Virus record (IMG/VR): IMGVR_UViG_3300021339_000006
Location: 1 to 64,000 of that record
DNA: 64,000 bases
Reading direction: 5' to 3' (one strand)
Source of the DNA: a virus
Shown here: piece after piece, positions 1 through 64,000 of the stretch
Position numbering within the stretch: position 1 is the stretch's first letter
Layout of the letters: every line of letters begins with the position of its first letter
The notes under the pieces: generated by a model
What the model was told of the DNA's origin: nothing
Database searches by the model: none
Seen by the model: the letters and a program-made list of their open reading frames with translations, nothing else
Position numbers and translations under genes: made by a program

Positions 1-29
1 CTGGTGAATTCAATTCTAGTCCGTGCATA

Positions 30-641
30 TTATGGTTCGGCGGCGTATGCCGCGATGATGTCCGTGTCAGCAGATCCGAAACAAGTAAGCGTCATAAGAG
101 CCACCTTACTGGCAGCAAGCGAAGCCGGCGCCGCTGCACCTACAAACTTCCAAGCCGGAAACGTAAAGGTGCGCAATGAACTGTCGCCAATAATTTTCAC
201 CGTTATCGACTTGGGCGCGCCTCGGTTGGAGGTGGTGAACGTGATGTTGCCTGTGAGAGTGATTGTCCTGAAATTGTCATTGTCAAAATCGAGGGCAGTT
301 GTGCCTGCATAGGTGAGCGTAGAATGTGCGCCTCTGTGGTTGCCGACAAACAACGAAGCGGTGAGCTTGCCTACTGTAATCATGTCCGTCGCTGGATTGT
401 AGGACAGGATAACAGGCTGGCCGGACTCGTTGAGGTAGGTGATTTGGAAGATGCCCAAAGTCACACCAATGCTCACCATGTCCAGCAATCCGCTGCCTTC
501 CACAATGGTAAGCAACTCCGTTTCGAGTGGTGCTCCTGGGATCGCTGCTGCTGGCAACGCGTTGAGCTGCGCGAACGCAGCGTTGAGTTTAGCGCGGGCA
601 GAAGCACCGCTTTCTCCGTCATCAATATCATCTATTGGCAT
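30..641 (-). CDS. Tail fibre-like minor structural protein
   Basis: 203 aa, last structural gene at the left edge, directly after the tail tip gene. The N-terminus (about residues 1-45) is Ala-rich and helical. The C-terminal third has the alternating Thr/Phe pattern (LTGNITFTTSN, then TFPAWKFVG) seen in small beta-sandwich domains at the ends of many phage fibre and collar proteins. The ATG start follows TAAGGAGACACA, in which the TAA is the tail tip stop and AAGGAG the ribosome site. I infer an accessory fibre or tip decoration; the receptor is unknown. Confidence 0.6.
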   Translation of the reverse strand: MPIDDIDDGESGASARAKLNAAFAQLNALPAAAIPGAPLETELLTIVEGSGLLDMVSIGVTLGIFQITYLNESGQPVILSYNPATDMITVGKLTASLFVGNHRGAHSTLTYAGTTALDFDNDNFRTITLTGNITFTTSNRGAPKSITVKIIGDSSLRTFTFPAWKFVGAAAPASLAASKVALMTLTCFGSADTDIIAAYAAEP

Positions 642-650
642 TGTGTCTCC

Positions 651-3600
651 TTAATCTTCCCAAACTTCTCCATCGTTCCACGCCCCACCATCGTCCCACA
701 GTCCGCCTGCAAGCAACCAAGTCGGAGGCTCTGGCGCGAGGATCGTCTGTTGCGCGGATACGTTAGTGGAAATCTCGTTTCCCCACACGTCGAAAATCCC
801 AATCCTCCAATACAGATTTGGATGGATGCCGACAACAGCGTAGGGAGCAAACACTTCTACCGGCAGCGCATCGCCCGGATCTACCGCAGTGTGCGTCAAC
901 GTAGGCGCAGTCACCGCAGGATCGAAATCCTCTTCTTCCGTGAACCAAACCTTCAACACGTTTGCATCTGGGTGGACTGGATTCGTCCAAGTCAAATGAT
1001 AGGTGTAAACCGTTTCATCAGAATTGATTTCTGAAAGAGAAGACGCAAGCCCTGTAGGCGCTGGAGGCATAGCATTCTCAAGTTCTATGCTGATAGGAAG
1101 CTCATACGGTTCCAACGCTAGGGTTTCCTCGTCCCGAACGATTGCATCAATTTCAAACAAGTGTTCACGCACCACATTGCCATCTGCCACTGCATCATCG
1201 TAATCGTAAACAAAGGTCAGACTGGTCTGTTCCACAGTGCGCTTGAGCACAGGCGCAGAACCGCTGTTGTCATAAACCTTGATCAGATACTTGTCGATGC
1301 CCGTATCTCCCCACCAGTAAACGCCCCACTCCAATGCCTCCCACGGAACGTTGTTTGTTAATCCGTGGATTGGACTGATGGTTATTGTATCGTAAATCCA
1401 CGGCCCTTGCCCTACAGCACTGAGCGCAGCCACGCGCACCGTTATGTCTCCCGGAGAAACCACAAAACCTTTGCTGGCGGCGCTGGTCGTGCCTACAGGC
1501 TCCCAAGACATTCCATCGTCGTAGGAGATTTCGATGACATAACTCACTGCACCAATTGCAGGCGACCAGGATGCTGTGATGGCGTCCAACCCTGCCCACT
1601 GCGATACGTTCAAAGTATGGATGACTGGCAAATCCGGATCGTCCGGGAATGTCGGCGTGGTCAAAGGTGGCGCAGTTAATGCATCAAACGTATGGATGAT
1701 TGGCGCATTGTTGACCAGTGTGATTTTGACGCGCTCTCCTCCCTGCGGTTCGATCTTAACCACCTTCCCATATTTCACCTGCTGGTCAATGATGCCGAAA
1801 ACAAACATCATCGGTTCCGTCTTTCCAGTAAGCAGAAAGTCAATGTCTTCTTCCGTCGTGATGATCACCTGCTGAGGATCAGACATTTCTTCCACCTCTA
1901 ACGGCCCAACGACCCCTCCGCGTTTGTCCCGCAGAAGCATTTCATAAACACCACTGTCACCAAAATGCAGAGGCTCGGACACCTGGAGCAGGAACTGATT
2001 GCCCGACATTTCTTCCACCGCCACAATGTAGCCAAATTGTGCCCACCTCGGAACATCATGCGCGACTGCTACCAAGTCCCCATAACTGGGAATGAAACCT
2101 TCCATCCCTGTTTCGATCACAATGTTCTCGCGCAGGTAACGTTTGGTTGCCAACAAGAACAGTCCTTCGCGGTAAGCGTGATTTCGATCCTGCACGCCTG
2201 GAATCCGAATGTCCTCTGGATGATCAGAAGTTCCTCCGGGCAACGTGCAAACGACCACCTCCTGTTTGTAACCAGTCGAAGGCTCGGTGTATTCGATTGC
2301 GATGGAATCAAAGTCGTTCGGCTCCCAAAGTTTGATGTCTAGTTGGAACGATCCTTTCACCGTGTTGTCAGGCGTGAACATTGTGACAGGAACAGACAAC
2401 GGTCCATCCCTGCGCATTGTAATCAACGATCCCGACAGCAACGGCACCGCCCTGCCTACGCGCGCAATAGTCTTTGCCGCGTCCCATACTGTAATTGGAT
2501 CACGGAACGTCCAGTCAAAGTATTCGGAACGTCCTGCATATTCTGCATCCAAAGTCTCCAACGAGTCCCAATCGAAGAACACGTCATCAGCCACCCTGCC
2601 ACCATAGGCACTTCGGAACACATCAACGAACGCCCACACGATGGAACGCGTGGCGACTGGATCAGACCAAGTGCCACTGGACTCACGTATGGGCAGCTTG
2701 CGCGTGGCGACCACGTTGAACTTTTCTGCTGTTCTGCTGTTGAGGTTGTTGGTAGCACGGATCTTGACTGCGAGCAGTGTGACATTGCCGTAGTCCGGCT
2801 CCTCTCCAGTAATGAACCCACGCAATCCTTCCCAAACAACTTGATCGTTTCCGACAGCAACGCGGATTCGATCATTTGTCCTACGCATCCTCACCTCGTA
2901 GCGTCCCGGCGTCACGTCCTTCCCAAACGTAATGCGCTGTGGTGTGGTTGTGCGCATCCTAATCTCGTTGTCATCCAGCAAAGAGGAGTAGGACGTAATT
3001 GGGGCCCCGGCATCATCAATGCGTCGATAGACAACTTCCACAAACACCGACCTGGGCTTGAGCCGTCCTTTCTTGTCGCTGACGTAAAGCCCTCGAGGGA
3101 ATACAAGATCTATCTCCAGGCGCTGCGCTTCTGTGCTTGGTGGATTGGCAGGAAACGGCCCGACCCAACCTGGCGCTGCATACTCAATTTGGTTGAGACC
3201 GTAAAGCGTCTGCCCACCAGCTTCCACTGACGTGATAACGTTGGTGGAGAACAATGTTGGCACTCCGCCCGGCTCAATAATTTCGTGCTCGACCTCCTCA
3301 AAGTTTTCAATCGGCGTGTCACCAATGCTGATAGTGTCGATGGCGTAAACGCCTTGACCTATGCACAGGAGTGAATGTTGGAATTGATCGTTCCCTACGT
3401 AGCGATAAAAAGGACGTGACGCCAGCGATGGATAAATCCGGTTCCTGCCATAGTTGCATTCGATCGGCTCTCCCAACCGAATGGCATTCATCTTCCCTTG
3501 GTTAGAAAATACTGGTGAGGACGCTGGAAGCTCACCCGGAGTCTCGGGCGTCTTCATTGTCACTGCCATCACAATGACCAACGCAATAAGGAGGACGATC

Positions 3601-3857
3601 AAAATGATCACCACCCACTCGTATCCAACAACTGCAACGAAGTTGACAACGTCATCCTTTTGAATCAACCGCGTGTTCCATTCATCACGCATCACTGGCT
3701 GTCCGTTAATGATGCAGATGGTGGGCTTTTCAAATTCCACGAAACCTGGCTTGGTAAGCTCTAGCCATTGGCGAATGGTCACGCCTCCAGGGTGATGGTG
3801 CTTCTGCGCATCCTTCAAAGGATGGAACGGATCTACAACTTCAAGGATGAATGCCAT
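651..3857 (-). CDS. Tail tip / host specificity protein J-like, with I-like N-terminus
   Basis: 1068 aa. This is the central tail tip (fibre hub) protein that contacts the host. Residues about 48-79 (ICIINGQPV...DDVVNFVAVVG) resemble the beta-grasp fold of lambda tail assembly protein I, followed by a very hydrophobic segment at 81-102 that looks like a membrane helix. The rest resembles lambda J: a hub region, then fibronectin type III-like repeats from about 745 (VSYVIEISYDDGMSWEPVG) to the C-terminus. It overlaps the NlpC/P60 gene by 17 nt, the usual K-I-J order of lambdoid tails, here with I and J apparently fused. The C-terminal end probably sets receptor specificity. Confidence 0.85.
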   Translation of the reverse strand: MAFILEVVDPFHPLKDAQKHHHPGGVTIRQWLELTKPGFVEFEKPTICIINGQPVMRDEWNTRLIQKDDVVNFVAVVGYEWVVIILIVLLIALVIVMAVTMKTPETPGELPASSPVFSNQGKMNAIRLGEPIECNYGRNRIYPSLASRPFYRYVGNDQFQHSLLCIGQGVYAIDTISIGDTPIENFEEVEHEIIEPGGVPTLFSTNVITSVEAGGQTLYGLNQIEYAAPGWVGPFPANPPSTEAQRLEIDLVFPRGLYVSDKKGRLKPRSVFVEVVYRRIDDAGAPITSYSSLLDDNEIRMRTTTPQRITFGKDVTPGRYEVRMRRTNDRIRVAVGNDQVVWEGLRGFITGEEPDYGNVTLLAVKIRATNNLNSRTAEKFNVVATRKLPIRESSGTWSDPVATRSIVWAFVDVFRSAYGGRVADDVFFDWDSLETLDAEYAGRSEYFDWTFRDPITVWDAAKTIARVGRAVPLLSGSLITMRRDGPLSVPVTMFTPDNTVKGSFQLDIKLWEPNDFDSIAIEYTEPSTGYKQEVVVCTLPGGTSDHPEDIRIPGVQDRNHAYREGLFLLATKRYLRENIVIETGMEGFIPSYGDLVAVAHDVPRWAQFGYIVAVEEMSGNQFLLQVSEPLHFGDSGVYEMLLRDKRGGVVGPLEVEEMSDPQQVIITTEEDIDFLLTGKTEPMMFVFGIIDQQVKYGKVVKIEPQGGERVKITLVNNAPIIHTFDALTAPPLTTPTFPDDPDLPVIHTLNVSQWAGLDAITASWSPAIGAVSYVIEISYDDGMSWEPVGTTSAASKGFVVSPGDITVRVAALSAVGQGPWIYDTITISPIHGLTNNVPWEALEWGVYWWGDTGIDKYLIKVYDNSGSAPVLKRTVEQTSLTFVYDYDDAVADGNVVREHLFEIDAIVRDEETLALEPYELPISIELENAMPPAPTGLASSLSEINSDETVYTYHLTWTNPVHPDANVLKVWFTEEEDFDPAVTAPTLTHTAVDPGDALPVEVFAPYAVVGIHPNLYWRIGIFDVWGNEISTNVSAQQTILAPEPPTWLLAGGLWDDGGAWNDGEVWED

Positions 3858-4290
3858 AACGATAAAACTTGATTGTCCTCATTCCACGAAGGCGCAGGCG
3901 CCGGATGCTTTCTGCCGCTACAGCCAAACCGTTCCATGCATGAATCACTTTACCACCATCGTCTTGCGTCCACAGTCCGACATGATGTGGAATTACCTGT
4001 TGACTCATAGCAACCGCGCAGCGTTCCACAGGCTTTGGGATTTCTGTCCATTGCGCAGCAACTTGATTGGCTATCTCTCTCGAAACCGCCAACACATCTG
4101 CGCAACGGAAGTGAGGATGGAGAGGCAGTTCGATTTGATCAATCTCTGAATAAACAAGGCACAACAGTCCCCAACAGTCCACGCCGTTACGATCCCGACC
4201 GCCATCTACAAACGGCAGGCCGATATAGCGCAAAGCCCAATGGACATCTGGACCTCCTGCATACCGAATGATTGTTTTGTCCTGTATCAT
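3841..4290 (-). CDS. NlpC/P60 family tail peptidase (lambda K-like)
   Basis: 149 aa cysteine peptidase. The catalytic Cys is in NGVDCWGL (about residue 39) and the His is in PHHVGLW (about 103), the standard NlpC/P60 pair. In lambda-like tails this protein sits at the tip and cuts cell-wall peptides during DNA entry. The ATG overlaps the DUF1833 stop as ATGA, and the gene end overlaps the J-like gene. Confidence 0.88.
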   Translation of the reverse strand: MIQDKTIIRYAGGPDVHWALRYIGLPFVDGGRDRNGVDCWGLLCLVYSEIDQIELPLHPHFRCADVLAVSREIANQVAAQWTEIPKPVERCAVAMSQQVIPHHVGLWTQDDGGKVIHAWNGLAVAAESIRRLRLRGMRTIKFYRYGIHP

Positions 4291-4790
4291 CCTAGGGACG
4301 GGAAGCGCGCCCGCGTGTAAAGTTCCGAAGGGAATTTCTCATTCACCAAATCCATAAACGTGGCACGTCCTGAAACCTGCAGATCGGTGATGTGGATGTC
4401 TTTCAAATACAGAACAAGCGGTGGAATCATTTGAGGTGCTGTCAGGTCGGTGCTGAGATATGGCCGATAGATTACTTCAACAGGAACATCCGTTGACTTC
4501 GCTGTGTTGACAAAATCACTCACAGCCCTGTCAATGTTGTCCACTCCAATAGTCAAACTCCGAAACCCTTCCTCGTTCTCTGCCGGCAGCGTGAACTGGA
4601 AGCCAGCCGGCCGATACACTTTTGAAATTCCATTCTCGTCCAATGCAGTAACAGGCAACGGCGCCTTCACAATGTAGATGGGCGCCTGCACGCCTGTCTG
4701 CCGAATCTCCAACGTGTCAATAATGACCTGCTGGGATGGTGCGCTGGCGTATGCCTCTTTGATTGCGTCCTGTAGTGAAGGGTTTGGCAT
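4287..4790 (-). CDS. DUF1833-like minor tail protein
   Basis: 167 aa. Sequence layout and position (between a distal tail protein and NlpC/P60) match the DUF1833 minor tail proteins, which hold the place of lambda L. Typical stretches are YRPAGFQFTLPAENEEG and the C-terminal region with KDIHITDLQVSGRATFMDLVNEKFP. It is all-beta by pattern with no membrane segment. It probably joins the tail tube end to the J-like hub. The family assignment is from memory of conserved blocks. Confidence 0.72.
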   Translation of the reverse strand: MPNPSLQDAIKEAYASAPSQQVIIDTLEIRQTGVQAPIYIVKAPLPVTALDENGISKVYRPAGFQFTLPAENEEGFRSLTIGVDNIDRAVSDFVNTAKSTDVPVEVIYRPYLSTDLTAPQMIPPLVLYLKDIHITDLQVSGRATFMDLVNEKFPSELYTRARFPSLG

Positions 4791-4793
4791 AGT

Positions 4794-5546
4794 TCAAGCG
4801 CACTTGGCGTAGAGCACTTCCGAAAAGTAGAACGGAACGGCAGTCCTATCCCACGCCAAACAGATTGCGTTCAATGGTCCGTTGGCACCCTCGTCCACCA
4901 CCTTGTCCGTTGCCAGGATTGCTCCAGAATAATGCGTGTCTCCAGCAGCCAGGTTGATCACGCTTTTGATTGCGTCCAGTCGGTCCTGCAAATCCTCCTC
5001 AATGGGTGACGCTTCCATTGCCTCTACCAACCTTTCGTAGGGCGTGTCCACTGCGTGCGCTGAGGATTTGAAAATAGAACCAATCGACCAGTTCGCATCT
5101 CCGTCTGTTCCCTTGTCAATCAAGAGCACACAGATATACCGATTGGCAGAAGGGAGGTGGCTCATTTTGAAGGCCGTGCTTACCTCTCCAGTTGCTGACA
5201 GCACGTTCCCTACTTTGGTGGTGGCTGCGAAGGAATTGGTAAGATGGTAGTGATTCGTGTCTCTTGTCCATGTCGGCACAACAGTAACGCCTCCAAAGAA
5301 GTTGGAAGTGTTTACGCCCAGCGGGCCATTCGTCAAACCGACTGCTGGATTCGACATCACGCCAGCATACAAACGAGGCGTCCCTGTGATATCGGCACCT
5401 GTGTCACCCATTGCCATCCTCATTCCAATCCGCAGCCTGCTCCAATCGTTTCCAATGGACAGCACGCGCGCAGCGGTTGATTGAGCCAACAACAGCCGAC
5501 TCTCTGCGATTGCGCTAATAGTTACCGAAGCAATAGATGAACTCAT
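4794..5546 (-). CDS. Tail-associated protein of unknown function
   Basis: 250 aa from the ATG at 5546, which overlaps the previous stop as ATGA and follows GGAG by 9 nt. The open frame extends 5 codons further upstream, but that start has no ribosome site. The N-terminal half is Ser/Thr/Gly-rich and beta-like; no family recognised. Its place between the enlarged tail-tube paralogue and the DUF1833 protein suggests a distal tail or tip-associated role. Confidence 0.55.
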   Translation of the reverse strand: MSSSIASVTISAIAESRLLLAQSTAARVLSIGNDWSRLRIGMRMAMGDTGADITGTPRLYAGVMSNPAVGLTNGPLGVNTSNFFGGVTVVPTWTRDTNHYHLTNSFAATTKVGNVLSATGEVSTAFKMSHLPSANRYICVLLIDKGTDGDANWSIGSIFKSSAHAVDTPYERLVEAMEASPIEEDLQDRLDAIKSVINLAAGDTHYSGAILATDKVVDEGANGPLNAICLAWDRTAVPFYFSEVLYAKCA

Positions 5547-6613
5547 GTATCGAATCTCCATGCACCAGCCATACCAGTGCCTCCGTTTAGTGAATCTGTA
5601 ATAGGCGCTTGGTCGTCGTAGGATTCAAAGGTGTCACCCACAACCTCAAACGCAGGATTGGACACAATCCAATTTGCACCGAATCCTGTTCCTGCGAGCA
5701 AAGCCATTGCTGGCGTTCCTTGGACTACATTGCCGACAATGTCACCCACAGGGTAGCAATCGAATTTATCACCACCCACCGCAATGAGATCTGGACTGTC
5801 CAATGTGGTCACCGAACAGGACGCCAAATCAAACACAACAAAATCGTGCTCGTGTGCCAGCAGCGAAGCGTTCTCCCTGATAGGACTGGTGGAAGTGATA
5901 ACGGCCGAAACAGGGAACGTCCCAACGTCATTCGGAGAAACAGTGATCACGATCACAACTTCATCCCCTGCCGCAATGGGATCCAACACACCAGAGAGAA
6001 CATCGCCTTCTTGGATCATTGGCTGGTCGGCTTCAATAAAGGTGAAGCTGTCAGGAAGTGTGATGGTGAAGCTGACGTTCTCCGCTGTAACAAAACTGGA
6101 TAAGTTCTCAATGCGAACTCGAAACGTGTTCGATTGGGATCTGAACATCAAATCCTCAGTCGGCTCCACCTCCAACCAAAGCGTCACCAAGGTGTCGTTG
6201 AATGTTGGTGCGACCTCTTCCTCGTCATTGTTGTGGTTGCTCGGTTGGATTGTTAGCTGCGCGGTGGGCTGTTCTCCTTCAGTAAAGGCATTTGGTGTGC
6301 ATTCCTCGATCCATCCCCAAAACATCACACTCGATCCGTCAGGAAACGAAACCGTAATGATTTGGTTGACCGCCACCTGTTCTCCAATCTGGACCAAACC
6401 TTCAAACGCAAACGCCACTGTTGCTGAGACTGGTGTGAGAGTTTTCAATGCCCTTCCAGCCATCGTGCGCCAAGTGGTGTTGCGCATCGTGGTGGTATCT
6501 ATTGGGCCGCCGGCTGTCATCCCTGGCGGTGTCACCTCTTTCTCGAAGATCGGAAGGTCGGACAGATTTTGAAAAACTAAAGTCGTCGAATGCCCATCCT
6601 CGTATGGTCTCAT
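5543..6613 (-). CDS. Second tail-tube-like protein with large C-terminal extension
   Basis: 356 aa. Residues 1-140 closely match the 147-aa tail tube protein at 12769-13212: both share FEKEVTPPGMTAGGPIDTTT (or its near copy), MRNTTWRTM, VSATVAFAFE, FWGWIEE.TP.AFTEGEQPTA and LTIQPSNH. After residue about 140 this copy continues with an Ig/DUF11-like region (RVRIENLSSFVTAENVSFTITLP) and a further C-terminal domain. Being placed after the tape measure, it may form the last tube ring or a distal adaptor. ATGA overlap with the gene upstream. Confidence 0.75.
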   Translation of the reverse strand: MRPYEDGHSTTLVFQNLSDLPIFEKEVTPPGMTAGGPIDTTTMRNTTWRTMAGRALKTLTPVSATVAFAFEGLVQIGEQVAVNQIITVSFPDGSSVMFWGWIEECTPNAFTEGEQPTAQLTIQPSNHNNDEEEVAPTFNDTLVTLWLEVEPTEDLMFRSQSNTFRVRIENLSSFVTAENVSFTITLPDSFTFIEADQPMIQEGDVLSGVLDPIAAGDEVVIVITVSPNDVGTFPVSAVITSTSPIRENASLLAHEHDFVVFDLASCSVTTLDSPDLIAVGGDKFDCYPVGDIVGNVVQGTPAMALLAGTGFGANWIVSNPAFEVVGDTFESYDDQAPITDSLNGGTGMAGAWRFDT

Positions 6614-6999
6614 ATTGTGCAGAGCTTCGCTGTCACCGCCATCAGGTTGTCAGAACGTGCCATCCCGTATTCCGGTTCCAAGAATCGTACCTCCGTATCC
6701 ACTCCAAACAACTCAATCACAAACGGAAGGGAACCATGCTCAAGTTCCTCCTCAAAGAAGGTTCGGAACAAGGCAAACTTGTCGTCCGTAAAGTTCCAAC
6801 TCACATCGTAGATGCTCCACAATGTCTCTGCGTGCCTGCGCGTGCGAGAACGCCCCGTCTCCATCACGGTAATCTCGTTGCGAGGACTAGACAGAATTTG
6901 TGGATTTACCAATGGGAGTGGCAGGCTGTCCGGCCAGTAAATGGAATCGCTGTCCACAACGCGAAGGTAGCTGGGCAATACTGGCAGGACAAGCGGCAT
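6610..6999 (-). CDS. Minor tail protein, paralogue of the 9148-9528 product
   Basis: 129 aa. It shares size and motif order with the 126-aa protein at 9148-9528: an N-terminal WP..LPLPLV motif, then a R.R..... segment, W...D.....R.F.E..L, and a beta-rich C-terminus. This suggests a duplicated tail component near the distal tail. The ATG follows GAGGGCGGGCA and is the first gene after a terminator and a 20-bp repeat, so it may begin a new transcript. Confidence 0.55.
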   Translation of the reverse strand: MPLVLPVLPSYLRVVDSDSIYWPDSLPLPLVNPQILSSPRNEITVMETGRSRTRRHAETLWSIYDVSWNFTDDKFALFRTFFEEELEHGSLPFVIELFGVDTEVRFLEPEYGMARSDNLMAVTAKLCTI

Positions 7000-7016
7000 T
7001 GCCCGCCCTCATTTCC

Positions 7017-7036
7017 GCCCTCAGCCTGACCTAGGC
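7017..7036 (+). repeat. 20-bp dispersed repeat, copy 1
   Basis: The plus strand reads GCCCTCAGCCTGACCTAGGC. The exact reverse complement is at 43380-43399, and a 1-substitution, 1-deletion version is at 40041-40059. Each copy contains an inverted GCCT/AGGC core and lies between genes. Confidence 0.8.
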
Positions 7037-7106
7037 GGCCCTGCAAGCTACTGCTACACGTGCAGACACTGCGCTTTGCGCAAATAAACAAGGAAGGGCG
7101 GTGCTG

Positions 7107-7152
7107 AAAAGCAAAACGCCCTCACGTCCTACCGAAGTAAAACGCAAGGGCG
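7107..7152 (-). terminator. Rho-independent terminator with UUCG inner loop
   Basis: On the minus strand a 10-bp stem (7143-7152 with 7117-7126, arms CGCCCTTGCG and CGTGAGGGCG, two G-T pairs) encloses a second short stem TAC-TTCG-GTA and is followed by TTTTGCTTTT. It would end transcripts running through the 67-aa gene before the tail-tip genes. Confidence 0.85.
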
Positions 7153-7188
7153 AGGCACCGGCGGAGGTAAGCCAACAGTGCCTAAACT

Positions 7189-7392
7189 TTACCGGCCACT
7201 GGGTTGGCTGGCGTCCGAAGCGAAGATCGCCTCAGCCTTTGCGTCCAGCTCTGCGCTTTGCTCAGGCGTCAGTTCCTGAGATTGCTGCGCGTGCTTCTTC
7301 AAGATGTTTGCGACCTCTTTGGCTTTTGCGGCAGCGTCTGCGGCTGCGGCTGCGAGCTCCAAGGCCTTCAATGCCATTGCGAATGTTTCCAT
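7189..7392 (-). CDS. Small Ala-rich helical protein
   Basis: 67 aa, not recognised. It is almost entirely predicted helix with a run of Ala (LAAAAADAAAKAK) in the N-terminal half and an acidic, Gln-rich second half. It sits four nucleotides after the lipoprotein gene and ends just before the terminator, so it is the last gene of the membrane/lysis-like cassette. No membrane segment is evident. Confidence 0.5.
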   Translation of the reverse strand: METFAMALKALELAAAAADAAAKAKEVANILKKHAQQSQELTPEQSAELDAKAEAIFASDASQPSGR

Positions 7393-7396
7393 AAAT

Positions 7397-7897
7397 TCAG
7401 TTCGGGTTGGTTACGGTGTTTGTGGTTGCTGGTGACTTGGTGGTCAGTTGCCTGACGGAATTGACTAGCGACGTCAACGAGGACATGACGCGCGCGATCT
7501 CGTTGGGATCGCCGTTCTTCTTCAGCGCCAACATGTTCGTCGAAAATATTTCCAAGGCTGTCGTTGCGCGTTCGATGTCGGAAGCACCTGGACCAGTGCC
7601 AGCTTTGTATTCTTTGAGCGCCTCGCGACTCTGCTTCCAAGCCGGCGGAAACTCTTTGCGCACCTGATCGACACCGCGGGAGACTTCCACCGGCAACGCA
7701 TGGCGGTTGTTCTTCTCCCAGTCGATTACCAGTTTGTAAATGTCGAGCGTGCTGCCTTGCACGCGCTCCGCATTGACAACCACAGGGTCGTGCCCTTCCG
7801 CAACAGGAACGGGTTTTACAGACCCGCAACCTGTCAGCACAGGAAGGGTAGTGGAAAGAAGTATCAAACAAGCCATCAGTGACATTAAGTATCGCAT
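7397..7897 (-). CDS. Lipoprotein with lipobox, possible outer-membrane lysis component
   Basis: 166 aa from the ATG at 7897; the frame stays open upstream but that part overlaps a hairpin. Residues 1-22 form a signal sequence ending in the lipobox LTGC, so the mature protein should be lipid-anchored at Cys. The remainder is helical with Lys/Arg and no further membrane segment. Beside two membrane proteins this could be an o-spanin-like or other late lipoprotein, but it is longer than most o-spanins. Function inferred from context only. Confidence 0.6.
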   Translation of the reverse strand: MRYLMSLMACLILLSTTLPVLTGCGSVKPVPVAEGHDPVVVNAERVQGSTLDIYKLVIDWEKNNRHALPVEVSRGVDQVRKEFPPAWKQSREALKEYKAGTGPGASDIERATTALEIFSTNMLALKKNGDPNEIARVMSSLTSLVNSVRQLTTKSPATTNTVTNPN

Positions 7898-7951
7898 AAG
7901 TGCTGGAGCAATACTGCGCTCGTCCTGCTTGCGCAAGCTCTTATTCAGGAA

Positions 7952-7983
7952 GGAAGGCGAACCCAACAACAAGTTCGCCTTCC
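7952..7983 (-). terminator. Perfect 11-bp hairpin after the holin-like gene
   Basis: Arms GGAAGGCGAAC and GTTCGCCTTCC pair perfectly around a 10-nt loop, 6 nt after the stop of the upstream gene. The following sequence is TTCCTGAATAAG, so the U-tract is poor; it may be a weak terminator or an RNA-stabilising structure. A 12-bp palindrome GCTTGCGCAAGC follows at 7928-7939. Confidence 0.6.
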
Positions 7984-7989
7984 CGGCAG

Positions 7990-8433
7990 TTACGGCAATC
8001 GTTTACCAGCCGAATCCACTGAGGCTGGAGTAAGTCCTTTTGTCATCGCGTTATGAACCACCTCACGTATGAACACCGCAAGCGCGCCTGCTTGTGTCAT
8101 GTCCACCCATCCAAGGTTGGCATCCGTCAAAGCCTTCAACCCAAAACCCAAACCCAAACCAACCACTGGAGTCAGCACTGGGATGAGCAGCGATGGGATT
8201 TTGGGTATGATGTATTTGATGAACGTCATAATAAACGGAACCACCACAGCGATCGCCCACTTCCAATAATCCTCCTTCGACGTTGGGATGGCATCGTTCT
8301 GGATGTTGCCAATACCAGGCACGCTGTTGGTGTAGGGGACGTCATTCGTTTGCGCGAAGATGTCCAGTGTGAATAACGCTGCCAACAAGGACAGCCCAAT
8401 AATAACTCTGATGTGTCTTTTCATAAATCTCAT
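7990..8433 (-). CDS. Membrane protein, holin candidate
   Basis: 147 aa from the ATG at 8433 (ATGA overlap with the upstream stop). An N-terminal hydrophobic segment (about residues 8-25) is followed by a polar loop, then two hydrophobic stretches (WAIAVVVPFIMTFIKYII and LLIPVLTPVVGLGLGFGL). Three putative membrane segments, size and the neighbouring lipoprotein and coiled-coil/TM gene fit a holin or lysis-related membrane protein. No endolysin gene is seen nearby, so the lysis role is tentative. Confidence 0.55.
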   Translation of the reverse strand: MRFMKRHIRVIIGLSLLAALFTLDIFAQTNDVPYTNSVPGIGNIQNDAIPTSKEDYWKWAIAVVVPFIMTFIKYIIPKIPSLLIPVLTPVVGLGLGFGLKALTDANLGWVDMTQAGALAVFIREVVHNAMTKGLTPASVDSAGKRLP

Positions 8434-8720
8434 TTGAGGATCCACTCTTTCACTGCAATCCACACAAGCCCAACCGAAAACGAAACAGCGACGCAATATG
8501 CGATGATCTTGATCCTATCACTCTCTAAAGAAGAAATCCGTGTGTTGTTAGTTTCCTGACCCTGCTTCAAACCAATGTGACGAGTGGCAACATCCCCATA
8601 GATATCTTTGCGATGCGTGTCGAGAACGTCTGCTATTCCTGGAATGCCACGCAGCTTGTCGCCTACGAGGAGTTCTCGGATTTGCTTAATCTCTTCAAGA
8701 ATGCGTTCCTGATCCGTCAT
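8430..8720 (-). CDS. Coiled-coil protein with C-terminal membrane anchor
   Basis: 96 aa. Residues 1-72 are charged and helical with heptad-like spacing (ILEEIKQIRELL, then TRISSLESDR). Residues 73-92 form one strong membrane segment (IAYCVAVSFSVGLVWIAVKEW). This layout resembles XhlA-like and other small holin-associated proteins. ATGA-linked to the receiver gene upstream and the holin candidate downstream, so probably co-translated with them. Confidence 0.55.
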   Translation of the reverse strand: MTDQERILEEIKQIRELLVGDKLRGIPGIADVLDTHRKDIYGDVATRHIGLKQGQETNNTRISSLESDRIKIIAYCVAVSFSVGLVWIAVKEWILK

Positions 8721-9151
8721 AAGCTCCCAAAGACAAGCTCCACCTTTTTAGGTGTAAGCGGTTTCAGCATTATAGCAGCGGCTCCCAATTGCAGCGCCTC
8801 CTTGCACTCTTTCGAGTCTTCCGCATAGGCGCCAGAAAGAATAATCACCCAAGACTCTGGTCGGATTTGTTTAATCGCGGCGAGGACTTCCAATCCACTG
8901 CGCCCTCCTTCAAGTTTCAAATCGAGGAAGATCAACTTCACATCAATTGACCTAAACAGCTCGCCTGCATCGACCACCTTCTTTTCCCAAACAACATCAA
9001 TTCCGCGTTGCCTCAAAACATCTTTTGCGAGAATAGCGTCGTCTGGATTGTCTTCGATCAGCAACACTGTGGTAGGTGTCATGCTGCCCAACGACGCGCG
9101 GATTCCTTCAATGGCTTTTCTCTGCTCCTCAGAATTCAACATCGGTCTCAT
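8717..9151 (-). CDS. CheY-like receiver-domain protein
   Basis: 144 aa from the ATG at 9151, which overlaps the upstream stop as ATGA. Residues 27-144 form a complete response-regulator receiver: acidic pair E33/D34 (LLIEDN), phospho-acceptor D77 (LIFLDLKL), switch S106 (ILSGA) and K130 (LKPL). There is no output domain, only a short N-terminal helix. All catalytic residues are present, so phosphorylation by a host kinase is possible. A receiver between tail and membrane genes is very unusual; the role (signalling, kinase decoy or structural reuse) is unknown. Confidence 0.85.
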   Translation of the reverse strand: MRPMLNSEEQRKAIEGIRASLGSMTPTTVLLIEDNPDDAILAKDVLRQRGIDVVWEKKVVDAGELFRSIDVKLIFLDLKLEGGRSGLEVLAAIKQIRPESWVIILSGAYAEDSKECKEALQLGAAAIMLKPLTPKKVELVFGSL

Positions 9152-9528
9152 ATTACAATTTGATGCACTAATTGTAACCCGCTCTGCACTTGCCACAACC
9201 CATCCTGATGGACTGCGGAGAAGCCCGCTGTGAAGCGTGCGGCCCAATTAGTCAACTCACTGTTCTTTGGAAAGCGTAATGGAATTTGGAATATGGCTGC
9301 ACCGGTTCCTAGGTTAACCTCATAGAACGTGCGCAGTGCCACAAGCTGCGCATCTTTAAGCATCCAAGTCACAGCCAATACTGGATAAGACATTGTGAAC
9401 CGAGAGCGCCTCACTGAGGCAATAAACGCTGGAGCACTGGACAAGGTGGTGTTGAGAGGCTGCGCAGTGTAATCAACAAGAGGCAAAGGGATCGCAACCG
9501 GCCAAACCTCCTCAATTAGCATCGTCAC
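9148..9528 (-). CDS. Minor tail protein after tape measure
   Basis: 126 aa, GTG start overlapping the tape measure stop as GTGA (an in-frame ATG lies two codons later). It holds the position of the lambda M-type tail-tip protein and shares WP...PLPLVDY and the general motif order with the 129-aa product at 6610-6999. It probably caps or extends the tube end. Confidence 0.6.
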   Translation of the reverse strand: MTMLIEEVWPVAIPLPLVDYTAQPLNTTLSSAPAFIASVRRSRFTMSYPVLAVTWMLKDAQLVALRTFYEVNLGTGAAIFQIPLRFPKNSELTNWAARFTAGFSAVHQDGLWQVQSGLQLVHQIVI

Positions 9529-12068
9529 GCCTTCGATCCCTTTCCACGTTTCAATCCGTAACTGCCTTCCAATGAACGCACCAAGTCTCCGCGTCCGTCA
9601 CGTATCTCCGCGCTCATCTCTGCTTTGATCTGTCGGATTGCGATTTCAATCACACGCTGATTGCCATCAGTGCGCTCTGTCACCTCTGTGCGCGCCGAGG
9701 TAAAGTTGTTCACAGTCACCTTCACCTCACCACCGCCTAAACGATCGTTCGGAATAATGCTTCCGTTGGATGCAGGTGAGAACAGTTCCGGACCACGCTC
9801 ACCGACAAGGTAGTTCTTTCCTCGCCCGACTCCACCACCAGCAGCCTTTGCACCATCCAACGTCAGCTTCACACTCGTGATCGAGGATACGATTGTGGCT
9901 GTGGCAGCAATCACCGACGCCATCGCAAGCAGGTTGTATGGGTAAACCAATGAGGCTGCGCTGGCAATACCTTGGAAAATCTTGATCGTTGCGTCTGCAA
10001 CAGCAAACGCCTTCGACGCAATGAACATGGCTTTGTAAACGGCGTTCTGCTCTCCCGCGAAACCTTTGATGGCTTCCGAGAGTTGTCCGAACGCAGACTC
10101 GGAGGCGTTCAAAAGAATCTGCGTCTGCGCCAGTTGCAACTTCTTCAACCGATCGTTGTAGGCTTCAATGGCAGCCGTCTTCTGATCCTGCAAATCTTGA
10201 GTCAGTTTCAGTTCCTGAGCGTTTAACTCTTCGAGCATCTTGAGTTTTGATTTACCCTCTTCGATCTCCTTCATGTTGCCCATTGCCTGGCCCATAAAAG
10301 GATCGCTGCCCAAGTAGCTCTGCTCTGGTAATCCAATCTCCTTCAGTTTGGCTGACGCCTTTGCAGAGTCGAGGAATCGCTGTGCTCTGTCAGGATCGTC
10401 TTCCACCGTCATCATTTCGCCTACAGCCTTGCCCATTGCCGCTCCCCACATCTCAGTGGCGTCCGTCATTGCGCCCATCGACTCTACCACTGTCTCCTTC
10501 GCGTCAATGACTGTCTTGATCAGGCTGTCGTTGATTTCCCTGCGCGCATCTTTCAACAAGGAAAGCCACTCTTCCATCTTCTCCAATTCGATAAACTCAA
10601 AACCTAGGCTGAGGTTGGCTGTTTTGAGTGGAGTGATGTTGAGGATCTTTTTTACTTTCTCTGGGATGCTGTCGAGTAGGATGTTTACGCCATCAATCCA
10701 ATCATTGATCCCATCCGAAATGAAGTTGAGGAAACCGGTCATCGCGGTTTGCAACAAATTGAATGCCTTAATAAACGCCGACACCAGCGTCTCTGCCACC
10801 TTCAACCAAAGCATGGCAACCACCTTAGCCAGATCGCGCAGTCCTTCCCAAATCATCACCAACGTCTTCACCGCGCCTACCAGGATGGTGCCGAGGATGC
10901 GCGCAGTTTCTTTCCACGATTCGTTGGAAGCGGAGTTGAGCGCGCTGGTGTCGCGCAACATTCCATTCAGGCTGTCCAGCGCCGGACGCAAGCCCTCACC
11001 AATCGTGATCAGCAAGTCCTTGAACAGGTTGACTGTGATGGCTACTTGCGAGGAGAAAGACTTGAGCTGCTCGTTTGCAATTTTGTCGGTGGTGCCACCA
11101 GCATTGCGCAGTTCCTTTTCATACTCCCGAATCTTATCCGAGAATCCAATCAGCGACATTGTGGCAGACACCGACCGATCCTGGAAACCCATCAAAGTCA
11201 GGATCTGTCGTCTTTGCTCGACCGTTGCGCTACCTAACACCTTCTCCATCTGACCGATGATGTCGGCCATGTTGTTCATGTTACCCGCGCTGTCGTAAAC
11301 AGACACACCCAACTCATCAAACGCCTTCCGATTGGCAATCGACGACACTTGCAAATCACGCAACACAATGTTGAGCGCCTCACCAGCAGCTTCACCCTTC
11401 AAGCCCTGCTCCGCGAACACACCGAGGACAGCAACACCTTCCTCCACCTCTTTGTTTACCGAACGCAACGCAGCCGCAGCTTTGTTGGTCAACGCCTCGC
11501 TCAACTGTTCCACTGAAGCATTGGTTTGAATGTTGGCTTTTGTGATTACGTCAGCCACACGCTTCATGTTTTCAAAGTTCTGCGAAACGTCCTTGGTTCT
11601 CAGTCCCAAAGCCGACTGGGCATCAGCCAACAAGTCCGTTGCGCGCGCCATTTGAAAGTTACCTGCTGTTGCAAACTTTGTGAGCACCGGAAGTGCCTTC
11701 ATTGCCTCCGCCGCACTCAATCCAGCCGACGCCAAGAAGTAGTAGGACTTGGCCATGTCCTCTGCAGACTTTACCGACTCGCGGGCAATGGTGCGTGCAG
11801 TGTCGGACATCTGCTTCTTCATGTCCTCACTGATGTCACCCATGATGGAAAAAGCCTCCGTCAGGGCTTTGTCAAACTTGGCGAATTCATAAACAGCCGC
11901 AGTAGCGATGGCAGCAAGCGCGCCAACGATGGCAAGGCTGGCGCGCTTGACTGACTTCTCCGCAAGAGCTGTGCCGTTTACAAGGGATGTCGAATCAGCG
12001 GCGAGTCGGACAAATAACGTTCCCAACGAACCACCACCACCGACTGCACCTAAGCCTGGGACGTTCAA
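9525..12068 (-). CDS. Tail tape measure protein
   Basis: 847 aa. The N-terminal 370 residues match the TP901-type tape measure domain (KFDKALTEAFSIMGDIS, SAEDMAKSYYFLASAGLSA, LMGFQDRSVSATMSLIG). The centre contains hydrophobic helices, and the C-terminus carries GRGKNYLVGERGPELFSP, a motif common in tape measure tails. It sets tail length and is ejected with DNA. The start is TTG with AGGGAGG 5 nt upstream, overlapping the chaperone stop as TTGA. By the usual length rule the tail would be somewhat over 100 nm. Confidence 0.93.
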   Translation of the reverse strand: MNVPGLGAVGGGGSLGTLFVRLAADSTSLVNGTALAEKSVKRASLAIVGALAAIATAAVYEFAKFDKALTEAFSIMGDISEDMKKQMSDTARTIARESVKSAEDMAKSYYFLASAGLSAAEAMKALPVLTKFATAGNFQMARATDLLADAQSALGLRTKDVSQNFENMKRVADVITKANIQTNASVEQLSEALTNKAAAALRSVNKEVEEGVAVLGVFAEQGLKGEAAGEALNIVLRDLQVSSIANRKAFDELGVSVYDSAGNMNNMADIIGQMEKVLGSATVEQRRQILTLMGFQDRSVSATMSLIGFSDKIREYEKELRNAGGTTDKIANEQLKSFSSQVAITVNLFKDLLITIGEGLRPALDSLNGMLRDTSALNSASNESWKETARILGTILVGAVKTLVMIWEGLRDLAKVVAMLWLKVAETLVSAFIKAFNLLQTAMTGFLNFISDGINDWIDGVNILLDSIPEKVKKILNITPLKTANLSLGFEFIELEKMEEWLSLLKDARREINDSLIKTVIDAKETVVESMGAMTDATEMWGAAMGKAVGEMMTVEDDPDRAQRFLDSAKASAKLKEIGLPEQSYLGSDPFMGQAMGNMKEIEEGKSKLKMLEELNAQELKLTQDLQDQKTAAIEAYNDRLKKLQLAQTQILLNASESAFGQLSEAIKGFAGEQNAVYKAMFIASKAFAVADATIKIFQGIASAASLVYPYNLLAMASVIAATATIVSSITSVKLTLDGAKAAGGGVGRGKNYLVGERGPELFSPASNGSIIPNDRLGGGEVKVTVNNFTSARTEVTERTDGNQRVIEIAIRQIKAEMSAEIRDGRGDLVRSLEGSYGLKRGKGSKA

Positions 12069-12762
12069 TTATTCCTCCCTTTCGTTTTGACGTTGAGCGC
12101 CTTAAGCCACGCTGCCTTGGACTTCTTGGTGTTTGCCTCCTTGTCCCTCACATCGTCTTTCACAACCTCTAGGTAAAAGTCTTCAACCCTTACCTTGTTT
12201 GGATGTTTCACGTTTGCACGCCTAATCTCCTTCGCAATTTGCGCCAAGTAAACATCTTGTTTTGTCCTGCGCTCTTCTTCTCTGCGAAGGAATTCCAACC
12301 AGTCTAGGAACTCCGTTATCGTAATCCGCTCCCTCAGTTCGGACACTGGCATCCTAAGGTGGTGCGCTACTCGATACCAAGCCAGCGCCTCACCCGTCAG
12401 CCGTTTTTTTCCGGTTCGTCTTTCTTCTCGCTCTTCTCCTCATTGAGGTGGTTCAGGATTTGAGCCTCTTTGAAGAGTTCAGCAACGACGGAAGACGGCC
12501 ACTTCTGGACTTCGATCTGCGGAACCGACGCACCCGTTTCTTGAACGTAAAGACAACTGGAAACGAGATCGGCTTGAAGACCTTCATACTTGCTCAGTCC
12601 TGCTGGCCGTCCATCCTTGTCAATGCGCATCCGTCCCTGTAACCGATCGAGGTAACGATCCCGAGCCTGCGCCGACATTTCCCGCAGCTCGTATTGAACC
12701 TCTTTGCCTTCCTCGTTTTCGATGGCAACTGGCTTCGCTGTGATTTTGAGTTTGAATTGCAT
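12065..12762 (-). CDS. Tail assembly chaperone G-T fusion made by -1 frameshift
   Basis: The short product is 121 aa (12397-12762, TGA at 12397). A -1 slip at A AAA AAC (12403-12409) moves ribosomes into the frame ending at 12065, adding RLTGEALAWYRVAHHLR and then 95 residues starting MPVSELRERIT. The spliced region reads like the T part of known tail chaperones (L..EA..WY....LR.PVSELRERI...EFL.WL.FLR). Total about 232 aa. The pair keeps the tape measure soluble and recruits tube protein, and it lies between tube and tape measure genes as expected. Confidence 0.9.
12397..12762 (-). CDS. Tail assembly chaperone, short (G-like) form
   Basis: 121 aa, unshifted product of the chaperone gene. The body is mixed alpha/beta (FKLKITAKPVAIENEEG, then MSAQARDRYLDRL) with a charged Glu/Lys C-terminus that runs into the slippery codons. 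ATG at 12762, a few nucleotides after the tail tube stop. In related phages this form is made in large excess over the fusion. Confidence 0.88.
   Translation of the reverse strand: MQFKLKITAKPVAIENEEGKEVQYELREMSAQARDRYLDRLQGRMRIDKDGRPAGLSKYEGLQADLVSSCLYVQETGASVPQIEVQKWPSSVVAELFKEAQILNHLNEEKSEKKDEPEKNG
12403..12409 (-). promoter_or_regulatory. Slippery heptamer A AAA AAC for -1 frameshift
   Basis: In the 0 frame the codons are GAA AAA AAC GGC TGA. The heptamer fits X XXY YYZ exactly, and slipping back one base continues in frame with the T part. The TGA two codons later makes unshifted ribosomes stop. I did not see an obvious strong downstream stem. Confidence 0.9.
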
Positions 12763-12768
12763 ACCAGA

Positions 12769-13212
12769 TTACAGTTCCGAACCAGACGCTTCTACGTAAC
12801 TCGGAGCCACTTCCACGTCATCATTGTCGTGATTGCTGGGCTGAATAGTGAGCGACGCCGTCGGCTGCTCTCCTTCAGTGAACGCACCAGGCGTGAACTC
12901 CTCGATCCATCCCCAAAACGTGACAGTCGCATCGTCCGGGAACGTGATGGTGATTTGCTGGTTTACAGCAAGCTGCGACATGATTTCCGCCAGCGACTCA
13001 AACGCAAACGCCACCGTGGCGCTGACCTGTGACAACGAGCGCAACTTGCGTGGCGACATTGTGCGCCACGTTGTATTGCGCATCGTTGTCGTGTCGATCG
13101 GACCACCAGCAGTGATGCCTGGAGGTGTGATCTCTTTCTCGTAGAACTTGATATCCGGCGCGCCCGACAAAGTAATGATTGTCGAGAATCCGTCATCGTA
13201 TCTTTTTCCCAT
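12769..13212 (-). CDS. Major tail tube protein
   Basis: 147 aa, immediately upstream of the tail chaperone pair, the standard place for the tube subunit. Beta-rich, with the conserved block PPGITAGGPIDTTTMRNTTW near residues 29-48 and FWGWIEE near 98. A paralogue with a long extension lies at 5543-6613. The leader before the ATG (GAGTAAACT) has no strong SD. Confidence 0.85.
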   Translation of the reverse strand: MGKRYDDGFSTIITLSGAPDIKFYEKEITPPGITAGGPIDTTTMRNTTWRTMSPRKLRSLSQVSATVAFAFESLAEIMSQLAVNQQITITFPDDATVTFWGWIEEFTPGAFTEGEQPTASLTIQPSNHDNDDVEVAPSYVEASGSEL

Positions 13213-13241
13213 AGTTTACTCGCTTTCTGTTTGTTGATTGC

Positions 13242-13868
13242 TCACGGTGTTTCTGGATAGACCAAAATCTCCACATAGACGGGCGCCGACAACTCTTGTT
13301 CGACATAGTCTTGAAGAAGGTTCCCCTCAAAGAGGCTGAGTTGGATTGCGTAACTGTTGACCAGGATCTCGGAAGGAGTATTCACTCCGATACTCGGTCG
13401 CTCGTAAGGATTGGCTGTAGCACTGATCCTCACCAACGTCCGATCTACAGGAAACGCATCCGCCAAGGTAAAGGAATAACCAGGCTGGCCTTCATGCGCC
13501 ACCACTATTTCTCCAATGGTATTCTTGAGAACGGTCACAGTTCCTTCTGGCGCAAGAAGCACGCGATAAGCCAAGACGCCACTACCTGCCCCTGCTGGCC
13601 CTTCTGGACCTACATCTCCTTGCGGCCCTGGCTCTCCTTGCGGCCCTGCCTCTCCTGTCAATCCTTGGTTGCCTTGCTGTCCTTGTCCTCCCTGAATTCC
13701 CTGAATGCCCTGCGGCCCCTGTTCTCCTTGCGGCCCTTCTGCCGCAGCATAGGTGGCAATTTGTGCGGCTGTAACGCGCACAGAGGCACCGCCCTGGGCC
13801 GCCTCAAACACTTCCGCCCCTGTGAGGGCGCTGGCTGCGTCAAGCTGTGGGATGGTCTTATTAGCCAT
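13242..13868 (-). CDS. Collagen-like structural protein
   Basis: 208 aa in three parts: an anchoring N-terminus (IPQLDAASALTGAEVF ... RVTAAQIATYAAAEG, residues 1-45) seen in phage head or tail fibres, about 16 G-X-Y triplets (residues about 45-95) rich in Pro, Gln and Glu, and a beta-rich C-terminal domain. Likely a trimeric spike or fibre on the head or tail tube; it lies between tail terminator and tube genes. The ATG overlaps the upstream stop. Confidence 0.75.
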   Translation of the reverse strand: MANKTIPQLDAASALTGAEVFEAAQGGASVRVTAAQIATYAAAEGPQGEQGPQGIQGIQGGQGQQGNQGLTGEAGPQGEPGPQGDVGPEGPAGAGSGVLAYRVLLAPEGTVTVLKNTIGEIVVAHEGQPGYSFTLADAFPVDRTLVRISATANPYERPSIGVNTPSEILVNSYAIQLSLFEGNLLQDYVEQELSAPVYVEILVYPETP

Positions 13869-14364
13869 AAATGCGAAAGTCTCCTTCCTCAGTCACCCGA
13901 ACGTCTCCGCCTAGTGTCATTCTCATAAATTCCGGTTCCGGCTCCTCGTCCTCTTCGGACACTGTCAACGTGGCATTGATTGTGAAAAAGTGCCTCCGTT
14001 TCGATCCCACCGTTTCCATGCCCAGTGAGAGCACGCCACTGCTCCTTGAAACGTTGTGAACAAGATAGGCGCCCTCAGAAGTTAGCGCAACAGAAACCCT
14101 TCTCACCGAGTCCAACTGGAGCGCAACGTCGCGAGCAAACTGCCACGTTTCCACATAAGCCTTCCCGCGGATGGTAATCTGGATGCCAGGATGTTCGATC
14201 TGTTCCCCAGACCGCATGAGCCTTCCATCCTTGCGAGGATCGGTATCATAAACACAAAGAGCAATGTCTGGTTCCTCAGGGAAGAAAGCCACGTAAGAAT
14301 TCTCAGTCGTCACCAATGCCAAGTCGATTAGCAACTGACGAATAATATCTGAGTAGGGCATCAT
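13861..14364 (-). CDS. Tail terminator / minor capsid protein
   Basis: 167 aa from the ATG at 14364 (ATGA overlap). The N-terminus (DIIRQLLIDLALVT, then PDIALCVYDTDPRKD) matches the Minor_capsid_3 type of tail terminator proteins, which end the tail tube at the neck. The C-terminus is acidic, then basic. The order connector, HK97-gp10-like, terminator, tube supports the call. Confidence 0.72.
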   Translation of the reverse strand: MMPYSDIIRQLLIDLALVTTENSYVAFFPEEPDIALCVYDTDPRKDGRLMRSGEQIEHPGIQITIRGKAYVETWQFARDVALQLDSVRRVSVALTSEGAYLVHNVSRSSGVLSLGMETVGSKRRHFFTINATLTVSEEDEEPEPEFMRMTLGGDVRVTEEGDFRIYG

Positions 14365-14846
14365 AAGATTTTCTTTATCTCGTCTCCTACAACCTGCCGC
14401 AACGTTGGGCCGAATTCCCTGAAAGGTTCTTCGAGGAATTTGGGCTGTGCCTTGCCCTGCGGATCCCAATAACGACCACCCTTCCTAAACTGCCCGCCCT
14501 TCGTGTCACGCACCCTGCCTGCGCTGTCCACTGATCCTCCCATTCTCGGCTGTCCTTTGAGGCGCATTCCTGGCGGCCAGATCTCTCTGTTCTCGTGGAC
14601 GTAGATGGCGTATCCAGCGGTAAAGCCAACGTTGACCACGGTCTTGACCGCCTCGCCCTCAGCGCGCGTAAACGCAGACGCTTTGAGGATGCCAAAATTG
14701 ACTGGAACTTTGAGCTGGGCTTCTCGCTGTAGCAGCAAGCCGGCTTTCTTCAGCCCTCGTGCCACAGCCAAACCGATCTTCCGTTCTGCACCTTTGATAT
14801 TGCGCAACACGTTCTCCGTTCCAATGAATCCTGCATCAATCTTCAT
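14361..14846 (-). CDS. HK97 gp10-like head-tail connector
   Basis: 161 aa from the ATG at 14846 (ATGA overlap). Features of HK97 gp10-type neck proteins: an N-terminal helix with GLKKAGLLLQREAQLKVPV, then TAGYAIYVHENRE with the VHE motif, and a C-terminal helix. It probably links the head completion ring to the tail terminator. Confidence 0.78.
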   Translation of the reverse strand: MKIDAGFIGTENVLRNIKGAERKIGLAVARGLKKAGLLLQREAQLKVPVNFGILKASAFTRAEGEAVKTVVNVGFTAGYAIYVHENREIWPPGMRLKGQPRMGGSVDSAGRVRDTKGGQFRKGGRYWDPQGKAQPKFLEEPFREFGPTLRQVVGDEIKKIL

Positions 14847-15181
14847 ATAAACGCAGTCAGCAACCACTCCGTCGCGCGCAGGTTTGGATTTTGATCGAAC
14901 CGACGTATCTCGTCCGACGCCACTTCCATCGGATCGTCAGGAATGTCCGATGGCATTTCGCCTAACATTAACCTGTCTCCGGCAGACATGATACGATCCA
15001 CATAAACCACAGCCTTGGATATTTGACGCTCTCCCTTGGAATCAAGGAACTCCTGCGCAGTGCCATCCCACCGACAATCAATCTCAACAGGTTCATCAAA
15101 GGAAAAAGTGCCATAGTGGTCAGCATCCAAACGCTTCCACCATATCGCCTTCTGCCTGCGCATCCTTCGAATCAAACTCAC
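14843..15181 (-). CDS. Head closure / head-tail joining protein
   Basis: 112 aa from a GTG at 15181, overlapping the upstream stop as GTGA with GGAGG 6-7 nt before. The body (KAIWWKRLDADHYGTFSFDEPVEIDCRW, in part) matches small head closure proteins that plug the portal ring before tail joining. It lies between the gp6-like adaptor and the gp10-like connector, separated from the adaptor only by a DUF115-like gene. Confidence 0.68.
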   Translation of the reverse strand: MSLIRRMRRQKAIWWKRLDADHYGTFSFDEPVEIDCRWDGTAQEFLDSKGERQISKAVVYVDRIMSAGDRLMLGEMPSDIPDDPMEVASDEIRRFDQNPNLRATEWLLTAFI

Positions 15182-15816
15182 GCTGCCACCTCCAGTTTCA
15201 AGTAATCGTGAAACGCTTGGAAGTCCATAAAAGGAAAACAAGTGAGACGTGAAGTTCCGTCTGTGACGTTTAACACCTCGACACCTGCTGGAAGCTCCTT
15301 CCGTATTGTGAGGAAGCCACGCATGAAACGCTCAAACGCTTTATCCTTGGTCAACGTGGTGTTGAACTTGTGCCAGTGGGATTCCTTCGCGGCTGAGTTG
15401 CACAAGTCGTAACCGAGCAGGAAGATACGCTGCGCGCCTAATGAGATCGCTAAGTTGATCGCCATTGCACCCGTTGAGTAGTTCCATCCGAGAGTGTCGC
15501 CATCGTGGAGACCGTCGCGCACGCGCTTCATCTTCAGTAACTGTGGCACGTCCCATCCTTCCAGCCCAGCGTTTGTTACAAGTCGGTTGGTAAATACTTC
15601 TTTGAGGTCTGGAAGTGCTTGGCGCATCCACCATGCCAGATCACCGAAGCATCCAATCTTTATGATGTCATTTCCGAGGCGGCAGGCGTCGTTGCATCCA
15701 ATTGTGTTCCTGCCACTGAGAAGCTGAAAATCAAAGCGGCGCAAAGAAGGGCCGCCTCCAATCAAGAAACAGTCCTGTCCATTCCACTCACGGTCCGGGA
15801 TCCAGTAAGCGTTCAT
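15178..15816 (-). CDS. DUF115-like / norphogenetic protein, possible glycosyltransferase
   Basis: 212 aa. The N-terminal FLIGGGPSLRRFD is the nucleotide-sugar-binding glycine motif of DUF115/MAF and GT42-like proteins, followed by CNDACRL and TGAMAINLAISLGAQRIFLLGYD, a Rossmann-like segment. Many phages carry this gene among virion genes under the name norphogenetic protein. It overlaps the adaptor gene by 29 nt and breaks the neck-protein order. It could work with the glycosyltransferase operon at 20-25 kb; the substrate is unknown. Confidence 0.68.
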   Translation of the reverse strand: MNAYWIPDREWNGQDCFLIGGGPSLRRFDFQLLSGRNTIGCNDACRLGNDIIKIGCFGDLAWWMRQALPDLKEVFTNRLVTNAGLEGWDVPQLLKMKRVRDGLHDGDTLGWNYSTGAMAINLAISLGAQRIFLLGYDLCNSAAKESHWHKFNTTLTKDKAFERFMRGFLTIRKELPAGVEVLNVTDGTSRLTCFPFMDFQAFHDYLKLEVAA

Positions 15817-16183
15817 CAGCAGTGCGTCCCAACCAAAGGACGCTAGGGCGGCGTTTTCCTGACGCTAATGCCCGTAGGCTTCCACTTGTGTCAAGGGTTT
15901 GTGCCATTTGCCCGTAATGCGATGTGTTTAGGCCTAGGGCAACGGCGCTTTGATAGCTGGCGCTCACTGGGCCGGCTTTTTCTGCCGTGGTGCGCGGATC
16001 GCGAACGGTGTAGAAATGCGCAGCAAGCCATGTCTCGACTAGCTGCAAACGCTCTGTGGACAATTCACTGCCCTCAGCGATCTGCTCAACAAGCGCGTTT
16101 GCAGCTAGGATAAAGGGATCGAGGTTAATCAACGGATCGACCTCAATAATCCCTGCGACTAATTCTGTGGTGGTGCGTGGCAC
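15788..16183 (-). CDS. Head-tail adaptor (gp6-like / DUF4054 type)
   Basis: 131 aa, GTG start. The block VETWLAAHFYTVRDPRTTAEKAGPV, in parts, and VALGLNTSHYGQMAQTLD fits the DUF4054-type adaptor that sits on the portal. N-terminal helices carry many Leu and Ala. The position directly after head genes supports the role. The start lacks a clear SD, so an internal start is possible. Confidence 0.7.
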   Translation of the reverse strand: MPRTTTELVAGIIEVDPLINLDPFILAANALVEQIAEGSELSTERLQLVETWLAAHFYTVRDPRTTAEKAGPVSASYQSAVALGLNTSHYGQMAQTLDTSGSLRALASGKRRPSVLWLGRTADERLLDPGP

Positions 16184-16186
16184 GAT

Positions 16187-16657
16187 TTACTTGTGGTGTG
16201 CCCTCTTGGCCTTAGCAGCTTTCTTTGCGCTGCTCTCTTCACCCTCGTCTTCGTCCTCGTCCTCACTCCACTTGTCACCCTTGTCAGCGGCAGCCTTCTT
16301 GGCACCCTTACTGATGGTGGCCGTTTGCAGGTGGGCACCATCAGCGCGTGACTCCTGCCCTGCGCGTGCTGTGCTCCCTGTGTCCTTGACATGCGTCCCT
16401 GCGAGCTGTGTCGAATCGCCCACTGGCTGGGCTTCCTCGTCCTCGTCCTGGTTCCCCAGCTTGAGACCCTTGGGCAGTGGTGCGCCTGGGCTGCCAGGAG
16501 CGCCAAAGGGCCGCCTGGGCTCGCTGCGGTCGCCATCGACACGCTCGAACTTCTCAGGAAACATGGCATCGAGGTCGGCATTTGTGGTGACAACCTCGTC
16601 CTTGCGATAGACCCTGCCGCCTTCGCGGTGTGTCCCTAATTTGACTCTGAACTTCAT
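16187..16657 (-). CDS. Capsid-adjacent protein with acidic then basic tail
   Basis: 156 aa. Residues 1-40 form a small conserved-looking domain (FRVKLGTHREGGRVYRKDEVV), as often found after phage capsid genes. The rest is low complexity: Gly/Pro-rich, then Ser/Asp/Glu (EDEDEDEGEE), then Lys/Ala (AKKAAKAKRAHHK). Function unknown. Its leader shares 14 nt with the capsid gene leader. Confidence 0.6.
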   Translation of the reverse strand: MKFRVKLGTHREGGRVYRKDEVVTTNADLDAMFPEKFERVDGDRSEPRRPFGAPGSPGAPLPKGLKLGNQDEDEEAQPVGDSTQLAGTHVKDTGSTARAGQESRADGAHLQTATISKGAKKAAADKGDKWSEDEDEDEGEESSAKKAAKAKRAHHK

Positions 16658-16669
16658 TTTCGTTCTTTC

Positions 16670-16683
16670 GTTTACTGGTTAAT
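16670..16683 (-). repeat. Leader repeat, copy 1 (before the 156-aa gene)
   Basis: The minus strand reads ATTAACCAGTAAAC, then AAGAAC, then the start codon. The same 14 nt with almost the same spacing precedes the capsid gene at 17773-17786. Confidence 0.75.
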
Positions 16684-16696
16684 GGTTTCAGTCACT

Positions 16697-17761
16697 TCAG
16701 GGAGCCACGCCGTGGACAATACCAGTCTGTCCATCGTAGTCCGAGCGAAGCTGCGGAACCCAGATCGCCATCACTTTGAAATGCACGCGCATTCCGCCGT
16801 CCGTCTCCCACTGCAAGGTGGTGATGTCCATACCATTCACGAGCCGCGCCACGTCGCTCGTCATTTGCACGAGGATCATTTGGAAGCCAGTGAGGTAATC
16901 GACAGTTTGGATTTCCGACACGCCGTTGATCTGCATCAAACGCTGGCGGACGGAGTTGTCTCCCTTCTCGTCGCTGTAGTCATTGTCCAAGAACAAGTCC
17001 CAGTCCGGCGAGACGTAGAGCGTCCACGGGCCGAAGTAGTTATTGTTGGTGGACAACTGGCGCATCTCGAGCACCTCGTTGAGCAAGGTCTTCGGAGTCC
17101 AACCACTTGCTGTCGGATTCGTCAACACCTGAGTCAACCGCCCAATGTAATTGGTGAGGCCGTAAACAGTCCCGCCGCCGTAGCTGTATGTCCCAGCAGT
17201 GCCGAGGAACAGTTTCTCAGCCTCTTCCGTCACCTTGCGCGCAGCCAACTGCGCTGTCGTGGTGTCCACGCCCTGACCATTGTTGCGGGAGACCGCAATC
17301 TGGCGTGCGTTGAAGAAGAAGTCCTTGTGAATCACGGGCAACGGAAGGTTGATCGTGTCCGTCTCAGGGCGATCGCCTTCGCTCTTACGCGCCGGATCCA
17401 TGCTGATGGTCGCCGGTGTGATGTCGCCCATCCGATCCGACTCAAGCACTGTTTTACCCATGCCGTTGGGCACAGTGTAAACCAAGCCCTTGCTGCGGAA
17501 GTCCGAAATGATCCGGAGCCGTTCACGCGCAGCCATTGTCACTGCGTCGTCGATCTGTTTCCACTCGTCTTTGCGCAAAGTGGCGTTCCGAGTCAACACT
17601 GGTGTGGACACCAGCTTGTTGGTTCGGAGGTCCTTTGTGGCAATGTAGTGCCGCCCGTCATCCCCAACCCAGGGACGCAGTGTGGCAACGTCGAAGCCGT
17701 TGGTAAGGAGCGTCGAAGCGACGTTCCCTATGGCGCGGCCATTGTAAATGAAGTCTTTCAT
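16697..17761 (-). CDS. Major capsid protein (HK97 fold, encapsulin/linocin-like)
   Basis: 354 aa. Sequence character and position (after scaffold/protease and decoration genes, before adaptors) identify the major head protein. Blocks such as EEAEKLFLGTAGTY, GLTNYIGR, YFGPWTLYVSPDWDLFLDNDYS and MQINGVSEI resemble the linocin/encapsulin-related group of phage capsids. Residues 1-90 would be the N-arm and E-loop. No cleavage of a long N-terminal delta domain is evident, so scaffolding is probably supplied by the 487-aa protein. The leader is A-rich with no SD. Confidence 0.85.
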   Translation of the reverse strand: MKDFIYNGRAIGNVASTLLTNGFDVATLRPWVGDDGRHYIATKDLRTNKLVSTPVLTRNATLRKDEWKQIDDAVTMAARERLRIISDFRSKGLVYTVPNGMGKTVLESDRMGDITPATISMDPARKSEGDRPETDTINLPLPVIHKDFFFNARQIAVSRNNGQGVDTTTAQLAARKVTEEAEKLFLGTAGTYSYGGGTVYGLTNYIGRLTQVLTNPTASGWTPKTLLNEVLEMRQLSTNNNYFGPWTLYVSPDWDLFLDNDYSDEKGDNSVRQRLMQINGVSEIQTVDYLTGFQMILVQMTSDVARLVNGMDITTLQWETDGGMRVHFKVMAIWVPQLRSDYDGQTGIVHGVAP

Positions 17762-17772
17762 TTGTTCTTAAT

Positions 17773-17786
17773 GTTTACTGGTTAAT
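17773..17786 (-). repeat. Leader repeat, copy 2 (before the major capsid gene)
   Basis: Identical 14 nt to 16670-16683, also followed by AAGAAC and the ATG. It may be a translation enhancer or a processing/promoter element for abundant head genes. Confidence 0.75.
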
Positions 17787-17796
17787 CGGCCGTCCG

Positions 17797-18231
17797 TCAC
17801 AAGATACGAACACGCACGCGAGTATCAACTTCCGCGGCGGAATCGCTCAAGTCCATTTCTTCGAGTGGAACGCCAATTCGCACGTCCGTCCCGCCAGCAA
17901 CCTTCAGCGTCCCATCACCATTGCTGGTGAGAAACTCATTAGGTGTGCAATGCTCGCCTGCCGCAAGGAAGGCAAACACAACGTCTCCAGACTTCTGGAC
18001 GCCGACGGCAACGAGTTCGCCGACTGCGTAATTGTCACTGATGCCGCGGCCCTGCAGCGCATCTTCCAGCGCAAAGGTTTTCTCCGCGTGCCCGCCTGCT
18101 GTGCCGTGCGGGATCAAATTCCCAGCACTGTTAAGCGCAACGAGCATACCCGGCGTGATGATGGCAGCCGCGCGCCCTTCTTCGTGGAACCCTTCTCCCT
18201 TGAGTTGGATTCGTGTTGGTCGTGTTTTCAT
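17797..18231 (-). CDS. Capsid decoration / stabilisation protein (DUF2190-like)
   Basis: 144 aa, beta-rich. It has the layout of DUF2190-type decoration proteins: ITPGMLVALNSAGNLIPH, AVGELVAVGVQKSGDVVFAFL and a C-terminal VDTRVRVRIL strand. It lies between scaffold/protease and capsid genes, the usual place for a head cement protein. Confidence 0.7.
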   Translation of the reverse strand: MKTRPTRIQLKGEGFHEEGRAAAIITPGMLVALNSAGNLIPHGTAGGHAEKTFALEDALQGRGISDNYAVGELVAVGVQKSGDVVFAFLAAGEHCTPNEFLTSNGDGTLKVAGGTDVRIGVPLEEMDLSDSAAEVDTRVRVRIL

Positions 18232-18265
18232 CGTTTTGTTTTAGTGATGTATGTGATCTGACGCG

Positions 18266-19729
18266 TTAGGCGGCAGCCGTCTTCTTGTCAAAGTTCATCA
18301 CCGGAATTTCCAACGGCGCCTCACCAGAGGTCGTTGCGTTGCCGACCGGTGCCATTCCCGCATAGCTTGCCTGCGCAGTCTCAGAGGTCGCAGCCGACAA
18401 GCGGGCCAGTTTGCGCAGCTCACCAAGCGGCCGCGTGTTCAATTCTTCCTTCGCGAACTCGTTGCTCTCGTTGGCAAGGATAACATCGACCAGCTTGGTC
18501 TTTTCCTCGTTGAGAGACTGCATTGAGTTGCGCAACACTTCCCGCACTTCGGGCGGAGCATTGTCCACGTATTCCTGCACGTTGACAACCTTCGGAGGAG
18601 CCGAAGGTGTGACAGGAGGCGGAACCACCGGCGGCGCGGCCGGAGGTGTCACGGGAGGTGCAACAGGTGGAGGTGTTGCTGGCGGCGTGATGCCGTTCAC
18701 AACAATGTCCAACTGCTTATCGTTGTAAGCCATCAAAGCTGCGCGGTCGGTCTCTGCCCACCCCGCATTCGCTGCAATGATGCCGTCCACTTTTTCTTTT
18801 TGTGTCTTCATCGCGGTTGTTTCTGTTTCTTCTTCTGCGGGACGGTGGTTCCCAACAAAGGAACCATCAACCGTCCGGTATTCAGTGACTCGCTTTACCT
18901 TAACCGGCGTCTCGTCACTCAACGAAACGTCAGTGTCATTTGACATGTAACCGAGCCGCCAAAATTCATTCTCCTTCTCGTAAATAAAGAAGTTGGAGAA
19001 CACATCCACCACCCAAATGTAAGGGCCGTTCTCACCGACCTTGAGTTGGTCGCGCAGCTTTTGGGAAAGCGCGCTGTGGATGTTACTGTAAGACATTTCG
19101 TTGTCTGCCAGTCCCATCTTTGTCAGCAACTGATGGAAAGCCTGACCAACCGGCGATCGCTTATCCGCTGCTTGGTTGCGAAGGAAGCCGGCACCGTCAG
19201 CAATCGAACAAGCGCCGATCTGGTCAGGCAGTAACGCAAGATGGTCGGGCCGGTAGTTGCGCGCAACGAGGCTGTAATCCTCGGACTTCCATTTGCCCGT
19301 CGTGTTCTCTCCGTCGAAAAATAATCCAGTGGAAAGCTCCATCATCTCTTTCGCCTTCACTGCCTTAAGGATTCGATCGTCGATCAAATCGGCGCGGTCC
19401 TTTTCAATCCACGCCTCGCTGGTGAGTCTGTTGTTGGCGAACTTAGTGTTGAGCATCAAACCAACCTTGCGGTTGTTGATAACGTCGGGTTGGCACGCAC
19501 TGATCCCTTCGCCGTTCAGCGTCGGATGGTAAACCACCACTGGTTTGTGATTCCAAACCTCAGGTGTCTTTTCCAACTCGTCCTTTGGATAAAACACAGG
19601 GCCGGCCGATCCTGCATGGACGCCCTCAGTGAGGATAACCATCGGAACCACCACATGAGTGCGTCCTTCCAGCGTTTCCTCACGTGAATTTGCAGCCATT
19701 AAATTGAGTGTGATCTTTGAGTAAGTCAT
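18266..19729 (-). CDS. DUF2213 prohead protease fused to scaffold-like domain
   Basis: 487 aa. Residues 1-200 match DUF2213 phage proteases (VFYPKDELEKTPEVWNHKPV, VVYHPTLNG, MELSTGLFFDGE). A middle domain of about 100 residues follows, then a Pro-rich linker (repeats of PPVTPPA/PPV, residues about 345-372) and a C-terminal helical, Ala-rich part like a scaffold. The single polypeptide would both shape and mature the head. The Pro-rich linker could be the self-cleavage or flexible segment. The start ATG follows GGAGGAG at a long distance. Confidence 0.8.
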   Translation of the reverse strand: MTYSKITLNLMAANSREETLEGRTHVVVPMVILTEGVHAGSAGPVFYPKDELEKTPEVWNHKPVVVYHPTLNGEGISACQPDVINNRKVGLMLNTKFANNRLTSEAWIEKDRADLIDDRILKAVKAKEMMELSTGLFFDGENTTGKWKSEDYSLVARNYRPDHLALLPDQIGACSIADGAGFLRNQAADKRSPVGQAFHQLLTKMGLADNEMSYSNIHSALSQKLRDQLKVGENGPYIWVVDVFSNFFIYEKENEFWRLGYMSNDTDVSLSDETPVKVKRVTEYRTVDGSFVGNHRPAEEETETTAMKTQKEKVDGIIAANAGWAETDRAALMAYNDKQLDIVVNGITPPATPPPVAPPVTPPAAPPVVPPPVTPSAPPKVVNVQEYVDNAPPEVREVLRNSMQSLNEEKTKLVDVILANESNEFAKEELNTRPLGELRKLARLSAATSETAQASYAGMAPVGNATTSGEAPLEIPVMNFDKKTAAA

Positions 19730-19826
19730 GGTTGGTGTGTCTCCTCCATTCGTGGGCGCTTGTTCCGCACAGCCATCTACGCGGGCAAGATAGGACTGAG
19801 CCTGGCAGGAGTAAAGGAAAACCTAC

Positions 19827-20228
19827 TTAGTTTCCAGCTTCTTGTTTTTGCTGGGACTCGAGTAGGGCATCGGCCGGATTGGATGGAATGAACGGTCTCA
19901 GAAGGATGCAGTTGTTGAAAAGATTCTGCACCGTCTGCTCGGGATCGTCCGATATGAGAGCGCGTAGTTCCGAGGGTGTGATAGCGTTAGCAAAAGCATC
20001 CGTGAGAACCTTCAACGACTCTCCCACAAGTTGGTATTGCAAAACTGTTGTCCGCATTTGATCCACCAAGGCTGTTGTGCCAGACCGCTGGTGGCTTTGC
20101 ACCGTTGTGACAATGCGCCGCCATCGCCGCTCCACCTCCTCAGTTGGAATGCCCATCTTACAAGAGATGCGGGCGTTGGTCATTCCCATGGACTTGTATT
20201 TGACTATCAAGGCATCATCGGTGAGCAC
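19827..20228 (-). CDS. Small protein with N-terminal helix-turn-helix pattern
   Basis: 133 aa, GTG start with AAGGAGGAC 4-5 nt upstream, overlapping the glycosyltransferase gene by 22 nt. Residues 8-38 (VKYKSMGMTNARISCKMG, then EEVERRWRRI) read like an HTH, the rest is helical. It may bind DNA or act as a head-assembly helper; no family recognised. Confidence 0.5.
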   Translation of the reverse strand: MLTDDALIVKYKSMGMTNARISCKMGIPTEEVERRWRRIVTTVQSHQRSGTTALVDQMRTTVLQYQLVGESLKVLTDAFANAITPSELRALISDDPEQTVQNLFNNCILLRPFIPSNPADALLESQQKQEAGN

Positions 20229-21043
20229 GCTGTCCTCCTTATTGAAATATAATCGAAAAGCACTTTGCGATTCTGACTGGACTGGATCGGATTCTTGTAA
20301 TCACCAAACGGTGCGGGATGCCAACGATGGAGCAAGCCTAGCCGATCGTTGAGTTCGATCAGCTCTCGCGCCTTGCGCCGACTGATTTCTTCCCGACACC
20401 TTTGCGTCACGTTGTCCATACGCAAGTCTCCGGGCAGTGGGTCGGCTTGCTGTTGGTGGTGCTCCAGCATGTAAATTTGCTGGTAATCCTCCCACCCGTG
20501 TCCTTTGAATTCAGAAACGCAGCCACCCAACTCGAGGTAATCCAAACGCCGACAAATGAAATTCGTGCCAGCTGGAAACGGGTAGCTCGATGGATGCTCG
20601 ATAAGGTGGTAATACTCCGACACGAGAATGGGCATCTTGCTTGGTGATAAGTTGGAAATCGACGTCCCCTGATCCATGTAATACATGCCACCATTGAACC
20701 ACTGCCGAGGCTGCGCCGTTTCCAGGATTGGGAGCAACTCTGTGAAATAGCGCGTGTGGGCAATGCAGTCCACGTCGAGCTTCATAATCCAATCAGATTT
20801 GGCAAGTGCCGCGCCCACGTTGTGGTAGTGACCGATCGAACGAGGTGCTCGATCGCTGCTCCTGCAATCCACAAATTGCAATGCCTCGCACTCATACTGG
20901 AGTGCCCACTCTGGAATCGTGCTAGGGGAAATGAGCATGTGACACACGCCTTGCGTAGGCGCGGCACAAACGGATTTCAACCACAAGGTCAGCATCTCCG
21001 GCCGATTCCAATAAGGTGTGATGGTGGTGAGGATTGGTTTCAT
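20207..21043 (-). CDS. GT-A fold glycosyltransferase
   Basis: 278 aa. The N-terminus TTITPYWNRPEMLTLWLKS is a GT2-type beginning, and DWIMKLDVDC (about residues 93-102) supplies the DxD metal/nucleotide-sugar site. A later GHGWEDYQ motif resembles the galactosyltransferase C-terminal (GT27/GT7-like) acid. The gene closes the head-module sugar operon; ATGA links it to the gene upstream. The acceptor is unknown. Confidence 0.78.
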   Translation of the reverse strand: MKPILTTITPYWNRPEMLTLWLKSVCAAPTQGVCHMLISPSTIPEWALQYECEALQFVDCRSSDRAPRSIGHYHNVGAALAKSDWIMKLDVDCIAHTRYFTELLPILETAQPRQWFNGGMYYMDQGTSISNLSPSKMPILVSEYYHLIEHPSSYPFPAGTNFICRRLDYLELGGCVSEFKGHGWEDYQQIYMLEHHQQQADPLPGDLRMDNVTQRCREEISRRKARELIELNDRLGLLHRWHPAPFGDYKNPIQSSQNRKVLFDYISIRRTACSPMMP

Positions 21044-21213
21044 TCTGCTTTTGCGTTTCTTAGGATCTTGTCTGGATTGGCGCCTTTGAGTTTTAGTAGC
21101 ACCCGCAGAATACGATTCTCATCACGTGCGGCATCATTCTTCTTTTGGGTAATAATGTCAGCCTTGCGCTCGGTAATGACTCCAAGTTTCGGTCTTCCAA
21201 CGCGCGCTTTCAT
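21040..21213 (-). CDS. Small basic protein in the sugar operon
   Basis: 57 aa, MKARVGRPKLGVITERKADI at the start. Both ends overlap neighbours as ATGA, which strongly supports its being translated. Very basic; the VGRPKL motif resembles an AT-hook or a ribosomal-type loop, then a long charged helix. Not recognised. Confidence 0.6.
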   Translation of the reverse strand: MKARVGRPKLGVITERKADIITQKKNDAARDENRILRVLLKLKGANPDKILRNAKAE

Positions 21214-21845
21214 TTCCGAGAATAGTATCTGTCGCCCCAGCCTTGTTTCATCATCTTTGTTTCTTTGGGAAACAACTGAAACTTGGCAAGGTGGTCGTCG
21301 ATCTCTGGCGTGAGTGGACAGTCCTTGTAAAGGTGCTTCTCATTCACCTCAATGTAGGCGTGATCAAACTTCCAAAGCAGATCGCCCATCCCGCGCAACG
21401 CCATCAGCTCTGCTCCCTGCAAGTCCGCATTGAGAAACCATCCCGGCCCTACAATGTCTTTCAACGCCCAACAGTGCAACAGGGTATCCAACCGAATCGT
21501 TCGCATTGGGTGATCCTTAATGAACTTGGTGGTTGGGTGTTCCTTCGCGTGCGTGTCAAACGCCAAGAAGCTGGAACTTTGTGACTCGTTGTTGGCTTCA
21601 TGAAACATTACCTGCTCCCCGTCGTGCTCACCCAAGCACGCACAGATTGCGAAGTTGCCTGGAAACGTTGCCAGCTTGCGCACCAGCTGCTGGTGTATAT
21701 GGGGCAATGCTTCCACCCATATCACCTTCCGAATGCCCAGGGCGGCATACGCCTGCGCTTCCTGCCCGAGATTAGCACCAAGGTGGAGGACGCCAGGTGT
21801 TTGAATGTTGTGGCGTTTGAAGAGTTCATCGAAGGGGATTAGCAT
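21210..21845 (-). CDS. FkbM family methyltransferase
   Basis: 211 aa class I SAM methyltransferase. GVLHLGANLGQEAQAYAALG is the SAM-binding motif I (residues about 18-37), with WVEALP as motif II and FLNADLQGAELMALRGM (about 138-154) the D.QG.E signature of the FkbM group. FkbM enzymes O-methylate sugars or small molecules, fitting the neighbouring glycosyltransferases. Confidence 0.85.
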   Translation of the reverse strand: MLIPFDELFKRHNIQTPGVLHLGANLGQEAQAYAALGIRKVIWVEALPHIHQQLVRKLATFPGNFAICACLGEHDGEQVMFHEANNESQSSSFLAFDTHAKEHPTTKFIKDHPMRTIRLDTLLHCWALKDIVGPGWFLNADLQGAELMALRGMGDLLWKFDHAYIEVNEKHLYKDCPLTPEIDDHLAKFQLFPKETKMMKQGWGDRYYSRK

Positions 21846-21846
21846 A

Positions 21847-22515
21847 TCAGGTTACGATTAAGGGTTTGTAAATTTGCTCGAACACCTCCACTCGACGTTC
21901 CCAAGTGTGCTGTCCTGCAAAGTGAATAGTTGGCATTCCTTTTCGCCACAGGATGCCGTCATGCCACATCTCAGGGCAAAAGCATCCGATCTCTTCTGCG
22001 CTTGCTGCGTAGATGCCCTTGAAGGCAGTCTCTCGAATGATCTCATCCATATACCATTGCTCCCAAGGAGGATAGGTAACGATCACGCGCTTCTTAGGTT
22101 CGATGCGCAGCGTTCCAATGGTGCAGCGCTCATGCCACTCATCGACAAAATCCATGGCATCCGCTGTCCTCTTCCACACCGTCAATCCAGCGCAGATGTA
22201 TTTCCAGAGCTTCCAGTTGGCTTGGTGGTAACCTGCCATGAAAATGTCCTTTTTGAGGAGGTCAGCCAAGTCCACTCTAAAGTCCATAAACGCCACATCA
22301 GCGTCTGCCCACACAATCTCTTTATATCCAGCCAACATCGCTTCCCGAATGACGTGAACTTTGGTAAAGCTGGGATGCAGGTCTGGCCAAAACTTCTCAC
22401 TTGTCTGCAAGTAGTCGTATCCACGTGCCTCCGCATACAGCCTGTGGTTCTCGAGGAACGGCTGGCAGAGGGAAGCGATCTCTGGCGTTGCGACAGTGAG
22501 TAGGGCTTTCTTCAT
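21847..22515 (-). CDS. GT34-like (or related GT-A) glycosyltransferase
   Basis: 222 aa from the ATG at 22515 (ATGA overlap). EIVWADADVAFMDF (about residues 66-79) carries the D.D site in the manner of galactosyl/mannosyl transferases of the GMA12/MNN10 type. MKKALLTVATPEIASLCQPF at the start and a His-Trp-rich C-terminus (HFAGQHTWERR) are consistent. Probably uses UDP- or GDP-sugars. Confidence 0.72.
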   Translation of the reverse strand: MKKALLTVATPEIASLCQPFLENHRLYAEARGYDYLQTSEKFWPDLHPSFTKVHVIREAMLAGYKEIVWADADVAFMDFRVDLADLLKKDIFMAGYHQANWKLWKYICAGLTVWKRTADAMDFVDEWHERCTIGTLRIEPKKRVIVTYPPWEQWYMDEIIRETAFKGIYAASAEEIGCFCPEMWHDGILWRKGMPTIHFAGQHTWERRVEVFEQIYKPLIVT

Positions 22516-23069
22516 GGCTTTTGTATCCACCAGCTTGGGTAGTCCGTCTCCTGCGTCACGTTCACTTTCAGCCCGTGCGTCGCAGCAAACGTATCCACCG
22601 CAGTCTTGACGCCGTAATCACCGGACTCAATCACGCCATCCAAGTAGTCATGCCCTGCCAAGATTCCATGCCGACGCACCTTGGGCCACCACAACGCCAC
22701 GTCCTCTGTAGCTGCCGCAAGCGTATGGTTAGCGTCGATGTAGGCAAAGTCCAGGAAGTCGTCGCTAAAGTGCGGCGCAGCTTGCGCAGAGGTCATCCGC
22801 ATTGGAATGGCACGCTTCCTGTAGTCGCGCGCCCGCGTCAAGATGCGTTGATAGCGGGCTTCCTGGTCATTGTCCCCATGCACGCTGTAGCCTGGCACAT
22901 CGAGGATCTTCCAAGGATCAATCTGCCAGCATGTCAACCCTAGAATTCTATCTAGAAGATCGAAGCTGAAGTAACCCTCCGCCACTCCAACTTCCACGGC
23001 ATAGTTGACCAGACCTAAGTCCTTCAACGCACCTGCAAAGTCTTTCCTCGTTCTCATCAATGTCCTCAC
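22512..23069 (-). CDS. Class I SAM-dependent methyltransferase
   Basis: 185 aa. AVEVGVAEGYFSFDLL is motif I, followed by DFAYIDANHTLAAATEDVALWW, the Methyltransf_24 pattern in which DANH marks the active-site loop. Several in-frame starts exist: ATG 23072, GTG 23069 (5 nt after GGAGG, GTGA overlap) and ATG 23057; I prefer the GTG. It lies inside the sugar operon and probably methylates a sugar or its precursor. Confidence 0.78.
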   Translation of the reverse strand: MRTLMRTRKDFAGALKDLGLVNYAVEVGVAEGYFSFDLLDRILGLTCWQIDPWKILDVPGYSVHGDNDQEARYQRILTRARDYRKRAIPMRMTSAQAAPHFSDDFLDFAYIDANHTLAAATEDVALWWPKVRRHGILAGHDYLDGVIESGDYGVKTAVDTFAATHGLKVNVTQETDYPSWWIQKP

Positions 23070-23791
23070 CATTGCCTCCGTATCTTTTTAGTTGGTATCG
23101 GTCTTTCCCAAACACGCTCCCCAGTCCACTCCGGAACCTTCCCCACGTATTGGATATCCTGCGCAGTCGAAATGTAGGCAGCCTGCGAACCACCGCGCTC
23201 ACTGAGGCGGCCAGGCAGCGGGCGGTTATACCAGTAGAAAGGCTTGAAGCGTTCGGCGATCCCAACAGAAGTAACGCCTTCCTTTTTCAATCTCCGATCC
23301 AGCTCTTGATCGTCCCCTGCGTATTGCGGGCGGTAACCTCCACAGCGTTCCACTAACGTCCTACGAAATCCCCAACAGCCATGGTAGGCAAAACGATCTG
23401 TGTGACGCCAATGGAATGTATCGCTCTGCACCCATTCACCATCAACGTGATCTATGGCAACACGTGGCTGAACAAATTGGCTACCTTGCAACGCGTCAAC
23501 AATGGACTCCAGCCACCAAGGCATGTAAATATCATCGTCGTCTGCCTTCGCCAGCGCGTCACTGTCAAAGGAAGCCATTGCGATGGCTGCATTGTTCTTC
23601 TCCCCGAGCGAACGAAACCGACGAGGAACAGACACCACATGCCACCTGTCACCCGACTGGTTTTCATACTGTCCAGAATCATCGAGGATAACCAACTCCC
23701 TATTCTCATAGGTTTGGTTTTCAAAGCATTTGATCATCCGCCCTAATAGCTCTGGGCGATTCAACGTCGGACAAAATGCGGTGATTTTCAT
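23066..23791 (-). CDS. GT2 family glycosyltransferase
   Basis: 241 aa from the ATG at 23791 (ATGA overlap). Classic GT2: ITAFCPTLNRPELL at the start, VILDDSG, then ALAKADDDDIYMPWWLE with the DxD, and AGDDQELDRRLKKEG with the catalytic ED/DD region. No membrane segment is seen, so it is a soluble transferase. Confidence 0.85.
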   Translation of the reverse strand: MKITAFCPTLNRPELLGRMIKCFENQTYENRELVILDDSGQYENQSGDRWHVVSVPRRFRSLGEKNNAAIAMASFDSDALAKADDDDIYMPWWLESIVDALQGSQFVQPRVAIDHVDGEWVQSDTFHWRHTDRFAYHGCWGFRRTLVERCGGYRPQYAGDDQELDRRLKKEGVTSVGIAERFKPFYWYNRPLPGRLSERGGSQAAYISTAQDIQYVGKVPEWTGERVWERPIPTKKIRRQW

Positions 23792-24531
23792 TTCAGGCGT
23801 TCCCACTCTACGGGAACGATGTCTTTTACATCAAGCCCATTCCACCCAGGCACAAACCAAGGCGTTGGCATCACCACACGCTTCATCGGATTCTGATTTA
23901 ACCATGCAGCCCACCACGAGAACGTGCTGGCAGAACAAATTTGATTCCAACACCAACTCATCTCGACCAAGTCTTCCAGCTCATTATTTCCTTCCGAGAA
24001 CGTGCAATCGTCCCTGTGCCCGAACGTCTCTTTGCACCACGAAATATCGTCACTGAAGAATCGAAAGTTCTCACCAGGAAAGGTAGCCATTGCACGCTCG
24101 ATCCATTGCACAGGAACTGGTGGATGCTTCCGTGTCCAGCGCAAGTAATCACCGCGCCGAACGTGGACGGCTGTGCCAGAATGTGGAAACCAAGGAAAGT
24201 CGAACAGGTTGCGGATATTCCACTCCCACTTTTTGAAATACTTCTCCGACTGCCAGTAACCGTTGAGCAGAATGTTCTGCTCCCGCCACTCCTCCTTAAA
24301 GGGCCGCTCGTGATGGCAGAACACCGGCTCCTCAATCGTTACTGACGGCAGGTTCGGATTGAAGTTTGGGTTGACAAGGTGCTGGAGATAGACGGGACTC
24401 CACTTGGGATCCCTCGACTCTGCCAACGTTGGCATGGTGAACTCAAGTTGGTGGTCCAGTGCGTAGCTGATTGCGCCTGCTGCTTGGAACAAGAAATTGC
24501 CCAAGCGTCCGTAGGTTAGGGGCTTGACCAT
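23788..24531 (-). CDS. GT11 alpha-1,2-fucosyltransferase-like enzyme
   Basis: 247 aa from the ATG at 24531. GRLGNFLFQAAGAISYALDH near the start and VHVRRGDYLR (about residues 141-150), the H.RRGDY nucleotide-binding signature of GT11, then FFSDDISWCK and SASTFSWWAAWLNQ, are all typical. The family transfers fucose from GDP-fucose. Its presence implies a deoxy-sugar or hexose cap on the phage glycan. Stop-to-start gap is 1 nt. Confidence 0.87.
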   Translation of the reverse strand: MVKPLTYGRLGNFLFQAAGAISYALDHQLEFTMPTLAESRDPKWSPVYLQHLVNPNFNPNLPSVTIEEPVFCHHERPFKEEWREQNILLNGYWQSEKYFKKWEWNIRNLFDFPWFPHSGTAVHVRRGDYLRWTRKHPPVPVQWIERAMATFPGENFRFFSDDISWCKETFGHRDDCTFSEGNNELEDLVEMSWCWNQICSASTFSWWAAWLNQNPMKRVVMPTPWFVPGWNGLDVKDIVPVEWERLK

Positions 24532-24532
24532 G

Positions 24533-25168
24533 CTAGATAAGGAGTTTGTAGTATTCGCCTTCTTTGAACTTTGTGCCAAGTGTAATGGATTCCTGCGCGC
24601 TCTCCTCGTGGTAACGGGCAAGTGGAAGGATCCGAAAGTCCATGCTTACACGCGCCGCATTGGTGCAGTTGCGATGATTTCCGTGCGTGAGAACGTTGCC
24701 ATCGAACGCAATCAACTCCCCTACGCGCATACGCATAGGCTCAAAGTCCTGCTTCCCTGGTTCCGATTCAACCCACACGCTGGCTGATCCGTCGGAATTG
24801 GTTAGTGGGATGATGTAGTTCTTCTCGCCCTTAGGGTGCCCGAACGCAGCATCATTGTGGAAGGCGCCGACAGCAACATTGCCTGGAAGGTGGATGCGGA
24901 AAGTAGGAAACCGCTGATAGAGGATTCGCATCGGATACGTGGGCGCGACTACCGACCGAACAAAGTCCTCGTAGGTATTCACCATCTCCGGCCACCCAGC
25001 ACGATACTTGTCATAAAAACGTTTGTGGAAAGATGTGGAAGAGTCAGCGCCTACTTTGAACAAATGCTCGTGGTGTTCCTGCAAAGAGGAGAGGTCTTTG
25101 GTTTCAAACAAAGCCTCCAACAGTCCAACAAAATCAAAGCCTGAGTAGGGTGTAGTCGTGTATCTCAT
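24533..25168 (-). CDS. 2OG-Fe(II) oxygenase-like protein
   Basis: 211 aa. FRIHLPGNVAVGAFHNDAAF gives the H.D pair (FHND, about residues 103-106), NYIIPLTNSDGSASVWVES the cupin core, and LTHGNHRNCTNAARVSMDFRI the distal His and the 2OG-binding Arg. This resembles StrG-type and phytanoyl-dioxygenase-like sugar or small-molecule hydroxylases. First gene of the sugar operon after the MuF-like head gene; it likely oxidises a sugar or nucleotide-sugar substrate. Confidence 0.75.
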   Translation of the reverse strand: MRYTTTPYSGFDFVGLLEALFETKDLSSLQEHHEHLFKVGADSSTSFHKRFYDKYRAGWPEMVNTYEDFVRSVVAPTYPMRILYQRFPTFRIHLPGNVAVGAFHNDAAFGHPKGEKNYIIPLTNSDGSASVWVESEPGKQDFEPMRMRVGELIAFDGNVLTHGNHRNCTNAARVSMDFRILPLARYHEESAQESITLGTKFKEGEYYKLLI

Positions 25169-26086
25169 TTATTTCTTCTTCTTCGGTTCTGGTGTTAAGC
25201 CAGCAAGGGCAGGAAGCCAAGCACACCGACAATTGGGATGGAGAGGAATGATCCCTCTCGCCTCGTCCACAGTTAGGATTTCCCCTGCACGCGCTGAGCA
25301 TTGTTCACACACCCTATCATCTCCAGCTGTTGACCATTCCACCTGCAAGCCCAGCTCATCCACGCCAAGCTTCTCGTAGGCATCCAGCTGCCCTTCCGAA
25401 TGGGCATTTATGATCTCTGTCCGCGCGATCATTAGCGCACGCGCGTAGGACAAGGAATCAATCTTGTCGGTCATTGCCCTTGCTATGGCAGTCGCCCCTA
25501 GTCCGTCCACCATGCCCTGGGCGAGGATTGTGTTGAGCTGAGCGCCCATTGTAGCAGTGACGCCACGCAGCTCCTCGTAGGTGCGCATTCCAAGCAAGCG
25601 CACTTTGCTCATTGCTTCTGGCTGGTTGAAGGAGTCAGCGAGGAATTTGGATTCGGTTATGTCCTCCTCCAGCAAGTCCGCCCTGCGTGAGGCTAGGTAG
25701 GCGTTGATGTGCCCCTTCTTGTAAGCCGATTCGATATACTCCGTCGTCCAAGGTTCGTCTGCATTTGCGCCTGGTGGGAGGGAAAAGATGTCCGCCTCTA
25801 CTTGCTGCCGGAACCAATCGTTGAACGCTTTGAGCTTCCCAGCATCGGTTCGGAATTCATATTCGCGGCGCTGTGCGAGGATGGCGAGACCAAGCTTCTT
25901 CTCCTTCAGTCCCAATGCGTCCAGCTCTACAATGAACTCTCGGACATGCGCCTTGAGCTTTCGGAAACGTCGCAGGAGATCTTGCTCAAACTTGCGCCGA
26001 ATCATCAACGTCCTCGTGGGATCCATCCTCAATGGATTCTTTCGCACGTTGAACGTTGGCTTTTGGTTGGTGGTGCAACAGGACAT
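25169..26086 (-). CDS. Mu F-like minor head protein
   Basis: 305 aa from the ATG at 26086 with GAGG 8-9 nt upstream. The C-terminal half has the MuF signature: ALMIARTEIINAHSEGQLDA, EWSTAGDDRVCEQCSARAGE with the CxxC, and IPLHPNCRCAWLP. The N-terminal half is helical. In this class the protein sits inside the head near the portal and helps assembly or is ejected. Located directly after portal, as expected. Confidence 0.88.
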   Translation of the reverse strand: MSCCTTNQKPTFNVRKNPLRMDPTRTLMIRRKFEQDLLRRFRKLKAHVREFIVELDALGLKEKKLGLAILAQRREYEFRTDAGKLKAFNDWFRQQVEADIFSLPPGANADEPWTTEYIESAYKKGHINAYLASRRADLLEEDITESKFLADSFNQPEAMSKVRLLGMRTYEELRGVTATMGAQLNTILAQGMVDGLGATAIARAMTDKIDSLSYARALMIARTEIINAHSEGQLDAYEKLGVDELGLQVEWSTAGDDRVCEQCSARAGEILTVDEARGIIPLHPNCRCAWLPALAGLTPEPKKKK

Positions 26087-26141
26087 AAAAATTTGCCTCG
26101 GCTGGCCAAAGGATGAAACCAGCCGAGGCGCGCGGCGGAGA

Positions 26142-26570
26142 TTAACCGCGTGATTTGCGAGACGGAGCCGGAGGAGGTGTCTCCTCATCCTCTTCGTCGC
26201 CTTCTTCTTCGTCATCGGCTGGGATCAGCTCGTCCTGAGACTCCGGCGCCTCAGCAACTTCCACGGTGGTGGCATCTTTGTGCGCCACTGTGTAACCAAT
26301 CTCCACAACCAGCGGAGTCACGTCTGGACCGACGTGAGCGTCAACCTGAACGCTGACAACCTTGTCGCCAAGCGCGCCGTCACCGTTGACATAAATGACA
26401 ATCTCCTTCTGGCTTGAGTCAGGTGAAATTGTGGGCGCGGACGAATCGCCTTCCACAACTGCACCGACAGCAAACGCGCCACTGTCCAGCACGTCCACTG
26501 CCTCATCAGGCGTCAATGTCAGTTTGCGCCGGTAGCCTGGCTTGATGGACTTCTTGAGTTGAACTCTCAT
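26142..26570 (-). CDS. Head-module protein with acidic C-terminus
   Basis: 142 aa from the ATG at 26570 (ATGA overlap, GGAAG upstream). Beta-rich body (YRRKLTLTPDEAVDVLDSGAFAVG, in part; VGPDVTPLVVEIGYTV), then an acidic run (DDEEEGDEEDEE) and PPPAPSRKSRG. Not recognised. It lies between portal and MuF-like genes. Confidence 0.6.
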   Translation of the reverse strand: MRVQLKKSIKPGYRRKLTLTPDEAVDVLDSGAFAVGAVVEGDSSAPTISPDSSQKEIVIYVNGDGALGDKVVSVQVDAHVGPDVTPLVVEIGYTVAHKDATTVEVAEAPESQDELIPADDEEEGDEEDEETPPPAPSRKSRG

Positions 26571-26734
26571 TTCTCTTCCTTCTTTGGTATTGGTTCGTCT
26601 CCGCCGTCTTCCACAAGGATTACGAACGGGACGCGCCTTGGTTTTGGTTTTGTCTTGCATGATAGCAGGGTCATGGCCGCCAACACGACGGCACCCGCAG
26701 TCAACGCGAAGCTGATTATCAAAGCTGTTTTCAT
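26567..26734 (-). CDS. Tiny lipoprotein between portal and head genes
   Basis: 55 aa, shorter than the cut-off used for most frames. ATGA overlaps at both ends support translation. MKTALIISFALTAGAVVLAA is a signal sequence and MTLLSCK a lipobox, so the mature 29-residue peptide should start with lipidated Cys. A lipoprotein in a head operon is odd; roles could be superinfection exclusion (Cor/Llp-like) or spanin-like. Confidence 0.7.
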   Translation of the reverse strand: MKTALIISFALTAGAVVLAAMTLLSCKTKPKPRRVPFVILVEDGGDEPIPKKEEK

Positions 26735-28194
26735 GGGCGCAATGGGACGGTTGGTTTCACTGTCGGGCGGCCGCGTTTTGTCTCACCGTTCTTTTCTCCC
26801 TCCTCCTCTTCATCCTCCTCCGGTTCCTCAAGAGCACGCTCCTCTTCCTCGAGTTGGACTTCCTCCATGCGTTCGCTGGCTGCATCAATGACAGCTTTGG
26901 CTTCATCGTCTTCCATTCCGAGGATCAGTGTGAGGTAATGGAACGGCGGGATCAAAAGATCGACGCCACCCATCGCATACTTTGCCAGCGCAGTAGTCTT
27001 CATCGACGCCACCTCTGCCTTCTCCTTGTCGCTGGGCGTATTGAGGTCGGGCCAGTGAACCTGAATCTCCTTGGGCTTGGACAGCGCGCCGAATGCAATC
27101 AGCCGTTCTACTGTTGGCAGGATTACAAAAGGCGTGACGTATTCCTTGCGCCTGCGCGTGAGGCGTTTGATCCAAGCGCGGGCGTCCTGTTCGGATGCTA
27201 GTTGCGCAGCTTCTGACCCGATAAAAACGCGCCATGGGACTCCTAGGGCGGCAGCAATCAGCTTTATTTGAACCTCTACATGCGAGCCAGGGTCGGCTAC
27301 TTGTGGCGTCAAGCTTTTTGCAGACATGCCCTGGAGCGCAATGTAACGCTGGAGCCCTTCCATGTAGGCTTCCAACTGTTTCTTTGTGCCCTCCTCGTCG
27401 ATCTCAACGTCCTCCCCAGGCAGCGTTTCCAAGGACAGTCCTGGGAAGCCTCCCTTCCAAAACATCTCGCCACTGCCACCTGAGATCTTCTTCAAGTCCA
27501 GCAGTCGATTGTAAACCTTCTCCATCCGAGGCAGCCCGTAAACATCACTGGACATTCGGTTGTCTGCGAGGTGGATGATGCGCGACCAGTGAACCTTGTT
27601 GGAAGCGACGGCATTGGCTGTTCCCTGCACGTCCTGAAACTGGATGTTGTAAAGGACTGGAAGACCGTAGCGCGGGTTGGAGGTGTTGGTTTCGAAGGCG
27701 TCAATGCGAACCACCTGTTCATCGAAAGGTCGCACGTAAAGCAGCTCAAGCTTGGCATTGGCGTTGGTGATGATGTCACCCTTCTCTGTGATCCCTGGCG
27801 CAGGTTCGCTCAACGCCTTGCCGTCACTCAAGCCCAACAGCACCACACCGAACCTGCCGATCCCACTGAGAGTGTCCGCGCGCTGCAAGACAGAGAACAG
27901 CCTGTGTTTCTTTTCCAGCTCAATGAACTCTTTCTCAAAAGGAGTTTCGGTTTGCTTCTCTGTCTCGAAGACTTCTGGATTCTCCGCCCACGTCTCCTCC
28001 GGCCACACAGAAACAACACGTGACGCAATGTCTCCGCGCAGGAACGCCTTCTTGCAATCCTCAGTGGTGACCTCAGATGGGTGCCCACATTCCTGGTCGA
28101 TGTCGCGCATACTGTCGAGCTGCCGGCGCAGCCACAATTGGCGTTCGAGGAGGATGTTTTGAACTATCGCGGCATTGACAGCGAGTTTACTCAT
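26731..28194 (-). CDS. Portal protein (DUF1073-like)
   Basis: 487 aa. Typical portal features: LWLRRQLDSMRDIDQECGHP, GDIASRVVSVWPEETWAENP, SGIGRFGVVLLGLSDG, then VHWSRIIHLADNRM, and DARAWIKRLTRRRKEYV. The DUF1073-type group is the best fit. The C-terminus is a highly acidic coil (EEVQLEEEERALEEPEEDEE) ending with a basic tail. It forms the 12-subunit ring for DNA entry and exit. Confidence 0.88.
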   Translation of the reverse strand: MSKLAVNAAIVQNILLERQLWLRRQLDSMRDIDQECGHPSEVTTEDCKKAFLRGDIASRVVSVWPEETWAENPEVFETEKQTETPFEKEFIELEKKHRLFSVLQRADTLSGIGRFGVVLLGLSDGKALSEPAPGITEKGDIITNANAKLELLYVRPFDEQVVRIDAFETNTSNPRYGLPVLYNIQFQDVQGTANAVASNKVHWSRIIHLADNRMSSDVYGLPRMEKVYNRLLDLKKISGGSGEMFWKGGFPGLSLETLPGEDVEIDEEGTKKQLEAYMEGLQRYIALQGMSAKSLTPQVADPGSHVEVQIKLIAAALGVPWRVFIGSEAAQLASEQDARAWIKRLTRRRKEYVTPFVILPTVERLIAFGALSKPKEIQVHWPDLNTPSDKEKAEVASMKTTALAKYAMGGVDLLIPPFHYLTLILGMEDDEAKAVIDAASERMEEVQLEEEERALEEPEEDEEEEGEKNGETKRGRPTVKPTVPLRP

Positions 28195-28239
28195 CGCGGA
28201 ACTGTAATTCCTGCCACCGCAGAAGCAAACGTTTTACAT

Positions 28240-28440
28240 TCACGTGGTCGAGAAACTCTTTTCCGCTGTGAGTTCGCAGACGAGGTGGGTGGTTTCCTTC
28301 AAGTCCTTCCATGTGACACCGTAGGTTGGTTGCTGCCCAGGGCGGACATAAATTCCAGTCACGATGCCCGCGCTTTCCGAGACCAGCTTGTGATACACAG
28401 TGCTCTCGAGTGGAAAGGCGATTTCAAGGACAAACTTCAT
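28240..28440 (-). CDS. Small conserved-looking phage protein
   Basis: 66 aa, ATGA overlap with the gene upstream. Beta-rich (GIVTGIYVRPGQQPTYGVTW in the middle). Not recognised; a single small domain without membrane segments or Cys pairs. Confidence 0.6.
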   Translation of the reverse strand: MKFVLEIAFPLESTVYHKLVSESAGIVTGIYVRPGQQPTYGVTWKDLKETTHLVCELTAEKSFSTT

Positions 28441-28817
28441 GCGCCGTTGGAGGTTGGTAGTTCGCTAGGAGCTTCTTCACTGTCACCAAACTCCTGCCAC
28501 ATCCAGCGCACCACGTAGTCCATCACGGAAGTAGCCATCGGGATGTCGGGATTCTTGGTAGGGCCGCGAGGATCGAACTGGGTATGGGAAAGCTTACGCA
28601 CAATGTCCGCCAAGGAAACGCCACGCTGGAGCGCCATGCTAATGAGGATGCCGATGCAGCCCCACGTTCCAGCGTCCGCAGACTTGCCCATGTTCACAAA
28701 CACCTCACCAGGCGAGCCGTCGTCAAACAAACCTACCCTGATGTAACCCTTCACCGGCCCAACTTTGAACTTGTGGACAATGGCTGCGCGCGTCTCTGAC
28801 AGTCGCCTACGTTCCAT
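28437..28817 (-). CDS. Free-standing TSCPD domain (NrdJ C-terminal-like)
   Basis: 126 aa from the ATG at 28817 (GGGAGAG upstream). GYIRVGLFDDGSPGEVFVNM, LISMALQRGVSLADIVRKLS and MDYVVRWMWQEF follow the C-terminal TSCPD domain of B12-dependent ribonucleotide reductases (NrdJ), but no catalytic reductase domain precedes it. It may bind nucleotides or modulate the host reductase. Neighbours are ThyX and an Nmad1-like protein, giving a nucleotide-metabolism trio. Confidence 0.78.
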   Translation of the reverse strand: MERRRLSETRAAIVHKFKVGPVKGYIRVGLFDDGSPGEVFVNMGKSADAGTWGCIGILISMALQRGVSLADIVRKLSHTQFDPRGPTKNPDIPMATSVMDYVVRWMWQEFGDSEEAPSELPTSNGA

Positions 28818-29238
28818 GCTTCTCTCCCACTGGACCGACGCGACGCGACGGAGGACCATCTACTTTCTTAATACCTGCATCATCCGCCAAGATGTTCTTC
28901 TCCAGTTCTCCAACCATGGGTGATTTGGTTCGCATGTCCAGCACGCGCAGGCGTCGCATTCCAGCAATGCGCAGCAGGATCAGGTAGCCAAGCAAGTCCA
29001 ACACAACGTCCTCACCGAACGCATTGGGACTGGATGCCATGCGACTCAGCTTGTCGTCGAGGCGCACCTTGATCTGTTCCGCAGCATCCGCTTTGGAGAA
29101 GATGCGAACGGGATTGAGGGCAGAGTCACCATACGCCCTGTTCTTCTGAATCAGGAGCGTTTGGATTTCATTGCAGACAGTTGCGATGTCTGCCTGAGTT
29201 TGGAGCAGCATCTCTTCTGTGGTTTCGTTGCTAATCAT
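28807..29238 (-). CDS. DUF1599/Nmad1-like nucleotide-associated protein
   Basis: 143 aa from the ATG at 29238 (ATGA overlap with thyX). The region LIQKNRAYGDSALNPVRIF, then IKVRLDDKLSRM and DVVLDLLGYLILLRIAGMRR resembles DUF1599 (nucleotide modification associated domain 1), a small all-helical fold related to MazG-type enzymes. Supports a role in nucleotide pool handling. Family call from memory. Confidence 0.62.
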   Translation of the reverse strand: MISNETTEEMLLQTQADIATVCNEIQTLLIQKNRAYGDSALNPVRIFSKADAAEQIKVRLDDKLSRMASSPNAFGEDVVLDLLGYLILLRIAGMRRLRVLDMRTKSPMVGELEKNILADDAGIKKVDGPPSRRVGPVGEKHGT

Positions 29239-30161
29239 ACCTTTGAATACTTTGGAATCCACGCTCCTTCGGCCGTCTGGTCGAAGTCACACATCAAACG
29301 CGGCTCCTTCTCCACTAATATCTTCGCCACCTTGGAAAGCGCCACGGCGATTTCCTCCTCCGCTGCTGGGGACGTGCGCAGCGCAATGATGTGCCGCAGT
29401 GCGCGCAGGTTCAGCGACCAAACTCCGCCTGTCGCTACGCCCATTGGAATAATCCGGCGCAGGCAAGAGGTGAGCTGCTTCTTGAGATGGAAATTGTTGT
29501 TGGAATTGTCGATGTCCCACGTCTTCATCAAGTCAACATAGGCTTCCTGCGCAAACTGAAAGACACTGGCGAATACCTTCTGCGTATAACGCTTCTTGCT
29601 TGCGAGGTCATACAACTTCATCTGCGGAGATTTGCTAGGCTGCCCAGGAGGCACGTTCCACGGATCTAACTCCTCCAAAACTTCTCGCTCTTCCTTTGTC
29701 AATCGAATGGACGAGGGCATCCACCAAGGGATGTCTGTGAACCGAATGTATCTCATGGAACCCTCGCTGATCGCCACGCCCGCGCGATGCCTGTTCATCT
29801 CGCCAGTAAAGACTCGGCTGACTCCTTCGATGGCAAAGTTGTAGGTGGCGTGTTCGAGGACAGAACCATGACCGGACTTGAGGATGTTCTCAAAGTATTC
29901 GTGCCAGTCCTTGCGCACCTTGGTGACGTTTGGATTCAAGCCAGGCTCGAAACTCATGTAGCAGCGTTTGGCAGCGAGCCCAATGATGGATTCCGCACCA
30001 CTCAAAGGCTTGTGCTCACTCATGCTCCCAATGCCTTTGAAACAGCCATCTTGAGGCCAGGCGTATTTGGTAGCGCCTACATGATCCAACCACCTTCGAA
30101 TCTCAGCGTCATCCGCTTGCGTCGCACCAATACAAAAGACCTCAATTTCAACATTTCTCAT
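29235..30161 (-). CDS. thyX: Flavin-dependent thymidylate synthase
   Basis: 308 aa. Makes dTMP from dUMP using methylene-THF, FAD and NADPH. The ThyX signature is at about 124-138: NRHRAGVAISEGSMRY, with one more residue between RHR and Ser than the common RHR-x7-S form. SGHGSVLEHATYNFAIEGVSRVF, in parts, supplies the FAD/substrate His region. The C-terminal third (LRHIIALRT) is conserved too. First of a small nucleotide-metabolism group. Confidence 0.9.
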   Translation of the reverse strand: MRNVEIEVFCIGATQADDAEIRRWLDHVGATKYAWPQDGCFKGIGSMSEHKPLSGAESIIGLAAKRCYMSFEPGLNPNVTKVRKDWHEYFENILKSGHGSVLEHATYNFAIEGVSRVFTGEMNRHRAGVAISEGSMRYIRFTDIPWWMPSSIRLTKEEREVLEELDPWNVPPGQPSKSPQMKLYDLASKKRYTQKVFASVFQFAQEAYVDLMKTWDIDNSNNNFHLKKQLTSCLRRIIPMGVATGGVWSLNLRALRHIIALRTSPAAEEEIAVALSKVAKILVEKEPRLMCDFDQTAEGAWIPKYSKV

Positions 30162-30170
30162 CGTGAACTA

Positions 30171-30338
30171 TTATCTGGGCAGGACTCGGCTGAATGCAGC
30201 TTCGTCACGGTTAGCAGGAATACGTTTGGATTTGACGGTGCGTGGCTTGGCAAACAGGTAACCACCAATGAAGCCGAGCACAAAGTTGACAGCCATGCAG
30301 ACAATCAACGTTCCAATGAATTGATCCAACGTCATCAT
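30171..30338 (-). CDS. Single-pass membrane microprotein
   Basis: 55 aa, ATGA-linked to the gene upstream. Residues 7-30 are a membrane helix (GTLIVCMAVNFVLGFIGGYL), followed by a basic cytoplasmic tail (KPRTVKSKRIP). Function unknown. Confidence 0.6.
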   Translation of the reverse strand: MMTLDQFIGTLIVCMAVNFVLGFIGGYLFAKPRTVKSKRIPANRDEAAFSRVLPR

Positions 30339-30853
30339 AAAGAGCTTGGAGCTAGGTCTAGTTTGTCACCGACTTTGACAGGAAATTCCAACCGCCACTT
30401 CATCAATCCGCTCTTCACCGCACCGAACACCACAGGCATGTTGGTTTCGTCGATGGGAATAGGCTGGAGCGTTACAATCCAATTGGTGATGGTGTGGTTC
30501 GTGTTGTCAGGCACGCCATCCTCGCCTTTGCCGACCTGTAACACTGGACGCTCCTCTACCTTGAGCACTTGGAAGCGCGTTGTCCACGGCGCTGCTTTGT
30601 TACGCGCTTCCTGGGCAGCCTTGCGCATTTGCACCGACATAGGCGCAGCGGGTGGCATGATCGAAGCATGGTTCGTGTTGATAGTTGTGAGGTTGGTGGT
30701 GTGCATCACCTCCACCTTGGTCCCTGCAGGCGCAATGACGGTAATGGAATTGCCTAGCTGCGCCGCTGCTTTCTCGTTGCAGCTAAGGGCAAGTCCGAAA
30801 GCAAGCACCAGCGCCGCAGGAAAGAAATCCCAAAGTTTCTCAAGGTTTCTCAT
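30335..30853 (-). CDS. Exported protein of unknown function
   Basis: 172 aa from the ATG at 30853. The N-terminus is a signal peptide (FFPAALVLAFGLALSCNEKA), with Cys at about 25 that could be a weak lipobox, and the mature part is beta-rich (ITVIAPAGTKVEVMHTTN; WIVTLQPIPIDETNMPVV). No SD is evident; the start is chosen for the signal sequence. A periplasmic or envelope role is likely. Confidence 0.55.
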   Translation of the reverse strand: MRNLEKLWDFFPAALVLAFGLALSCNEKAAAQLGNSITVIAPAGTKVEVMHTTNLTTINTNHASIMPPAAPMSVQMRKAAQEARNKAAPWTTRFQVLKVEERPVLQVGKGEDGVPDNTNHTITNWIVTLQPIPIDETNMPVVFGAVKSGLMKWRLEFPVKVGDKLDLAPSSL

Positions 30854-31028
30854 TTGCGCTTTCTGGGTTGGTAACAAACATGGGCGCCTTCTTTGCGCGC
30901 TCGTCCGTTACGTGAATTTGATTGTCGGTAGAGGCGCGCAGGATTGTGTCGCTGTCCACAGTCACCACAACCATTCCATCGGTTAGGATGACTTCGATTC
31001 GGTTCGCGTTGTGAATATCGGCTTTCAT
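30840..31028 (-). CDS. Small beta-rich protein
   Basis: 62 aa from the ATG at 31028 (ATGA overlap). NRIEVILTDGMVVVTVDSDT suggests a small beta-sheet; a charged C-terminus follows. Not recognised. Confidence 0.5.
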   Translation of the reverse strand: MKADIHNANRIEVILTDGMVVVTVDSDTILRASTDNQIHVTDERAKKAPMFVTNPESANEKP

Positions 31029-31219
31029 GGTTTCCTGTAGTGGCAAAACTTGAAGCTCTTCCCGCTCCCGCACGCGCAGGGTGAATAAAGCTTGATTTGC
31101 CTGTTGCTGGTTTCCTTGGCTGTCAAATCCCGTTTCACTGGAATGTAATCTTTGCGCTCCGCGCGAGGGAGCTTTTGAATTTCTTCCTCGTTAATGAGGA
31201 CGCCTGTTCTTGTGTTCAT
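31025..31219 (-). CDS. SEC-C zinc-motif protein
   Basis: 64 aa. The C-terminus CACGSGKSFKFCHYRK is the SEC-C zinc-binding motif (C-x-C-x8-C-H) known from SecA and many small proteins. The rest is a charged helix (INEEEIQKLPRAERKDYIPV). Could be a small protein- or nucleic-acid-binding adaptor. ATGA overlaps at both ends. Confidence 0.75.
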   Translation of the reverse strand: MNTRTGVLINEEEIQKLPRAERKDYIPVKRDLTAKETSNRQIKLYSPCACGSGKSFKFCHYRKP

Positions 31220-31533
31220 GATTTCACTTTTGTTGGTTTGGGCAGTGGTTGCCAGTGTGTGGGCCGGACTGTAACGGATCGAGGTTCATAGCTAAGGCCG
31301 CTCCATCGTCCTCCGTGCTGTAATACAGCAACATATGCCGCCTCCCAATGAGGTTCACGGCTGCAAAGGTTTGGATCGTTCCCCTTCTCTAACGCATCCA
31401 TGATTTGGTTATTGTGAGCACAGTCTACCCACATGCCTTGGCACACCACGTTTTCCTCATCTGATCCAAAGGAAGGATAGCAAAGGAGAATCTGCTCGTC
31501 CATCGGTGCAGTGCTAATTGGGCGCCACCTCAT
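31216..31533 (-). CDS. DUF551-like phage protein
   Basis: 105 aa from the ATG at 31533 (ATGA overlap). It begins MRWRPISTAPMDEQILLCYP and ends RPTHWQPLPKP, the two ends of the DUF551 pattern (W.PI.TAP.d ... THW.PLP). Common accessory protein in phages; function unknown. Confidence 0.72.
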   Translation of the reverse strand: MRWRPISTAPMDEQILLCYPSFGSDEENVVCQGMWVDCAHNNQIMDALEKGNDPNLCSREPHWEAAYVAVLQHGGRWSGLSYEPRSVTVRPTHWQPLPKPTKVKS

Positions 31534-32174
31534 GGGATCGTGATGCGGTAAAACTTGTGCGGCCCTTCCATGTCCAGTGGATAGCTGTCCGCGTTGTTTG
31601 TGTAAAGGAACACCTGCATCACCGTTGTCCATTCGATGAGGTCAACAGAGGACAACAATGTGCCCATGCGCGCAGGCACAGGCAGCGGACCATAGTAGGC
31701 AGGAAACGCGTAAGGGTAGTTCACCTCATCAACAGGAATGTAATCCTTCACCAGTCCACGCTCCCAGCGCGTGCTGGCTGAGCCTAACCAAAGCGTAGGG
31801 AGCCCATCCTCGCGCAGGCAGTAGAGCAGCCTGGGCTTTGGAACGTCGGGCAGGGTTGTGGACTTAACATCGAAGGCTGGAGGGTAGTAGTCCCAAGGCA
31901 GGTTCGTGAAGTAAACGCGCTCAACTGTTACCAGCAGCGAGTCCAGCGCCACTCCCTCAGGCAGGTAGAAGGAAAGGTTGGTTTCGTTGTGGTCGCTGAA
32001 ACGCTTGTCCTGAATGCCGTCGAGGCGCTTCATTGCTTTTGCTGCGCGACATCCTGCGTAACCTAAACCGATTGCCACGATGGTGAGAACTGCTACTGCG
32101 CAGATGATGTTTGCGGCAGCTTGCCACCACGCGCAAAGCAGTGCGGCAACCGATAGGTTTGTCCTTGTGTTCAT
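31530..32174 (-). CDS. Single-pass membrane protein, unknown
   Basis: 214 aa from the ATG at 32174 (ATGA overlap). A hydrophobic segment at about residues 21-45 (ANIICAVAVLTIVAIGLGYAG) anchors a soluble C-terminal domain rich in Tyr/Pro (FTNLPWDYYPPAFD, YAFPAYYGPLPVP). Not recognised; part of a series of small envelope-type genes. Confidence 0.5.
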   Translation of the reverse strand: MNTRTNLSVAALLCAWWQAAANIICAVAVLTIVAIGLGYAGCRAAKAMKRLDGIQDKRFSDHNETNLSFYLPEGVALDSLLVTVERVYFTNLPWDYYPPAFDVKSTTLPDVPKPRLLYCLREDGLPTLWLGSASTRWERGLVKDYIPVDEVNYPYAFPAYYGPLPVPARMGTLLSSVDLIEWTTVMQVFLYTNNADSYPLDMEGPHKFYRITIP

Positions 32175-32296
32175 TCGATCCTCCATGCCATCCACGCTCC
32201 GAGGCAAACGCAAGCCACCAACCAAAACCCGAGGAGGGCTTTGCGCTGGCGACTCAGTTGCCTGAGCTGGGTGACTGTTGTCCGTATTGTGTTCAC
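32171..32296 (-). CDS. Membrane microprotein with GTG start
   Basis: 41 aa. A basic N-terminus (RTTVTQLRQLSRQRK) and a membrane helix (ALLGFWLVACVCLGAW). ATGA overlap with the downstream gene. The GTG lies immediately after a 7-bp hairpin (32297-32315) that may control initiation. Confidence 0.5.
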   Translation of the reverse strand: MNTIRTTVTQLRQLSRQRKALLGFWLVACVCLGAWMAWRIE

Positions 32297-32315
32297 AGCC
32301 CTATTATCTAGGGCT
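32297..32315 (-). promoter_or_regulatory. 7-bp hairpin abutting a start codon
   Basis: The minus strand reads AGCCCTA-GATAA-TAGGGCT, a perfect 7-bp stem with a 5-nt loop containing the upstream stop (TAG at 32308-32310) and ending one base before the GTG of the 41-aa gene. It could couple the two genes or hide the start. Confidence 0.5.
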
Positions 32316-32445
32316 TGGGCAAAGCCACTGCAACACAAAGCGCGAGGACAGCCACGCACAGTGTGGCAACCGGAGGAGTGATGGTGAGTAAAGCGAGGAT
32401 GGTGAGAATGGCTGCAATCACCACAAAGAGTCGTTTGGTCGTCAT
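32308..32445 (-). CDS. Hydrophobic two-segment membrane microprotein
   Basis: 45 aa, MTTKRLFVVIAAILTILALL at the start. Nearly the whole chain is hydrophobic, with a TPP kink at 23-25 between two possible short membrane segments. Size and shape resemble small holin or toxin-like peptides, but no function can be assigned. Confidence 0.5.
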   Translation of the reverse strand: MTTKRLFVVIAAILTILALLTITPPVATLCVAVLALCVAVALPKP

Positions 32446-32463
32446 GCGTCCAACGTAGCACGC

Positions 32464-32679
32464 CTACCAAATCCCGTCTTTGTGTTCCTGCTTGAGCGCG
32501 TCCAGGTTGCGCCGAGTGTAATCTGCCACCACGTTCCCTGGTGCAAAGGAGGCACTGGGTTTGCGATCCCGCATTCCATTCACCCAAAGCCAATGGAAAT
32601 ACTGCGCGGGAACGTCCTGCATCCGAACGCCTTTGTGCAATCCGAATGGCATTGGATCAGTGTCCTCAAGTGGCTTCAT
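32464..32679 (-). CDS. DUF3820-like protein
   Basis: 71 aa. DTDPMPFGLHKGVRMQDVPA, QYFHWLW and VVADYTRRNLDALKQE match the DUF3820 pattern (MPFGKYKG..l.dvP..Yl.Wl), found in phages and bacteria as a small putative nucleic-acid or nuclease-associated domain. ATGA overlap with the upstream gene. Confidence 0.75.
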   Translation of the reverse strand: MKPLEDTDPMPFGLHKGVRMQDVPAQYFHWLWVNGMRDRKPSASFAPGNVVADYTRRNLDALKQEHKDGIW

Positions 32680-32966
32680 TGAATGTAGGTGAGAGTCAGT
32701 CCGCCACTAAGGAGAATGCGCGCAACCACCACACGGTTGTCCGGAGCCACAAACCAAGTGATGGCATAGGTTCCGTTGTCCACCGTGTTTGCGTATCCGA
32801 TCGGACGGAACCCAGCGTCGGTTAATTGCACACGGACATCTCGAATGGTTTCTATCAGCTTTGCTTGGCGTTCCTCTGTGGCTTCGGTTTCTTCTGCCCT
32901 TGCCGCGGCTGCCTTCTCCTGTCGGTTGATCTTTCGATTCAACCACCAACGTGTAATTGGATTCAT
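32676..32966 (-). CDS. Coiled-coil protein, unknown
   Basis: 96 aa from the ATG at 32966, 1 nt after the upstream stop. A charged helix (NRKINRQEKAAAARAEETEA) followed by a beta-rich C-terminus (FVAPDNRVVVARILLSGG). Not recognised. Confidence 0.5.
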   Translation of the reverse strand: MNPITRWWLNRKINRQEKAAAARAEETEATEERQAKLIETIRDVRVQLTDAGFRPIGYANTVDNGTYAITWFVAPDNRVVVARILLSGGLTLTYIQ

Positions 32967-32967
32967 G

Positions 32968-33327
32968 TCAGCCTTTCCCAAGTGGTTCTTCCATGTCGTC
33001 ACTATCCTCACCTGGATCTTTGTAAGGTGGGCGCAGGAACGATCCACATTCAGCCATTGCAGCAACACCGACAGCCGTCACCTGCCGAATCTCGTCGAGA
33101 ACGTCAACATTGTTTCCATGCCCATTTACCCATGCTGCTTTGGCTTTGAGCAAGCACTGTTCCTGGATTAGAAGCCACTCACCGATTGTGTGCGTGTGGT
33201 TTGGATACTTGGCTTCCTGATACAGACGCTCCGACCAAATTGCGTCCACCACTTCGAGTGGGATCAGGCGTCGAATCTCCTCCGCTGTTCCCTTAGCCGT
33301 TTTCCTTGCTGTTGATTTCTTCTTCAT
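32968..33327 (-). CDS. Conserved-looking phage protein, helical
   Basis: 119 aa from the ATG at 33327 (ATGA overlap with a 40-aa gene). The stretch SERLYQEAKYPNHTHTIGEW, then LKAKAAWVNGHGNN and LDEIRQVTAVGVAAMAECG is of a type I have seen in many phage accessory proteins and is reminiscent of MazG-like helical bundles, but I cannot name a family. Confidence 0.55.
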   Translation of the reverse strand: MKKKSTARKTAKGTAEEIRRLIPLEVVDAIWSERLYQEAKYPNHTHTIGEWLLIQEQCLLKAKAAWVNGHGNNVDVLDEIRQVTAVGVAAMAECGSFLRPPYKDPGEDSDDMEEPLGKG

Positions 33328-33446
33328 AAATTGGAAGGCGGGCACCTCGGACTTGAACCAAGGAACAATGCGTCACCACAGAAGCCGCTCTCAGAGTCGC
33401 GTGCTAGGCAGCTACCTGCATCATCTGTTCCGTTACATGCCCACAT
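33324..33446 (-). CDS. Cys-containing microprotein
   Basis: 40 aa with four Cys (positions 4, 13, 23, 35). ATGA overlap with the 119-aa gene. No SD. It could be a small zinc-binding peptide; composition alone is weak evidence. Confidence 0.4.
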   Translation of the reverse strand: MWACNGTDDAGSCLARDSESGFCGDALFLGSSPRCPPSNL

Positions 33447-33481
33447 AAAACAAAATGCCAGGCAAGCGACCGCCCCCACAG

Positions 33482-33628
33482 TCACGCGCAGTGTTTAGTA
33501 GGAACTGCGCGCTGCTTACCTGGCGAAATCAAATACTGGAAGGCTGATGGATCTGTTCTGGTGCTTTCTCGCGGCCGCCTAACAATTTCCATCCAGCGCA
33601 CACTGCCGTTGCCTTCCAGCAAGAACAT
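33482..33628 (-). CDS. Microprotein, TAATG-coupled
   Basis: 48 aa, MFLLEGNGSVRWMEIVRRPR at the start. The ATG shares its A with the upstream stop (TAATG) and lies 5 nt after GGAG. Beta-rich then basic; unknown. Confidence 0.45.
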   Translation of the reverse strand: MFLLEGNGSVRWMEIVRRPRESTRTDPSAFQYLISPGKQRAVPTKHCA

Positions 33629-33759
33629 TATCTCCGCTCCTTGCAAAGGCACTTCCTACAAATGCGTTTCTTTCTACTCGGGCTGTAGCACCAATCGTGA
33701 AACCCTAGTGCGCATTTGATGGCGTCAATCAAATCATCGAGGAACAGTGGACGCCTCAT
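33628..33759 (-). CDS. Cys-rich basic microprotein
   Basis: 43 aa. The C-terminal half HDWCYSPSRKKRICRKCLCK has HxxC...CxxCxC spacing typical of a small zinc finger. ATGA overlap with the upstream gene, TAATG with the next. Possible nucleic-acid-binding peptide. Confidence 0.55.
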   Translation of the reverse strand: MRRPLFLDDLIDAIKCALGFHDWCYSPSRKKRICRKCLCKERR

Positions 33760-34106
33760 TTGAAGTGCTCCTCAAGGAAGATATCGGTCATGTCCACGCC
33801 TCTCGAGCATGAGAGGCTGGAGCTTTCGATCCCTGCGCGTGCCATGTCATACATCAGCGACATGATCGCAGCCAACGCACCTGCCCGTTGCACACTGTCC
33901 AGAGGCGCAAGCTCCGAGCCCATCCGTTTGATAATGACCGCCGCCATCTTCTGATTGCGGACGTCTTTGAAGAACTTGGGATGACGCAGGCGCAAATACT
34001 TCATTGCGTCTTCTGTTGTCCTCACGTTCTGGATGCGTGCCATGCCAGTAGCAGGCGCTCCCATCACAGGTGCGCGTGAGTTGGTTATTGATTTTCTCGT
34101 TGCCAT
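33756..34106 (-). CDS. Hypothetical protein
   Basis: 116 aa from the ATG at 34106, within a repeat (GGTAATGGCA). Helical with DAMKYLRLRHPKFFKDVRNQ and PLDSVQRAGALAAIMSLMYD. Not recognised. Confidence 0.5.
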   Translation of the reverse strand: MATRKSITNSRAPVMGAPATGMARIQNVRTTEDAMKYLRLRHPKFFKDVRNQKMAAVIIKRMGSELAPLDSVQRAGALAAIMSLMYDMARAGIESSSLSCSRGVDMTDIFLEEHFK

Positions 34107-34116
34107 TACCGTTTGC
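34101..34116 (-). repeat. 16-bp initiation repeat, copy A1
   Basis: The minus strand reads GCAAACGGTAATGGCA, containing the start codon of the 116-aa gene. Identical to 34354-34369. Confidence 0.8.
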
Positions 34117-34359
34117 TTATTTCCTTTTCCTTCCGAATGCACCCTTGCGCAGCTTCTCCAAGTCCCGTGCGAAATCGAGGCACACCTTCCCATGCTTCTC
34201 TCCCAAACAGCGCGTTGCCTTTGATTTGAGAGCGTCAATGAGAACATCCAAGTCCTTCTTGTTCAACAAAATCGCCACAGTTCCTTCCTCTCCCAAGCGC
34301 GCAAGGAGTTTGCTCTCAATGACCTCACGATGGACGAGTTCTGTGCGTGTGACTGCCAT
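34117..34359 (-). CDS. Small helical protein
   Basis: 80 aa, TAATG overlap with the upstream gene. LNKKDLDVLIDALKSKATRC and a basic C-terminus (KLRKGAFGRKRK). Pattern of paired helices; unknown. Confidence 0.5.
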   Translation of the reverse strand: MAVTRTELVHREVIESKLLARLGEEGTVAILLNKKDLDVLIDALKSKATRCLGEKHGKVCLDFARDLEKLRKGAFGRKRK

Positions 34360-34369
34360 TACCGTTTGC
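34354..34369 (-). repeat. 16-bp initiation repeat, copy A2
   Basis: Identical to 34101-34116; here the repeat covers the stop of the 144-aa gene and the start of the 80-aa gene (CGG TAA / TAATG). Confidence 0.8.
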
Positions 34370-34793
34370 CCTTCGTCCCGCCTGCATCGAAGTAGGCTTT
34401 GCGCGCTTCCTGAGCGTATCCTTTGAACTCCTTAGCGAGGTGCCGGAACATCTGTGCCATCTCATCTCGATTGCTGATAAACTCACACGCTGCGCGATCC
34501 AGGAACTTTTGTGGGATCGCCTCCAAGGCCACTGCCTGCCCAAGCAAGTGTTCCTGTTCCACAAGCGCAGCAACGCCTGGACCTTGCTCTTCCAAGAGTG
34601 TCTCCAACCGTCCATGCAACTCTGTCCAGTTCTTTTTATCGTATTTGCGCTGCAATTTTGCGTCATCACAAACACGATTGAACAGTTCCATCGTAGGTGA
34701 CGACACGTTCCCTAGTGGAAACTTGGTGGTGATGTTTGGGAAGGTTTGCCTATGACTTGTGTCTCGAAATGTATCTGATTCAATATCACTCAT
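34359..34793 (-). CDS. Hypothetical helical protein
   Basis: 144 aa. The N-terminal 40 residues are polar and probably disordered, the rest helical (ELHGRLETLLEEQGPGVAAL, EMAQMFRHLAKEFKGYAQEA). The start lies in a 16-bp repeated junction (34790-34805). Unknown. Confidence 0.5.
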   Translation of the reverse strand: MSDIESDTFRDTSHRQTFPNITTKFPLGNVSSPTMELFNRVCDDAKLQRKYDKKNWTELHGRLETLLEEQGPGVAALVEQEHLLGQAVALEAIPQKFLDRAACEFISNRDEMAQMFRHLAKEFKGYAQEARKAYFDAGGTKGKR

Positions 34794-34805
34794 GCTTTGT
34801 TATCT
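34790..34805 (-). repeat. 16-bp initiation repeat, copy B1
   Basis: The minus strand reads AGATAACAAAGCATGA: upstream stop TAA, a 5-nt spacer and the ATG. Identical at 36265-36280 and 42141-42156; GGGAG precedes it here. Confidence 0.85.
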
Positions 34806-35096
34806 CCCTTCCAGCTCGTAGTCGTAGTGGGCTGTCAGTCCAACGCGCTCATCCACCCATCCACCTTCCTTCAACACTGTTTTCTTGGGCTTGCGCTTGG
34901 ACTCTTTCTCGTTCCGCACAAAGATGATTTTCTTCTTCCCACAGTCCCTGCATATGATGTGGTGGCTTGGATACAAGCTGCCGTCGCCGACTACTGAAGA
35001 ATCCCTCAACATTTTGATATTGGTGTGCTTGCATCCTTCCTGCAACGCGTCGATCTCGTTTTGATGGCGACGCTTCATGTCCAACAGCTTGCTCAT
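34800..35096 (-). CDS. Zinc-binding-like small protein
   Basis: 98 aa from the ATG at 35096 (ATGA overlap). An N-terminal helix, then CKHTNI, and HHIICRDCGKKK, giving a C-x-H ... C-x2-C set that could bind zinc. A Lys-rich segment follows. Unknown role. Confidence 0.5.
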   Translation of the reverse strand: MSKLLDMKRRHQNEIDALQEGCKHTNIKMLRDSSVVGDGSLYPSHHIICRDCGKKKIIFVRNEKESKRKPKKTVLKEGGWVDERVGLTAHYDYELEGR

Positions 35097-35293
35097 CTGT
35101 AATCTCCGTTCCGTGTTGTGAGGTAATTCCAACCTTCCCACTTGTCTTCAAGCTCTTGTTCAGCTTCGGACACGTCCCCTGGTTTGCGCACGCCGCATTT
35201 CTCACACCAGGTTTTGCGGCCGGTTACGATTGGAGGATTTGTTCCACGCGTGCTTTCAAAGACCTTCCAAACGTGCTCACATGCTTCGCTCAC
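35093..35293 (-). CDS. Zinc-ribbon-like small protein
   Basis: 66 aa, ATGA overlaps at both ends. CEHVWKVFE and WCEKCGVRK form a C-x-H / C-x2-C pair. Unknown role, similar in style to its downstream neighbour. Confidence 0.55.
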   Translation of the reverse strand: MSEACEHVWKVFESTRGTNPPIVTGRKTWCEKCGVRKPGDVSEAEQELEDKWEGWNYLTTRNGDYR

Positions 35294-35490
35294 TTGTCAC
35301 CTACTTTCGTGTAAAGCCAATATCCACCAGGGTAGATGGTCAGTATCTGAGTGGATGCAGGCTTTGTCACCTGCACCTCGATCCGTTCAGGACGTGCGTA
35401 GATTGCGTCCACCACAGCCTCGCGTGCCAGTGCGCTTGCATCAGCAGCAACGATCCTGTCGCCCTTCTTGAGTGTGTTGATGTTGAGCAT
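35290..35490 (-). CDS. Small beta-rich protein
   Basis: 66 aa from the ATG at 35490. NINTLKKGDRIVAADASALA suggests an SH3-like start; the rest is beta-rich (GGYWLYTKVGDK). Unknown. Confidence 0.5.
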   Translation of the reverse strand: MLNINTLKKGDRIVAADASALAREAVVDAIYARPERIEVQVTKPASTQILTIYPGGYWLYTKVGDK

Positions 35491-35491
35491 A

Positions 35492-36016
35492 TCAAAGCGC
35501 CTTGTCCGCAAAGTAGCGTTTCGACAGTGAGGAACGTTTAGCTGGTTTTCTCTTTGAGGGTGCAATGTGTTTCATCAAACGCTCTCGAACCGCTTTCTTT
35601 GCTTTGGGATTCTTGGTAGGTTTGCCGGGCATTACTTGAAATCCCACCTTATCCGATAGCTTTTCCAATGCTATCTCTTGCGCCTTCACCTTTGCCTGCA
35701 ATTCCTTGAACGCCTTCTCCATTGGTGAACTACCCTTACGCAACAGCGGCGCCTCGTCGTCCTGATCGTGTCCTCGATCCTCCTTGCGATTGCGCAGTTC
35801 TCGTTGGCGCGACCACGTCGTCACGTTGTTAAACACCAGTTGCGCATCCTCTACCATTACCAAAGCGCGCTCAATACAAGAGTTGAGCATTGCGAATTCA
35901 TCCTCTTCTTCCTCGTCGGCGTCCTTGAAAACGCCTACCATCATCCTGATCCCTTCCGCTCCAGATTCCAGCTTACTGCTTACGTCCTCAACTTCTTCTT
36001 CTGTTAGGATTTGCAT
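35492..36016 (-). CDS. Hypothetical acidic/basic helical protein
   Basis: 174 aa. An acidic helical N-terminal half (FKDADEEEEDEFAML), a coiled-coil-like middle (EKAFKELQAKVKAQEIALEK) and a very basic C-terminus (APSKRKPAKRSSLSKRY). Possibly nucleic-acid-associated. Confidence 0.5.
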   Translation of the reverse strand: MQILTEEEVEDVSSKLESGAEGIRMMVGVFKDADEEEEDEFAMLNSCIERALVMVEDAQLVFNNVTTWSRQRELRNRKEDRGHDQDDEAPLLRKGSSPMEKAFKELQAKVKAQEIALEKLSDKVGFQVMPGKPTKNPKAKKAVRERLMKHIAPSKRKPAKRSSLSKRYFADKAL

Positions 36017-36040
36017 ACAATTATAAAGATGTTGAGCATT

Positions 36041-36268
36041 TCACTTTGCCTTGTGGAGGTCCATGCCTGGCAGCCTGGGTTTGCGACCATTGCGGCGGTC
36101 ATACTCCATCGTGACTTTGAAATGGCCTAAACGTGAGTTGCTGAGGGACGCCACAGCACGCGCAGCCGCAATAGCCTCTTTGGTAGGTTTGTCCTCTCGA
36201 CATACGTCCTGTGCCTTCTTGTCCAACATCCGGCACCAATCACTTGACTTTAGCAGTGGTTCTTTCAT
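36041..36268 (-). CDS. Small hypothetical protein
   Basis: 75 aa. SDWCRMLDKKAQDVCRED and KEAIAAARAVASLSNSRLGH. Start within the 16-bp repeat at 36265-36280; overlaps the basic repeat protein upstream by 29 nt. Unknown. Confidence 0.5.
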   Translation of the reverse strand: MKEPLLKSSDWCRMLDKKAQDVCREDKPTKEAIAAARAVASLSNSRLGHFKVTMEYDRRNGRKPRLPGMDLHKAK

Positions 36269-36815
36269 GCTTTGTTATCTTCCGAATCACCCGTTTCAGT
36301 TTCACCAAACTACGCTTCTCTTCAACCATTGGTTGTGGGAATAAAGAAAAAGGAATGCCTGTTCCTCGATGGAGTAAGGTTTTCACATACACCACATCCA
36401 GCCTTTTGCGCTGGTTTTGTTTTTGATCCAACACCTTCCTTGGGTTCTGGCAATACAATGCGCGCCGTCTTGCCAGTAGCCTTTTTCGATTTGCAGCACG
36501 ATATCGGCGTTGGTTCTCCAAACACCTTTCCTTGTTTTGAGAACGCCACGCGCTTTGTTTTTCTAGGCGGACTTTCCGGTTCTTCCACCAGCGCCTTCTT
36601 CGCAACTCAGCAAAATGCTCTTTGTTCCTATCCATATAGGAACGAATCTTATCAGGATTTTTCTTTACCCAGCTCTTTCGGTAACGTTGGCGCTCCTTCT
36701 TATGCTTACTAGCATACACACGCGCACGCTCCCGAAGCACTTTGCGGTTTCGTTGATAATAGCATTTCCTTCGCGCACGGTAGGCTTCTTCGCTTTCACC
36801 TTTACGCCGACTCAT
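36240..36815 (-). CDS. Very basic repeat protein
   Basis: 191 aa from the ATG at 36815. About two-thirds is Arg/Lys-rich with an irregular repeat of Y/W-x3-N-(+)-E/K...R (examples: YQRNRKVLRERARVYASKHK, DRNKEHFAELRRRRWWKNRK, RAANRKRLLARRRALYCQNP), like the basic repeats next to some HNH nucleases, but no HNH is present. It probably binds nucleic acid. A two-codon ORF (ATG GTA TGA) overlaps its start. Confidence 0.6.
   Translation of the reverse strand: MSRRKGESEEAYRARRKCYYQRNRKVLRERARVYASKHKKERQRYRKSWVKKNPDKIRSYMDRNKEHFAELRRRRWWKNRKVRLEKQSAWRSQNKERCLENQRRYRAANRKRLLARRRALYCQNPRKVLDQKQNQRKRLDVVYVKTLLHRGTGIPFSLFPQPMVEEKRSLVKLKRVIRKITKHERTTAKVK
36265..36280 (-). repeat. 16-bp initiation repeat, copy B2
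   Basis: The minus strand reads AGATAACAAAGCATGA at the start of the 75-aa gene. Identical to copies at 34790 and 42141. Confidence 0.85.
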
Positions 36816-36849
36816 ACCATAGTATCTCCGCAAGTGACCGACCGGAGCC

Positions 36850-37129
36850 TTAATTCTTTCGACGGTGTGCTACCATTGCAGCTTCCTTCTCTGCGTGGAA
36901 GGCGCAAATCTCTTTGTAATACTTTTCCAAAATCTCAGCGCCCTCGTCCTCACTCGGCTTCTCCGACGCCCCACGCAGCTTGAGCGGAACAGCAAAGGAA
37001 AGAAGCAAACCAACAGTCCCTAAGCTGTGCCTTCTGTTGAGGTGGAACGCCTTTGCGATACACCTGCTTGAGGAAATCCTCAAACATTTCGTCTATCGAG
37101 GCTCCCAATTTGAATGGTGGAAATTCCAT
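36850..37129 (-). CDS. Gene split by a +1 frame change beside terminase
   Basis: The frame from the ATG at 37129 (MEFPPFKLGASIDEMFEDFL...) runs 59 aa to 36950. From about residue 44 the next frame (+1) gives FAVPLKLRGASEKPSEDEGA and EKYYKEICAFHAEKEAAMVA and continues to 36850 with no start of its own. Skipping one base at TTC-C-TTT (near 36998) yields a 92-aa protein of normal composition. Either a real +1 frameshift, a mutation, or a sequencing error. Confidence 0.6.
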
Positions 37130-37146
37130 ACGCTATTATCTGTGGC

Positions 37147-38568
37147 TTACCATGCAGCGCCAGCCATCTTTTTCTTCTTGGCGATCTTATTGAAACCACC
37201 ACTGGCTGCATCGACTTGGTCATCATACTTGCCATGCGGAAAGTATTTCAGCTCGTCAATGAAGTCCTTCGTCCAGGCGCGCTTGAGGCAGTAGACGTTC
37301 CCGGCACCCATCTGCGATGCCAATGGATAAGCACGTGCTTCCTTGTCCCCTGTAGGGTGGAAGGCAATGACCTTGAACCCAGCCAGGTTGCGCACTGTGC
37401 TTTCCCCTGACTCCTTTCCTCCTGATCCTCCTTCGATCTCAATCACTACCGGCACCTCGTCCCCATCCTCCTCTGCCGTCTCTGCAATCCTCTCTTCCCG
37501 CTTAGTGGCGCCCCATTGTCCTCTGCGCACATCACATATCCAAAACTTACCCTTCTTGTCCACACCAATGCGGACGCCTGCTGACCAGTTGCCACCATCG
37601 GGCGTGCCTGCTTTGTCCCAGGAACGAACCATGCGCAGGAGCTTCGGTTCGTTGTCCTCATAAACAACCTTATCAGTCTCAAACATGCCACCACCCAGAG
37701 GCACAGGATCTTGGAGCACTTGACTGGCGTATCCGTATGCACCCAGTTCCTCCTTCAGCGTTTCCAACACTTCCCTTGGCATCCGCACAGGATCGAGCAG
37801 TCCATCCACGTAATACTTTTTGAGTCCTGGTGGTGAGATGCTTTTATGCAATTCCCCAGGCAGGCAGATATGTTTGATCTGTCCAGCCTTGCGCGCCAGT
37901 AATTCTCCACTGGGATCAGCCTGCCCTAGGCGTTGCTGCACCAGTATCAGTGGCGAGACCAGCTTGTCCACTTTGCGCGTTGGCAGTGTGGTAGTCATCC
38001 ATCTGTTAATGCGTTTGATTTCAACCTGCGAATAACTCTCCTCAGGATTGATCGGATCGTCCACCAGCTGGAAGTGTCCGTGATAACCTGTGATCGCACC
38101 TCCAACACCGACGCACAGGCGGGATCCCATCTGCGTATTGGTAAACAGCCCCTTGGTGTTTTCGTCCTCGCGCAATTGGATGTTGGGAAAGCAGGATTGG
38201 TATTTGTCTGACTGAACCAAATCCCGCGCCTTCAAGCTGTCCTTCATCGCCACCGCCTGCGCGTAGGATGCGCAAACAAACTTGGCACTTGGCAAGCGAG
38301 TCCAAACCCAAGCAGGAAATGCCTGGCTGACAATAGTGGACTTGGTGCTGCCAGGAGGAACGTTGATTACCAGATCGTAGGCTTTTGGTTCTCCAAGGAA
38401 CACGCGCTCTGCCATCACTTGCAACTCATCGCACAGGTATTCCACATGCCAATTCAGCACTGGCTCCTCTGCCACGATCACAGTCCAAAACTCCTTCAGG
38501 AACTCGTAGAAAGAATCCTTCACGATGGAAGCCAGGATCGTGAATTCGTTTACCTTTACGTCACTCAT
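37147..38568 (-). CDS. Terminase large subunit
   Basis: 473 aa packaging ATPase/nuclease. Walker A VPPGSTKST (about 69-77), Walker B FQLVDDP (about 166-172), coupling region LVQQRLGQADP, and nuclease acids in SWDKAGT (about 308), VIEIEGGSGG and the C-terminal KYDDQVDA. Cuts and pumps DNA through the portal. It overlaps the small subunit by 8 nt. Confidence 0.93.
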   Translation of the reverse strand: MSDVKVNEFTILASIVKDSFYEFLKEFWTVIVAEEPVLNWHVEYLCDELQVMAERVFLGEPKAYDLVINVPPGSTKSTIVSQAFPAWVWTRLPSAKFVCASYAQAVAMKDSLKARDLVQSDKYQSCFPNIQLREDENTKGLFTNTQMGSRLCVGVGGAITGYHGHFQLVDDPINPEESYSQVEIKRINRWMTTTLPTRKVDKLVSPLILVQQRLGQADPSGELLARKAGQIKHICLPGELHKSISPPGLKKYYVDGLLDPVRMPREVLETLKEELGAYGYASQVLQDPVPLGGGMFETDKVVYEDNEPKLLRMVRSWDKAGTPDGGNWSAGVRIGVDKKGKFWICDVRRGQWGATKREERIAETAEEDGDEVPVVIEIEGGSGGKESGESTVRNLAGFKVIAFHPTGDKEARAYPLASQMGAGNVYCLKRAWTKDFIDELKYFPHGKYDDQVDAASGGFNKIAKKKKMAGAAW

Positions 38569-39322
38569 CTGCTGTGTTGGTTAATTGTTTCATTTCCATT
38601 TCCACTACTGGTTTGGCTTTGTCTGCCGCTGCCTTCCTGCGCACTGCTTCAAGGATCTTTTTCCGCGTATCCAAATCCAAATCCAGTTCATCAATATCAA
38701 TCCCAGTGCCTGCAATGCCAGTGTGATCGACCTCAATCTTTTCCCCATATCCTCGATCCCTGTTCTGCGTTCTGTTCACAAACATCACTGCTGCGGGATT
38801 TCTCAACTGCACCAAATCCAAGAGTGCAGATTCGAAGAAGTTTTTCCTGTGCCACTGGACATCATCCAGCATTTGCCTGAAGTCAATGTCATGCTTCCAC
38901 ATTTCCAAACTGTTCCTGCTCACTCCTACCATTTTGCAGGAAGCGCTCACATCAAAGCACGTGCTCACCAATGCATGTATGAAAAGCTCCTGTTTGATTC
39001 GTTTGGATTTGCCATTCAGGATGGCGTCAATCTTCCCAGTATTGTCCTCCCAGAACTGAATATCCTCCCACACTTTCCTCGCATCAGGGCTTAGGCGTTC
39101 CAGGATATAGTCCTTCAGCTCAAGTCCATCGCCAGGCATCTTTCTGTTCTGATCTGCCAGCGTTTTCGCCAATTGTAATTCTGGATCAGCCTTGATCTGC
39201 TTCCTCAGCACCTGATGATTTCTGTCCAATGCCTTAGCGACATGGGAGATGTCCGCGTCTCTCAAGCACGCGTCATAGAACCGTAATATGAATTCCAACC
39301 CTTGGTGTCTCCTATGTGCCAT
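38561..39322 (-). CDS. Terminase small subunit-like DNA-binding protein
   Basis: 253 aa from the ATG at 39322. The N-terminus has an HTH-like stretch (ADISHVAKALDRNHQVLRKQ) and the middle a second (TCFDVSASCKMVGVSRNSLE MW as the recognition part), then FFESALLDLVQLRNPAAVMF, a region typical of small terminase proteins. The gene is directly upstream of the large subunit. Its start codon lies inside a 16-bp palindrome. Confidence 0.78.
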   Translation of the reverse strand: MAHRRHQGLEFILRFYDACLRDADISHVAKALDRNHQVLRKQIKADPELQLAKTLADQNRKMPGDGLELKDYILERLSPDARKVWEDIQFWEDNTGKIDAILNGKSKRIKQELFIHALVSTCFDVSASCKMVGVSRNSLEMWKHDIDFRQMLDDVQWHRKNFFESALLDLVQLRNPAAVMFVNRTQNRDRGYGEKIEVDHTGIAGTGIDIDELDLDLDTRKKILEAVRRKAAADKAKPVVEMEMKQLTNTADE

Positions 39323-39330
39323 ATGGCACA
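39315..39330. promoter_or_regulatory. 16-bp perfect palindrome at the small terminase start
   Basis: TGTGCCATATGGCACA, centred on CATATG, includes the start codon (39320-39322 as CAT). It could be a repressor site or an RNA hairpin that masks initiation. No SD is present upstream. Confidence 0.6.
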
Positions 39331-39370
39331 ATGGATACAAGGGAATCTTTAGGAAGCAAGAAAGTTCTTC

Positions 39371-40015
39371 TTACTTAGCGTAAGGCACAGGGTCAACCAT
39401 CCCTGCTATTGCGAATGCTTTCTTCCGAGGAACACAGCTTGCGCACTCCCCACAATGCGTCTCTCCACTCAAGTAACACGACCAAGTCAATTCCATTGGG
39501 ACGTTGAGCTTTTTCCCAGCCTTCACCACCTCCCATTTGTCCAAGTAATTGATAGGCATCAAAATCTGTGGACACTCTAATCCACAAGCGAATGGAAGTA
39601 GATTGTTAAATGCCTGAGTGAACTCTGGATAGTTGTCTGGATTTCCACCATGCGCAATGTTCCCATGTCCAATGTAAGGGATCCCATTTGTCATGCAGTA
39701 TCCAGCGGCCAACGAGATCAGGATCAGGTTGCGTGCGTTCACTCTCGACACTGCCCCGGAGAGTTCCTTGGCGGGCCGCCTTCCCTGGATCAATCCCGAC
39801 GTGACCACACCTCCAATTGCCACCTCAGCAATGTGGTGAGGCATTCCCATTGCTTTGGCGCAATCCTTGAGCGCCTTGTGCTCTTTCCACGTTGCACGGC
39901 ATCCATAGTCGATCATCAACAGCTCGACTTGGAAACCCTCATCTTTAAGGACTGCCGCAGCAACCACGCTGTCGAGTCCTCCACTGCAAAGAACTGCCAC
40001 TTTGTTTGATTTCAT
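39371..40015 (-). CDS. queC: 7-cyano-7-deazaguanine synthase
   Basis: 214 aa PP-loop ligase that converts CDG to preQ0 with ammonia and ATP. SGGLDSVVAAA (about 11-21) is the PP-loop; the zinc site is C-x7-C-x2-C-x2-C near the C-terminus (SCYLSGETHCGECASC). Length is that of a plain QueC with no fused amidotransferase. It lies apart from folE/queD/queE, just before terminase, with its own leader (copy 3 of the 20-bp repeat upstream). Confidence 0.93.
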   Translation of the reverse strand: MKSNKVAVLCSGGLDSVVAAAVLKDEGFQVELLMIDYGCRATWKEHKALKDCAKAMGMPHHIAEVAIGGVVTSGLIQGRRPAKELSGAVSRVNARNLILISLAAGYCMTNGIPYIGHGNIAHGGNPDNYPEFTQAFNNLLPFACGLECPQILMPINYLDKWEVVKAGKKLNVPMELTWSCYLSGETHCGECASCVPRKKAFAIAGMVDPVPYAK

Positions 40016-40040
40016 GTTGTATTATCTGTGCTGTTTTCGT

Positions 40041-40059
40041 GCCCTAGCCTGACCAAGGC
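40041..40059 (+). repeat. 20-bp dispersed repeat, variant copy
   Basis: The plus strand reads GCCCTAGCCTGACCAAGGC, matching 7017-7036 apart from one missing base and one substitution. It lies between queC and the zinc-ribbon gene, in the same orientation as 7017. Confidence 0.7.
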
Positions 40060-40068
40060 AGCGTTTGT

Positions 40069-40347
40069 TTAAGATTTGCCCGTCCTGTGTGCTGTGCGTG
40101 CTGCTTTTATCGCCTGGCGCAGCCTGGCCCACCAGCTTTGTTTGGGTGGCGTCTCGCGTGCGGGAGGTCGGTCGTCGATACGCTCATTGTATCCATGCGG
40201 CCCAATGTTAAAACGTGCGCCGCACTGTCCACATTCAACGTTTATGCACAAGCCGGCACCTGGCCCTTCCAGCCATTTGCTATTCATGCAATCTGGACAG
40301 ATGCCAATGCGAAGGTAATACCTTTCGTTCTTGGTGGTTGGTCTCAT
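40069..40347 (-). CDS. Zinc-ribbon protein
   Basis: 92 aa. CPDCMNSKW and CGQCGARF form two CxxC knuckles 22 residues apart; the C-terminus is basic with a Trp (KQSWWARLRQAIKAART). Likely nucleic-acid or protein adaptor. ATGA overlap with the upstream gene. Confidence 0.6.
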   Translation of the reverse strand: MRPTTKNERYYLRIGICPDCMNSKWLEGPGAGLCINVECGQCGARFNIGPHGYNERIDDRPPARETPPKQSWWARLRQAIKAARTAHRTGKS

Positions 40348-40634
40348 AGCTCCCAGTGATCCAGATTCTTTTTAACCTTCTTCACCTGCGCCACAAGGTC
40401 ACACAGAGAGGCTTGCTTGGCTGCTCCTGCCTCTCCGTTCAACACAACGTCAAGTTCGCGCACCAACCTGCGCTTGTCCTCGAGAACTTCCTTGTAATCT
40501 CGAACCTCCTGTTCCAGTTCTGCACGCGCGTCCACCTGAACTTGTTCAATGGCGGCCCTTGTCAGGGCTCCAGAATAAATGTCTTGCTCCACCGCAGTCG
40601 AAATCGCCTCCACCCAATCTTTTGCTTCCTTCAT
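40344..40634 (-). CDS. Helical protein, tandem paralogue 1
   Basis: 96 aa. The start (KEAKDWVEAISTAVEQDIYS...AAIEQVQVDAR) resembles the next protein upstream (KKAVEWAMAVGEAVALDMF...QAIEEVQKDAR). A coiled-coil segment follows. Unknown. Confidence 0.55.
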   Translation of the reverse strand: MKEAKDWVEAISTAVEQDIYSGALTRAAIEQVQVDARAELEQEVRDYKEVLEDKRRLVRELDVVLNGEAGAAKQASLCDLVAQVKKVKKNLDHWEL

Positions 40635-40635
40635 G

Positions 40636-40929
40636 TCATTCCTTATTAAACTCCTTCAAAAACTCTTGGATGATTACATTCGTTTGCTCTTCTATGTATT
40701 CCTCAAACATCCAACGTTGACCGAGACTGGCATTCTGTGTGTTTTGCGCAATGCGCTCTGCTGCCCGTCGCGCCATCACTCTGATCTGCATCAGTGTAGG
40801 GCGCGCATCCTTTTGAACTTCCTCAATGGCTTGGACTGTCCTGCTGCCAGGGGATTCCTTGATCCCAACAAACATATCCAATGCCACCGCCTCGCCTACC
40901 GCCATTGCCCACTCAACTGCTTTCTTCAT
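40636..40929 (-). CDS. Helical protein, tandem paralogue 2
   Basis: 97 aa from the ATG at 40929 (ATGA overlap). N-terminal 40 residues parallel those of the 96-aa neighbour; the C-terminal half differs (EEYIEEQTNVIIQEFLKEF). A recent tandem duplication is likely. Confidence 0.55.
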   Translation of the reverse strand: MKKAVEWAMAVGEAVALDMFVGIKESPGSRTVQAIEEVQKDARPTLMQIRVMARRAAERIAQNTQNASLGQRWMFEEYIEEQTNVIIQEFLKEFNKE

Positions 40930-41132
40930 AAACGATATTTCTTTTCCCATCCGATGTGGTTGAAGAACTCAAATCCATCGATGTTCTGACACATTGTATG
41001 GCAATGACGAAAACGTCTGTATTGCCCAGCTTCCCAAGAAACATGCCGATACCACGATACGTTCGGAATCGTTTTCGTGAAATCTACCTTCACAAGCGTT
41101 TCAACATTAGGCTGCGTGTCCTGATTCACCAT
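40926..41132 (-). CDS. Small hypothetical protein
   Basis: 68 aa from the ATG at 41132. Aromatic and His-rich (SWYRHVSWEAGQYRRFRHCH). It overlaps the upstream gene by 7 nt. Unknown. Confidence 0.5.
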   Translation of the reverse strand: MVNQDTQPNVETLVKVDFTKTIPNVSWYRHVSWEAGQYRRFRHCHTMCQNIDGFEFFNHIGWEKKYRL

Positions 41133-41524
41133 TTCCTCCTGCCTTTGCGCAGCCACGGTTTGTCCTGCAAACGCTCCTCACGCGTTGGAGGCAAGAGCGG
41201 ATCGGTAGCCGTAGTGATTGTGCTCATGTCTGCTGCGGTCAAAAGAACCTGCGCGGCGTCCGTGCTGTTGTAGTCGTAACGCTGCATCTCTTCGTAAATC
41301 GTTTTGAATTTGTCAACGCTGCTAGGGATTGGCAGCGGATGCGATTTGTTGATTAAAGGGAGCAGATCGCCTGGGTCAATCGCTATCTCCCTGCCTGCCT
41401 GATCCGAGATTACAATGCAAGTCAGTTCTCTCTTCCTGATTGCTTCAATGAGCCTCATGGAATCCTCGTGAGACACCACACTGCCAATGATGGCGACCCT
41501 GTTCTCAATCCTCAGCGTCTTCAT
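41126..41524 (-). CDS. Hypothetical alpha/beta protein
   Basis: 132 aa. The N-terminal VAIIGSVVSHEDSMRLIEAI and ELTCIVISDQAGREIAIDPG suggest a Rossmann-like small domain; the C-terminus is basic (TREERLQDKPWLRKGRRKW). Unknown. Confidence 0.5.
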   Translation of the reverse strand: MKTLRIENRVAIIGSVVSHEDSMRLIEAIRKRELTCIVISDQAGREIAIDPGDLLPLINKSHPLPIPSSVDKFKTIYEEMQRYDYNSTDAAQVLLTAADMSTITTATDPLLPPTREERLQDKPWLRKGRRKW

Positions 41525-41855
41525 CGGTAATGCCTAATTTCCGCGCCAGGATGACAATGCTGGAAGGATCGGAAATCTGCCCTTCGTTGTGCGCGTGCCG
41601 TAGATACTTAAGCACCTTCCGCCTCTTGGCTTCCATTGCTCTCATATTGACCCCACGCAATGCGCCCATGCCCACCAGCATTGTGTGGACAGCTACAAGG
41701 TCGGACATCTCGAGATCAATGCGCGCTGCGTTGTTGAGTGATTTCCCTGGTTGCGTCTCGAGAATGCCGAACCGCTGCGCCTTGGTTGTGCGCTGTCCGA
41801 CCTCACAACACTCCTCCACAAGGGAAGCCAGCAGGTGGTTTAATACCGTCATCAT
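41505..41855 (-). CDS. MazG-like nucleotide pyrophosphohydrolase
   Basis: 116 aa all-helical protein. HLLASLVEECCEVGQRTTKA carries an E-E-x2-E type metal site and LEMSDLVAVHTML the second helix with E/D, as in MazG-type NTP pyrophosphatases. It may remove unwanted (d)NTPs or hydrolyse (p)ppGpp-like signals. Overlaps its neighbour by 20 nt. Confidence 0.68.
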   Translation of the reverse strand: MMTVLNHLLASLVEECCEVGQRTTKAQRFGILETQPGKSLNNAARIDLEMSDLVAVHTMLVGMGALRGVNMRAMEAKRRKVLKYLRHAHNEGQISDPSSIVILARKLGITDEDAED

Positions 41856-41856
41856 A

Positions 41857-42144
41857 TCATTCCCGCCCTTTGATCATCTCCTGCATCTGTTCAAGAATAG
41901 CACCTTGCATGGACGCCGCGACAGCACAGAGATCTTGAATTCTGTCGCAATAGCCTTGCATCAACGCGAGTCCCTCAGGAGAAACCTTTGCCTTGTTTTT
42001 CTTCACAACTTCTTTGACAGCGTCAACAATGCGCAAAAGTTCCATACCTGTTGCTGGCCCGAAAGATGGAACACCGAGTTTCGCAAGCACCATGCCAAAT
42101 CGTTTCGCCTCTTCCTCTGTGTAAGGATGGATGTCTGACTTCAT
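41857..42144 (-). CDS. Small helical hypothetical protein
   Basis: 95 aa with the repeated leader at 42141-42156. GPATGMELLRIVDAVKEVVK and a C-terminal Met-rich helix. Unknown. Confidence 0.5.
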   Translation of the reverse strand: MKSDIHPYTEEEAKRFGMVLAKLGVPSFGPATGMELLRIVDAVKEVVKKNKAKVSPEGLALMQGYCDRIQDLCAVAASMQGAILEQMQEMIKGRE

Positions 42145-42156
42145 GCTTTGTTATCT
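42141..42156 (-). repeat. 16-bp initiation repeat, copy B3
   Basis: The minus strand reads AGATAACAAAGCATGA, preceded by CAGG. Third identical copy of the junction at 34790 and 36265. Confidence 0.85.
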
Positions 42157-42512
42157 CCTGTGCCCTTGTTGTGGTAGCTGAGAAATTCCATTGGAGTTGA
42201 GAACACAGTCACCTCGTTCGATGGCAAGCGCAATGCTTCCGGATCCTTCACCGACTTGCACACGTTCGCGCGGTAGATTGCCGCTCCTGCGCATTGTTGA
42301 TTGGTGGTGCTGTGGCAGTCGATGTGGTGCTCCCCATGCACCATCTGAATCCATTCCTCAGGAGAGTATCCTCCGAGGTAACCAGCAATCGCCTTACGTG
42401 TCCAAGGACAGCCGGCGCAAGGCGTGGTGTGTTGCTGCGCTGTGGGCAGCCGATCCTCGTCGGAGGTAAACCTGCGCGCGAGGATCTGGGCGTCTGTGAG
42501 GTTAGGCTTCAT
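42141..42512 (-). CDS. Phage CxxCPW protein
   Basis: 123 aa from the ATG at 42512 (ATGA overlap). CAGCPWTRKAIAGYLGGYSP, then HHIDCHST, and QQCAGAAIYRANVCK form a four-to-five Cys arrangement seen in a family of phage accessory proteins (DUF6283-like in my memory). Probably metal-binding. Confidence 0.6.
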   Translation of the reverse strand: MKPNLTDAQILARRFTSDEDRLPTAQQHTTPCAGCPWTRKAIAGYLGGYSPEEWIQMVHGEHHIDCHSTTNQQCAGAAIYRANVCKSVKDPEALRLPSNEVTVFSTPMEFLSYHNKGTGDNKA

Positions 42513-42751
42513 GGTTTCCAAATAACTTTTGCGCCATCACCTGCTGACCAAATGTGACCTTTTGCCCTGTGCGCCTCGTAGGCGACTTTGCTGACCACCA
42601 CCACTGAATGGACAAGCTCTGTCCTGCTCCACGTCCTGCCTTTGCGCATGACACCGGCCGAAGGCAGCGTTCGGAAAGTGTGGTAGGTGCAATAGGCTGA
42701 CACCGTCTTGATGTAAGTCACGCCACGTTTGAGAGTTCTAATTGTTTGCAT
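42509..42751 (-). CDS. Small basic hypothetical protein
   Basis: 80 aa. TLKRGVTYIKTVSAYCTYHT and a middle basic region. Unknown; ATGA-linked to the next gene. Confidence 0.5.
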   Translation of the reverse strand: MQTIRTLKRGVTYIKTVSAYCTYHTFRTLPSAGVMRKGRTWSRTELVHSVVVVSKVAYEAHRAKGHIWSAGDGAKVIWKP

Positions 42752-42752
42752 A

Positions 42753-43010
42753 TTAAATTGAAGCGTGGAGTGTTGTGAGGTCTGACTCGTCCGGCAACGG
42801 CTCGCTGCATTGCTCGGGCGCTATGATCAGCTTGGCGTTGTCGGACACTCTGGACAGGCGCAGGAACGATCCGTTTTGAACGCCGAGCACTTTGTAGGTC
42901 TGTCCCGCGCAGTGCAGGTTACCGTCCAACGTTTTGATCGGGCGCGCGTCCGGTATGAGGAGCGTCACCTTTGTTCCGCGTTTTATATCGTTGAGGTTTG
43001 TAAATTTCAT
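42753..43010 (-). CDS. Small beta-rich hypothetical protein
   Basis: 85 aa. NDIKRGTKVTLLIPDARPIK, then GQTYKVLGVQNGSFLRLSRV looks like an SH3/OB-type sheet. Unknown. Confidence 0.5.
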   Translation of the reverse strand: MKFTNLNDIKRGTKVTLLIPDARPIKTLDGNLHCAGQTYKVLGVQNGSFLRLSRVSDNAKLIIAPEQCSEPLPDESDLTTLHASI

Positions 43011-43030
43011 GGTGTTGTTGAGTTGGGGAA

Positions 43031-43168
43031 TTACACCTCAATGCCAGCTTCGGCATTCGACGCATCAATGACCGCCTGCAGTGCGCACAGCGCGTCGTCG
43101 GCGTCAACTTTCATACAGACCAACTGCGCTGCTTCCAGCGCCGCTTTTTGTTCTTCGGTTAGTATCAT
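43031..43168 (-). CDS. Microprotein, helical
   Basis: 45 aa, MILTEEQKAALEAAQLVCMK at the start, with GGAG 3 nt before ATG. Two acidic helices. Unknown. It is the first gene after a 236-nt control region. Confidence 0.55.
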   Translation of the reverse strand: MILTEEQKAALEAAQLVCMKVDADDALCALQAVIDASNAEAGIEV

Positions 43169-43272
43169 GCTCCGGTATTAGCACGCACCGTGCCCGCGTC
43201 CCAGTTGTCCTAAACTACTCAATCACAGCTCTTGCGTTTTGCAGGAGTGTCAAAAGTGTCGTCAATCTGTGC

Positions 43273-43288
43273 AAGTGTCTTTACACTT
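43273..43288. promoter_or_regulatory. Operator-like inverted repeat
   Basis: AAGTGTCTTTACACTT is a 6-bp inverted repeat with a 4-nt centre. The half-site AAGTGT occurs again 19 bp away at 43254-43259 on the same helical face range, suggesting a DNA-binding protein site. Confidence 0.45.
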
Positions 43289-43379
43289 CTGTTGGATTCT
43301 TAGACACCGCCCTTGTCTTGCCCTAGGCGCTGTGCTGCTTTTGCTGCACCTACAGCTTGGTCTATGCGCTTGCAAAGCT

Positions 43380-43399
43380 GCCTAGGTCAGGCTGAGGGC
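43380..43399 (-). repeat. 20-bp dispersed repeat, inverted copy
   Basis: The plus strand reads GCCTAGGTCAGGCTGAGGGC, the exact reverse complement of 7017-7036, starting a few nucleotides after the stop of the methyltransferase gene. Confidence 0.8.
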
Positions 43400-43404
43400 G
43401 AAAC

Positions 43405-44310
43405 TTAACGCACAGGCCCTCCTGCCACCCACGTGTCGAATTCTGCCGGATCCTTGCACGCACGCACAAACGCCTCCAGCCCTTGCAGCGCAGCTTCCGC
43501 TTTGGGCCGCACTGTGCGCAACCAATGCACGTAATACCACGACACACCAATGCCCCTTTTATTCCGATGGAACGTGTCGTCATCACACGCAGTCCACGCT
43601 TTGAAGGGACTGTCCTGTGGCAGGTCCGTTGCCAAGTAACCACCCAGCGCAGTCTGACAACCCATCTTCACCTGCCCGATCATCTCGTCCTCATTCCAAC
43701 ACTCAATTCGATGGTTCGGAACGATCCCTTGGCAAAGGCGTCGCAATGGCATCACGTCCTCCTCAAGCACGCGCTCTCCTGTCGGGCACCAGGTGTCGAG
43801 AAACACACTATTGAACTCAACGCCGAAGTTCCGCGCATGGTGCAAGTATTGATAAATGTCTGCCTGAATCACCGACACCTTTCCTTTCGGAAGGTGTGCC
43901 CCTACAAGTTTGATGACATCCTTGCTGCGCTCTACTACCACAACCTTGGCAACGTTTGGATTCCGATCCAACAGCCCCACTGCCAATCCCAGTCCGAGCC
44001 CACCTACCAGAACCTTGCCACGCATCTTGGCAAGCTGTCGAGTGTGCTGTTCCACTTCTTGTGGCAACGAACTCATCCACGTGCCGGCGCCTGACTCCTT
44101 CAACGTGTGAACACCTATCGGCTCATCCAAAGTGAGGACAGTTGCCTTGAGTCCCATGAACAATGCGTTGCGCATCGACACAACAGGCAGGCGCGTGCCC
44201 GCTGCTTTGAACTCAACCGACACTGAGAACTTGCCACTCTTTCCCTCTGGGAGGTGGTAGGGAAGGGAAAAGATGCGGCCCTTGTGCTCGTATGTTGGGA
44301 ATGCCTTCAT
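43405..44310 (-). CDS. SAM-binding spermidine synthase/methyltransferase-like protein
   Basis: 301 aa. KVLVGGLGLGLAVGLLDRNP (about 99-118) is motif I of a Rossmann methyltransferase, VVVVERSKDVIKLV motif II, and VIQADIYQYL the acidic post-II strand. The spermidine-synthase-like group has this order. An N-terminal domain of about 95 residues precedes it. Substrate unknown; DNA, protein or small molecule are possible. ATGA overlap with the zinc/coiled-coil gene. Confidence 0.72.
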   Translation of the reverse strand: MKAFPTYEHKGRIFSLPYHLPEGKSGKFSVSVEFKAAGTRLPVVSMRNALFMGLKATVLTLDEPIGVHTLKESGAGTWMSSLPQEVEQHTRQLAKMRGKVLVGGLGLGLAVGLLDRNPNVAKVVVVERSKDVIKLVGAHLPKGKVSVIQADIYQYLHHARNFGVEFNSVFLDTWCPTGERVLEEDVMPLRRLCQGIVPNHRIECWNEDEMIGQVKMGCQTALGGYLATDLPQDSPFKAWTACDDDTFHRNKRGIGVSWYYVHWLRTVRPKAEAALQGLEAFVRACKDPAEFDTWVAGGPVR

Positions 44311-44879
44311 GAGCAGGAGATGTTGCTGAGGTGTGACTGGAGTTCGTCTGATATTTCCTGCAAGCGTGCCGACAGTTCCTCTTCCTTGCGCGTTTCGTAG
44401 GCTTCCTTCTTCTCGCCCTTCTCCTTCTCCGGCTCCTCCCAGCTAATGTCCGTGCTCTCGAGGTCGTTAATGCAACCGTCCAACGCGTCAATACGCTCTT
44501 GAAGAATCTGCCCCGTGTTCCCTTCCTTCAGTCCCTCTGGCATACCGTCCAGCTTCCCTTCGGTCTCGTCCTTGATGTTGGTCAATTCATTCACCACATC
44601 ATCACGCTCGCCTTCCAAGTCCTCAATGCTTTCGGCGTCGAACTTGCGCTCCTGCAATTCATAAATTGCTCCCCAGAACTCAGACTTGGTGAGGTCTTTG
44701 GGCTTGGGTTGGCAGTCGGGCTTAGCGCAGCGCGTGCGCCGATCCTTCCTGAACGCTTTGCCGACGTTGACGCGGAACACCCAAAAGGTGTAGGAATCGC
44801 CACGTTTAATTTCGCAGCCGCACTTGCCGCAGTTAGGTTGATTGATCCGTGCTTTCTTTACTCGTTTGACTCTTGGCAT
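44307..44879 (-). CDS. Zinc-finger plus coiled-coil protein
   Basis: 190 aa. Residues 17-60 carry CGKCGCE and RCAKPDCQPK (CxxC ... CxxxxC) in a zinc-finger layout; from about 75 onward it is a long charged coiled coil (EDLEGERDDVVNELTNIKDE) with more Glu/Lys near the end. Unknown. Confidence 0.58.
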   Translation of the reverse strand: MPRVKRVKKARINQPNCGKCGCEIKRGDSYTFWVFRVNVGKAFRKDRRTRCAKPDCQPKPKDLTKSEFWGAIYELQERKFDAESIEDLEGERDDVVNELTNIKDETEGKLDGMPEGLKEGNTGQILQERIDALDGCINDLESTDISWEEPEKEKGEKKEAYETRKEEELSARLQEISDELQSHLSNISCS

Positions 44880-44891
44880 GATTTTGGTTGG

Positions 44892-45044
44892 TTAAGCTGC
44901 TCTTGTGATTGAATAAACCTCCTCACCCGGTTTCCTGAACGAGAGCTGAAACTGGTGAAGCGCAGCGGTGATGTTGACTGCCATAACTGGCTGGACTTGG
45001 AACTCTCCGTCCTGTGTGATGTAGATGACTAGGTATCGGTTCAT
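44892..45044 (-). CDS. Microprotein, beta then basic
   Basis: 50 aa, MNRYLVIYITQDGEFQVQPV at the start. In-frame stop and start are clean; ATG lies after CGGATAACCAAAT. Unknown small phage protein. Confidence 0.5.
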   Translation of the reverse strand: MNRYLVIYITQDGEFQVQPVMAVNITAALHQFQLSFRKPGEEVYSITRAA

Positions 45045-45050
45045 ATTTGG

Positions 45051-45248
45051 TTATCCGTTAAATCGAATTGTGCCTGCTTCCACGAACACATCACTCTTCT
45101 CGTTGAGGAGCACAGTTGAGCCGTCAGGGAACTCAATCCTTGCGTGCGTTGTGCCCGCGTCGATCACCTTGCCCTGTAGCTTGCGCCCAGTGCGGATCTC
45201 CTTGCAGGTGTGAACCTCACCAATCTTCAAGTTCAAAAATGTTCTCAC
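45051..45248 (-). CDS. Small beta-rich protein, GTG start
   Basis: 65 aa from the GTG at 45248 (GTGA overlap). FLNLKIGEVHTCKEIRTGRK and an acidic loop; pattern of a small beta-barrel (DGSTVLLNEKSDVFVEAG). Unknown. Confidence 0.5.
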   Translation of the reverse strand: MRTFLNLKIGEVHTCKEIRTGRKLQGKVIDAGTTHARIEFPDGSTVLLNEKSDVFVEAGTIRFNG

Positions 45249-45727
45249 AATGCCTCGTTCTCCTCTTTTGTCATTGCCACAAAACACTCTACCCAATTAC
45301 CGCTGCTCTTTTGATTCCAATAAGAATGCAGCCCTATGATATGGCACAAGGCTTCGGCCGCCCGCTTCGCTGCTGGGCGCTTGCCAACAAACATAACCTC
45401 CGGCCCGTATGTCACACGCCAACCAGTTGTGTCGGAACGCTCCAACTTTATCCTCAGCGGCAATGTTTTGGGCTTCAGCTCTCGTGCTCTACGCTGCGCG
45501 TATTGCAAATCCGATTCCGCAGGATTGAACACGTCCGCACGAATCTCCGCCTCCGTCACTGGCGCGTCTGCGTAGCAACGCTGAAGTTCCTGGAATGCTG
45601 CTTGGAGGTTGTCACCTTTCTCACAGCGTCGGTAACCGAGTTCAAACGCTGCCGCTACTGCTTCTGGTATTCTTGGCATATCAATTGTTCCTTCAAATTC
45701 GCTGCGAGGGATCGGACCTCGCAGCAT
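45245..45727 (-). CDS. Hypothetical protein
   Basis: 160 aa from the ATG at 45727, 6 nt after GGAG. PRIPEAVAAAFELGYRRCEK, then RVTYGPEVMFVGKRPAAKRA. Mixed alpha/beta. Unknown. Confidence 0.52.
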   Translation of the reverse strand: MLRGPIPRSEFEGTIDMPRIPEAVAAAFELGYRRCEKGDNLQAAFQELQRCYADAPVTEAEIRADVFNPAESDLQYAQRRARELKPKTLPLRIKLERSDTTGWRVTYGPEVMFVGKRPAAKRAAEALCHIIGLHSYWNQKSSGNWVECFVAMTKEENEAL

Positions 45728-45745
45728 TGTTATCTCCACCTGTCC

Positions 45746-46636
45746 TTAATTGAGCAAGAGGTTCAGCGCCTGCTTGCCAAGTTTGTTGCGTTCCATCACT
45801 CCGAGGAACCGGTTTGTTTCGACGCTGCGCACATCGGTCTCCCGATAGTTGCGGAAATGTGTGGCGTATTCCGTCACTGCGTTGAACGCGTCCCAGCGCG
45901 TTTTGCCCTCGTTGCCTTCGCCCGTGTTAAACAGCTCGACCAACTTTGTGCGTCGGTTGTCCGCCTTGGTGCCTTCCGAGGGCATGAGCTTCTTGAGGAA
46001 GTCCTCAAACTGATCGGCCGTCATGCGTGCCTGCGCAAGCTTAGTGAACTCAACCTTGATCCCATCCACGTCCTGTTGCAGGTCATTCATAAACGTCTTC
46101 CAACGCTTGCTGTGGAGTTCTGCGCGGTTTGATGTGTGGGAAACCCACATGTTGGATTTGATCTCACGGCTCACCTGGCCGTTGAGGCAGCGCAAGCGTT
46201 CGATGTAAAGCCGACTGCGGCGAGGTGTGGCACCATCCCATCCGTCCGTGCTGTAAATGTAGGCTGCCATCGGATCGCCCAACTTGCGCGCGCCGCACGG
46301 AATGTCCATCTTGACATCAAGCTTCACGAACGCAAACGCGCGGCAGCGTTCCTCAAGGAATCCTGCGCGCGTAACTTTGCCCTTGATGAAGTCCGCGAAC
46401 TCAAACTGCTCCTTGAGGAACTCCCGAGGTTGACTGGGACTGTAACCCTTGCCGACGACGCCGAGCGCCTCTTTGGTGTCGCTGCGGTAAAGCAGCTTCA
46501 TCCGAGGCATCACGATCGCAGTGTCCGTTCCGCTGACTGTGTCCTCAAGCGGCTCCCAGTCGAGGTTCGCTGCTTTGAGTGTTTCCTCCATCGAGGTCGC
46601 TTCCGTTCCGAGTGTTTGTATTATTGAGCTGTGCAT
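45746..46636 (-). CDS. DUF932 (phage/plasmid-like TIGR03299) protein
   Basis: 296 aa from the ATG at 46636. Typical stretches are VVGKGYSPSQPREFL, CRAFAFVKLDVKM, RLYIERLRCLNGQVSREIKS and the C-terminal WDAFNAVTEYATHFRNYRET, the usual DUF932 order. The family is widespread in phages and plasmids; function is not known. An A-rich leader (AGAAAGAACAAACAGT) with no SD precedes it, as for the capsid gene. Confidence 0.85.
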   Translation of the reverse strand: MHSSIIQTLGTEATSMEETLKAANLDWEPLEDTVSGTDTAIVMPRMKLLYRSDTKEALGVVGKGYSPSQPREFLKEQFEFADFIKGKVTRAGFLEERCRAFAFVKLDVKMDIPCGARKLGDPMAAYIYSTDGWDGATPRRSRLYIERLRCLNGQVSREIKSNMWVSHTSNRAELHSKRWKTFMNDLQQDVDGIKVEFTKLAQARMTADQFEDFLKKLMPSEGTKADNRRTKLVELFNTGEGNEGKTRWDAFNAVTEYATHFRNYRETDVRSVETNRFLGVMERNKLGKQALNLLLN

Positions 46637-46674
46637 ACTGTTTGTTCTTTCTGATTTGTTGTTGATGTTTGAAA

Positions 46675-46923
46675 TTAAGCATTGCGTTGGAGGAGCTCGT
46701 CCACTGCCGCCTCGCAATAAAAGTCGGGCACGCACAAAACAGCTTTGACGCCCTCCACCGTCGTAACCGAACGCATCGCCTCAAGTGCCGCGTCCCAAGT
46801 CGCATCCGAATACATTTGATAGCTGGACGTTTTGTCCTGCAGCATCGACTTCTCTACTTCGAGGACAACAGCCGCCCGTTGCTTGCCGTTTAACTCTGTT
46901 CCGACTGTCGTTGTATTTATCAT
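46675..46923 (-). CDS. Small hypothetical protein upstream of the DUF932 gene
   Basis: 82 aa. VVLEVEKSMLQDKTSSYQMY and a C-terminal helix with ALEAMRSVTTVEGVKAVLCV. Unknown. The adjoining 117 nt upstream holds no convincing gene. Confidence 0.5.
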   Translation of the reverse strand: MINTTTVGTELNGKQRAAVVLEVEKSMLQDKTSSYQMYSDATWDAALEAMRSVTTVEGVKAVLCVPDFYCEAAVDELLQRNA

Positions 46924-47040
46924 GACCCAACAATGCGCCTGCCTACTCCTCTTTGCAACGATAATTCCTAAAAAGTTTCATTTTGTTAATTGCCCGCAAT
47001 GTTTGCAGTTCTTTCATCGACCAAGAAAAGGACAGCTGGG

Positions 47041-47619
47041 CTAGAACTTTCTGAGGGTGACGCGTATTTGCTGCGCGTTTACGCGTGCAAGGAACTGATG
47101 TAATGGAATCCCAACAAACTTAACGCGCACGTTGCCTGGCATCACAGCCAAGTCGTAACGCACAACAGGTGGACGCCCAAAGATGCCACACTCATGCAGC
47201 GCCGCCACCACATTGTGGCTGAAGTAGGCGATCTCTGTTTTGCGGTCGCGTCGATGGATCAGCATCCACCCAACACTTCCAGCAGCGCGTGCGCAGCGTT
47301 CGGATTGGAGCAGTGCGTGCGCAAAGGAATTCTTCCCCACCTTCTTTCTCTTCGGAGCATCAAAAATTTCCTGTGGAGAATGTTTGCTGTAGCCGCGCTT
47401 GAGTTCGATGGTCACCAACTTGAGGAGAGGCAGTCCGATGGGATCCACAGCCGCGATGTCCCCCCATGAACCGAACGTGGTTTTTCCAGACTTGGCACGC
47501 TGCGTGGCACGTCCACCACTTTGGGAGGATCGCCAGAAAACGTCATCTCGCTTTCCGCCCGTCCACCAGAGAGACAACGTCTTACAAATCTGCCGCTCGA
47601 ATGAAGCACCTTTAGGCAA
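47041..47619 (-). CDS. PD-(D/E)XK nuclease, Holliday junction resolvase-like
   Basis: 192 aa. Start TTG with GGAGG 7 nt upstream. SFERQICKTLSLWW at the start supplies the first acid; RSSQSGGRAT and WGDIAAVDP give the D; KLVTIELKRGYS gives the E-x-K. The arrangement is that of archaeal-type Hjc/phage resolvase-like nucleases. Likely trims or resolves recombination intermediates for packaging. Confidence 0.75.
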   Translation of the reverse strand: MPKGASFERQICKTLSLWWTGGKRDDVFWRSSQSGGRATQRAKSGKTTFGSWGDIAAVDPIGLPLLKLVTIELKRGYSKHSPQEIFDAPKRKKVGKNSFAHALLQSERCARAAGSVGWMLIHRRDRKTEIAYFSHNVVAALHECGIFGRPPVVRYDLAVMPGNVRVKFVGIPLHQFLARVNAQQIRVTLRKF

Positions 47620-47941
47620 TCAGAATCCTCCTCGAATTATTGGAACACATCTTCGGATTCTCAGTTTCTCCAAACCAATGCAACCACCAACCGTCAAGGC
47701 GGTAGTGGGCACGCCACATTTTCCCTGGATAAACTCCTGAGGGTTGGGAGTGGGAGTAATCGTGAAGCGCATCAAATGTTTCCTGCGTCATCAATGCGTG
47801 GCCCGAATCGATCTCAATATCAAAACGACTTGGTTGCTCCCACCATTTTCCCATTGGCTCTGTGATGGGTGGAACAGGATGCAAGTCGGCCACACTACGA
47901 ACCATCATTGCCTTCTCCACTGCCGTCATCAATGCACTCAT
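47612..47941 (-). CDS. Hypothetical protein, Trp-rich
   Basis: 109 aa. Beta-rich with HYRLDGWWLHWFGETE near the end and GHALMTQETFDALHDYSHSQ. It overlaps the nuclease gene by 8 nt. Unknown. Confidence 0.5.
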   Translation of the reverse strand: MSALMTAVEKAMMVRSVADLHPVPPITEPMGKWWEQPSRFDIEIDSGHALMTQETFDALHDYSHSQPSGVYPGKMWRAHYRLDGWWLHWFGETENPKMCSNNSRRILIA

Positions 47942-48138
47942 ACACCCAGTCCTCGTGCCTTGATCAATTCCATAGCTTCCTCCCTGGAGAAACCAGCTGC
48001 CGTCAAAGCACTCAATTTGGAGTAGAGCAGTTGAGCAAGAGGCTTCATGGAAGCTTCCATCATTTCTTGATTGTCCAGGAGCGTCTTCATAAGCCGCTCC
48101 AAGTTCTGCCTGTCCAGCGGGCCGGTGTTTTCATTCAT
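47938..48138 (-). CDS. Small helical protein
   Basis: 66 aa from the ATG at 48138 (ATGA overlap). LDRQNLERLMKTLLDNQEMM and AAGFSREEAMELIKARG form a UBA-like or helical end. Unknown. Confidence 0.52.
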   Translation of the reverse strand: MNENTGPLDRQNLERLMKTLLDNQEMMEASMKPLAQLLYSKLSALTAAGFSREEAMELIKARGLGV

Positions 48139-48998
48139 AAAAGCATTCCTCGCCTGTGCGTTGCTACCGGAACCACTCCAGCAATCGACCTCATGCCCAA
48201 CGTGCCGCACACCTCGCGCCAGCCTTTGGGATCAATCGAGTCTTCGATCAACTGCGGGCTCGGGCACCCTTCATAGGGCAGCTGGACTAGGCGTCGATTG
48301 AGGCGCACTCTTTCCTTTCCTGCCTTCGAGGTGATGATTTGAAACGCTTTGCACTTCGGATCCAACTCACCACGCAAATACTTGAGTGCCGTCTTCTCGC
48401 CCACACCACCTACTCCAGGCACTTCATCTCCGTGGCAACCAGCAATCGCTTTCATCACAGCCCACTGCGATGGACGGATTCCATAGGTGCGCATGAAATT
48501 GGCTTTGGTGATGCGCTTGCGCGCTTGAGGTGAGTAGATGGCAACGTTCGGGCGCAAACATTGATACAGGTCGTGGTCCGCTGTGATGAGGATGGCTTCC
48601 TCATTCTTTGGAAGGTTCTTTGCAATGGAAGCAATCAAGTCGTCACTCTCCATTCCTCGGCAGCAAAAGATGTTCTTGAATCCAATCATCGGCAGATAAC
48701 GCTGACGCAATTCCGAGATTTGGATTTGCAGTCCTCGGATGGACTTGATTTCGGCCTCGTCTCGGTTGGCTGCGTGGCGCTTTGCTTTGTAGCCTTCAAA
48801 GATTTCTTTGCGGAACAAGTGAGGATGCTCAAAGCAAAACGCGATGTGATCGGTTTGGAACTCATCCTTGAAGAATCCAATGGACTTGAGGAAGCCGAAC
48901 ACGACGCCAGTAGGTTTTTCCTTCCACGACAGTCCCTGTGTGGTGTGGAACGCGCGGTGGCAAAGGTAGGACACGTCAATCACCAGCCAAGTTCTCAT
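48135..48998 (-). CDS. 5'-3' exonuclease (flap-type)
   Basis: 287 aa. Acidic metal residues appear in VIDVSYLCHRAF, then FCFEHPHLFRKEIFEGYKAK (E/D-Y/R), GMESDDLIASIAK and TADHDLYQCL, the order of the N-terminal nuclease of PolA and T5/T4 flap enzymes. The helix-hairpin-helix GVGGVGEKTALKYL is the DNA-binding arch. Removes flaps and primers during lagging-strand synthesis. ATGA overlaps at both ends. Confidence 0.88.
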   Translation of the reverse strand: MRTWLVIDVSYLCHRAFHTTQGLSWKEKPTGVVFGFLKSIGFFKDEFQTDHIAFCFEHPHLFRKEIFEGYKAKRHAANRDEAEIKSIRGLQIQISELRQRYLPMIGFKNIFCCRGMESDDLIASIAKNLPKNEEAILITADHDLYQCLRPNVAIYSPQARKRITKANFMRTYGIRPSQWAVMKAIAGCHGDEVPGVGGVGEKTALKYLRGELDPKCKAFQIITSKAGKERVRLNRRLVQLPYEGCPSPQLIEDSIDPKGWREVCGTLGMRSIAGVVPVATHRRGMLL

Positions 48999-49681
48999 TT
49001 GCGTTTACGCCTTTCGGTTTTATCCAAGCCAAGCTTGGACTTGCCGTTAGGATACTTCACGTCCTTCTTTCCGCAAAGATACAACGCAAGTGAAATGATA
49101 TGATCTGGCCATCCACGATGCTCCTTGATGGCGAGGAACGCTCGGCTTCCACCGCCATACTCGATCTCCTCCTTCACCAGCATGTCATACGCTGCGTCCA
49201 ACAGCAGGGGCTTTTGGTAAACGAAGTAGATGTAACGGTGCGCCCAAATTAAGTCCAGCGAAGGCGCAAGCTCTTGCATACGCTTACAACCCATTACCTG
49301 CTCCTTAGGACTGCCCGGCCCTGGAATCTCAGCCGCGTCCCTACATAACAGACGCGCCGTGTCCGCAAGTGGCACACCTTTGAGGTGGTTGCCTCGAATG
49401 ACAGCCATCTCGTTCTGCGTAAACCTCAATCCTTTGCGTGAGATGCGCTTGCGAGGCCGGTAACGAATGACACGATCATCCTCATTGCTTGTGATCTGCT
49501 CAATGAGGCGCTGGATAGCTTTGACGCTGCGTCCTACCTTAAGCGCAAGCGCCCTGGGTGACGCGCCGGCCCCACCACTGAAAAACTTATCGAGAACACG
49601 ATCCCGCTCTTTCTTTTTCCAAGGCGTGTCGGTGTGCTTTTGAGCAATGCTCTCCGATGGTAGGAATCCTACGCGTTTCAT
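48995..49681 (-). CDS. DNA-binding-like protein with two HTH patterns
   Basis: 228 aa. Residues 36-66 (GASPRALALKVGRSVKAIQRL) and 92-118 (LRFTQNEMAVIRGNHLKGVP, then DTARLLCRDA) look like helix-turn-helix units, the rest is mixed. It may be a regulator or a helper of the neighbouring exonuclease; not recognised. Confidence 0.55.
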   Translation of the reverse strand: MKRVGFLPSESIAQKHTDTPWKKKERDRVLDKFFSGGAGASPRALALKVGRSVKAIQRLIEQITSNEDDRVIRYRPRKRISRKGLRFTQNEMAVIRGNHLKGVPLADTARLLCRDAAEIPGPGSPKEQVMGCKRMQELAPSLDLIWAHRYIYFVYQKPLLLDAAYDMLVKEEIEYGGGSRAFLAIKEHRGWPDHIISLALYLCGKKDVKYPNGKSKLGLDKTERRKRK

Positions 49682-49929
49682 TTGACCTCCAAATCGTGTG
49701 GGTATGCTGTCGGATCAATGTGCATTATCTCTGCCAAGACAATCACTTTTGGAACGTAACTAGAAGGGCTGTCCGACCCGCCGTTGCTTTCCAGCCCTTG
49801 TTCCTTACACCACAGATCGTAATGGTAATCCGACCAGATCGGACTCAAGCCCAACGCCGGCCCGCAGTAGTAAAGGAATTGATGCGCCAGCATAATCTCC
49901 TCTGCGGTGTAACCATTGAAGCGTTTCAT
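49678..49929 (-). CDS. Small hypothetical protein
   Basis: 83 aa. FNGYTAEEIMLAHQFLYYCG and IWSDYHYDLWCKEQ, ATGA overlap. Unknown. Confidence 0.5.
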   Translation of the reverse strand: MKRFNGYTAEEIMLAHQFLYYCGPALGLSPIWSDYHYDLWCKEQGLESNGGSDSPSSYVPKVIVLAEIMHIDPTAYPHDLEVK

Positions 49930-50135
49930 GGTTGCGGTGGTGCAGGGAATTCCTCCCAGAAAGGCTTGCCCTCATAAAGCCCATCCAGCTTCCACAGTGT
50001 GCCATCATTACACACCGCAAGGACAAGATACTTTCCAACCGAGTCAATGGTGGAGACGACCTGAATGGTTTTGCGCTGGCGCTTGCTGCGCGGAGGTGTT
50101 GCAGGAAACGGAGGTGGTGCTTTGAAGATTCCCAT
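49926..50135 (-). CDS. Small hypothetical protein
   Basis: 69 aa. Pro-rich start (FKAPPPFPATPPRSKRQRK), beta-rich remainder and a Pro end (EEFPAPPQP). ATGA overlap. Unknown. Confidence 0.5.
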   Translation of the reverse strand: MGIFKAPPPFPATPPRSKRQRKTIQVVSTIDSVGKYLVLAVCNDGTLWKLDGLYEGKPFWEEFPAPPQP

Positions 50136-50137
50136 AA

Positions 50138-50410
50138 CTATTCTGGATTGGTTGCGTCTTTGAATGATGTTGAGAGGAAATGGGCAGGAAGATCTTCGCC
50201 AATGATTGTGAGATACATCAACTCGCCTTCGCGCAAACGTTCAATGTCCACAAGTGTCGGTTGCCAAGCCACCACAATCATTGGGTGGCCACTACACGAA
50301 CCTCCCTCGATGTCGTGAACAAAAACATGGGCTTCCTGCACCTGATCCTCAGACATTCCCGGCGGTGGTCCGAACACGTGGTTCGCTTGTGGAAACTCAA
50401 CACACTTCAC
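50138..50410 (-). CDS. Conserved-looking phage protein, GTG start
   Basis: 90 aa, GTG overlapping the RecA-like gene stop as GTGA. CVEFPQANHVFGPPPGMSED and PMIVVAWQPTLVDIERLREG, then YLTIIGEDLPAHFLST, read like a small phage family with a WQPT motif. Unknown. Confidence 0.55.
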   Translation of the reverse strand: MKCVEFPQANHVFGPPPGMSEDQVQEAHVFVHDIEGGSCSGHPMIVVAWQPTLVDIERLREGELMYLTIIGEDLPAHFLSTSFKDATNPE

Positions 50411-51528
50411 TCGTATCTCCTTTTGCGATGGGACAAGCACTCTGCCTCAATAGCGTGCCACACTTGCGCCACAAGCTTGCGCACTGTGGTTTCCATGCCC
50501 TCCTGCTCGATGTGCGCAATAATTGCGTCCCTCGATCCCTCAAAGAGCAGTTCCTTGGCATCGTAAATCTTGCGCTTGGATTCTTGCTCCTCAGCTACGC
50601 CTTCCTTCCCTTTCTTCTTCACCTTGCGCCAGTGACTCTCAAGAATAAGGTAGTCAACGCACGATCCCACGTCGTCAATCCCTAAGTCGTAATAGATGGG
50701 AATTTCAACTGCCCGATCCTTGCCGATCTTGCCCGTAACGCGATTCTTTTTGATCTCAGCCAAACAGGTAACTCCAATGGTGCGCTTCTTGCCACGCACT
50801 GGACGTTTGATCTTTTGTTTGACACTGGTCCAGATCTCGAGGTTGGCGTAGAAGCGCAGCGCCTTACCACCACTGCGCGTTTTCTTCTCGAAACTCATCC
50901 CGAGGTTGTCCCGTGTCTGTCCAATTACGATCAAGATGCTGCGAGTCTTTTTCAACCCAGCCAACACGTTGCGCAAGTTCTCGCTGTGGTATTTGGCTTT
51001 GCCATCGCCGAACGATCCCTTTGCCTCTCCTGCTTCCTCAGCCGCCCTCTTTTGCTTGGCGAACTTCTTTGCCGCTGCTGATGAACCCAAACTGTCCTGC
51101 GAGTCCAGCACGTAGATAAAGGGCTTGCCGGCATTGATTCGATCGGTGATGTGGTAGTAAAAGGATTCGATGGTGTCGCTGAATACAGGCTGTCCCTTTT
51201 TGTAGGCGGGCGCCTCCATGCGCTCAGCCACACTCTTTCCAAAGTAATGCTCAATGTCCATCAGCGCACCACCTTCAACGTCGTCGAAAATGAGCGTGTA
51301 GTCTCTGAATGCCTTTTTACGGCAAGCTTCTGCAAAGCACGTCAACGTGGTGAACGTTTTGCCGCTCGCGCTGTCTCCAACAAGGTAGTAGTAACCACCT
51401 TTCATGAAGGCATAGAACGGCGTGTCTGTGCAGGCAAGATTCAGGAGGGTGCTCCCAGAGCTGAGGGCACCCTCCTTATCCAACCGAGGCTTCTCACGCC
51501 TCGCCAACAACACCTCCTTTGGCGTCAT
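50407..51528 (-). CDS. RecA-like recombinase/ATPase (Sak4 or UvsX type)
   Basis: 373 aa. Walker A GDSASGKTFTTLT (about 51-63), Walker B PFIYVLDSQDSLG (about 135-147), then NLRNVLAGLKKTRSILIVIGQ with the QT switch. It is close in size and form to phage RecA/Sak4-type ATPases. Paired with a single-strand binding protein immediately upstream, so recombination or annealing is its likely role. Confidence 0.85.
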   Translation of the reverse strand: MTPKEVLLARREKPRLDKEGALSSGSTLLNLACTDTPFYAFMKGGYYYLVGDSASGKTFTTLTCFAEACRKKAFRDYTLIFDDVEGGALMDIEHYFGKSVAERMEAPAYKKGQPVFSDTIESFYYHITDRINAGKPFIYVLDSQDSLGSSAAAKKFAKQKRAAEEAGEAKGSFGDGKAKYHSENLRNVLAGLKKTRSILIVIGQTRDNLGMSFEKKTRSGGKALRFYANLEIWTSVKQKIKRPVRGKKRTIGVTCLAEIKKNRVTGKIGKDRAVEIPIYYDLGIDDVGSCVDYLILESHWRKVKKKGKEGVAEEQESKRKIYDAKELLFEGSRDAIIAHIEQEGMETTVRKLVAQVWHAIEAECLSHRKRRYE

Positions 51529-52773
51529 TTATTTTTTCTTCTTTTTCTTGGAGGGCTTCTCCTCCTCCCACTCGTCGTCCTCATCCTCGTCGGCGTCTTT
51601 TTCTTCTTCCTCCTCGTCATCCTCGTCTTCGTCTTCGTCCGCCTTCTTGGACTTCTTCTTTTTCTTGGAGGGTTTTTCTTCTTCCTCCTCGTCCTCCTCG
51701 TCCTTCGACTTCACGCGAGGCTTTTCCTCCTCGTCCTCGTCATCATCCTCGTCGAAGTCCTCGAAGTCGTCCTTCTCGGATTTGGATTTCTTCTTGGACT
51801 TCTTGGACTTGGGTTCGTCATCCTCGTCTTCATCCTCGTCGGCATCCTCGTCCTCGTCATCCTCGTCAGCGTCCTTGGACTTTTTGGATTTGGACTTCTT
51901 GGACTTGGGTTCGTCATCCTCGTCCTCGTCGTCTTCATCCTCATCTTCCTCGTCGGCGTCATCCTCGTCCTCATCCTTGGACTTGCCGCGCGCAGCCTTG
52001 GACTTCTTCTTGGACTTGGGTTCGTCATCCTCGTCGTCGTCATCCTCGTCAGTTTCGAGGAGCGCCTTCTTTGTTTCCTCGTAGGTGGGAATGACCAACA
52101 GATCGTCGAGGCACAGTGTCTTCTCCAACACCTCCTCCTCGTCGTAGTCCTCCTTACGCGGCTTGAAGTCGATGGACGCGCAGCGCACAAAGCTGCGACC
52201 TGCGTAGGTGTCATCCTCGAAGCCAACCTTCAATGTGAGGCCGCCCTCAGCGTGAAAGAAGTTCTCCCAGCCATCGTCCTCGTCTGCATTGCGCAGCCGC
52301 GCGTTGAGGTCACGTCCGAACAAGTGCGCCGAGAAGTCCCAGATCTGGAAACCCTTCTCTGTGTCCTTCCGATTGTTGAGGTTGAACAACTGGCGTTCCT
52401 TCGGCGCCAACGCTTTGATTGTTTCCTCGTTGTCATCCTCGTCCTCCTTCGCCAGCTTCGCGCGGTATTCGCAGATGTAACACTTCTTCTTTGCCGTCAG
52501 CCGAGGGCAAATCATCCGCTCGTTGTTTGCGCCAACATTTTGATGAATGTGAAACGTGCGTTCCCAATGGAGAGCGCCCTCGTCCGCCCACGGATTACCC
52601 TTGCCCGCAGTGAAGGGCAAGATGTCCAGCAACGCAGTGCCTGACTTTGGCTTATACGTCTGCACGCCGTCCGGCAACTTGAGGTAAGGACTCGCCCCCG
52701 TTTGTTGTTTGTCCGCCCGCTCCCGAGCCGACGTATAACGCCTCTCGGCACCTCGATCTTTTCTCTTTTTCAT
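51529..52773 (-). CDS. Single-stranded DNA-binding protein with long charged tail
   Basis: 414 aa. Residues 1-245 are a T4 gp32-like phage SSB: SPYLKLPDGVQTYKPKSGTA start, FHIHQNVG, ICPRLTAKKKCYICEYRAKL with the Zn-like CxxC, NFFHAEGGLTLKVGFEDDTY. From about 246 to the end the chain is almost only D, E, K and S, with repeated blocks EDDEPKSKKS.KKSK. The acidic runs may bind partners such as the recombinase or clamp loader; the Lys blocks may bind DNA. Tandem triplets (GAC/GAG) make long antisense frames. Confidence 0.82.
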   Translation of the reverse strand: MKKRKDRGAERRYTSARERADKQQTGASPYLKLPDGVQTYKPKSGTALLDILPFTAGKGNPWADEGALHWERTFHIHQNVGANNERMICPRLTAKKKCYICEYRAKLAKEDEDDNEETIKALAPKERQLFNLNNRKDTEKGFQIWDFSAHLFGRDLNARLRNADEDDGWENFFHAEGGLTLKVGFEDDTYAGRSFVRCASIDFKPRKEDYDEEEVLEKTLCLDDLLVIPTYEETKKALLETDEDDDDEDDEPKSKKKSKAARGKSKDEDEDDADEEDEDEDDEDEDDEPKSKKSKSKKSKDADEDDEDEDADEDEDEDDEPKSKKSKKKSKSEKDDFEDFDEDDDEDEEEKPRVKSKDEEDEEEEEKPSKKKKKSKKADEDEDEDDEEEEEKDADEDEDDEWEEEKPSKKKKKK

Positions 52774-52919
52774 TGTTTGTTGTGTTCTTGTTTTTGCCTC
52801 TCTGCCCGTTCCTTAGCCTTCAAGTGTCCAGCTGTTGCAAACTTGGCAACCAAGAATGCAAGGATAGGCACGCCGACGAAAGTCGCCAGCAAGAGCAAAA
52901 TTATGTCGATGGATTGCAT
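52770..52919 (-). CDS. Membrane microprotein
   Basis: 49 aa. DIILLLLATFVGVPILAFLV is a single membrane helix, followed by a basic/charged tail (KAKERAERQKQEHNK). Overlaps both neighbours (ATGA and TGATG). Unusual between SSB and a recombination mediator; unknown. Confidence 0.6.
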   Translation of the reverse strand: MQSIDIILLLLATFVGVPILAFLVAKFATAGHLKAKERAERQKQEHNKQ

Positions 52920-53392
52920 CAATCGTCCTCGCGACGGCTGCGCAGCTTTTTGCGCGTCATATCGTTTACCGCGTCGCGCCCACGTTCTGAAACTTTCGGG
53001 TTGGAAAAGTAACCCATCCCATGCAACTCAACCAGCAACGTAAGCGCACGCTTCTTGTGTTCCAGTGCCCACACCACAGCTTGGTGCAGATCCGCTGTGT
53101 GCTGGGCTTCGCGCACCTCACGCTCTGCTTCCTGATACTGATCCTGTTTGAGGATTGTGGATTTGATGGCGGACTCGGTGACCTTCTCCAGTCCGTATTT
53201 GGCTGGATGCTCTCGAATCTGGAAGTCGAGTTCGGCTTTCACCACGTCCAGCTTTGCATTCAACTCTCCAACGTCTCGTTTCGCATCAGCCGATTTGTGA
53301 GCGTATGCAAGATAGGCGCTCGGGAGGTTGATGCATTCCTTATCGAGGTTGTGCTCGTCAATTTGAACAACGGATTCTGATTTGTTTCCCAT
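52919..53392 (-). CDS. UvsY-like recombination mediator
   Basis: 157 aa, helical, charged. NLDKECINLPSAYLAYAHKS, DVGELNAKLDVVKAELDFQI, HPAKYGLEKVTESAIKST and VELHGMGYFSNPKVS match the small helical proteins that accompany phage SSB and RecA genes and are usually called UvsY-like. It would load the recombinase on SSB-coated DNA. Identified by pattern and gene context. Confidence 0.68.
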   Translation of the reverse strand: MGNKSESVVQIDEHNLDKECINLPSAYLAYAHKSADAKRDVGELNAKLDVVKAELDFQIREHPAKYGLEKVTESAIKSTILKQDQYQEAEREVREAQHTADLHQAVVWALEHKKRALTLLVELHGMGYFSNPKVSERGRDAVNDMTRKKLRSRREDD

Positions 53393-53398
53393 GTCCTA

Positions 53399-53908
53399 TT
53401 ATCGCGCGCGCAAACTGTAACGCGCTGGTTTTCCATTAGGTCCAGGAACACCCGAATCTGACTTTTTAAGTGGTCGCGTCCCTACCGTGGACAAGCTGTG
53501 CAGGTTGGTCATAAGGGAGTGGCGAGTGGTCCGATTTCTGATCGCCTTAGTCTTCCACAAATCATCAACGTCCATCGTCGCGTGCTTGCTGGCGTAGTCA
53601 ATAATCAGACTGCGCACGTCTCCCCACTTAGCGCGCAAAGGAGGGATCGGTTCTTTCCAACGTGCCGTGTCCCGAAGCTTCGGATTTCCGGCAAGCGCAG
53701 GCAGGTCTCTGGGAAGCATCCCATGCAGCTCTGCAGCCGCTTCAGCCTGCCCTACAATCGCCCCTAGGTGCTGTCCTAGCTCCCCAAGCGTCTTCGCTTT
53801 GCGCAACGCAGCCAAATGACCACGTAGGGCGCGCAAATACGCGGTGCGCTGCTTCTTTGTTGGTAGGCTCGTGATCACTTTGCCGTCACCACTTCCCGTG
53901 CGCGCCAT
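53399..53908 (-). CDS. Hypothetical basic protein
   Basis: 169 aa. A helical N-terminal part with TLGELGQHLGAIVGQAEAAA and a C-terminal region that resembles a winged helix (MTNLHSLSTVGTRPLKKSDS). Overlaps its neighbour by 34 nt. Unknown. Confidence 0.5.
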   Translation of the reverse strand: MARTGSGDGKVITSLPTKKQRTAYLRALRGHLAALRKAKTLGELGQHLGAIVGQAEAAAELHGMLPRDLPALAGNPKLRDTARWKEPIPPLRAKWGDVRSLIIDYASKHATMDVDDLWKTKAIRNRTTRHSLMTNLHSLSTVGTRPLKKSDSGVPGPNGKPARYSLRAR

Positions 53909-54426
53909 TGAGCCTCGAAATCACCTAGGCGCTCATCCATTTGCTGTTCGGTCTCAGGGAACAAGTGCATGTCATTCGCACAGGACAAGTAAAACCAATT
54001 CCACCACCCACGGATACTTGGGTCTGGGTGTTTGTATCCAAGAATCTCCGCAGCGTGCATTAAGTGCAACGTGAAGTGGTGTGGAATTTCATCTGTGTAG
54101 CGAAAGTAATCTTCACCTTTGCTTTTCATTCCATCAAACCACTCCACGTCAGCTGTGTCATCGAGATCGCTTGTTTGGATGGAAGGTCCAGTAAAAGAAC
54201 CACCTCCCCGATCGTAGGGAGTAAGTAGCGCACAGCGATTGAATGCGCTAATAAGAAAACATCGACGCAGCCAACGCACCAACACTTTGACTGGATGATC
54301 CTTTCGGATTCCATCTGGGCCACGCACGCACGCAATCAAAACGCTCTGTTGCATGAACGTTAATTCATGCACCCAGTCTTGAAGCACTGATCGCCGTTGG
54401 TCAATTGGTGTAATTGGATTCTTCAT
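53875..54426 (-). CDS. Conserved-looking hypothetical phage protein
   Basis: 183 aa. Features such as IPHHFTLHLMHAAEILGYKH, WWNWFYLSCANDMHLFPETE and DERLGDF are of a type I have met in tailed phages near replication genes, but no function is known. Soluble, His/Trp-rich. Confidence 0.58.
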   Translation of the reverse strand: MKNPITPIDQRRSVLQDWVHELTFMQQSVLIACVRGPDGIRKDHPVKVLVRWLRRCFLISAFNRCALLTPYDRGGGSFTGPSIQTSDLDDTADVEWFDGMKSKGEDYFRYTDEIPHHFTLHLMHAAEILGYKHPDPSIRGWWNWFYLSCANDMHLFPETEQQMDERLGDFEAQWRAREVVTAK

Positions 54427-54429
54427 AGT

Positions 54430-55011
54430 TCAACCTTTGATATTCAGATAGTCTCGAGCAATAACCTGCGACCACTTCTCCATGTCCTTGAAATCCTTGC
54501 CTAGCTCTTCCCTCGTTGCCCAATGCGCCAAGTGTAGGTCGCGCTCTGGGGAAGTGAAGTTGGTGTAGGTGGTGGTGGCACGATAGAACATGCAGAGATG
54601 CACGTCCTCAACTGGACCGCCGGTAGTAATCAACACACCATCCAACTCAAGGGACTTCAACGGAACACCAAGCTCTTGCGTGACTTCCAACAACGCCGTA
54701 TAGAAAATCGTATGCCCTTCTTCCACGTGCCCACCAGCACCAATGTATTTCTTACCGGCAAGGCGTGTCTCTCCTTGCCCCTGCATCCGAGTCATTGCGA
54801 CATACCGAGTGTCTGGCACAGGCGTAGTCACCAGCACGTAAGGAATTGGCTGCCTCCACGTTGGATCAGTTTCAAGTTCCTGACGCTCGCGATATTCATG
54901 CCGACGCTTTATCACCTCAACCACCGCACGCAGAACGTTTCCATCCGTGACCAGTTCATCGGTCGGTAGGTGGGTGAGGTAACTAGCCGCAACTGCCATG
55001 ATTTTGCCCAT
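54430..55011 (-). CDS. Nudix-like protein with altered catalytic motif
   Basis: 193 aa from the ATG at 55011. The fold is Nudix-like (KKYIGAGGHVEEGHTIFYTA, LLEVTQELGV), but the Nudix box lacks several acids (LE in place of RE, QE in place of EE), so it may bind rather than hydrolyse. Position next to the clamp loader suggests nucleotide sensing or house-cleaning. Confidence 0.65.
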   Translation of the reverse strand: MGKIMAVAASYLTHLPTDELVTDGNVLRAVVEVIKRRHEYRERQELETDPTWRQPIPYVLVTTPVPDTRYVAMTRMQGQGETRLAGKKYIGAGGHVEEGHTIFYTALLEVTQELGVPLKSLELDGVLITTGGPVEDVHLCMFYRATTTYTNFTSPERDLHLAHWATREELGKDFKDMEKWSQVIARDYLNIKG

Positions 55012-55013
55012 AA

Positions 55014-55961
55014 TTATTTCGAGTGAATTGCCTCCCAGCAAGCTGCGGCCAGGCCGGCGTGTTTACTGTCGTAGAAATTCCTTCCAAAAATATCAATGAC
55101 CTTGAACGCACGCACACCAAACGCGTGATTGGGAGCGTTACCTTCTTTTCCTACCATGCACGCTCTGGCATACCCGAGAACACAATACCGGATCCCTTCC
55201 GCGTCTTCATCCTTTACTGCCCTCAGGATGCGTGCTGCATCAGACCACGCTGGATTGTGTGCCATCATTAGACGCGCGAGGTCAAAGGCAGCGTCCTTTG
55301 TAAACGTAGTGACTTGAATCGCCTTCAGTTGCTCCGCTTCCGTTGGGAGCGAACCTACCGCATCCAAAATCACAAGCGCCTTGCGTCCTGATCCGTCCGC
55401 AGCATCCGCAATCGCTTCGACCACATCATCCGTCACGGACAGCTTTTCCTTGTCAACGACACGCTTGAGCACACGAGTTAGCGCAGCCTCATTCAGCGAT
55501 TTCAATTTGATCTCTGTTGAGCGCGTGTGGATTGTTTTGATCAGCTTTTGCGGATCAGTAGTCGCCAACATGAAGTAAACATGGTCGGGCGTGTCCTCGA
55601 TCATCTTAAGCAAGGAATTCTGTGCGTCACCAGTCAACTTGTGCGCCTCGTCGATCAACCAAATGCGCGCCTTCCCCAACATCGGCACCAGTCCCAAATG
55701 CTTTTTGATCTCCCGAACCTTATCAATGCCGCGATCGTCCGCCGCATTGATCTCAAAGAAATCCTGGTCGCTGCATTCCAAAACCTCTTTCAGGATGCGG
55801 GCGATTGTTGTCTTGCCGCATCCAGACGGGCCGCTCAACAAAATGGTGTGCGGGATCGTCTCACGATGGATGAACGTTTGCAGTGAACTCACCGCATCGT
55901 CCTGACCCACCAGACCTTTCAACGTCTTGGGCCGATAGCGTTTGTAGTATTCTTTGCTCAT
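55014..55961 (-). CDS. RFC-like clamp loader ATPase
   Basis: 315 aa AAA+ ATPase. LVGQDDAVSSLQTFIHR, Walker A LLSGPSGCGKTTIA (about 43-56), Walker B ARIWLIDEAHKL (about 95-106), sensor 1 YFMLATTD, and an Arg in TRST in place of the SRC box. Small-subunit replication factor C type. It loads the clamp encoded at 58615-59703 on primed DNA. Confidence 0.9.
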   Translation of the reverse strand: MSKEYYKRYRPKTLKGLVGQDDAVSSLQTFIHRETIPHTILLSGPSGCGKTTIARILKEVLECSDQDFFEINAADDRGIDKVREIKKHLGLVPMLGKARIWLIDEAHKLTGDAQNSLLKMIEDTPDHVYFMLATTDPQKLIKTIHTRSTEIKLKSLNEAALTRVLKRVVDKEKLSVTDDVVEAIADAADGSGRKALVILDAVGSLPTEAEQLKAIQVTTFTKDAAFDLARLMMAHNPAWSDAARILRAVKDEDAEGIRYCVLGYARACMVGKEGNAPNHAFGVRAFKVIDIFGRNFYDSKHAGLAAACWEAIHSK

Positions 55962-55962
55962 G

Positions 55963-57441
55963 TCAGTTGCGTCCTAGTATCTCCCTCAAAAACAATTCTG
56001 CGTCGGTTGTAAACTTATCGGGCTTGTCAGGATGGTAAAAGCGACCTTGCTTGAATTTGACCTCGCGCTTCTGGAACCAATTCCCACCAACCGGCGCAAG
56101 TTCATACTCCACCTCGAGCGGCACAATCAACCACGGATACGCTTTGCGCAATTCCACCGTGACGGTGTGCTCCACAATCTCGAGGTAATTTTTCAGTTCC
56201 TTCTGATGCACGTCCCCAATCAAGCTGTCGTGAATCTGCCCTACAATCATGCTGCGCATCTTATACTTCCGCAGCAAGCGGTTGACTCGGATCAGTGTCC
56301 ACAACAGGCAATGGAAAGCCGAACCCTGCACTGGGTAGTTGGTAACCGCATTGCGTCCGAATGAACCGAACACACGAAACCCAGTAAGAAGGTCAAAGTA
56401 GCCTTTATCCAAGTAGGCGTGATACCAATCGCGCCTCCACTTGCCGTATTCCATGAAACGGACATTCCAAAAGTCGTTTTCAACTTCTTGAATGTGCTTC
56501 TCAAATGTGTGCTTGCGTGGCTTTTCGTCTGGGTCGCAGGCGCCCAGTTCTTTGATCCCTTGCGTGGACTTGAGCCATCCTTTGAGGGACATGCCTCCCG
56601 GTGCGGTCAGCTTGCCCTTATCTATCCACTCCCACAGTGCCTTGGCGCAGGCAACGTAGTAGTCGCCATAAAACTGAGGGAACACAAATTTGTTCTTTGC
56701 GCCATAGCGCGCGTCCTTACTCACATCGTGCGGCTCGAGGCAATAAATCTGCGCCGCCATATCTCGATGCATGTCCTTACCTGGCGTGGTGATATAGGAA
56801 ATGAAGTTCCTATCGTGGTGGTAGCACGCGCTCACACCGACCTCGATACCTTTGAAATCATTCTCCACCAGCAAGTGACCTTTGCTTGCGATAAACAAAC
56901 TGCGGATGATTTCAGCGATCTCCTTATCGCGCACTGGAAAGTTTTGGAAGTTTGGGCTGTTGCTGCTGGAGCGGTAGGTCTTGACCGTGTGCAGATTAAA
57001 GAAGGGATGCAGTCTTCCATCCACAGTCTCACGCTCAATCCCAGTAAGGAATGTCCCTAGCGCCTTGTCATACTTCTGAAACCGAATCAACTTGGGAATG
57101 AAAGGATGGTCGATCTTTTGCAGCGCCTCTTCATCCGTCGAAGGCTTCCCGGACTCTGTTTCATCCGTCACTGCATAGTCCAGCTCTGTATGGAAGATGG
57201 CCGAGATTTGATCCCGCGCAGTCAAGCTGGCTTTAGGGCCAAAACGCCGACGCCACAGTTTCCAAATCCTGTCTTCCTCAATCTCCTGACGCACCTTGCG
57301 CAGCTTGTCCTGAATGTCGCTCTTGGTGCGCTGCAAACGCGGCACGTCAATCCTGATCCCATTGCGCTCGATCCGGGAAAGCTCAATCAGTCCGTTGTGA
57401 AGCAGCGCGTAACCCTCCTGCCTAATCGCATCAATCTTCAA
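55963..57441 (-). CDS. PolA-family DNA polymerase (no exonuclease domain)
   Basis: 492 aa from a TTG at 57441 with AAGGAG 7 nt upstream, overlapping the UDG-exonuclease stop by 11 nt. Motif A LLVENDFKGIEVGVSACYHH, motif B RYGAKNKFVFPQFYGDYYV, motif C GQIHDSLIGDV. It has thumb, palm and fingers only; proofreading is on the separate upstream protein. ATG starts are absent near the SD, which supports the TTG. Confidence 0.88.
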   Translation of the reverse strand: MKIDAIRQEGYALLHNGLIELSRIERNGIRIDVPRLQRTKSDIQDKLRKVRQEIEEDRIWKLWRRRFGPKASLTARDQISAIFHTELDYAVTDETESGKPSTDEEALQKIDHPFIPKLIRFQKYDKALGTFLTGIERETVDGRLHPFFNLHTVKTYRSSSNSPNFQNFPVRDKEIAEIIRSLFIASKGHLLVENDFKGIEVGVSACYHHDRNFISYITTPGKDMHRDMAAQIYCLEPHDVSKDARYGAKNKFVFPQFYGDYYVACAKALWEWIDKGKLTAPGGMSLKGWLKSTQGIKELGACDPDEKPRKHTFEKHIQEVENDFWNVRFMEYGKWRRDWYHAYLDKGYFDLLTGFRVFGSFGRNAVTNYPVQGSAFHCLLWTLIRVNRLLRKYKMRSMIVGQIHDSLIGDVHQKELKNYLEIVEHTVTVELRKAYPWLIVPLEVEYELAPVGGNWFQKREVKFKQGRFYHPDKPDKFTTDAELFLREILGRN

Positions 57442-58618
57442 AGCCCATCTCCTTTCTTTGCACCATCGCGAGTCGGTATTCCAGGATGGCATCCATACCG
57501 CCATACAGGAGCAAGTCTTTGAGGTTCGCCTCGCGGATTCGATTGTAGTGCGTCGATTCGTCAGACTTGAGATAAGATTCAACGTGCGCGTCGTAAATTG
57601 GAACGCCCAGCTTTACCAACGCCTGGAACTTGAGCGAACAAATGCCTTCCCTATTGTCCAAGCAATGGGAAGCCAACATCGTGTCCCATCCCCAGCGCCG
57701 GACGCCGTGGTTGAACATACGCAGCGTCCACCGCTCTTCCATCTTGAGGTTGGAGGCGATCTTTCTGGTGCGTTTGGAACTCAGGAACTTTCCCGTCGCT
57801 GCAATAGCTTTTCCCCACCACGGATAGGACACAGTGCGCTTGCCGTTGCTGACTGCGCAGCTAAAAATCTTCGCTTCCGGCCAGTCCGCTTTAAGGCAGT
57901 TGCATTCGTAATCCACTGCGGCGAAGCCACCAGCAGCATCAATCTCTTCCAACGCCTCAACCACCGCGTCCTCTTCGAACAGCAATTCAATTTTGCTTTC
58001 CCAATTCGGTTGCTTCGGTGGCGACTCTTCAATGTCAAAAGCCATTTCGAGATGGTCGGCGAACAGCCGGTCCATCAATTTGTTTTTCATCCGCAACAGG
58101 TAGGAAGGATGATACGTCGGGACAACCCAATGTTTCTCAAGTGGGATTTTCCAACCGACCCATCGGCCCATCTCTCCTATATCTGTTTTCCAATATGGAC
58201 CGATCACACTGACCAACGCCGACCGGCCCAGCGTAATGATCACGCGCGGTTCGTAAGTCTCGATTGCTTGCAACAGGTTTGGCCGGCAGTAACCGATCTG
58301 CTTCGCGTCTGGCGTTGCATTGTTGGGAGGACGACAGATGAGTGCGTTTGTTACCCAACACTCTTTGTCCAACTTCACCCCCAGACTGCCCAGCGTGTCG
58401 CGTAGGTATTTGCCAGCAAGTCCAACAAATGGACGCCCTTCCTGATCCTCTGTGGCTCCGGGAGCCTCTCCAACCACCATGACCCTCGCCGTTCCTCGTC
58501 CAGCCACCACCATCTTAGGACTGCGACAGGTCTTGAAGAGGCCACAGGAACCACACTTGGGCAGGAATCCCTCTGGCTTTTGACTATGGACTGCGCTTGA
58601 TGCAAAGAATCCAGTCAC
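57431..58618 (-). CDS. Uracil-DNA glycosylase fused to 3'-5' exonuclease
   Basis: 395 aa, GTG start (GTGA overlap). Residues 20-200: family-4-type UDG with Fe-S cysteines CGSCGLFKTC (22-31) and later Cys near ALICRPPNN, the GEAPG motif (50-54) and HPSYLLR. Residues 215-390: a DnaQ/DEDD-like exonuclease (AVDYECNCLKADW, ASNLKMEERWTLRMF, WDTMLASHCLD, then GGMDAILEYRLA). The polymerase follows immediately, so this protein probably proofreads and removes uracil at the fork. Confidence 0.82.
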   Translation of the reverse strand: MTGFFASSAVHSQKPEGFLPKCGSCGLFKTCRSPKMVVAGRGTARVMVVGEAPGATEDQEGRPFVGLAGKYLRDTLGSLGVKLDKECWVTNALICRPPNNATPDAKQIGYCRPNLLQAIETYEPRVIITLGRSALVSVIGPYWKTDIGEMGRWVGWKIPLEKHWVVPTYHPSYLLRMKNKLMDRLFADHLEMAFDIEESPPKQPNWESKIELLFEEDAVVEALEEIDAAGGFAAVDYECNCLKADWPEAKIFSCAVSNGKRTVSYPWWGKAIAATGKFLSSKRTRKIASNLKMEERWTLRMFNHGVRRWGWDTMLASHCLDNREGICSLKFQALVKLGVPIYDAHVESYLKSDESTHYNRIREANLKDLLLYGGMDAILEYRLAMVQRKEMGFED

Positions 58619-59703
58619 TCGTTGTTACCCTGTTTCTTCTTCTTGGATTTCTTCTCAGGCTGCTCTTCCTCCTCGTCCTCGTCGCCGTCCTCTTCCACTT
58701 CCTTCGCTGCGCTGAGGACAGTGGTGTAGGTCCAGTGACCACCCTTAGCCGAGAGCTTGTCGTTTTGAATCACGGCCTCGGAGTAGTTCTCCGAAATGTG
58801 CTGGAGCAATTCCGGCGAGATCAGGAAGGTCATAGGCGGCCCTTCGTAGGCAACCTTACTCACCTCTTTATACCATCCGAAAACGCCCTCGCCCTTGATC
58901 AGCATCCGCCCGTCCACCAAGTTGACTTGGACTTGCGTCTGCCCCGACGCATCCGCCGCAAACACTGCCGCGCGATCGCTTGCCTTCACTGCCCCTTTCG
59001 GCAGGACAATCTTGTGCCCTTTGACCTTCAGCAAATGATCCAACTCTGGATAGCTCTCAGCATAGCGCCGGCAGGAATAAATCAACCCATCGGCGTTCTT
59101 GAAGTGAATCCAGGACTTGGTCAGGGACATCTTGTTCATCCCCAGCGAGGTAATGTCCTTCAGCGCAGTGCCGCGCACCAACACCGAGTCCTCCAATCCA
59201 ATGTCCACCTTGCAACGCAAGATTTGGAAGTTGTCGCACGCTTCCACGTAGTCCGGATGGAGGTGAATGCAGCACAGCAAGAACTTGCTTTCGTCACCGC
59301 TCACGCAAAGGCTCACCAGCCCTACGGCTTCCGTGAAGTCTGCGGGCAGCTTTTTCCACTTCTCAGGCTGCTCAACGCGATCAATCGGAAGGAAAATTTC
59401 TGCGTCCTTCGTGATCCCAAACCCTTTCTTCTTACCGCGGAACTCCAACTCGCCCCTGTCGTTCTCGCGCACCTTGAGGAATGGATCGTCCAACTTCTGC
59501 AAGATGTCCAGCAGCGCAGTTGCCTGCACAGCACCAGTGATGGTTACTCCGATCTCCTTTCGACAAGCCACCTCGTCGTTGAAGGTCATCACGTTTCCAT
59601 CCTGGAAGACAAAACAGGAGGACTGCTCGATGAACTCCCTGGGTGATAACCCAGAGCGAACGGCCAACAGATCATTTAGGAAGTCTTCTCTTTTTATGTT
59701 CAT
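58615..59703 (-). CDS. DNA polymerase sliding clamp (beta-type)
   Basis: 362 aa, with KREDFLNDLLAVRSGLSPRE at the start and DALNK-like clamp repeats (KVRENDRGELEFRGKKKG; TALKDITSLGMNKMSLTKSW; ISPELLQHISENYSEAVIQN), the order of phage DnaN-type clamps. A C-terminal tail (EEDGDEDEEEEQPEKKSKKK) is acidic then Lys-rich. Holds polymerase on DNA. A-rich leader before ATG. Confidence 0.78.
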   Translation of the reverse strand: MNIKREDFLNDLLAVRSGLSPREFIEQSSCFVFQDGNVMTFNDEVACRKEIGVTITGAVQATALLDILQKLDDPFLKVRENDRGELEFRGKKKGFGITKDAEIFLPIDRVEQPEKWKKLPADFTEAVGLVSLCVSGDESKFLLCCIHLHPDYVEACDNFQILRCKVDIGLEDSVLVRGTALKDITSLGMNKMSLTKSWIHFKNADGLIYSCRRYAESYPELDHLLKVKGHKIVLPKGAVKASDRAAVFAADASGQTQVQVNLVDGRMLIKGEGVFGWYKEVSKVAYEGPPMTFLISPELLQHISENYSEAVIQNDKLSAKGGHWTYTTVLSAAKEVEEDGDEDEEEEQPEKKSKKKKQGNNE

Positions 59704-59962
59704 TGGTTTTGGTCTTTTCGGAAGCTGCTTTCTTTGCCGGCTTTTCCCGATGCTTCTTTAAGAATCGAAAGAGTGATTCAATTTGCTCATCCGTAAGCTT
59801 GTTTTTGCGCTTGAGGTATTTCCTCAGTCGATCGCCAGACCAACCCACCCAATGCGGAAAGATGTGCATTTGATGGAACGTTGGCATGACATGGGACTTG
59901 CGCTGCGGGATCAGGAATTCGGGTGACGTTGTGCCTCCTCCGCCTGAAAAATAAACTCTCAT
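59672..59962 (-). CDS. Small basic hypothetical protein
   Basis: 96 aa, ATGA overlap with dpdA, 32-nt overlap with the clamp gene. RVYFSGGGGTTSPEFLIPQR at the start and a Lys-rich end (KHREKPAKKAASEKTKTNEH). Function unknown; may belong to the modification operon. Confidence 0.5.
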   Translation of the reverse strand: MRVYFSGGGGTTSPEFLIPQRKSHVMPTFHQMHIFPHWVGWSGDRLRKYLKRKNKLTDEQIESLFRFLKKHREKPAKKAASEKTKTNEHKKRRLPK

Positions 59963-61035
59963 AGAATCTCAAAGGACTTCCTGATCCAAGTTCTCTGCGC
60001 GTCTCCAACTCCATCCCGAATCGCCAACGGCCACGGCCACTTGGGCCGGCTCTCTTCAAGGTCTTTGAGGTAATGGAGATTCACCAGTGAACGCGCACGG
60101 AAGTTGGTGCTGACTCCATACGGCTCCTCTTCCGTCGAATTCAACTCAACACCCAGATGTCCCAACCACCGGTCCGTGTCCTCTTTAATCGAAAGCTTGG
60201 CGTTGTCATAATGCTTGTCCTTGCACTGCCTGGGATGCCGACCTTTTGTAGTCCACGCAAAACGATTCATCCGCTTTGTCACCTTACGCGAAACGTTGAC
60301 CTGCATGGGAGGCACATCGTATCGGAAGCCAGTTCTCTTGTCCCACCTGGGCACGAGAATCCAGCCGTAGGATGCAAGTTTGATCCACGTTGCCGAGTCC
60401 ACCGACCACCACGGCCAGCGGCACATCAGCTTCCAAGAGGTCATCGCAAAGCCGTGTGTCTTAATGACGGGCAAGAATCCATTGGACTCTGGACAGAGCT
60501 TTGTGAACAACGTGTCTGCCCAACGCATGTAAACGCCCACGCCGATTGAATGACCTAAGCCACCGATCCCAATCAGATCGTAACGCCCAGCCTCAAGGTA
60601 ACGATCCACATACTTCAAGTTCGTCCCTGCATGAATCACAGGAATGGGTTGGACACCGTGCTCTTCCTCAAAGAATCGCTGCACCTCCCAAGTCAGGTCT
60701 GGATTCTGAATTACGTCCACCGTGGTGATCAGGACACCAGTGCCTTCCAGCTTCTTTACAAACACTGCAAACTTGTCGCAGTAGGCTCGGAACGCAGAAC
60801 CTTTGGACAAGTCGAAGAACGAGTAATCCCCTTTGCCTCGAGGGATCGCCGCAGGTTCAAGACTGCGTCCGTGCTTCCCGATCTTCTCCTTGTGCCCTAC
60901 ATGGAGGTTGAACAACGAGTAAGCGCCCGAGTCAACAAACATGGACTGGCAGGACAGATCGCCGTCCTCGATCTCTGTCCAAGAACGGCTGTCTCGGATC
61001 ATCCGTCGGTTAATCTCCTTCAGCGATTCACTCAT
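59959..61035 (-). CDS. dpdA: DpdA-like 7-deazaguanine DNA transglycosylase
   Basis: 358 aa from the ATG at 61035 (ATGA overlap). A TGT-fold enzyme: SMFVDSGAYSLFN (about 31-43), VLITTVDVIQN, VIHAGTNLKYVDRYLEAGRY, DLIGIGGLGHSIGVG (the G-G-L motif) and FLPVIKTHGFAMTSWKL. DpdA enzymes swap guanine in DNA for preQ0 or a derivative. Linked to folE, queE and queD directly upstream, and to queC elsewhere. Confidence 0.85.
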   Translation of the reverse strand: MSESLKEINRRMIRDSRSWTEIEDGDLSCQSMFVDSGAYSLFNLHVGHKEKIGKHGRSLEPAAIPRGKGDYSFFDLSKGSAFRAYCDKFAVFVKKLEGTGVLITTVDVIQNPDLTWEVQRFFEEEHGVQPIPVIHAGTNLKYVDRYLEAGRYDLIGIGGLGHSIGVGVYMRWADTLFTKLCPESNGFLPVIKTHGFAMTSWKLMCRWPWWSVDSATWIKLASYGWILVPRWDKRTGFRYDVPPMQVNVSRKVTKRMNRFAWTTKGRHPRQCKDKHYDNAKLSIKEDTDRWLGHLGVELNSTEEEPYGVSTNFRARSLVNLHYLKDLEESRPKWPWPLAIRDGVGDAQRTWIRKSFEIL

Positions 61036-61241
61036 TGCTGTAGGTGCTCCTTTGCTTGCGCAACCACGCACCCGTGCTTGTGTCGAACTTGAGGAGGTGT
61101 CTTGCCAGTGTCATTGCAGTGGACACAATACCACTCAACCGAAAGGATTGTGTCCAACATAGACATCCCTCTGCGTGCTGGACGCTCCTTGATAGCAAGG
61201 TCAACCATCTCACTTAAAAGCTGCTTGGTGCTTTTACTCAT
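61032..61241 (-). CDS. Small Cys/His protein
   Basis: 69 aa. VEWYCVHCNDTGKTPPQVRH, then KHGCVVAQ: CxxC plus later H/C, zinc-binding-like. It overlaps folE at its start (8 nt) and dpdA at its end (ATGA). Unknown. Confidence 0.55.
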   Translation of the reverse strand: MSKSTKQLLSEMVDLAIKERPARRGMSMLDTILSVEWYCVHCNDTGKTPPQVRHKHGCVVAQAKEHLQQ

Positions 61242-61827
61242 TGTTGGACTTTGCCAATTCGATCAGCTTGTAGAATTCAGCACGCACCTCTGCCTTCAAA
61301 AACGTGCCGCGCAACTGGGAGGTGACCATTACCGCTTTTTGTTTCTGCACGCCTCGGCACGCCATGCATTGGTGCTTTGCCTGAATCACAACACCAACAC
61401 CGGCCGGCTTGAGATGCTTCGACATTGCGTCCGCAATCTCCACTGTCATCTTTTCCTGAATCTGCAACCGCCGCGCAAAGCAATCCACCAAACGCGCCAT
61501 CTTGGACAGTCCCACCACACGTGACTTCCTCTTCGATGGCAGATAGGCAATGTGCGCGTAGCCAACAAACGGAAGCAGATGGTGCTCGCATACAGAACTG
61601 AATTCGATCCACGAGCAGTTAATCATTTGATCGTAACGGCCCGCAGCGAAATCACGCTCCAGTATTTCCTCTGGACGCTGGCAGTAGCCTAGCGTCATCT
61701 CGTCCCATGCACGCACCACCCTGTCGGGCGTGTCCTGGAGGCCGTCCCTGTCAACGTCCTCACCGACATAGCTGAGCAAGGTGCGAATCGCCTCTCGCGC
61801 CATCACTTCTGTTGCCTGTTCCTTCAT
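61234..61827 (-). CDS. folE: GTP cyclohydrolase I
   Basis: 197 aa. Converts GTP to dihydroneopterin triphosphate, the first step toward preQ0. SSVCEHHLLPFVGYAHIAYL (about 77-96) gives the zinc Cys/His and QCMACRGVQ (about 151-159) the second Cys; RLQIQEKMTVEIADAM is typical. Full length for the family. Confidence 0.95.
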   Translation of the reverse strand: MKEQATEVMAREAIRTLLSYVGEDVDRDGLQDTPDRVVRAWDEMTLGYCQRPEEILERDFAAGRYDQMINCSWIEFSSVCEHHLLPFVGYAHIAYLPSKRKSRVVGLSKMARLVDCFARRLQIQEKMTVEIADAMSKHLKPAGVGVVIQAKHQCMACRGVQKQKAVMVTSQLRGTFLKAEVRAEFYKLIELAKSNNE

Positions 61828-62529
61828 TCAATAGCCTTTTGCTGGATCGCCTCCCAATGGGACTGGCGTCCTGCTCCTACTATCTGCGAGGTCCACGGCA
61901 TACAACTTGTGAAGCTGCCATCCAGCGCGCAGTGGCTGCCCTCGATAGCACTGCACCACAGCCTCGGAGATCGCGTTCAGCACTGCCGGATTCTTCCGCT
62001 GACTCCACTCTGGGTGCAACCAAACCGAATTGGGAATCGGATCAGTCCCGAACGCCTCCTCCAACGCCTTCAGGTAGAAATCAATGTCTGCTGGCGTTTC
62101 GATGATCAGCTTGAACTCATCTGCCTGCTGGATGTTCTCAACCAATGGCATTTTCCACTTCTTGGGTGAGAGGGTTATGAAATCGAAATGACCCTTCATC
62201 GGAAACGATCCACTCGTCTCCAAATGAACCTGCATGAAAGAGGTGCGCAGTTCGTGCGTCAATTCTGTGAGGTCATGAACAGTCGGCTCGCCTCCAGTAA
62301 TGACAACAAAATCAACGATGGGATCCGCGCACGCCTCGACACGAATCTCCTCTGCCGACATGCGCTTGATGTCCTTGGGCACATGGTCTGGATGCCAAGT
62401 GCCTGCGCTGTCGCACCAAGGGCATTGCACTGGGCAGCCGAATGTCCTCAGGAAATAGGCTGGGCGTCCCATGTGGGTGCCCTCACCTTGGAACGTCCTG
62501 AATCGCTCGTGTATTGGATACAACTTCAT
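61828..62529 (-). CDS. queE: 7-carboxy-7-deazaguanine synthase
   Basis: 233 aa radical SAM enzyme from the ATG at 62529 (ATGA overlap with queD). RTFQGEGTHMGRPAYFLR, the cluster motif FGCPVQCPWCDS (C-x3-C-x2-C, about 30-40), and VVITGGEPTVHD. It contracts carboxytetrahydropterin to CDG. Folded cap region similar to phage QueE. Confidence 0.92.
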   Translation of the reverse strand: MKLYPIHERFRTFQGEGTHMGRPAYFLRTFGCPVQCPWCDSAGTWHPDHVPKDIKRMSAEEIRVEACADPIVDFVVITGGEPTVHDLTELTHELRTSFMQVHLETSGSFPMKGHFDFITLSPKKWKMPLVENIQQADEFKLIIETPADIDFYLKALEEAFGTDPIPNSVWLHPEWSQRKNPAVLNAISEAVVQCYRGQPLRAGWQLHKLYAVDLADSRSRTPVPLGGDPAKGY

Positions 62530-62891
62530 GGTTGGTAAATGCAAGACGAGGTGCAAGTTTCGTCAATCTCGATGGCAACGAGGCTGGGCAAGCTGTCCTT
62601 GAGTCGCTCGTAAATCCAACGCGCTAATTCCTCGCTGGTTGGATTCTCAAGGCCAGTGGTCTCGTTGAGATAGTGGTGATCCAACCTCTCCTCAACAAAC
62701 GACTTCACCTCCTTGGAGATGGTGCCGAAGTCCATCAGCATTCCCTGCTTCGGCCCATAGAAGATAAGCTTCTCACCCTGCACCACAACGCGCATCACCC
62801 ACGAGTGTCCGTGCAATCGTTGGCACTTTCCATCATGGTGAGGCAGCTTGTGGGCTGCCTCGAATTTGAATTCCTTTTTGAGTGTAAACAT
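62526..62891 (-). CDS. queD: 6-carboxytetrahydropterin synthase
   Basis: 121 aa from the ATG at 62891. FKFEAAHKLPHHDGKCQRLH then GHSW: zinc His triad and the catalytic Cys. LMDFGTISKEVKSFVEERLD, HHYLN and NPTSEELARWIYERL complete the PTPS/QueD pattern. A 9-bp hairpin stands between its leader and ATG (62906-62932). Confidence 0.94.
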   Translation of the reverse strand: MFTLKKEFKFEAAHKLPHHDGKCQRLHGHSWVMRVVVQGEKLIFYGPKQGMLMDFGTISKEVKSFVEERLDHHYLNETTGLENPTSEELARWIYERLKDSLPSLVAIEIDETCTSSCIYQP

Positions 62892-62905
62892 TTTCGTTCT
62901 CGAAA

Positions 62906-62932
62906 GGGTGCCGGCATCTGCGTCCGGCACCC
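62906..62932 (-). promoter_or_regulatory. 9-bp hairpin in the queD leader
   Basis: On the minus strand GGGTGCCGG pairs perfectly with CCGGCACCC around a 9-nt loop. AAGGAGG overlaps the foot of the stem on its 5' side and the ATG lies 14 nt after its 3' side. It may hide the ribosome site, bring a distant SD close, or end transcription partially (only TTT follows). Confidence 0.65.
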
Positions 62933-62960
62933 TCCTTGAACGTATTATCTGCGCACTGCG

Positions 62961-63560
62961 TTACGCGCTCTTGATTTTCTTCAACGCGCTGGGAGTGAGT
63001 TTGTATTGGATCAGCGTCTGCGCCTCCACCAGCCCGTCTCGACGTGCCCGACGCAAGCGGATGCGTGCCTGCTTGAGCGTGACGCCAGCAGCCTTCGCAA
63101 TCTCCTCGTCGGATTGGAACTCCTCGGTGAGCTTGCTGTTGACCTGGTAGCGGTTGGTGCCCTTCGCGCAGCCGAAAGCGTCGCGTTCAGTTTCTTCCTT
63201 CGGCGCTTTGACTTTCTTTTCCTTCTTGGGCTTCTTCTCTTTCTTCGCGGGCTTGTCCTTCTTCTCCTTCTTGCCGCCCTTCTCTTCCTTGGGCGCTTTG
63301 TCCTTCTTGGGCTTGCCGTTCTTCTCAGCCTTCGCGCCGTCTTCGCCGCCCTCGTCCACCAACAGTTCGATCTCGTCGCCTTCGTCGATGGAAGACAGAT
63401 TGTTGTAATCCTTGATGAACTTGTCGCCCACCTTGTCCGCTTCCACCTTGGTCGGCACCATGCGCAGTTTGCTGATGAGCTTTTCGTCATCCCACTCCGA
63501 CGCCTTTTCCTGCCCGAGGCTCAGCATTAGTGCCACCGCCTGTGTCCGTTTGATCTTCAT
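62961..63560 (-). CDS. HTH protein with Lys-rich linker
   Basis: 199 aa from the ATG at 63560. An N-terminal helical segment (KIKRTQAVALMLSLGQEKAS), then acid and Lys-rich linker (PKEEKGGKKEKKDKPAKKEK), then a C-terminal winged-helix/HTH (FQSDEEIAKAAGVTLKQARI). Likely binds DNA as a regulator or origin factor. Upstream of the modification genes. Confidence 0.62.
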   Translation of the reverse strand: MKIKRTQAVALMLSLGQEKASEWDDEKLISKLRMVPTKVEADKVGDKFIKDYNNLSSIDEGDEIELLVDEGGEDGAKAEKNGKPKKDKAPKEEKGGKKEKKDKPAKKEKKPKKEKKVKAPKEETERDAFGCAKGTNRYQVNSKLTEEFQSDEEIAKAAGVTLKQARIRLRRARRDGLVEAQTLIQYKLTPSALKKIKSA

Positions 63561-63663
63561 ATCTGACTCTGTTCTTTCTTTTGTTGTGTTGCGTGTTTGC
63601 AACTTGGTTCATCAGCATTATCTGACGACGAGCATCGTATGCACACCTTTTGTGGAATTATTT
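63561..63663 (-). other. 103-nt leader between helicase and the HTH gene
   Basis: No gene seen. The minus strand includes TCAGATAATGCTGATG and an A-rich stretch ending at the ATG (AAGAAAGAACAGAGTCAGAT), the same style as the capsid and DUF932 leaders. No strong SD. Confidence 0.5.
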
Positions 63664-64000
63664 TCAGAACGTGGAAAGGAGGCAGGGACAAGCGATTCCC
63701 AAGTTCCCTGCTGTCCACACGTTGTCTGTGTCTGCCCACTCGCCATCTCGAAGGAATACCCAGTTCAGACGGTAAATACCCATCTTCTTTTCGTCCGACG
63801 TTTGATTGATCCCGCACATGCCAGTCACGTGCGCGTTCTTGCGCTTGTCCTCAGAAAAGTCCTTCTTGCGTATCATCCTCGAATCGTAAGCCGTCGCCGC
63901 TGCCTGGGTAGCGGTAACGACCAAGCAGTGGTTGTCCAAAGAAACCCGACGCATGATCTTCCACGATTCGTTCACCTGGTGTCGGTATTCCATGGACTTG
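63664..64000 (-). CDS. Replicative helicase / RecA-fold ATPase, C-terminal part
   Basis: Partial; the frame stays open past the right edge of the window (the residues before MEYRHQ are K and S). HCLVVTATQAAATAYDSRMI, then HVTGMCGINQTSDEKKMGIY and RLNWVFLRDGEWADT match the end of DnaB/RecA-like P-loop ATPases (Q and K/R switch region). The N-terminal part is outside. Likely a fork helicase. Confidence 0.68.
   Translation of the reverse strand, partial: KSMEYRHQVNESWKIMRRVSLDNHCLVVTATQAAATAYDSRMIRKKDFSEDKRKNAHVTGMCGINQTSDEKKMGIYRLNWVFLRDGEWADTDNVWTAGNLGIACPCLLSTF

Follow-up and report, generated by a model that had tools for sequence, protein, structure and literature searches.

The DNA analysed here (the window) comprises 64,000 nucleotides, positions 1 to 64,000 of the IMG/VR virus record IMGVR_UViG_3300021339_000006, and carries on its minus strand seven enzyme genes and one small gene between the genes of a MuF-like head protein and a head maturation protease. 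A first reading, made from the letters of the DNA alone (the sequence-only reading), had placed eight genes between the MuF-like protein and the prohead protease, and all eight open reading frames as well as both flanks were confirmed at the following positions:

25169..26215, minus strand: MuF-like head protein, upstream flank (PF04233, 5e-16; phrog_758 head morphogenesis, 3e-37)
24533..25168, minus strand: 2OG-Fe(II) oxygenase, optional cassette member (partial TIGR04324 match, invariant residues, fold model)
23788..24531, minus strand: GT11, alpha-1,2-fucosyltransferase family (PF01531, 3.2e-20; motifs)
23066..23791, minus strand: GT2 glycosyltransferase (PF00535, 1.1e-11; DDDD motif)
22512..23072, minus strand: class I SAM methyltransferase, Methyltransf_24 (PF13578, 1.7e-14; motif I)
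21847..22515, minus strand: GT34-like glycosyltransferase (PF05637, 2.9e-4; profile and fold matches; DxD)
21210..21845, minus strand: FkbM-family methyltransferase (PF05050, 1.4e-11; TIGR01444, 7.5e-12)
20207..21043, minus strand: GT-A glycosyltransferase, Glyco_tranf_2_2 (PF10111, 1.2e-7; D[VI]D motif)
19827..20228, minus strand: small gene with HTH-like N-terminus, not basic, between cassette and protease
18266..19729, minus strand: head maturation protease, downstream flank (phrog_530, 7.9e-6; phrog_760, 1.1e-36; phrog_2229 also matched)
15178..15816, minus strand: DUF115/MptE-like, sialyltransferase-like gene after the capsid gene (PF01973, 4.6e-5, below cut-off; phrog_4603, 8.4e-29)

Junctions were computed with starts fitting the neighbouring genes (GT11 24531, GT2 23791, GT34-like 22515), and for GT11 the ATG at 24531 was preferred over the TTG at 24621. 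Strict ATGA overlaps occur at GT11/GT2 and methyltransferase/GT34-like, GT2 and the methyltransferase overlap by 7 nt, the GT-A gene and the small gene by 22 nt, and the MuF/2OG, 2OG/GT11 and GT34-like/FkbM junctions are 0–1 nt apart. With true ATGA overlaps at two junctions only and a gap of 166 nt separating FkbM from GT-A, the previous description of the genes as joined mostly by ATGA overlaps does not hold. Scans for promoters and terminators gave matches at chance level. The small gene had been called basic, which its product is not (pI 5.8; K+R 14 vs. D+E 15); it is conserved in its place between cassette and protease and, in L038, present without this cassette. The DUF115-like gene was rejected as a cassette member, since it also occurs where the cassette is missing (16 of the 17 family records, cassette-bearing or not).

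The enzyme identities proposed earlier were largely borne out. Five enzymes (GT11, GT2, Methyltransf_24, FkbM and Glyco_tranf_2_2) score above the curated Pfam cut-offs, e.g., GT11 with 73 bits against PF01531 (cut-off 23.9), and the TIGR01444 match of FkbM likewise exceeds its cut-off. The 2OG oxygenase, which gave no Pfam match, matches TIGR04324 (“sporadic carbohydrate cluster 2OG-Fe(II) oxygenase”) only partially (2.8e-6, 27.1 bits vs. a 150-bit cut-off) and is supported by its fold model, a double-stranded beta-helix (pLDDT 83; best Z 13.2, PtlH), which together with the invariant H104-x-D106…H162…R173 supplies the HxD…H metal triad and the Arg for 2OG expected of this enzyme class. The GT34-like assignment follows weaker matches: PF05637 at 21.1 bits, under the cut-off of 23, a profile match to xyloglucan xylosyltransferase (4e-4), and A064R-D1 of chlorovirus PBCV-1 as best fold match (Z 10.0, with other glycosyltransferases within Z 1), the model showing a GT-A fold in its better-modelled N-terminal part and a poorly modelled second half. 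Degenerate motifs, which would have spoken against these assignments, were not seen in the alignments of relatives: GT11 retains HVRRGDY, FFSDD and ASTFSWW, the GT2 DDDD motif is found in 17/17 sequences (71–76% identity among relatives), DxD of the GT34-like enzyme in 12/12, motif I of the methyltransferase in all sequences displayed and D[VI]D of GT-A in every full-length relative. With dN/dS values of 0.02–0.17, as compared to 0.06–0.08 for the portal gene, the cassette genes are under purifying selection with their catalytic motifs intact.

When the genes were compared as a unit against other phage genomes, at least 17 further, distinct IMG/VR contigs proved to carry this set at the corresponding place, a recurrence that is more than chance. 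The 2OG gene is missing from many cassettes and varies in position among relatives, and three relatives feature an empty slot (L091, L092 and L068). The cassette is an inherited part of this soil-virus clade and has co-diverged with the portal (Mantel r of 0.83 for GT11, 0.82 for FkbM and 0.87 for GT-A). One relative (G010) has the cassette together with the terminase, head and tail genes of the window, but almost none of its replication genes, and in L100, which has an unrelated, Flavobacterium-podovirus-like portal, the cassette sits between terminase and portal. Among isolated phages this enzyme set was not found: the INPHARED phages gave no match to the cassette region at the DNA level, and GT2 and the 2OG oxygenase of the window matched no protein of any INPHARED phage. 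We also found no description of the set in the literature searched, which includes few subscription papers.

Taken together, the cassette probably represents a phage-encoded glycan assembly line, organized as one operon with the head genes, whose acceptor would most likely be a virion protein. This reading is favoured because the cassette is conserved with the structural module, because cassettes recur in head modules of unrelated phages, and because relatives carry genes for GDP-fucose synthesis in the same slot: the portal relatives L060 and L061, a sister group, encode Gmd and Fcl there, with Gmd of L061 scoring over the equivalog cut-off. In the host cytoplasm during infection, GT2, the GT34-like enzyme, GT-A/Glyco_tranf_2_2 and GT11 could assemble a short oligosaccharide, to which GT11 would most likely add L-fucose or a close GDP-linked sugar; L-fucose transfer from GDP-fucose is the most likely activity, predicted only from the synthesis genes of the relatives. 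O-methylation of the sugars would fall to the two methyltransferases, and in cassettes that have it the 2OG oxygenase might hydroxylate or oxidise the glycan or its acceptor, for which a head protein would be the first choice. The benefit would probably be a masking of the particle or altered surface properties. The sugar donors, the sequence of the steps, the linkage, the acceptor and the benefit are what we infer.

By analogy, the best reading is a pathway for glycosylation of virion proteins that would work like those of Corndog mycobacteriophages and chloroviruses. In cluster O mycobacteriophages, an O-methyltransferase and three transferases occupy the same slot and were proposed to modify the capsid (PMC4351075), and Corndog gp38 was reported as essential capsid glycosyltransferase (PMC12363180); the earlier statement that known phages carry single glycosyltransferases was thus too strong. 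In Corndog, Firecracker and Dylan, four overlapping or adjoining genes lie between portal and capsid maturation protease, and the window likewise shows a glycosyltransferase and methyltransferase cluster between portal/MuF and head protease. Three of the four genes belong to families (Methyltransf_24, Glyco_tranf_2_2 and Glyco_transf_25) that are also represented in the window's cassette or in the sister type, as seen for Firecracker (L119) gp33 (Methyltransf_24, 1.7e-9), gp35 (Glyco_tranf_2_2, 1.2e-4, below cut-off) and gp36 (GT25, 2.9e-5). However, the cassette described here comprises seven such genes, GT11, GT34-like, FkbM and 2OG enzymes were not recognised in cluster O, and there is no close sequence homology, with profile comparison of gp33–36 to the cassette giving marginal values for GT-A/gp35 (E 0.0035) and GT25/gp36 (E 0.0067; set of eight proteins). 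GT25 itself belongs to the sister cassette type and is absent from the window. This slot also holds capsid-sugar genes in some mycobacteriophages, but the enzyme set described here is larger and no isolated phage was found to have it.

In chlorovirus PBCV-1, virus-encoded glycosyltransferases and sugar O-methyltransferases (A064R, A061L) act on the major capsid protein (PMC9614988), and, as mentioned above, the GT34-like model resembles domain 1 of A064R most closely in fold. PBCV-1 is, however, a eukaryotic algal virus with an N-glycan and a three-domain fused enzyme, and close sequence homology was not detectable. The closest isolate relatives of GT11 and FkbM are from cyanophages, which counts against the virion reading: T4-like cyanophages encode homologues of GT11 (31–34% identity) and FkbM (about 28–31%), and in Synechococcus phage S-SM2 the GT11 gene adjoins an annotated GT25, but otherwise lies in a cluster rich in genes for nucleotide sugars and other metabolism, and no head gene is annotated within 9 kb of it.

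An acceptor was sought in the major capsid protein. The 12 cassette-bearing and 14 cassette-free sequences compared did not differ in length, Ser/Thr content or C-terminus, nor did we observe a cassette-specific tail, insertion or acceptor signature. The lack of a cassette-linked acceptor feature in the capsid protein counts against the virion reading and leaves the capsid itself as a putative acceptor. Alternatively, though we consider this unlikely, the glycan could be attached to the tail, with the tail tube, the J-like tip and a collagen-like protein (13242-13868) as candidate acceptors; Pro or Lys residues would then be hydroxylated by the 2OG enzyme and glycosylated by the glycosyltransferases, as described for mimivirus L230, a collagen hydroxylase-glucosyltransferase accompanied by a collagen-like virion protein (PMC9614988). 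Mycobacteriophage glycans were indeed reported on tail tube subunits (PMC12619734), the 2OG model also resembles prolyl hydroxylases (Z about 12), the collagen repeat (PF01391, 8.4e-7) lies in the same minus-strand structural gene run, and the clade-specific tail genes, including that of the J-like protein (651-3857) at the tip, track the cassette no less closely than head genes. L230 is bifunctional, whereas the window enzymes are separate. Against a tail acceptor, genomes with the cassette do not conserve the collagen-like protein (one weak match among four), many cassettes do without a 2OG gene, and in this clade as well as in L100 the cassette sits among head rather than tail genes.

Glycosylation of DNA is known in phages, and the sequence-only reading had proposed a multi-step glycan on capsid or DNA. 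Hypermodification, in which a base would be hydroxylated and then decorated with methylated sugars as a shield from host nucleases, could in principle be achieved by the 2OG oxygenase and the glycosyltransferases; the methyltransferase matches phrog_2675, named DNA methyltransferase, and the window encodes a 7-deazaguanine route (FolE, QueD, QueE-like radical SAM, QueC) together with a TGT/DpdA-like protein. Yet ThyA-type hydroxymethylase (PF00303) and C5 DNA methylase (PF00145) were absent from nine records with the cassette, a number of which are fragments, ThyX was present in only four of these nine, and the tested 7-deazaguanine genes were found in the window and only one of 11 other cassette-bearing records, so that none of the known routes of DNA glycosylation contributes an enzyme that consistently accompanies the cassette. 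Many cassettes lack the 2OG gene, the methyltransferase is a Methyltransf_24 by Pfam and not a DNA methylase, and in G010 the cassette tracks the virion module where the replication half differs. With base-hydroxylation routes absent or inconsistent and the cassette kept next to an unrelated replication half, the DNA part of the earlier proposal is unsupported and quite improbable, while a virion-tied glycan stands as best reading.

The families GT11, GT2 and FkbM occur frequently in gene clusters for bacterial surface polysaccharides, and one cyanophage GT11 gene sits among nucleotide-sugar genes, which would fit enzymes modifying host capsule or LPS, e.g., for superinfection block or receptor change. 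This is very unlikely, as the cassette is placed inside the head operon, no transmembrane segment was predicted in any window cassette enzyme (hydrophobicity threshold), and flippase, polymerase and lipid-carrier transferase families gave no match above cut-off, so that the membrane flippase and lipid-carrier transferase of serotype-conversion (gtr) systems were not recognised among them. Auxiliary metabolic cargo that makes a glycoside without connection to the particle, either soluble or a small molecule, would agree with the partial match to a carbohydrate-cluster oxygenase and with 2OG fold relatives acting on small molecules, but has a very low probability, since the cassette keeps strictly to the head slot and has co-diverged with the portal, both of which are unusual for loosely held cargo.

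If the virion-glycan reading is extended to the whole, widespread soil phage clade, its core virion traits could include a full pathway to a methylated capsid glycan of the fucose type, inherited vertically, as a phage counterpart of chlorovirus capsid glycosylation whose cassette is transferable between unrelated phage families and repeatedly lands in head modules; this broader view is tentative, and we lean slightly against it. If true, elaborate virion glycans would be part of the heritable particle structure throughout an uncultured soil phage clade and not a mycobacteriophage oddity, the defined set (GT11, GT34-like, two methyltransferases, 2OG oxygenase) would allow reconstitution of a phage glycan, and the empty-slot relatives would make the purpose of a phage sugar coat testable. 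Caution would also be advised in calling such genes carbon-utilisation AMGs, as was done for glycosyltransferases of soil phages (PMC12501426).

A further gene, c11 in L015 and L030, was considered as Gmd but rejected, being another SDR with Fcl as best NCBIfam match far below cut-off; by eye only, it resembles GDP-mannose 3,5-epimerase. A genome scan for the host retrieved two MAG contigs only, assigned to Bacteroidales and Actinomycetes, both of which are probably stray viral contigs.

The window covers 64,000 of the 76,797 bases of the virus record. The genes of the MuF head protein and the head maturation protease flank seven genes for enzymes and a further small gene, as the sequence-only reading had it:

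19827-25168, minus strand: cassette of 2OG-Fe(II) oxygenase (2OG), GT11, GT2, class I SAM methyltransferase (Methyltransf_24), GT34-like, FkbM and Glyco_tranf_2_2 glycosyltransferase (GT-A) genes

Five of the enzymes (GT11, GT2, Methyltransf_24, FkbM and Glyco_tranf_2_2) score above curated Pfam cut-offs. The GT34-like protein falls under its cut-off, its family profile matches a xyloglucan xylosyltransferase (4e-4), and its structure model is poor over the second half; the better-modelled N-terminal part has a GT-A fold, with the PBCV-1 capsid glycosyltransferase A064R-D1 as best match (Z 10.0; other glycosyltransferases within 1 Z). The 2OG oxygenase gave no Pfam match and a partial TIGR04324 match, its HxD...H...R set is invariant, and its good model shows a double-stranded beta-helix nearest to PtlH (Z 13.2). 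Joining mostly by ATGA overlaps, as proposed earlier, holds for two recomputed junctions; the rest are one 7-nt and one 22-nt overlap, three contacts of 0-1 nt and one gap of 166 nt, and the small gene, described as basic, has a product of pI 5.8 and hence is not.

An IMG/VR portal search found 173 relatives, 80 of which were retrieved, and GT2 and 2OG searches added more loci. With near-identical contigs collapsed, the same MuF-to-protease slot holds a cassette in at least 17 other distinct virus contigs (L012, L014, L015, L018, L019, L021, L023, L024, L026/27, L028/30, L029/96, L032, L034, L037, L041, L097 and L098), and several further contigs break off within it. Two types occur. That of the window is GT11-GT2-MT-GT34-FkbM-GT-A (MT, methyltransferase), where 2OG can lead the set, precede GT-A or be missing; the sister type runs GT2b-GT11-MT-GT25-FkbM or c35-MT-FkbM-GT-A. 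Among more distant relatives, the slot is empty (L091, L092, L068), occupied by Gmd and Fcl (L060/L061, the Gmd of L061 being over the equivalog cut-off) or filled by a Methyltransf_23 and an unclassified gene (L036/L038).

Several neighbouring features vary. The MuF proteins of L016, L024, L027, L030 and L019 bear long, variable C-terminal extensions, some of these proteins (748-1050 aa) with an HExxH motif; the MuF of the window has no such extension. In L058 (4860-6650), an intein-like insertion (CLPGDMLVS ... HNC) seems, by eye, to interrupt the MuF gene. L090 (6647-7963) carries a DUF115/MptE-like and GT2-like domain fusion between portal and MuF, followed by a GT34-like gene, and L003, a 117-kb virus contig, unites GT11, 2OG and DUF115 (9001-18767) among genes resembling, by eye, those for sialic-acid and nucleotide-sugar synthesis. 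Small secreted fibronectin-III-like proteins are encoded at 75126-75938 of the record (in L010), in L024 (19270-19863) and in L027 (14866-15276), those of relatives within or adjoining the cassette; their style, which we take to be like that of Verrucomicrobiota proteins, is a possible hint at the host.

On the terms of the sequence-only reading, degenerate motifs would refute the proposed multi-step glycan; instead, the catalytic motifs are kept among relatives, with few changes in HVRR[GT]D, FSDD and ASTFSWW of GT11, DDDD of GT2, DxD of GT34-like and GT-A, and the SAM motifs. Pairs of close relatives give dN/dS values of 0.02-0.17 in cassette genes versus 0.06-0.08 in the portal gene. GT11, FkbM and GT-A distances track portal distances (Mantel r 0.82-0.87). 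In whole-genome comparison, the relative G010 matches the window in terminase, head, tail and cassette genes but almost nowhere in its replication half, whose genes are unrelated. Judged from these comparisons, the cassette is inherited rather than passing cargo, and it goes with the virion module rather than the DNA-metabolism module.

Similar placements occur in other head modules. L100, a contig of a different phage lineage (portal like Flavobacterium podoviruses, 23.6%; no match to the capsid protein of the window), carries between terminase and portal a 2OG gene, 59% identical to that of the window, with GT11, methyltransferases and FkbM. In cluster O mycobacteriophages (Corndog, Firecracker, Dylan), the stretch from portal to protease likewise holds three transferase genes and one for an O-methyltransferase, of Pfam families identical or related to those of the cassette; the set of the window is larger and chemically richer. 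The head-module placement is independent in L100 and cluster O. Capsid modification was proposed for the cluster O genes by their authors (PMC4351075), and later work, as summarised in PMC12363180 and PMC12619734, reports glycosylated subunits of both capsid and tail tube. We regard the locus as genuine and conserved, a phage glycan cassette that by function fits best with the virion-glycosylation loci of Corndog type.

The genes, motifs, selection, inheritance and placement are observed; from them we infer that the cassette probably puts a glycan on a virion protein, and the donor, order of steps, linkage, acceptor and benefit are likewise inferred. Cytosolic glycosyltransferases would assemble a short glycan on the protein, with GT11 transferring a fucose-type sugar from a GDP donor; methylation would fall to the FkbM and Methyltransf_24 enzymes, and the 2OG oxygenase, where present, would add a hydroxyl. 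Such a donor is plausible since the slot of some relatives contains Gmd and Fcl genes; no Gmd/Fcl-type profile matched within the 64-kb window, so the donor would have to come from the host.

As acceptor, a head protein is preferred over a tail protein. This preference rests mainly on gene position, since clade-specific tail genes also correlate with the cassette in the whole-genome comparison. No acceptor signature was found in the capsid protein. Modification of DNA, the other target proposed earlier, is disfavoured: ThyA-family and C5 DNA methylase genes occur in none of nine cassette-bearing records and ThyX in four of the nine, the two tested 7-deazaguanine genes turned up just in the window and in one of 11 other such records searched, and many cassettes lack 2OG. 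Because several of the records are fragmentary, the ThyA, C5, ThyX and 7-deazaguanine absences carry less weight; five records besides that of the window reach at least 67 kb.

The window itself carries ThyX (Thy1, 3.2e-34; 29235-30161) adjoining the head module, as do only some relatives, and preQ0 genes (39371-40015 and 59959-62930: QueC, GTP cyclohydrolase I, QueE-like radical SAM, QueD) with a TGT/DpdA-like protein (phrog_887, 3.2e-27), a gene content that suggests 7-deazaguanine DNA modification. Its tail gene run includes a collagen-like protein with GXY repeats (13242-13868; PF01391, 8.4e-7), not conserved among relatives. Near their N-termini, the proteins at 12769-13212 and 5543-6613 are almost identical over one segment (EKE[IV]TPPG[IM]TAGGPIDTTTMRNTTWRTM). 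They probably represent a tail tube protein and its duplicate, and one of them has a long C-terminal extension.

Follow-up and report, generated by a model that had tools for sequence, protein, structure and literature searches.

A predicted 7-deazaguanine DNA modification cassette with a distant, Gat-lineage QueC in an uncultured phage

An unusual guanine in a phage's own DNA is a known means of evading restriction, and the 7-deazaguanine a phage carries is usually predicted from gene content, a stand-alone QueC without an amidotransferase being read as 2′-deoxy-preQ0 (dPreQ0). The locus described here raises the question of how far that prediction holds when the QueC itself is unusual. It lies in IMG/VR record IMGVR_UViG_3300021339_000006, a complete 76.8 kb phage genome with a 126 bp terminal repeat, and was analysed in a window of 64,000 nucleotides (positions 1 to 64,000 of the record). 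The source is an uncultured bacterial virus, and no tRNA was found in the window. From gene content, we consider it very likely that the phage DNA carries some 7-deazaguanine modification. dPreQ0 is the best single prediction for the base, with a probability of about 0.6; judged from sequence, the gene list overstates how surely it can be identified, because QueC is odd and apparently relocated.

A cassette coupled to the replication genes

On the minus strand, queD, queE, folE and dpdA (59959-62891) make up a closely coupled operon that leads directly into the sliding clamp and DNA polymerase genes. At the junctions from queD to the polymerase, start and stop codons overlap or abut.

62526-62891, minus strand: queD (6-carboxytetrahydropterin synthase), ATG at 62891; TIGR03367 110.3 bits (cut-off 89.25), Pfam PTPS E 2.2e-37
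61828-62529, minus strand: queE (7-carboxy-7-deazaguanine synthase, radical SAM CX3CX2C); phrog_2076 (QueE) E 9.8e-34, Radical_SAM above cut-off
61234-61827, minus strand: folE (GTP cyclohydrolase I); PF01227 E 6.4e-67, TIGR00063 above cut-off
61032-61241, minus strand: small ORF of 69 aa with CxxC...HxHxxC; no Pfam, NCBIfam or PHROG family, one sub-cut-off chance NCBIfam row
59959-61035, minus strand: dpdA (DNA guanine transglycosylase); phrog_887 E 3.2e-27, no Pfam or NCBIfam match
59672-59962, minus strand: 96 aa ORF lying between the dpdA and clamp genes; relatives keep a stretch of 33-37 aa (tblastn, 55-67% identity)
58615-59703, minus strand: DNA polymerase processivity factor (sliding clamp), same operon; phrog_947 E 3.7e-24
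57431-58618, minus strand: N-terminal part of the phage DNA polymerase, presumably uracil-DNA glycosylase-like plus exonuclease; relative L004 has it within one 885 aa ORF; 56% identity
55963-57582, minus strand: C-terminal part of the DNA polymerase, which we take to be PolA-type; 50-68% identity in close relatives L004, L008, L009 and L010

The preliminary description had placed folE, queD, queE and dpdA here, and had proposed a full GTP-to-preQ0 gene set together with DpdA. Matches to Pfam, NCBIfam and PHROG families bear this out, all five genes, including the distant queC, being matched. The queE ATG overlaps the queD stop (ATGA), folE starts immediately after the queE stop, and the 69 aa ORF ends in a stop codon that overlaps the dpdA ATG. 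QueE scores under every NCBIfam QueE equivalog cut-off. The 69 aa ORF was considered as a conserved zinc partner of DpdA and dropped, its CxxC/HxHxxC motif occurring in none of 68 related loci (ORFs between folE and dpdA).

The order of the cassette beside clamp and polymerase is kept in related viruses, and folE-dpdA-clamp-polymerase recurs in the Queuovirinae phages BRET, HdSG1, R31B, R7M and CAjan. Because the same order recurs in related viruses, the cassette is not a product of chance.

The DpdA model adopts the TGT fold: all of the top 50 VIA-align entries were TGTs, with Z of 8.9-10.5. Foldseek, run with the same model on the PDB, found nothing at E ≤ 0.001, none of the 50 rows listed being a TGT, and a profile built from two DpdAs found no sequence relative in the PDB. 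In an alignment of 40 phage DpdAs, D35, D107, H135, HGF194-196 and D213-S214 were invariant (40/40). A histidine, His196 in the literature numbering, is reported to be conserved in 9g-type phage DpdA and absent from DpdA2. The corresponding residue here is H194, which lies in the invariant HGF motif and equals residue 196 of BRET DpdA, so that the conserved histidine is present.

The preliminary description had proposed looking for queF or arcS in the remainder of the genome, and neither was found in the complete genome. Over the full record no match to QueF reached its cut-off, the sole hit (15.8 bits, cut-off 27.3) being FolE itself. ArcS DUF5591 had no match in the genome, in a search whose ArcS-domain control was positive in only 5 of 14 genomes. 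An amidotransferase was sought in the genome with GATase_6 and with a profile from six phage Gat domains, neither of which matched, and the preQ0 transporter YhhQ likewise had no match there. The complete genome holds one QueC only.

The QueC beside the terminase genes

As the preliminary description had noted, queC stands about 20 kb from the cassette, adjoining the terminase genes.

39371-40015, minus strand: queC, stand-alone; PF06508 141.8 bits (cut-off 22)
38561-39340 (first ATG 39322), minus strand: probable small terminase subunit, after queC; weak phrog_4044 match, E 0.0057, conserved in related phages G001 and G002
37147-38568, minus strand: large terminase subunit; phrog_38 E 7.7e-89

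The reading frame of queC is intact. Its product retains the SGGxDS loop, Y37, R95-N96, K160, CY and the zinc cysteines, and its model (pLDDT 90.7) has QueC 3bl5 as best PDB match, with Cap9 among the closest solved folds. It scores 169.6 bits against phrog_10428 (Gat-QueC) vs. 135.5 against phrog_1550 (QueC), and 106.9 bits against TIGR00364, under the equivalog cut-off of 150.3; ten comparison proteins scored 130.7-196.8. The YxQxHxxE motif of canonical QueC (Cluster 1 of PF06508) is absent, the protein having YGCRATWKE, and YPDC is replaced by NPDN, N125 occupying a position that is Tyr or Phe in 111 of the 112 other QueCs compared. The proline of VPxRN is also lost. The motifs that it does carry, YGxxA (as YGCRA) and PDN, are of the Gat-QueC type. 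In E. coli QueC the YPDC tyrosine is reported to be essential, Y131A being inactive (PMC13329287).

Gat-lineage and PDN sequences served as seeds for the scans that gathered QueCs. In the first scan, the 80 best of 111 viral QueC loci comprised 78 fused loci and 2 cut off at the contig start. In a second scan, of which the best 80 of at least 368 loci were used, 70 of 79 new loci were examined and near-duplicates left out. Among the viral QueCs compared, Gat-fused goes with PDN and stand-alone with PDC, the exception being this phage, whose QueC is the only stand-alone viral PDN QueC in the loci examined from these two sets. A search of IMG/VR for close relatives of this QueC found none and gave one Gat-fused locus.

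Two trees were built. For tree 1, 113 rows were reduced to 69 by removing locus L164, three rows cut at the contig start and near-copies (≥80%). The fused rows stood alone with support of 98/97, and QueC fell on a long branch adjacent to, not within, the fused clade; a position with canonical QueC could not be rejected (p-AU 0.38). In tree 2, with hand-picked rows (24 Gat and 6 more), the branching order relative to the fused clade was unsettled (51/34), and grouping with locus L197 was rejected (p 0.0245). With the branch outside the fused clade or its order unsettled, descent from a Gat-QueC that simply lost Gat is unsupported.

Read from its sequence, this QueC belongs with the QueC-domain lineage of Gat-QueC, minus Gat, and it has lost residues of the substrate pocket that almost all the other QueCs compared retain. 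The preliminary description had called it the plain form. That is correct in that no class II glutamine amidotransferase domain is fused to it; motifs (YGCRA, PDN) and tree nevertheless place it with the Gat-QueC lineage, and the YPDC tyrosine is lost. Because of these features, the step from a plain QueC to dPreQ0 is weaker than that description supposed, although dPreQ0 is still the best single guess. Searches of the literature, as far as its accessible text extends, returned no report of a phage whose QueC is of the Gat lineage and stands alone.

A comparison with the closest complete relative bears on the origin of the gene. The sister phage G001 (IMGVR_UViG_3300021090_001018, uncultured, 67.4 kb) is largely collinear with this phage, with identities of 63% for the large terminase, 63% for QueD, 54% for QueE, 63% for FolE and 52% for DpdA. 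Its QueC is canonical and 33% identical to the one here, and its queC has a RusA-like gene on one side and homologues of ORFs 45116/46136 on the other; unlike this phage, G001 has no QueC beside the terminase. Since this relative encodes a canonical QueC elsewhere, QueC appears to have been both replaced and moved. A QueC remnant at the queC site of the sister phages was considered and dropped, as four canonical QueCs matched only the queC gene in the whole record (E < 0.001).

The predicted base and its alternatives

We infer that FolE, QueD and QueE would convert GTP to 7-carboxy-7-deazaguanine (CDG), which QueC, using ATP and free ammonia, would amidate and dehydrate to preQ0. DpdA, as a TGT-fold base exchanger, would then replace guanines in the phage DNA with preQ0, giving 2′-deoxy-preQ0 at part of the G positions, and this base would shield the DNA from host restriction enzymes. 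As the cassette genes are coupled to clamp and polymerase, the capacity for modification would arrive with replication. QueC, as a relative of Gat-QueC that stands alone, would have replaced the canonical enzyme kept by the sister phage. The Gat-QueC of phage 9g together with DpdA is reported to produce DNA modification in E. coli lacking its own queC (PMC6884629); therefore, a Gat-lineage QueC can supply preQ0. In complementation of tRNA queuosine in an E. coli queC deletion, by contrast, the 9g Gat-QueC fails. Against dPreQ0 stand the loss of the QueC tyrosine and the sub-cut-off scores of QueC (TIGR00364) and QueE (NCBIfam), and also the fact that the dPreQ0 precedents compared here (CAjan, and Sabella of the Rosebush species) have a canonical QueC.

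The lineage of QueC could instead point to archaeosine (dG+), with free or host-derived ammonia being added to preQ0 by an enzyme whose Gat domain was lost. The motifs and tree side with Gat-QueC, and phage 9g is reported to make dG+ with Gat-QueC and DpdA (PMC6884629). However, no Gat domain was found anywhere in the genome, residues fixed or nearly fixed in the Gat-fused set are changed at positions 86 (E in 78/78), 91 (W in 77/78), 108 (E in 77/78) and 120 (N in 78/78), and the trees do not support a placement inside the fused clade; we regard dG+ as improbable. A slowed QueC, or one that halts half-way, would leave dADG (or dCDG), intermediates before preQ0, in the DNA. Loss of the YPDC tyrosine and the VPxRN proline would fit such an enzyme, and dADG is reported as a phage base (PMC8306585), but no precedent was found for an ADG-accumulating variant and Y131A of E. 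coli QueC is described as inactive (PMC13329287), which leaves this outcome equally improbable.

QueC may also have left the pathway, either through decay or by taking on another task, such as the protein deazaguanylation of Cap9 or QatC, with host QueC supplying preQ0. Cap9 and QatC, of CBASS and Qat defence, share the ATP-pyrophosphatase fold of QueC, Cap9 being a near structural match. The gene is detached from the cassette among packaging genes, pocket residues are lost, and three related phages (G003-G005) have QueD, QueE, FolE and DpdA with no QueC found. QatC is reported to show that the YPDC motif can disappear on repurposing, but Cap9 retains YxDC (PMC13329287), and this QueC falls far below the QatC model cut-off (NF041925, 23.5 bits vs. 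280). The intact frame, zinc and ATP motifs and confident fold speak against decay, and we consider this reading rather unlikely. Less probable still is that the genes act in tRNA queuosine metabolism instead of modifying DNA. The queuosine pathway shares the four biosynthesis enzymes, but no QueF scored above cut-off, the transglycosylase has its matches among phage PHROGs and none to the tRNA TGT models of Pfam or NCBIfam, and its gene is coupled to those of clamp and polymerase.

Related systems and implications

CAjan (a Seuratvirus, Escherichia phage) and the Rosebush-group mycobacteriophages are reported as dPreQ0 phages of a "second group" (Hutinet 2019). CAjan has the same folE-dpdA-clamp-polymerase order as this phage, and in Sabella (Rosebushvirus) the cassette lies beside the terminase. 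In both CAjan and Sabella QueC is of the canonical YPDC type and encoded within the cassette, that of CAjan being 45.6% identical to E. coli QueC, whereas here it is of the Gat lineage, pocket-diverged and 20 kb away. The QueC domains of phage 9g/Nonagvirus and other Queuovirinae phages with Gat-QueC (dG+) are of the same lineage, at about 38-42% identity. The 9g-type phages share the conserved DpdA His196 and the same folE-dpdA-clamp-polymerase order; in contrast, the Gat domain is missing here and residues invariant in the Gat lineage are changed.

This phage breaks an otherwise clean rule among the viral QueCs compared, that of Gat-fused with PDN and stand-alone with PDC. It therefore offers a natural test of the roles of the Gat domain and the YPDC tyrosine, in that a Gat-less QueC of the Gat lineage may make preQ0, G+ or neither. 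It is unlikely, but conceivable, that QueC is no longer a preQ0 synthase and that its remodelled pocket serves other 7-deazaguanine chemistry, stopping at ADG, acting after insertion by DpdA, or deazaguanylating protein in the manner of Cap9/QatC. If so, the DNA would carry a base different from dPreQ0, or QueC would act in a process separate from DNA modification. Comparison with sister phages suggests that single pathway enzymes are swapped and relocated (QueC here, QueD in others), while the coupling of dpdA, folE and queE to the replication genes is maintained.

The cassette and its relatives

The viral record is 76,797 bases long, with the window covering 1-64000, and the genome was taken as complete because the terminal 126 bases are identical to positions 16-141. 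As the preliminary description had proposed, a full set of preQ0 enzymes is present together with a DpdA-like gene, and queC lies apart, preceding a probable small terminase gene and the large terminase gene on the same strand. Start and stop codons overlap or abut throughout the run from queD to the polymerase genes.

Cassette genes and queC (identifying search in brackets)
ATG 62891, minus strand: queD, first gene of the run (Pfam)
ATG 62529, minus strand: queE (Radical_SAM and PHROG; scores under the NCBIfam QueE cut-offs)
Between queE and the 69 aa ORF, minus strand: folE (Pfam)
61032-61241, minus strand: 69 aa ORF between folE and dpdA, overlapping both
ATG 61035, minus strand: dpdA (PHROG only)
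Between dpdA and the sliding clamp, minus strand: 96 aa ORF
End of the run listed, minus strand: sliding clamp, then polymerase genes
39371-40015, minus strand: queC (Pfam; TIGR00364 score 106.9, below the cut-off of 150.3), upstream of the probable small terminase, then the large terminase

The 69 aa ORF carries CxxC and HxHxxC motifs, which were absent from the folE-dpdA site of 68 related loci. The polymerase at 55963-58618 consists of two overlapping ORFs in different frames and is a single 885 aa ORF in relative L004. A methyltransferase-like protein (43405-44310; phrog_15480, E 7e-15), encoded between queC and the replication genes, is not an evident base modifier.

Relatives were gathered by DpdA and polymerase searches of IMG/VR. 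DpdA was matched in 9 of the 19 records searched (three of them, G003-G005, gave one identical match) and QueC in 4. The order helicase-HTH-QueD-QueE-FolE-DpdA-clamp-polymerase is common to our phage, G012 (locus L004) and the sister phage G001, where it runs across the contig ends. Queuovirinae phages BRET, HdSG1, R31B, R7M and CAjan share our folE-dpdA-clamp-polymerase order, with small ORFs interposed in some, and in G018 queC, queD, queE, folE and dpdA form a single run. In a 78 kb relative, G002, the helicase adjoins the clamp and neither DpdA nor QueC was found, which argues that the cassette is an optional module. Taken by itself, it is ordinary for its class.

QueD also seems, from sequence comparison, to have been exchanged among relatives: that of G001 is 63% identical to ours, and those of L004 (7961-8317) and L010 (71-427) just 26%, while QueE, FolE and DpdA of the latter two loci are 48-58% identical. 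QueD, QueE, FolE and DpdA are present in G003-G005 (loci L018-L020; 61, 45 and 29 kb), where QueC was not found; these phages may insert CDG, use host preQ0 or encode QueC beyond the record. Elsewhere, locus L016 has a QueD-like match (10104-10520) between two polymerase halves, and in Microbacterium phage Megan (L006, 670-2543) a pair of neighbouring genes, both with the annotation queuine tRNA-ribosyltransferase, comes before a Gat-domain QueC, QueD, QueE, FolE and terminase.

DpdA and the predicted pathway

A DpdA structure model was built on 40 sequences (mean pLDDT 76.2). Foldseek alone returned no significant match to it in the PDB. When 1000 Foldseek candidates were realigned with VIA-align, the top 50 rows were all tRNA-guanine transglycosylases (Z 8.9-10.5), headed by human QTRT1 in complex with queuine, which places the model in the TGT fold. 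The 40 DpdAs share D35, D107, H135, HGF194-196, D213 and S214 without exception; these residues probably include the TGT catalytic aspartates. The HGF-motif histidine corresponds to residue 196 of BRET DpdA. According to Hutinet 2019 (PMC6884629), DpdA proteins keep a histidine at this position and DpdA2 lacks it.

In the proposed pathway, FolE, QueD and QueE would convert GTP to CDG, QueC would convert CDG to preQ0, and DpdA would swap guanine in DNA for preQ0. The preliminary description saw no QueF or ArcS, and extending the search to the remaining genome agreed with it: the QueF model matched FolE alone in the record, below cut-off, and the ArcS domain DUF5591 matched nothing (controls positive in 5/14). 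GATase_6 (14/14 control genomes positive) and the transporter family Vut_1 (11/14) likewise had no match in our phage.

Lineage of QueC and the predicted base

The record encodes one QueC. It had been described as plain, which is correct in that a profile from six phage Gat (glutamine amidotransferase) domains found no match in the window or beyond it in the record; its motifs and phylogeny place it on the PDN side, with the Gat-QueC lineage. Its top database matches are QueC domains of phage Gat-QueC proteins (up to 42% identity), and it scored 169.6 bits against the PHROG Gat-QueC family vs 135.5 against the QueC family. The motifs are YGQRH and YPDC in canonical QueCs, YG[CS]xA and PDN in most Gat-QueCs, and YGCRA and PDN in ours. 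We examined 105 distinct viral domains (drawn from the best 80 of 111 and best 80 of 368 matches, in scans seeded with Gat-lineage and PDN sequences), five of them cut off at the contig start. Fused domains had PDN in 80 cases and a variant in 2, and stand-alone QueCs had PDC in 17 and PDT in 1; our QueC is stand-alone with PDN. The PDT protein (L197, 4563-6816) has YPDT in place of YPDC, is 40% identical to ours and is contiguous with QueD, QueE and FolE. In two maximum-likelihood trees our QueC joined, on a long branch, the PDN set of Gat-fused and five cellular stand-alone QueCs (support 100/96 and 100/92); grouping it with the canonical set was 8 log units worse but was not rejected (p-AU 0.38).

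Several conserved residues are replaced. Across 78 Gat-fused domains, positions 86, 91, 108 and 120 are invariant or almost invariant, and our QueC differs at each of them. The VPxRN proline is N93 (proline in 106 of 112 other QueCs), and the YPDC/N tyrosine is N125 (tyrosine or phenylalanine in 111 of 112). In E. coli QueC, Y131A abolished function and Y131F was partly functional, as reported in PMC13329287. Four residues past N125 our protein has a tyrosine, Y129, at a position usually occupied by E or R in other QueCs; as a guess, it might substitute for the lost tyrosine. The predicted fold is confident (pLDDT 90.7) and best matches QueC 3bl5 and Cap9 9nto, so the gene does not appear decayed.

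According to Hutinet 2019 (PMC6884629), CAjan and Rosebush combine the minimal gene set with dPreQ0 at 28-32% of G, loss of CAjan dpdA abolished both dPreQ0 and restriction resistance, and 9g Gat-QueC in an E. coli queC mutant supported DpdA-dependent dG+ without restoring tRNA queuosine. Since the 9g protein does so, Gat-lineage QueCs can feed DpdA, and dPreQ0 is therefore kept as the most likely base (probability about 0.6). The alternatives, namely dG+, ADG-type products or a QueC working outside the pathway, are even jointly a distinctly less probable outcome. That a 7-deazaguanine modification of some kind is made is very likely.

Probable replacement and relocation of queC

The sister phage G001 (67.4 kb, overlapping ends) is largely collinear with ours, and its large terminase is 63% identical. 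Its QueC is canonical and 33% identical to ours; it is flanked on one side by a RusA-like gene and on the other by homologues of ORFs 45116 and 46136 of our phage, an arrangement shared by G010. No trace of QueC was found at this site in our phage, nor any QueC beside the G001 terminase. The simplest history suggested by these comparisons would be that QueC was replaced and moved together. Between Seuratvirus and Nonagvirus, QueC and Gat-QueC are already known to replace one another in a syntenic cassette (PMC8310023). A swap by itself is therefore no novelty; our phage differs in having a relocated, stand-alone QueC of the Gat lineage.
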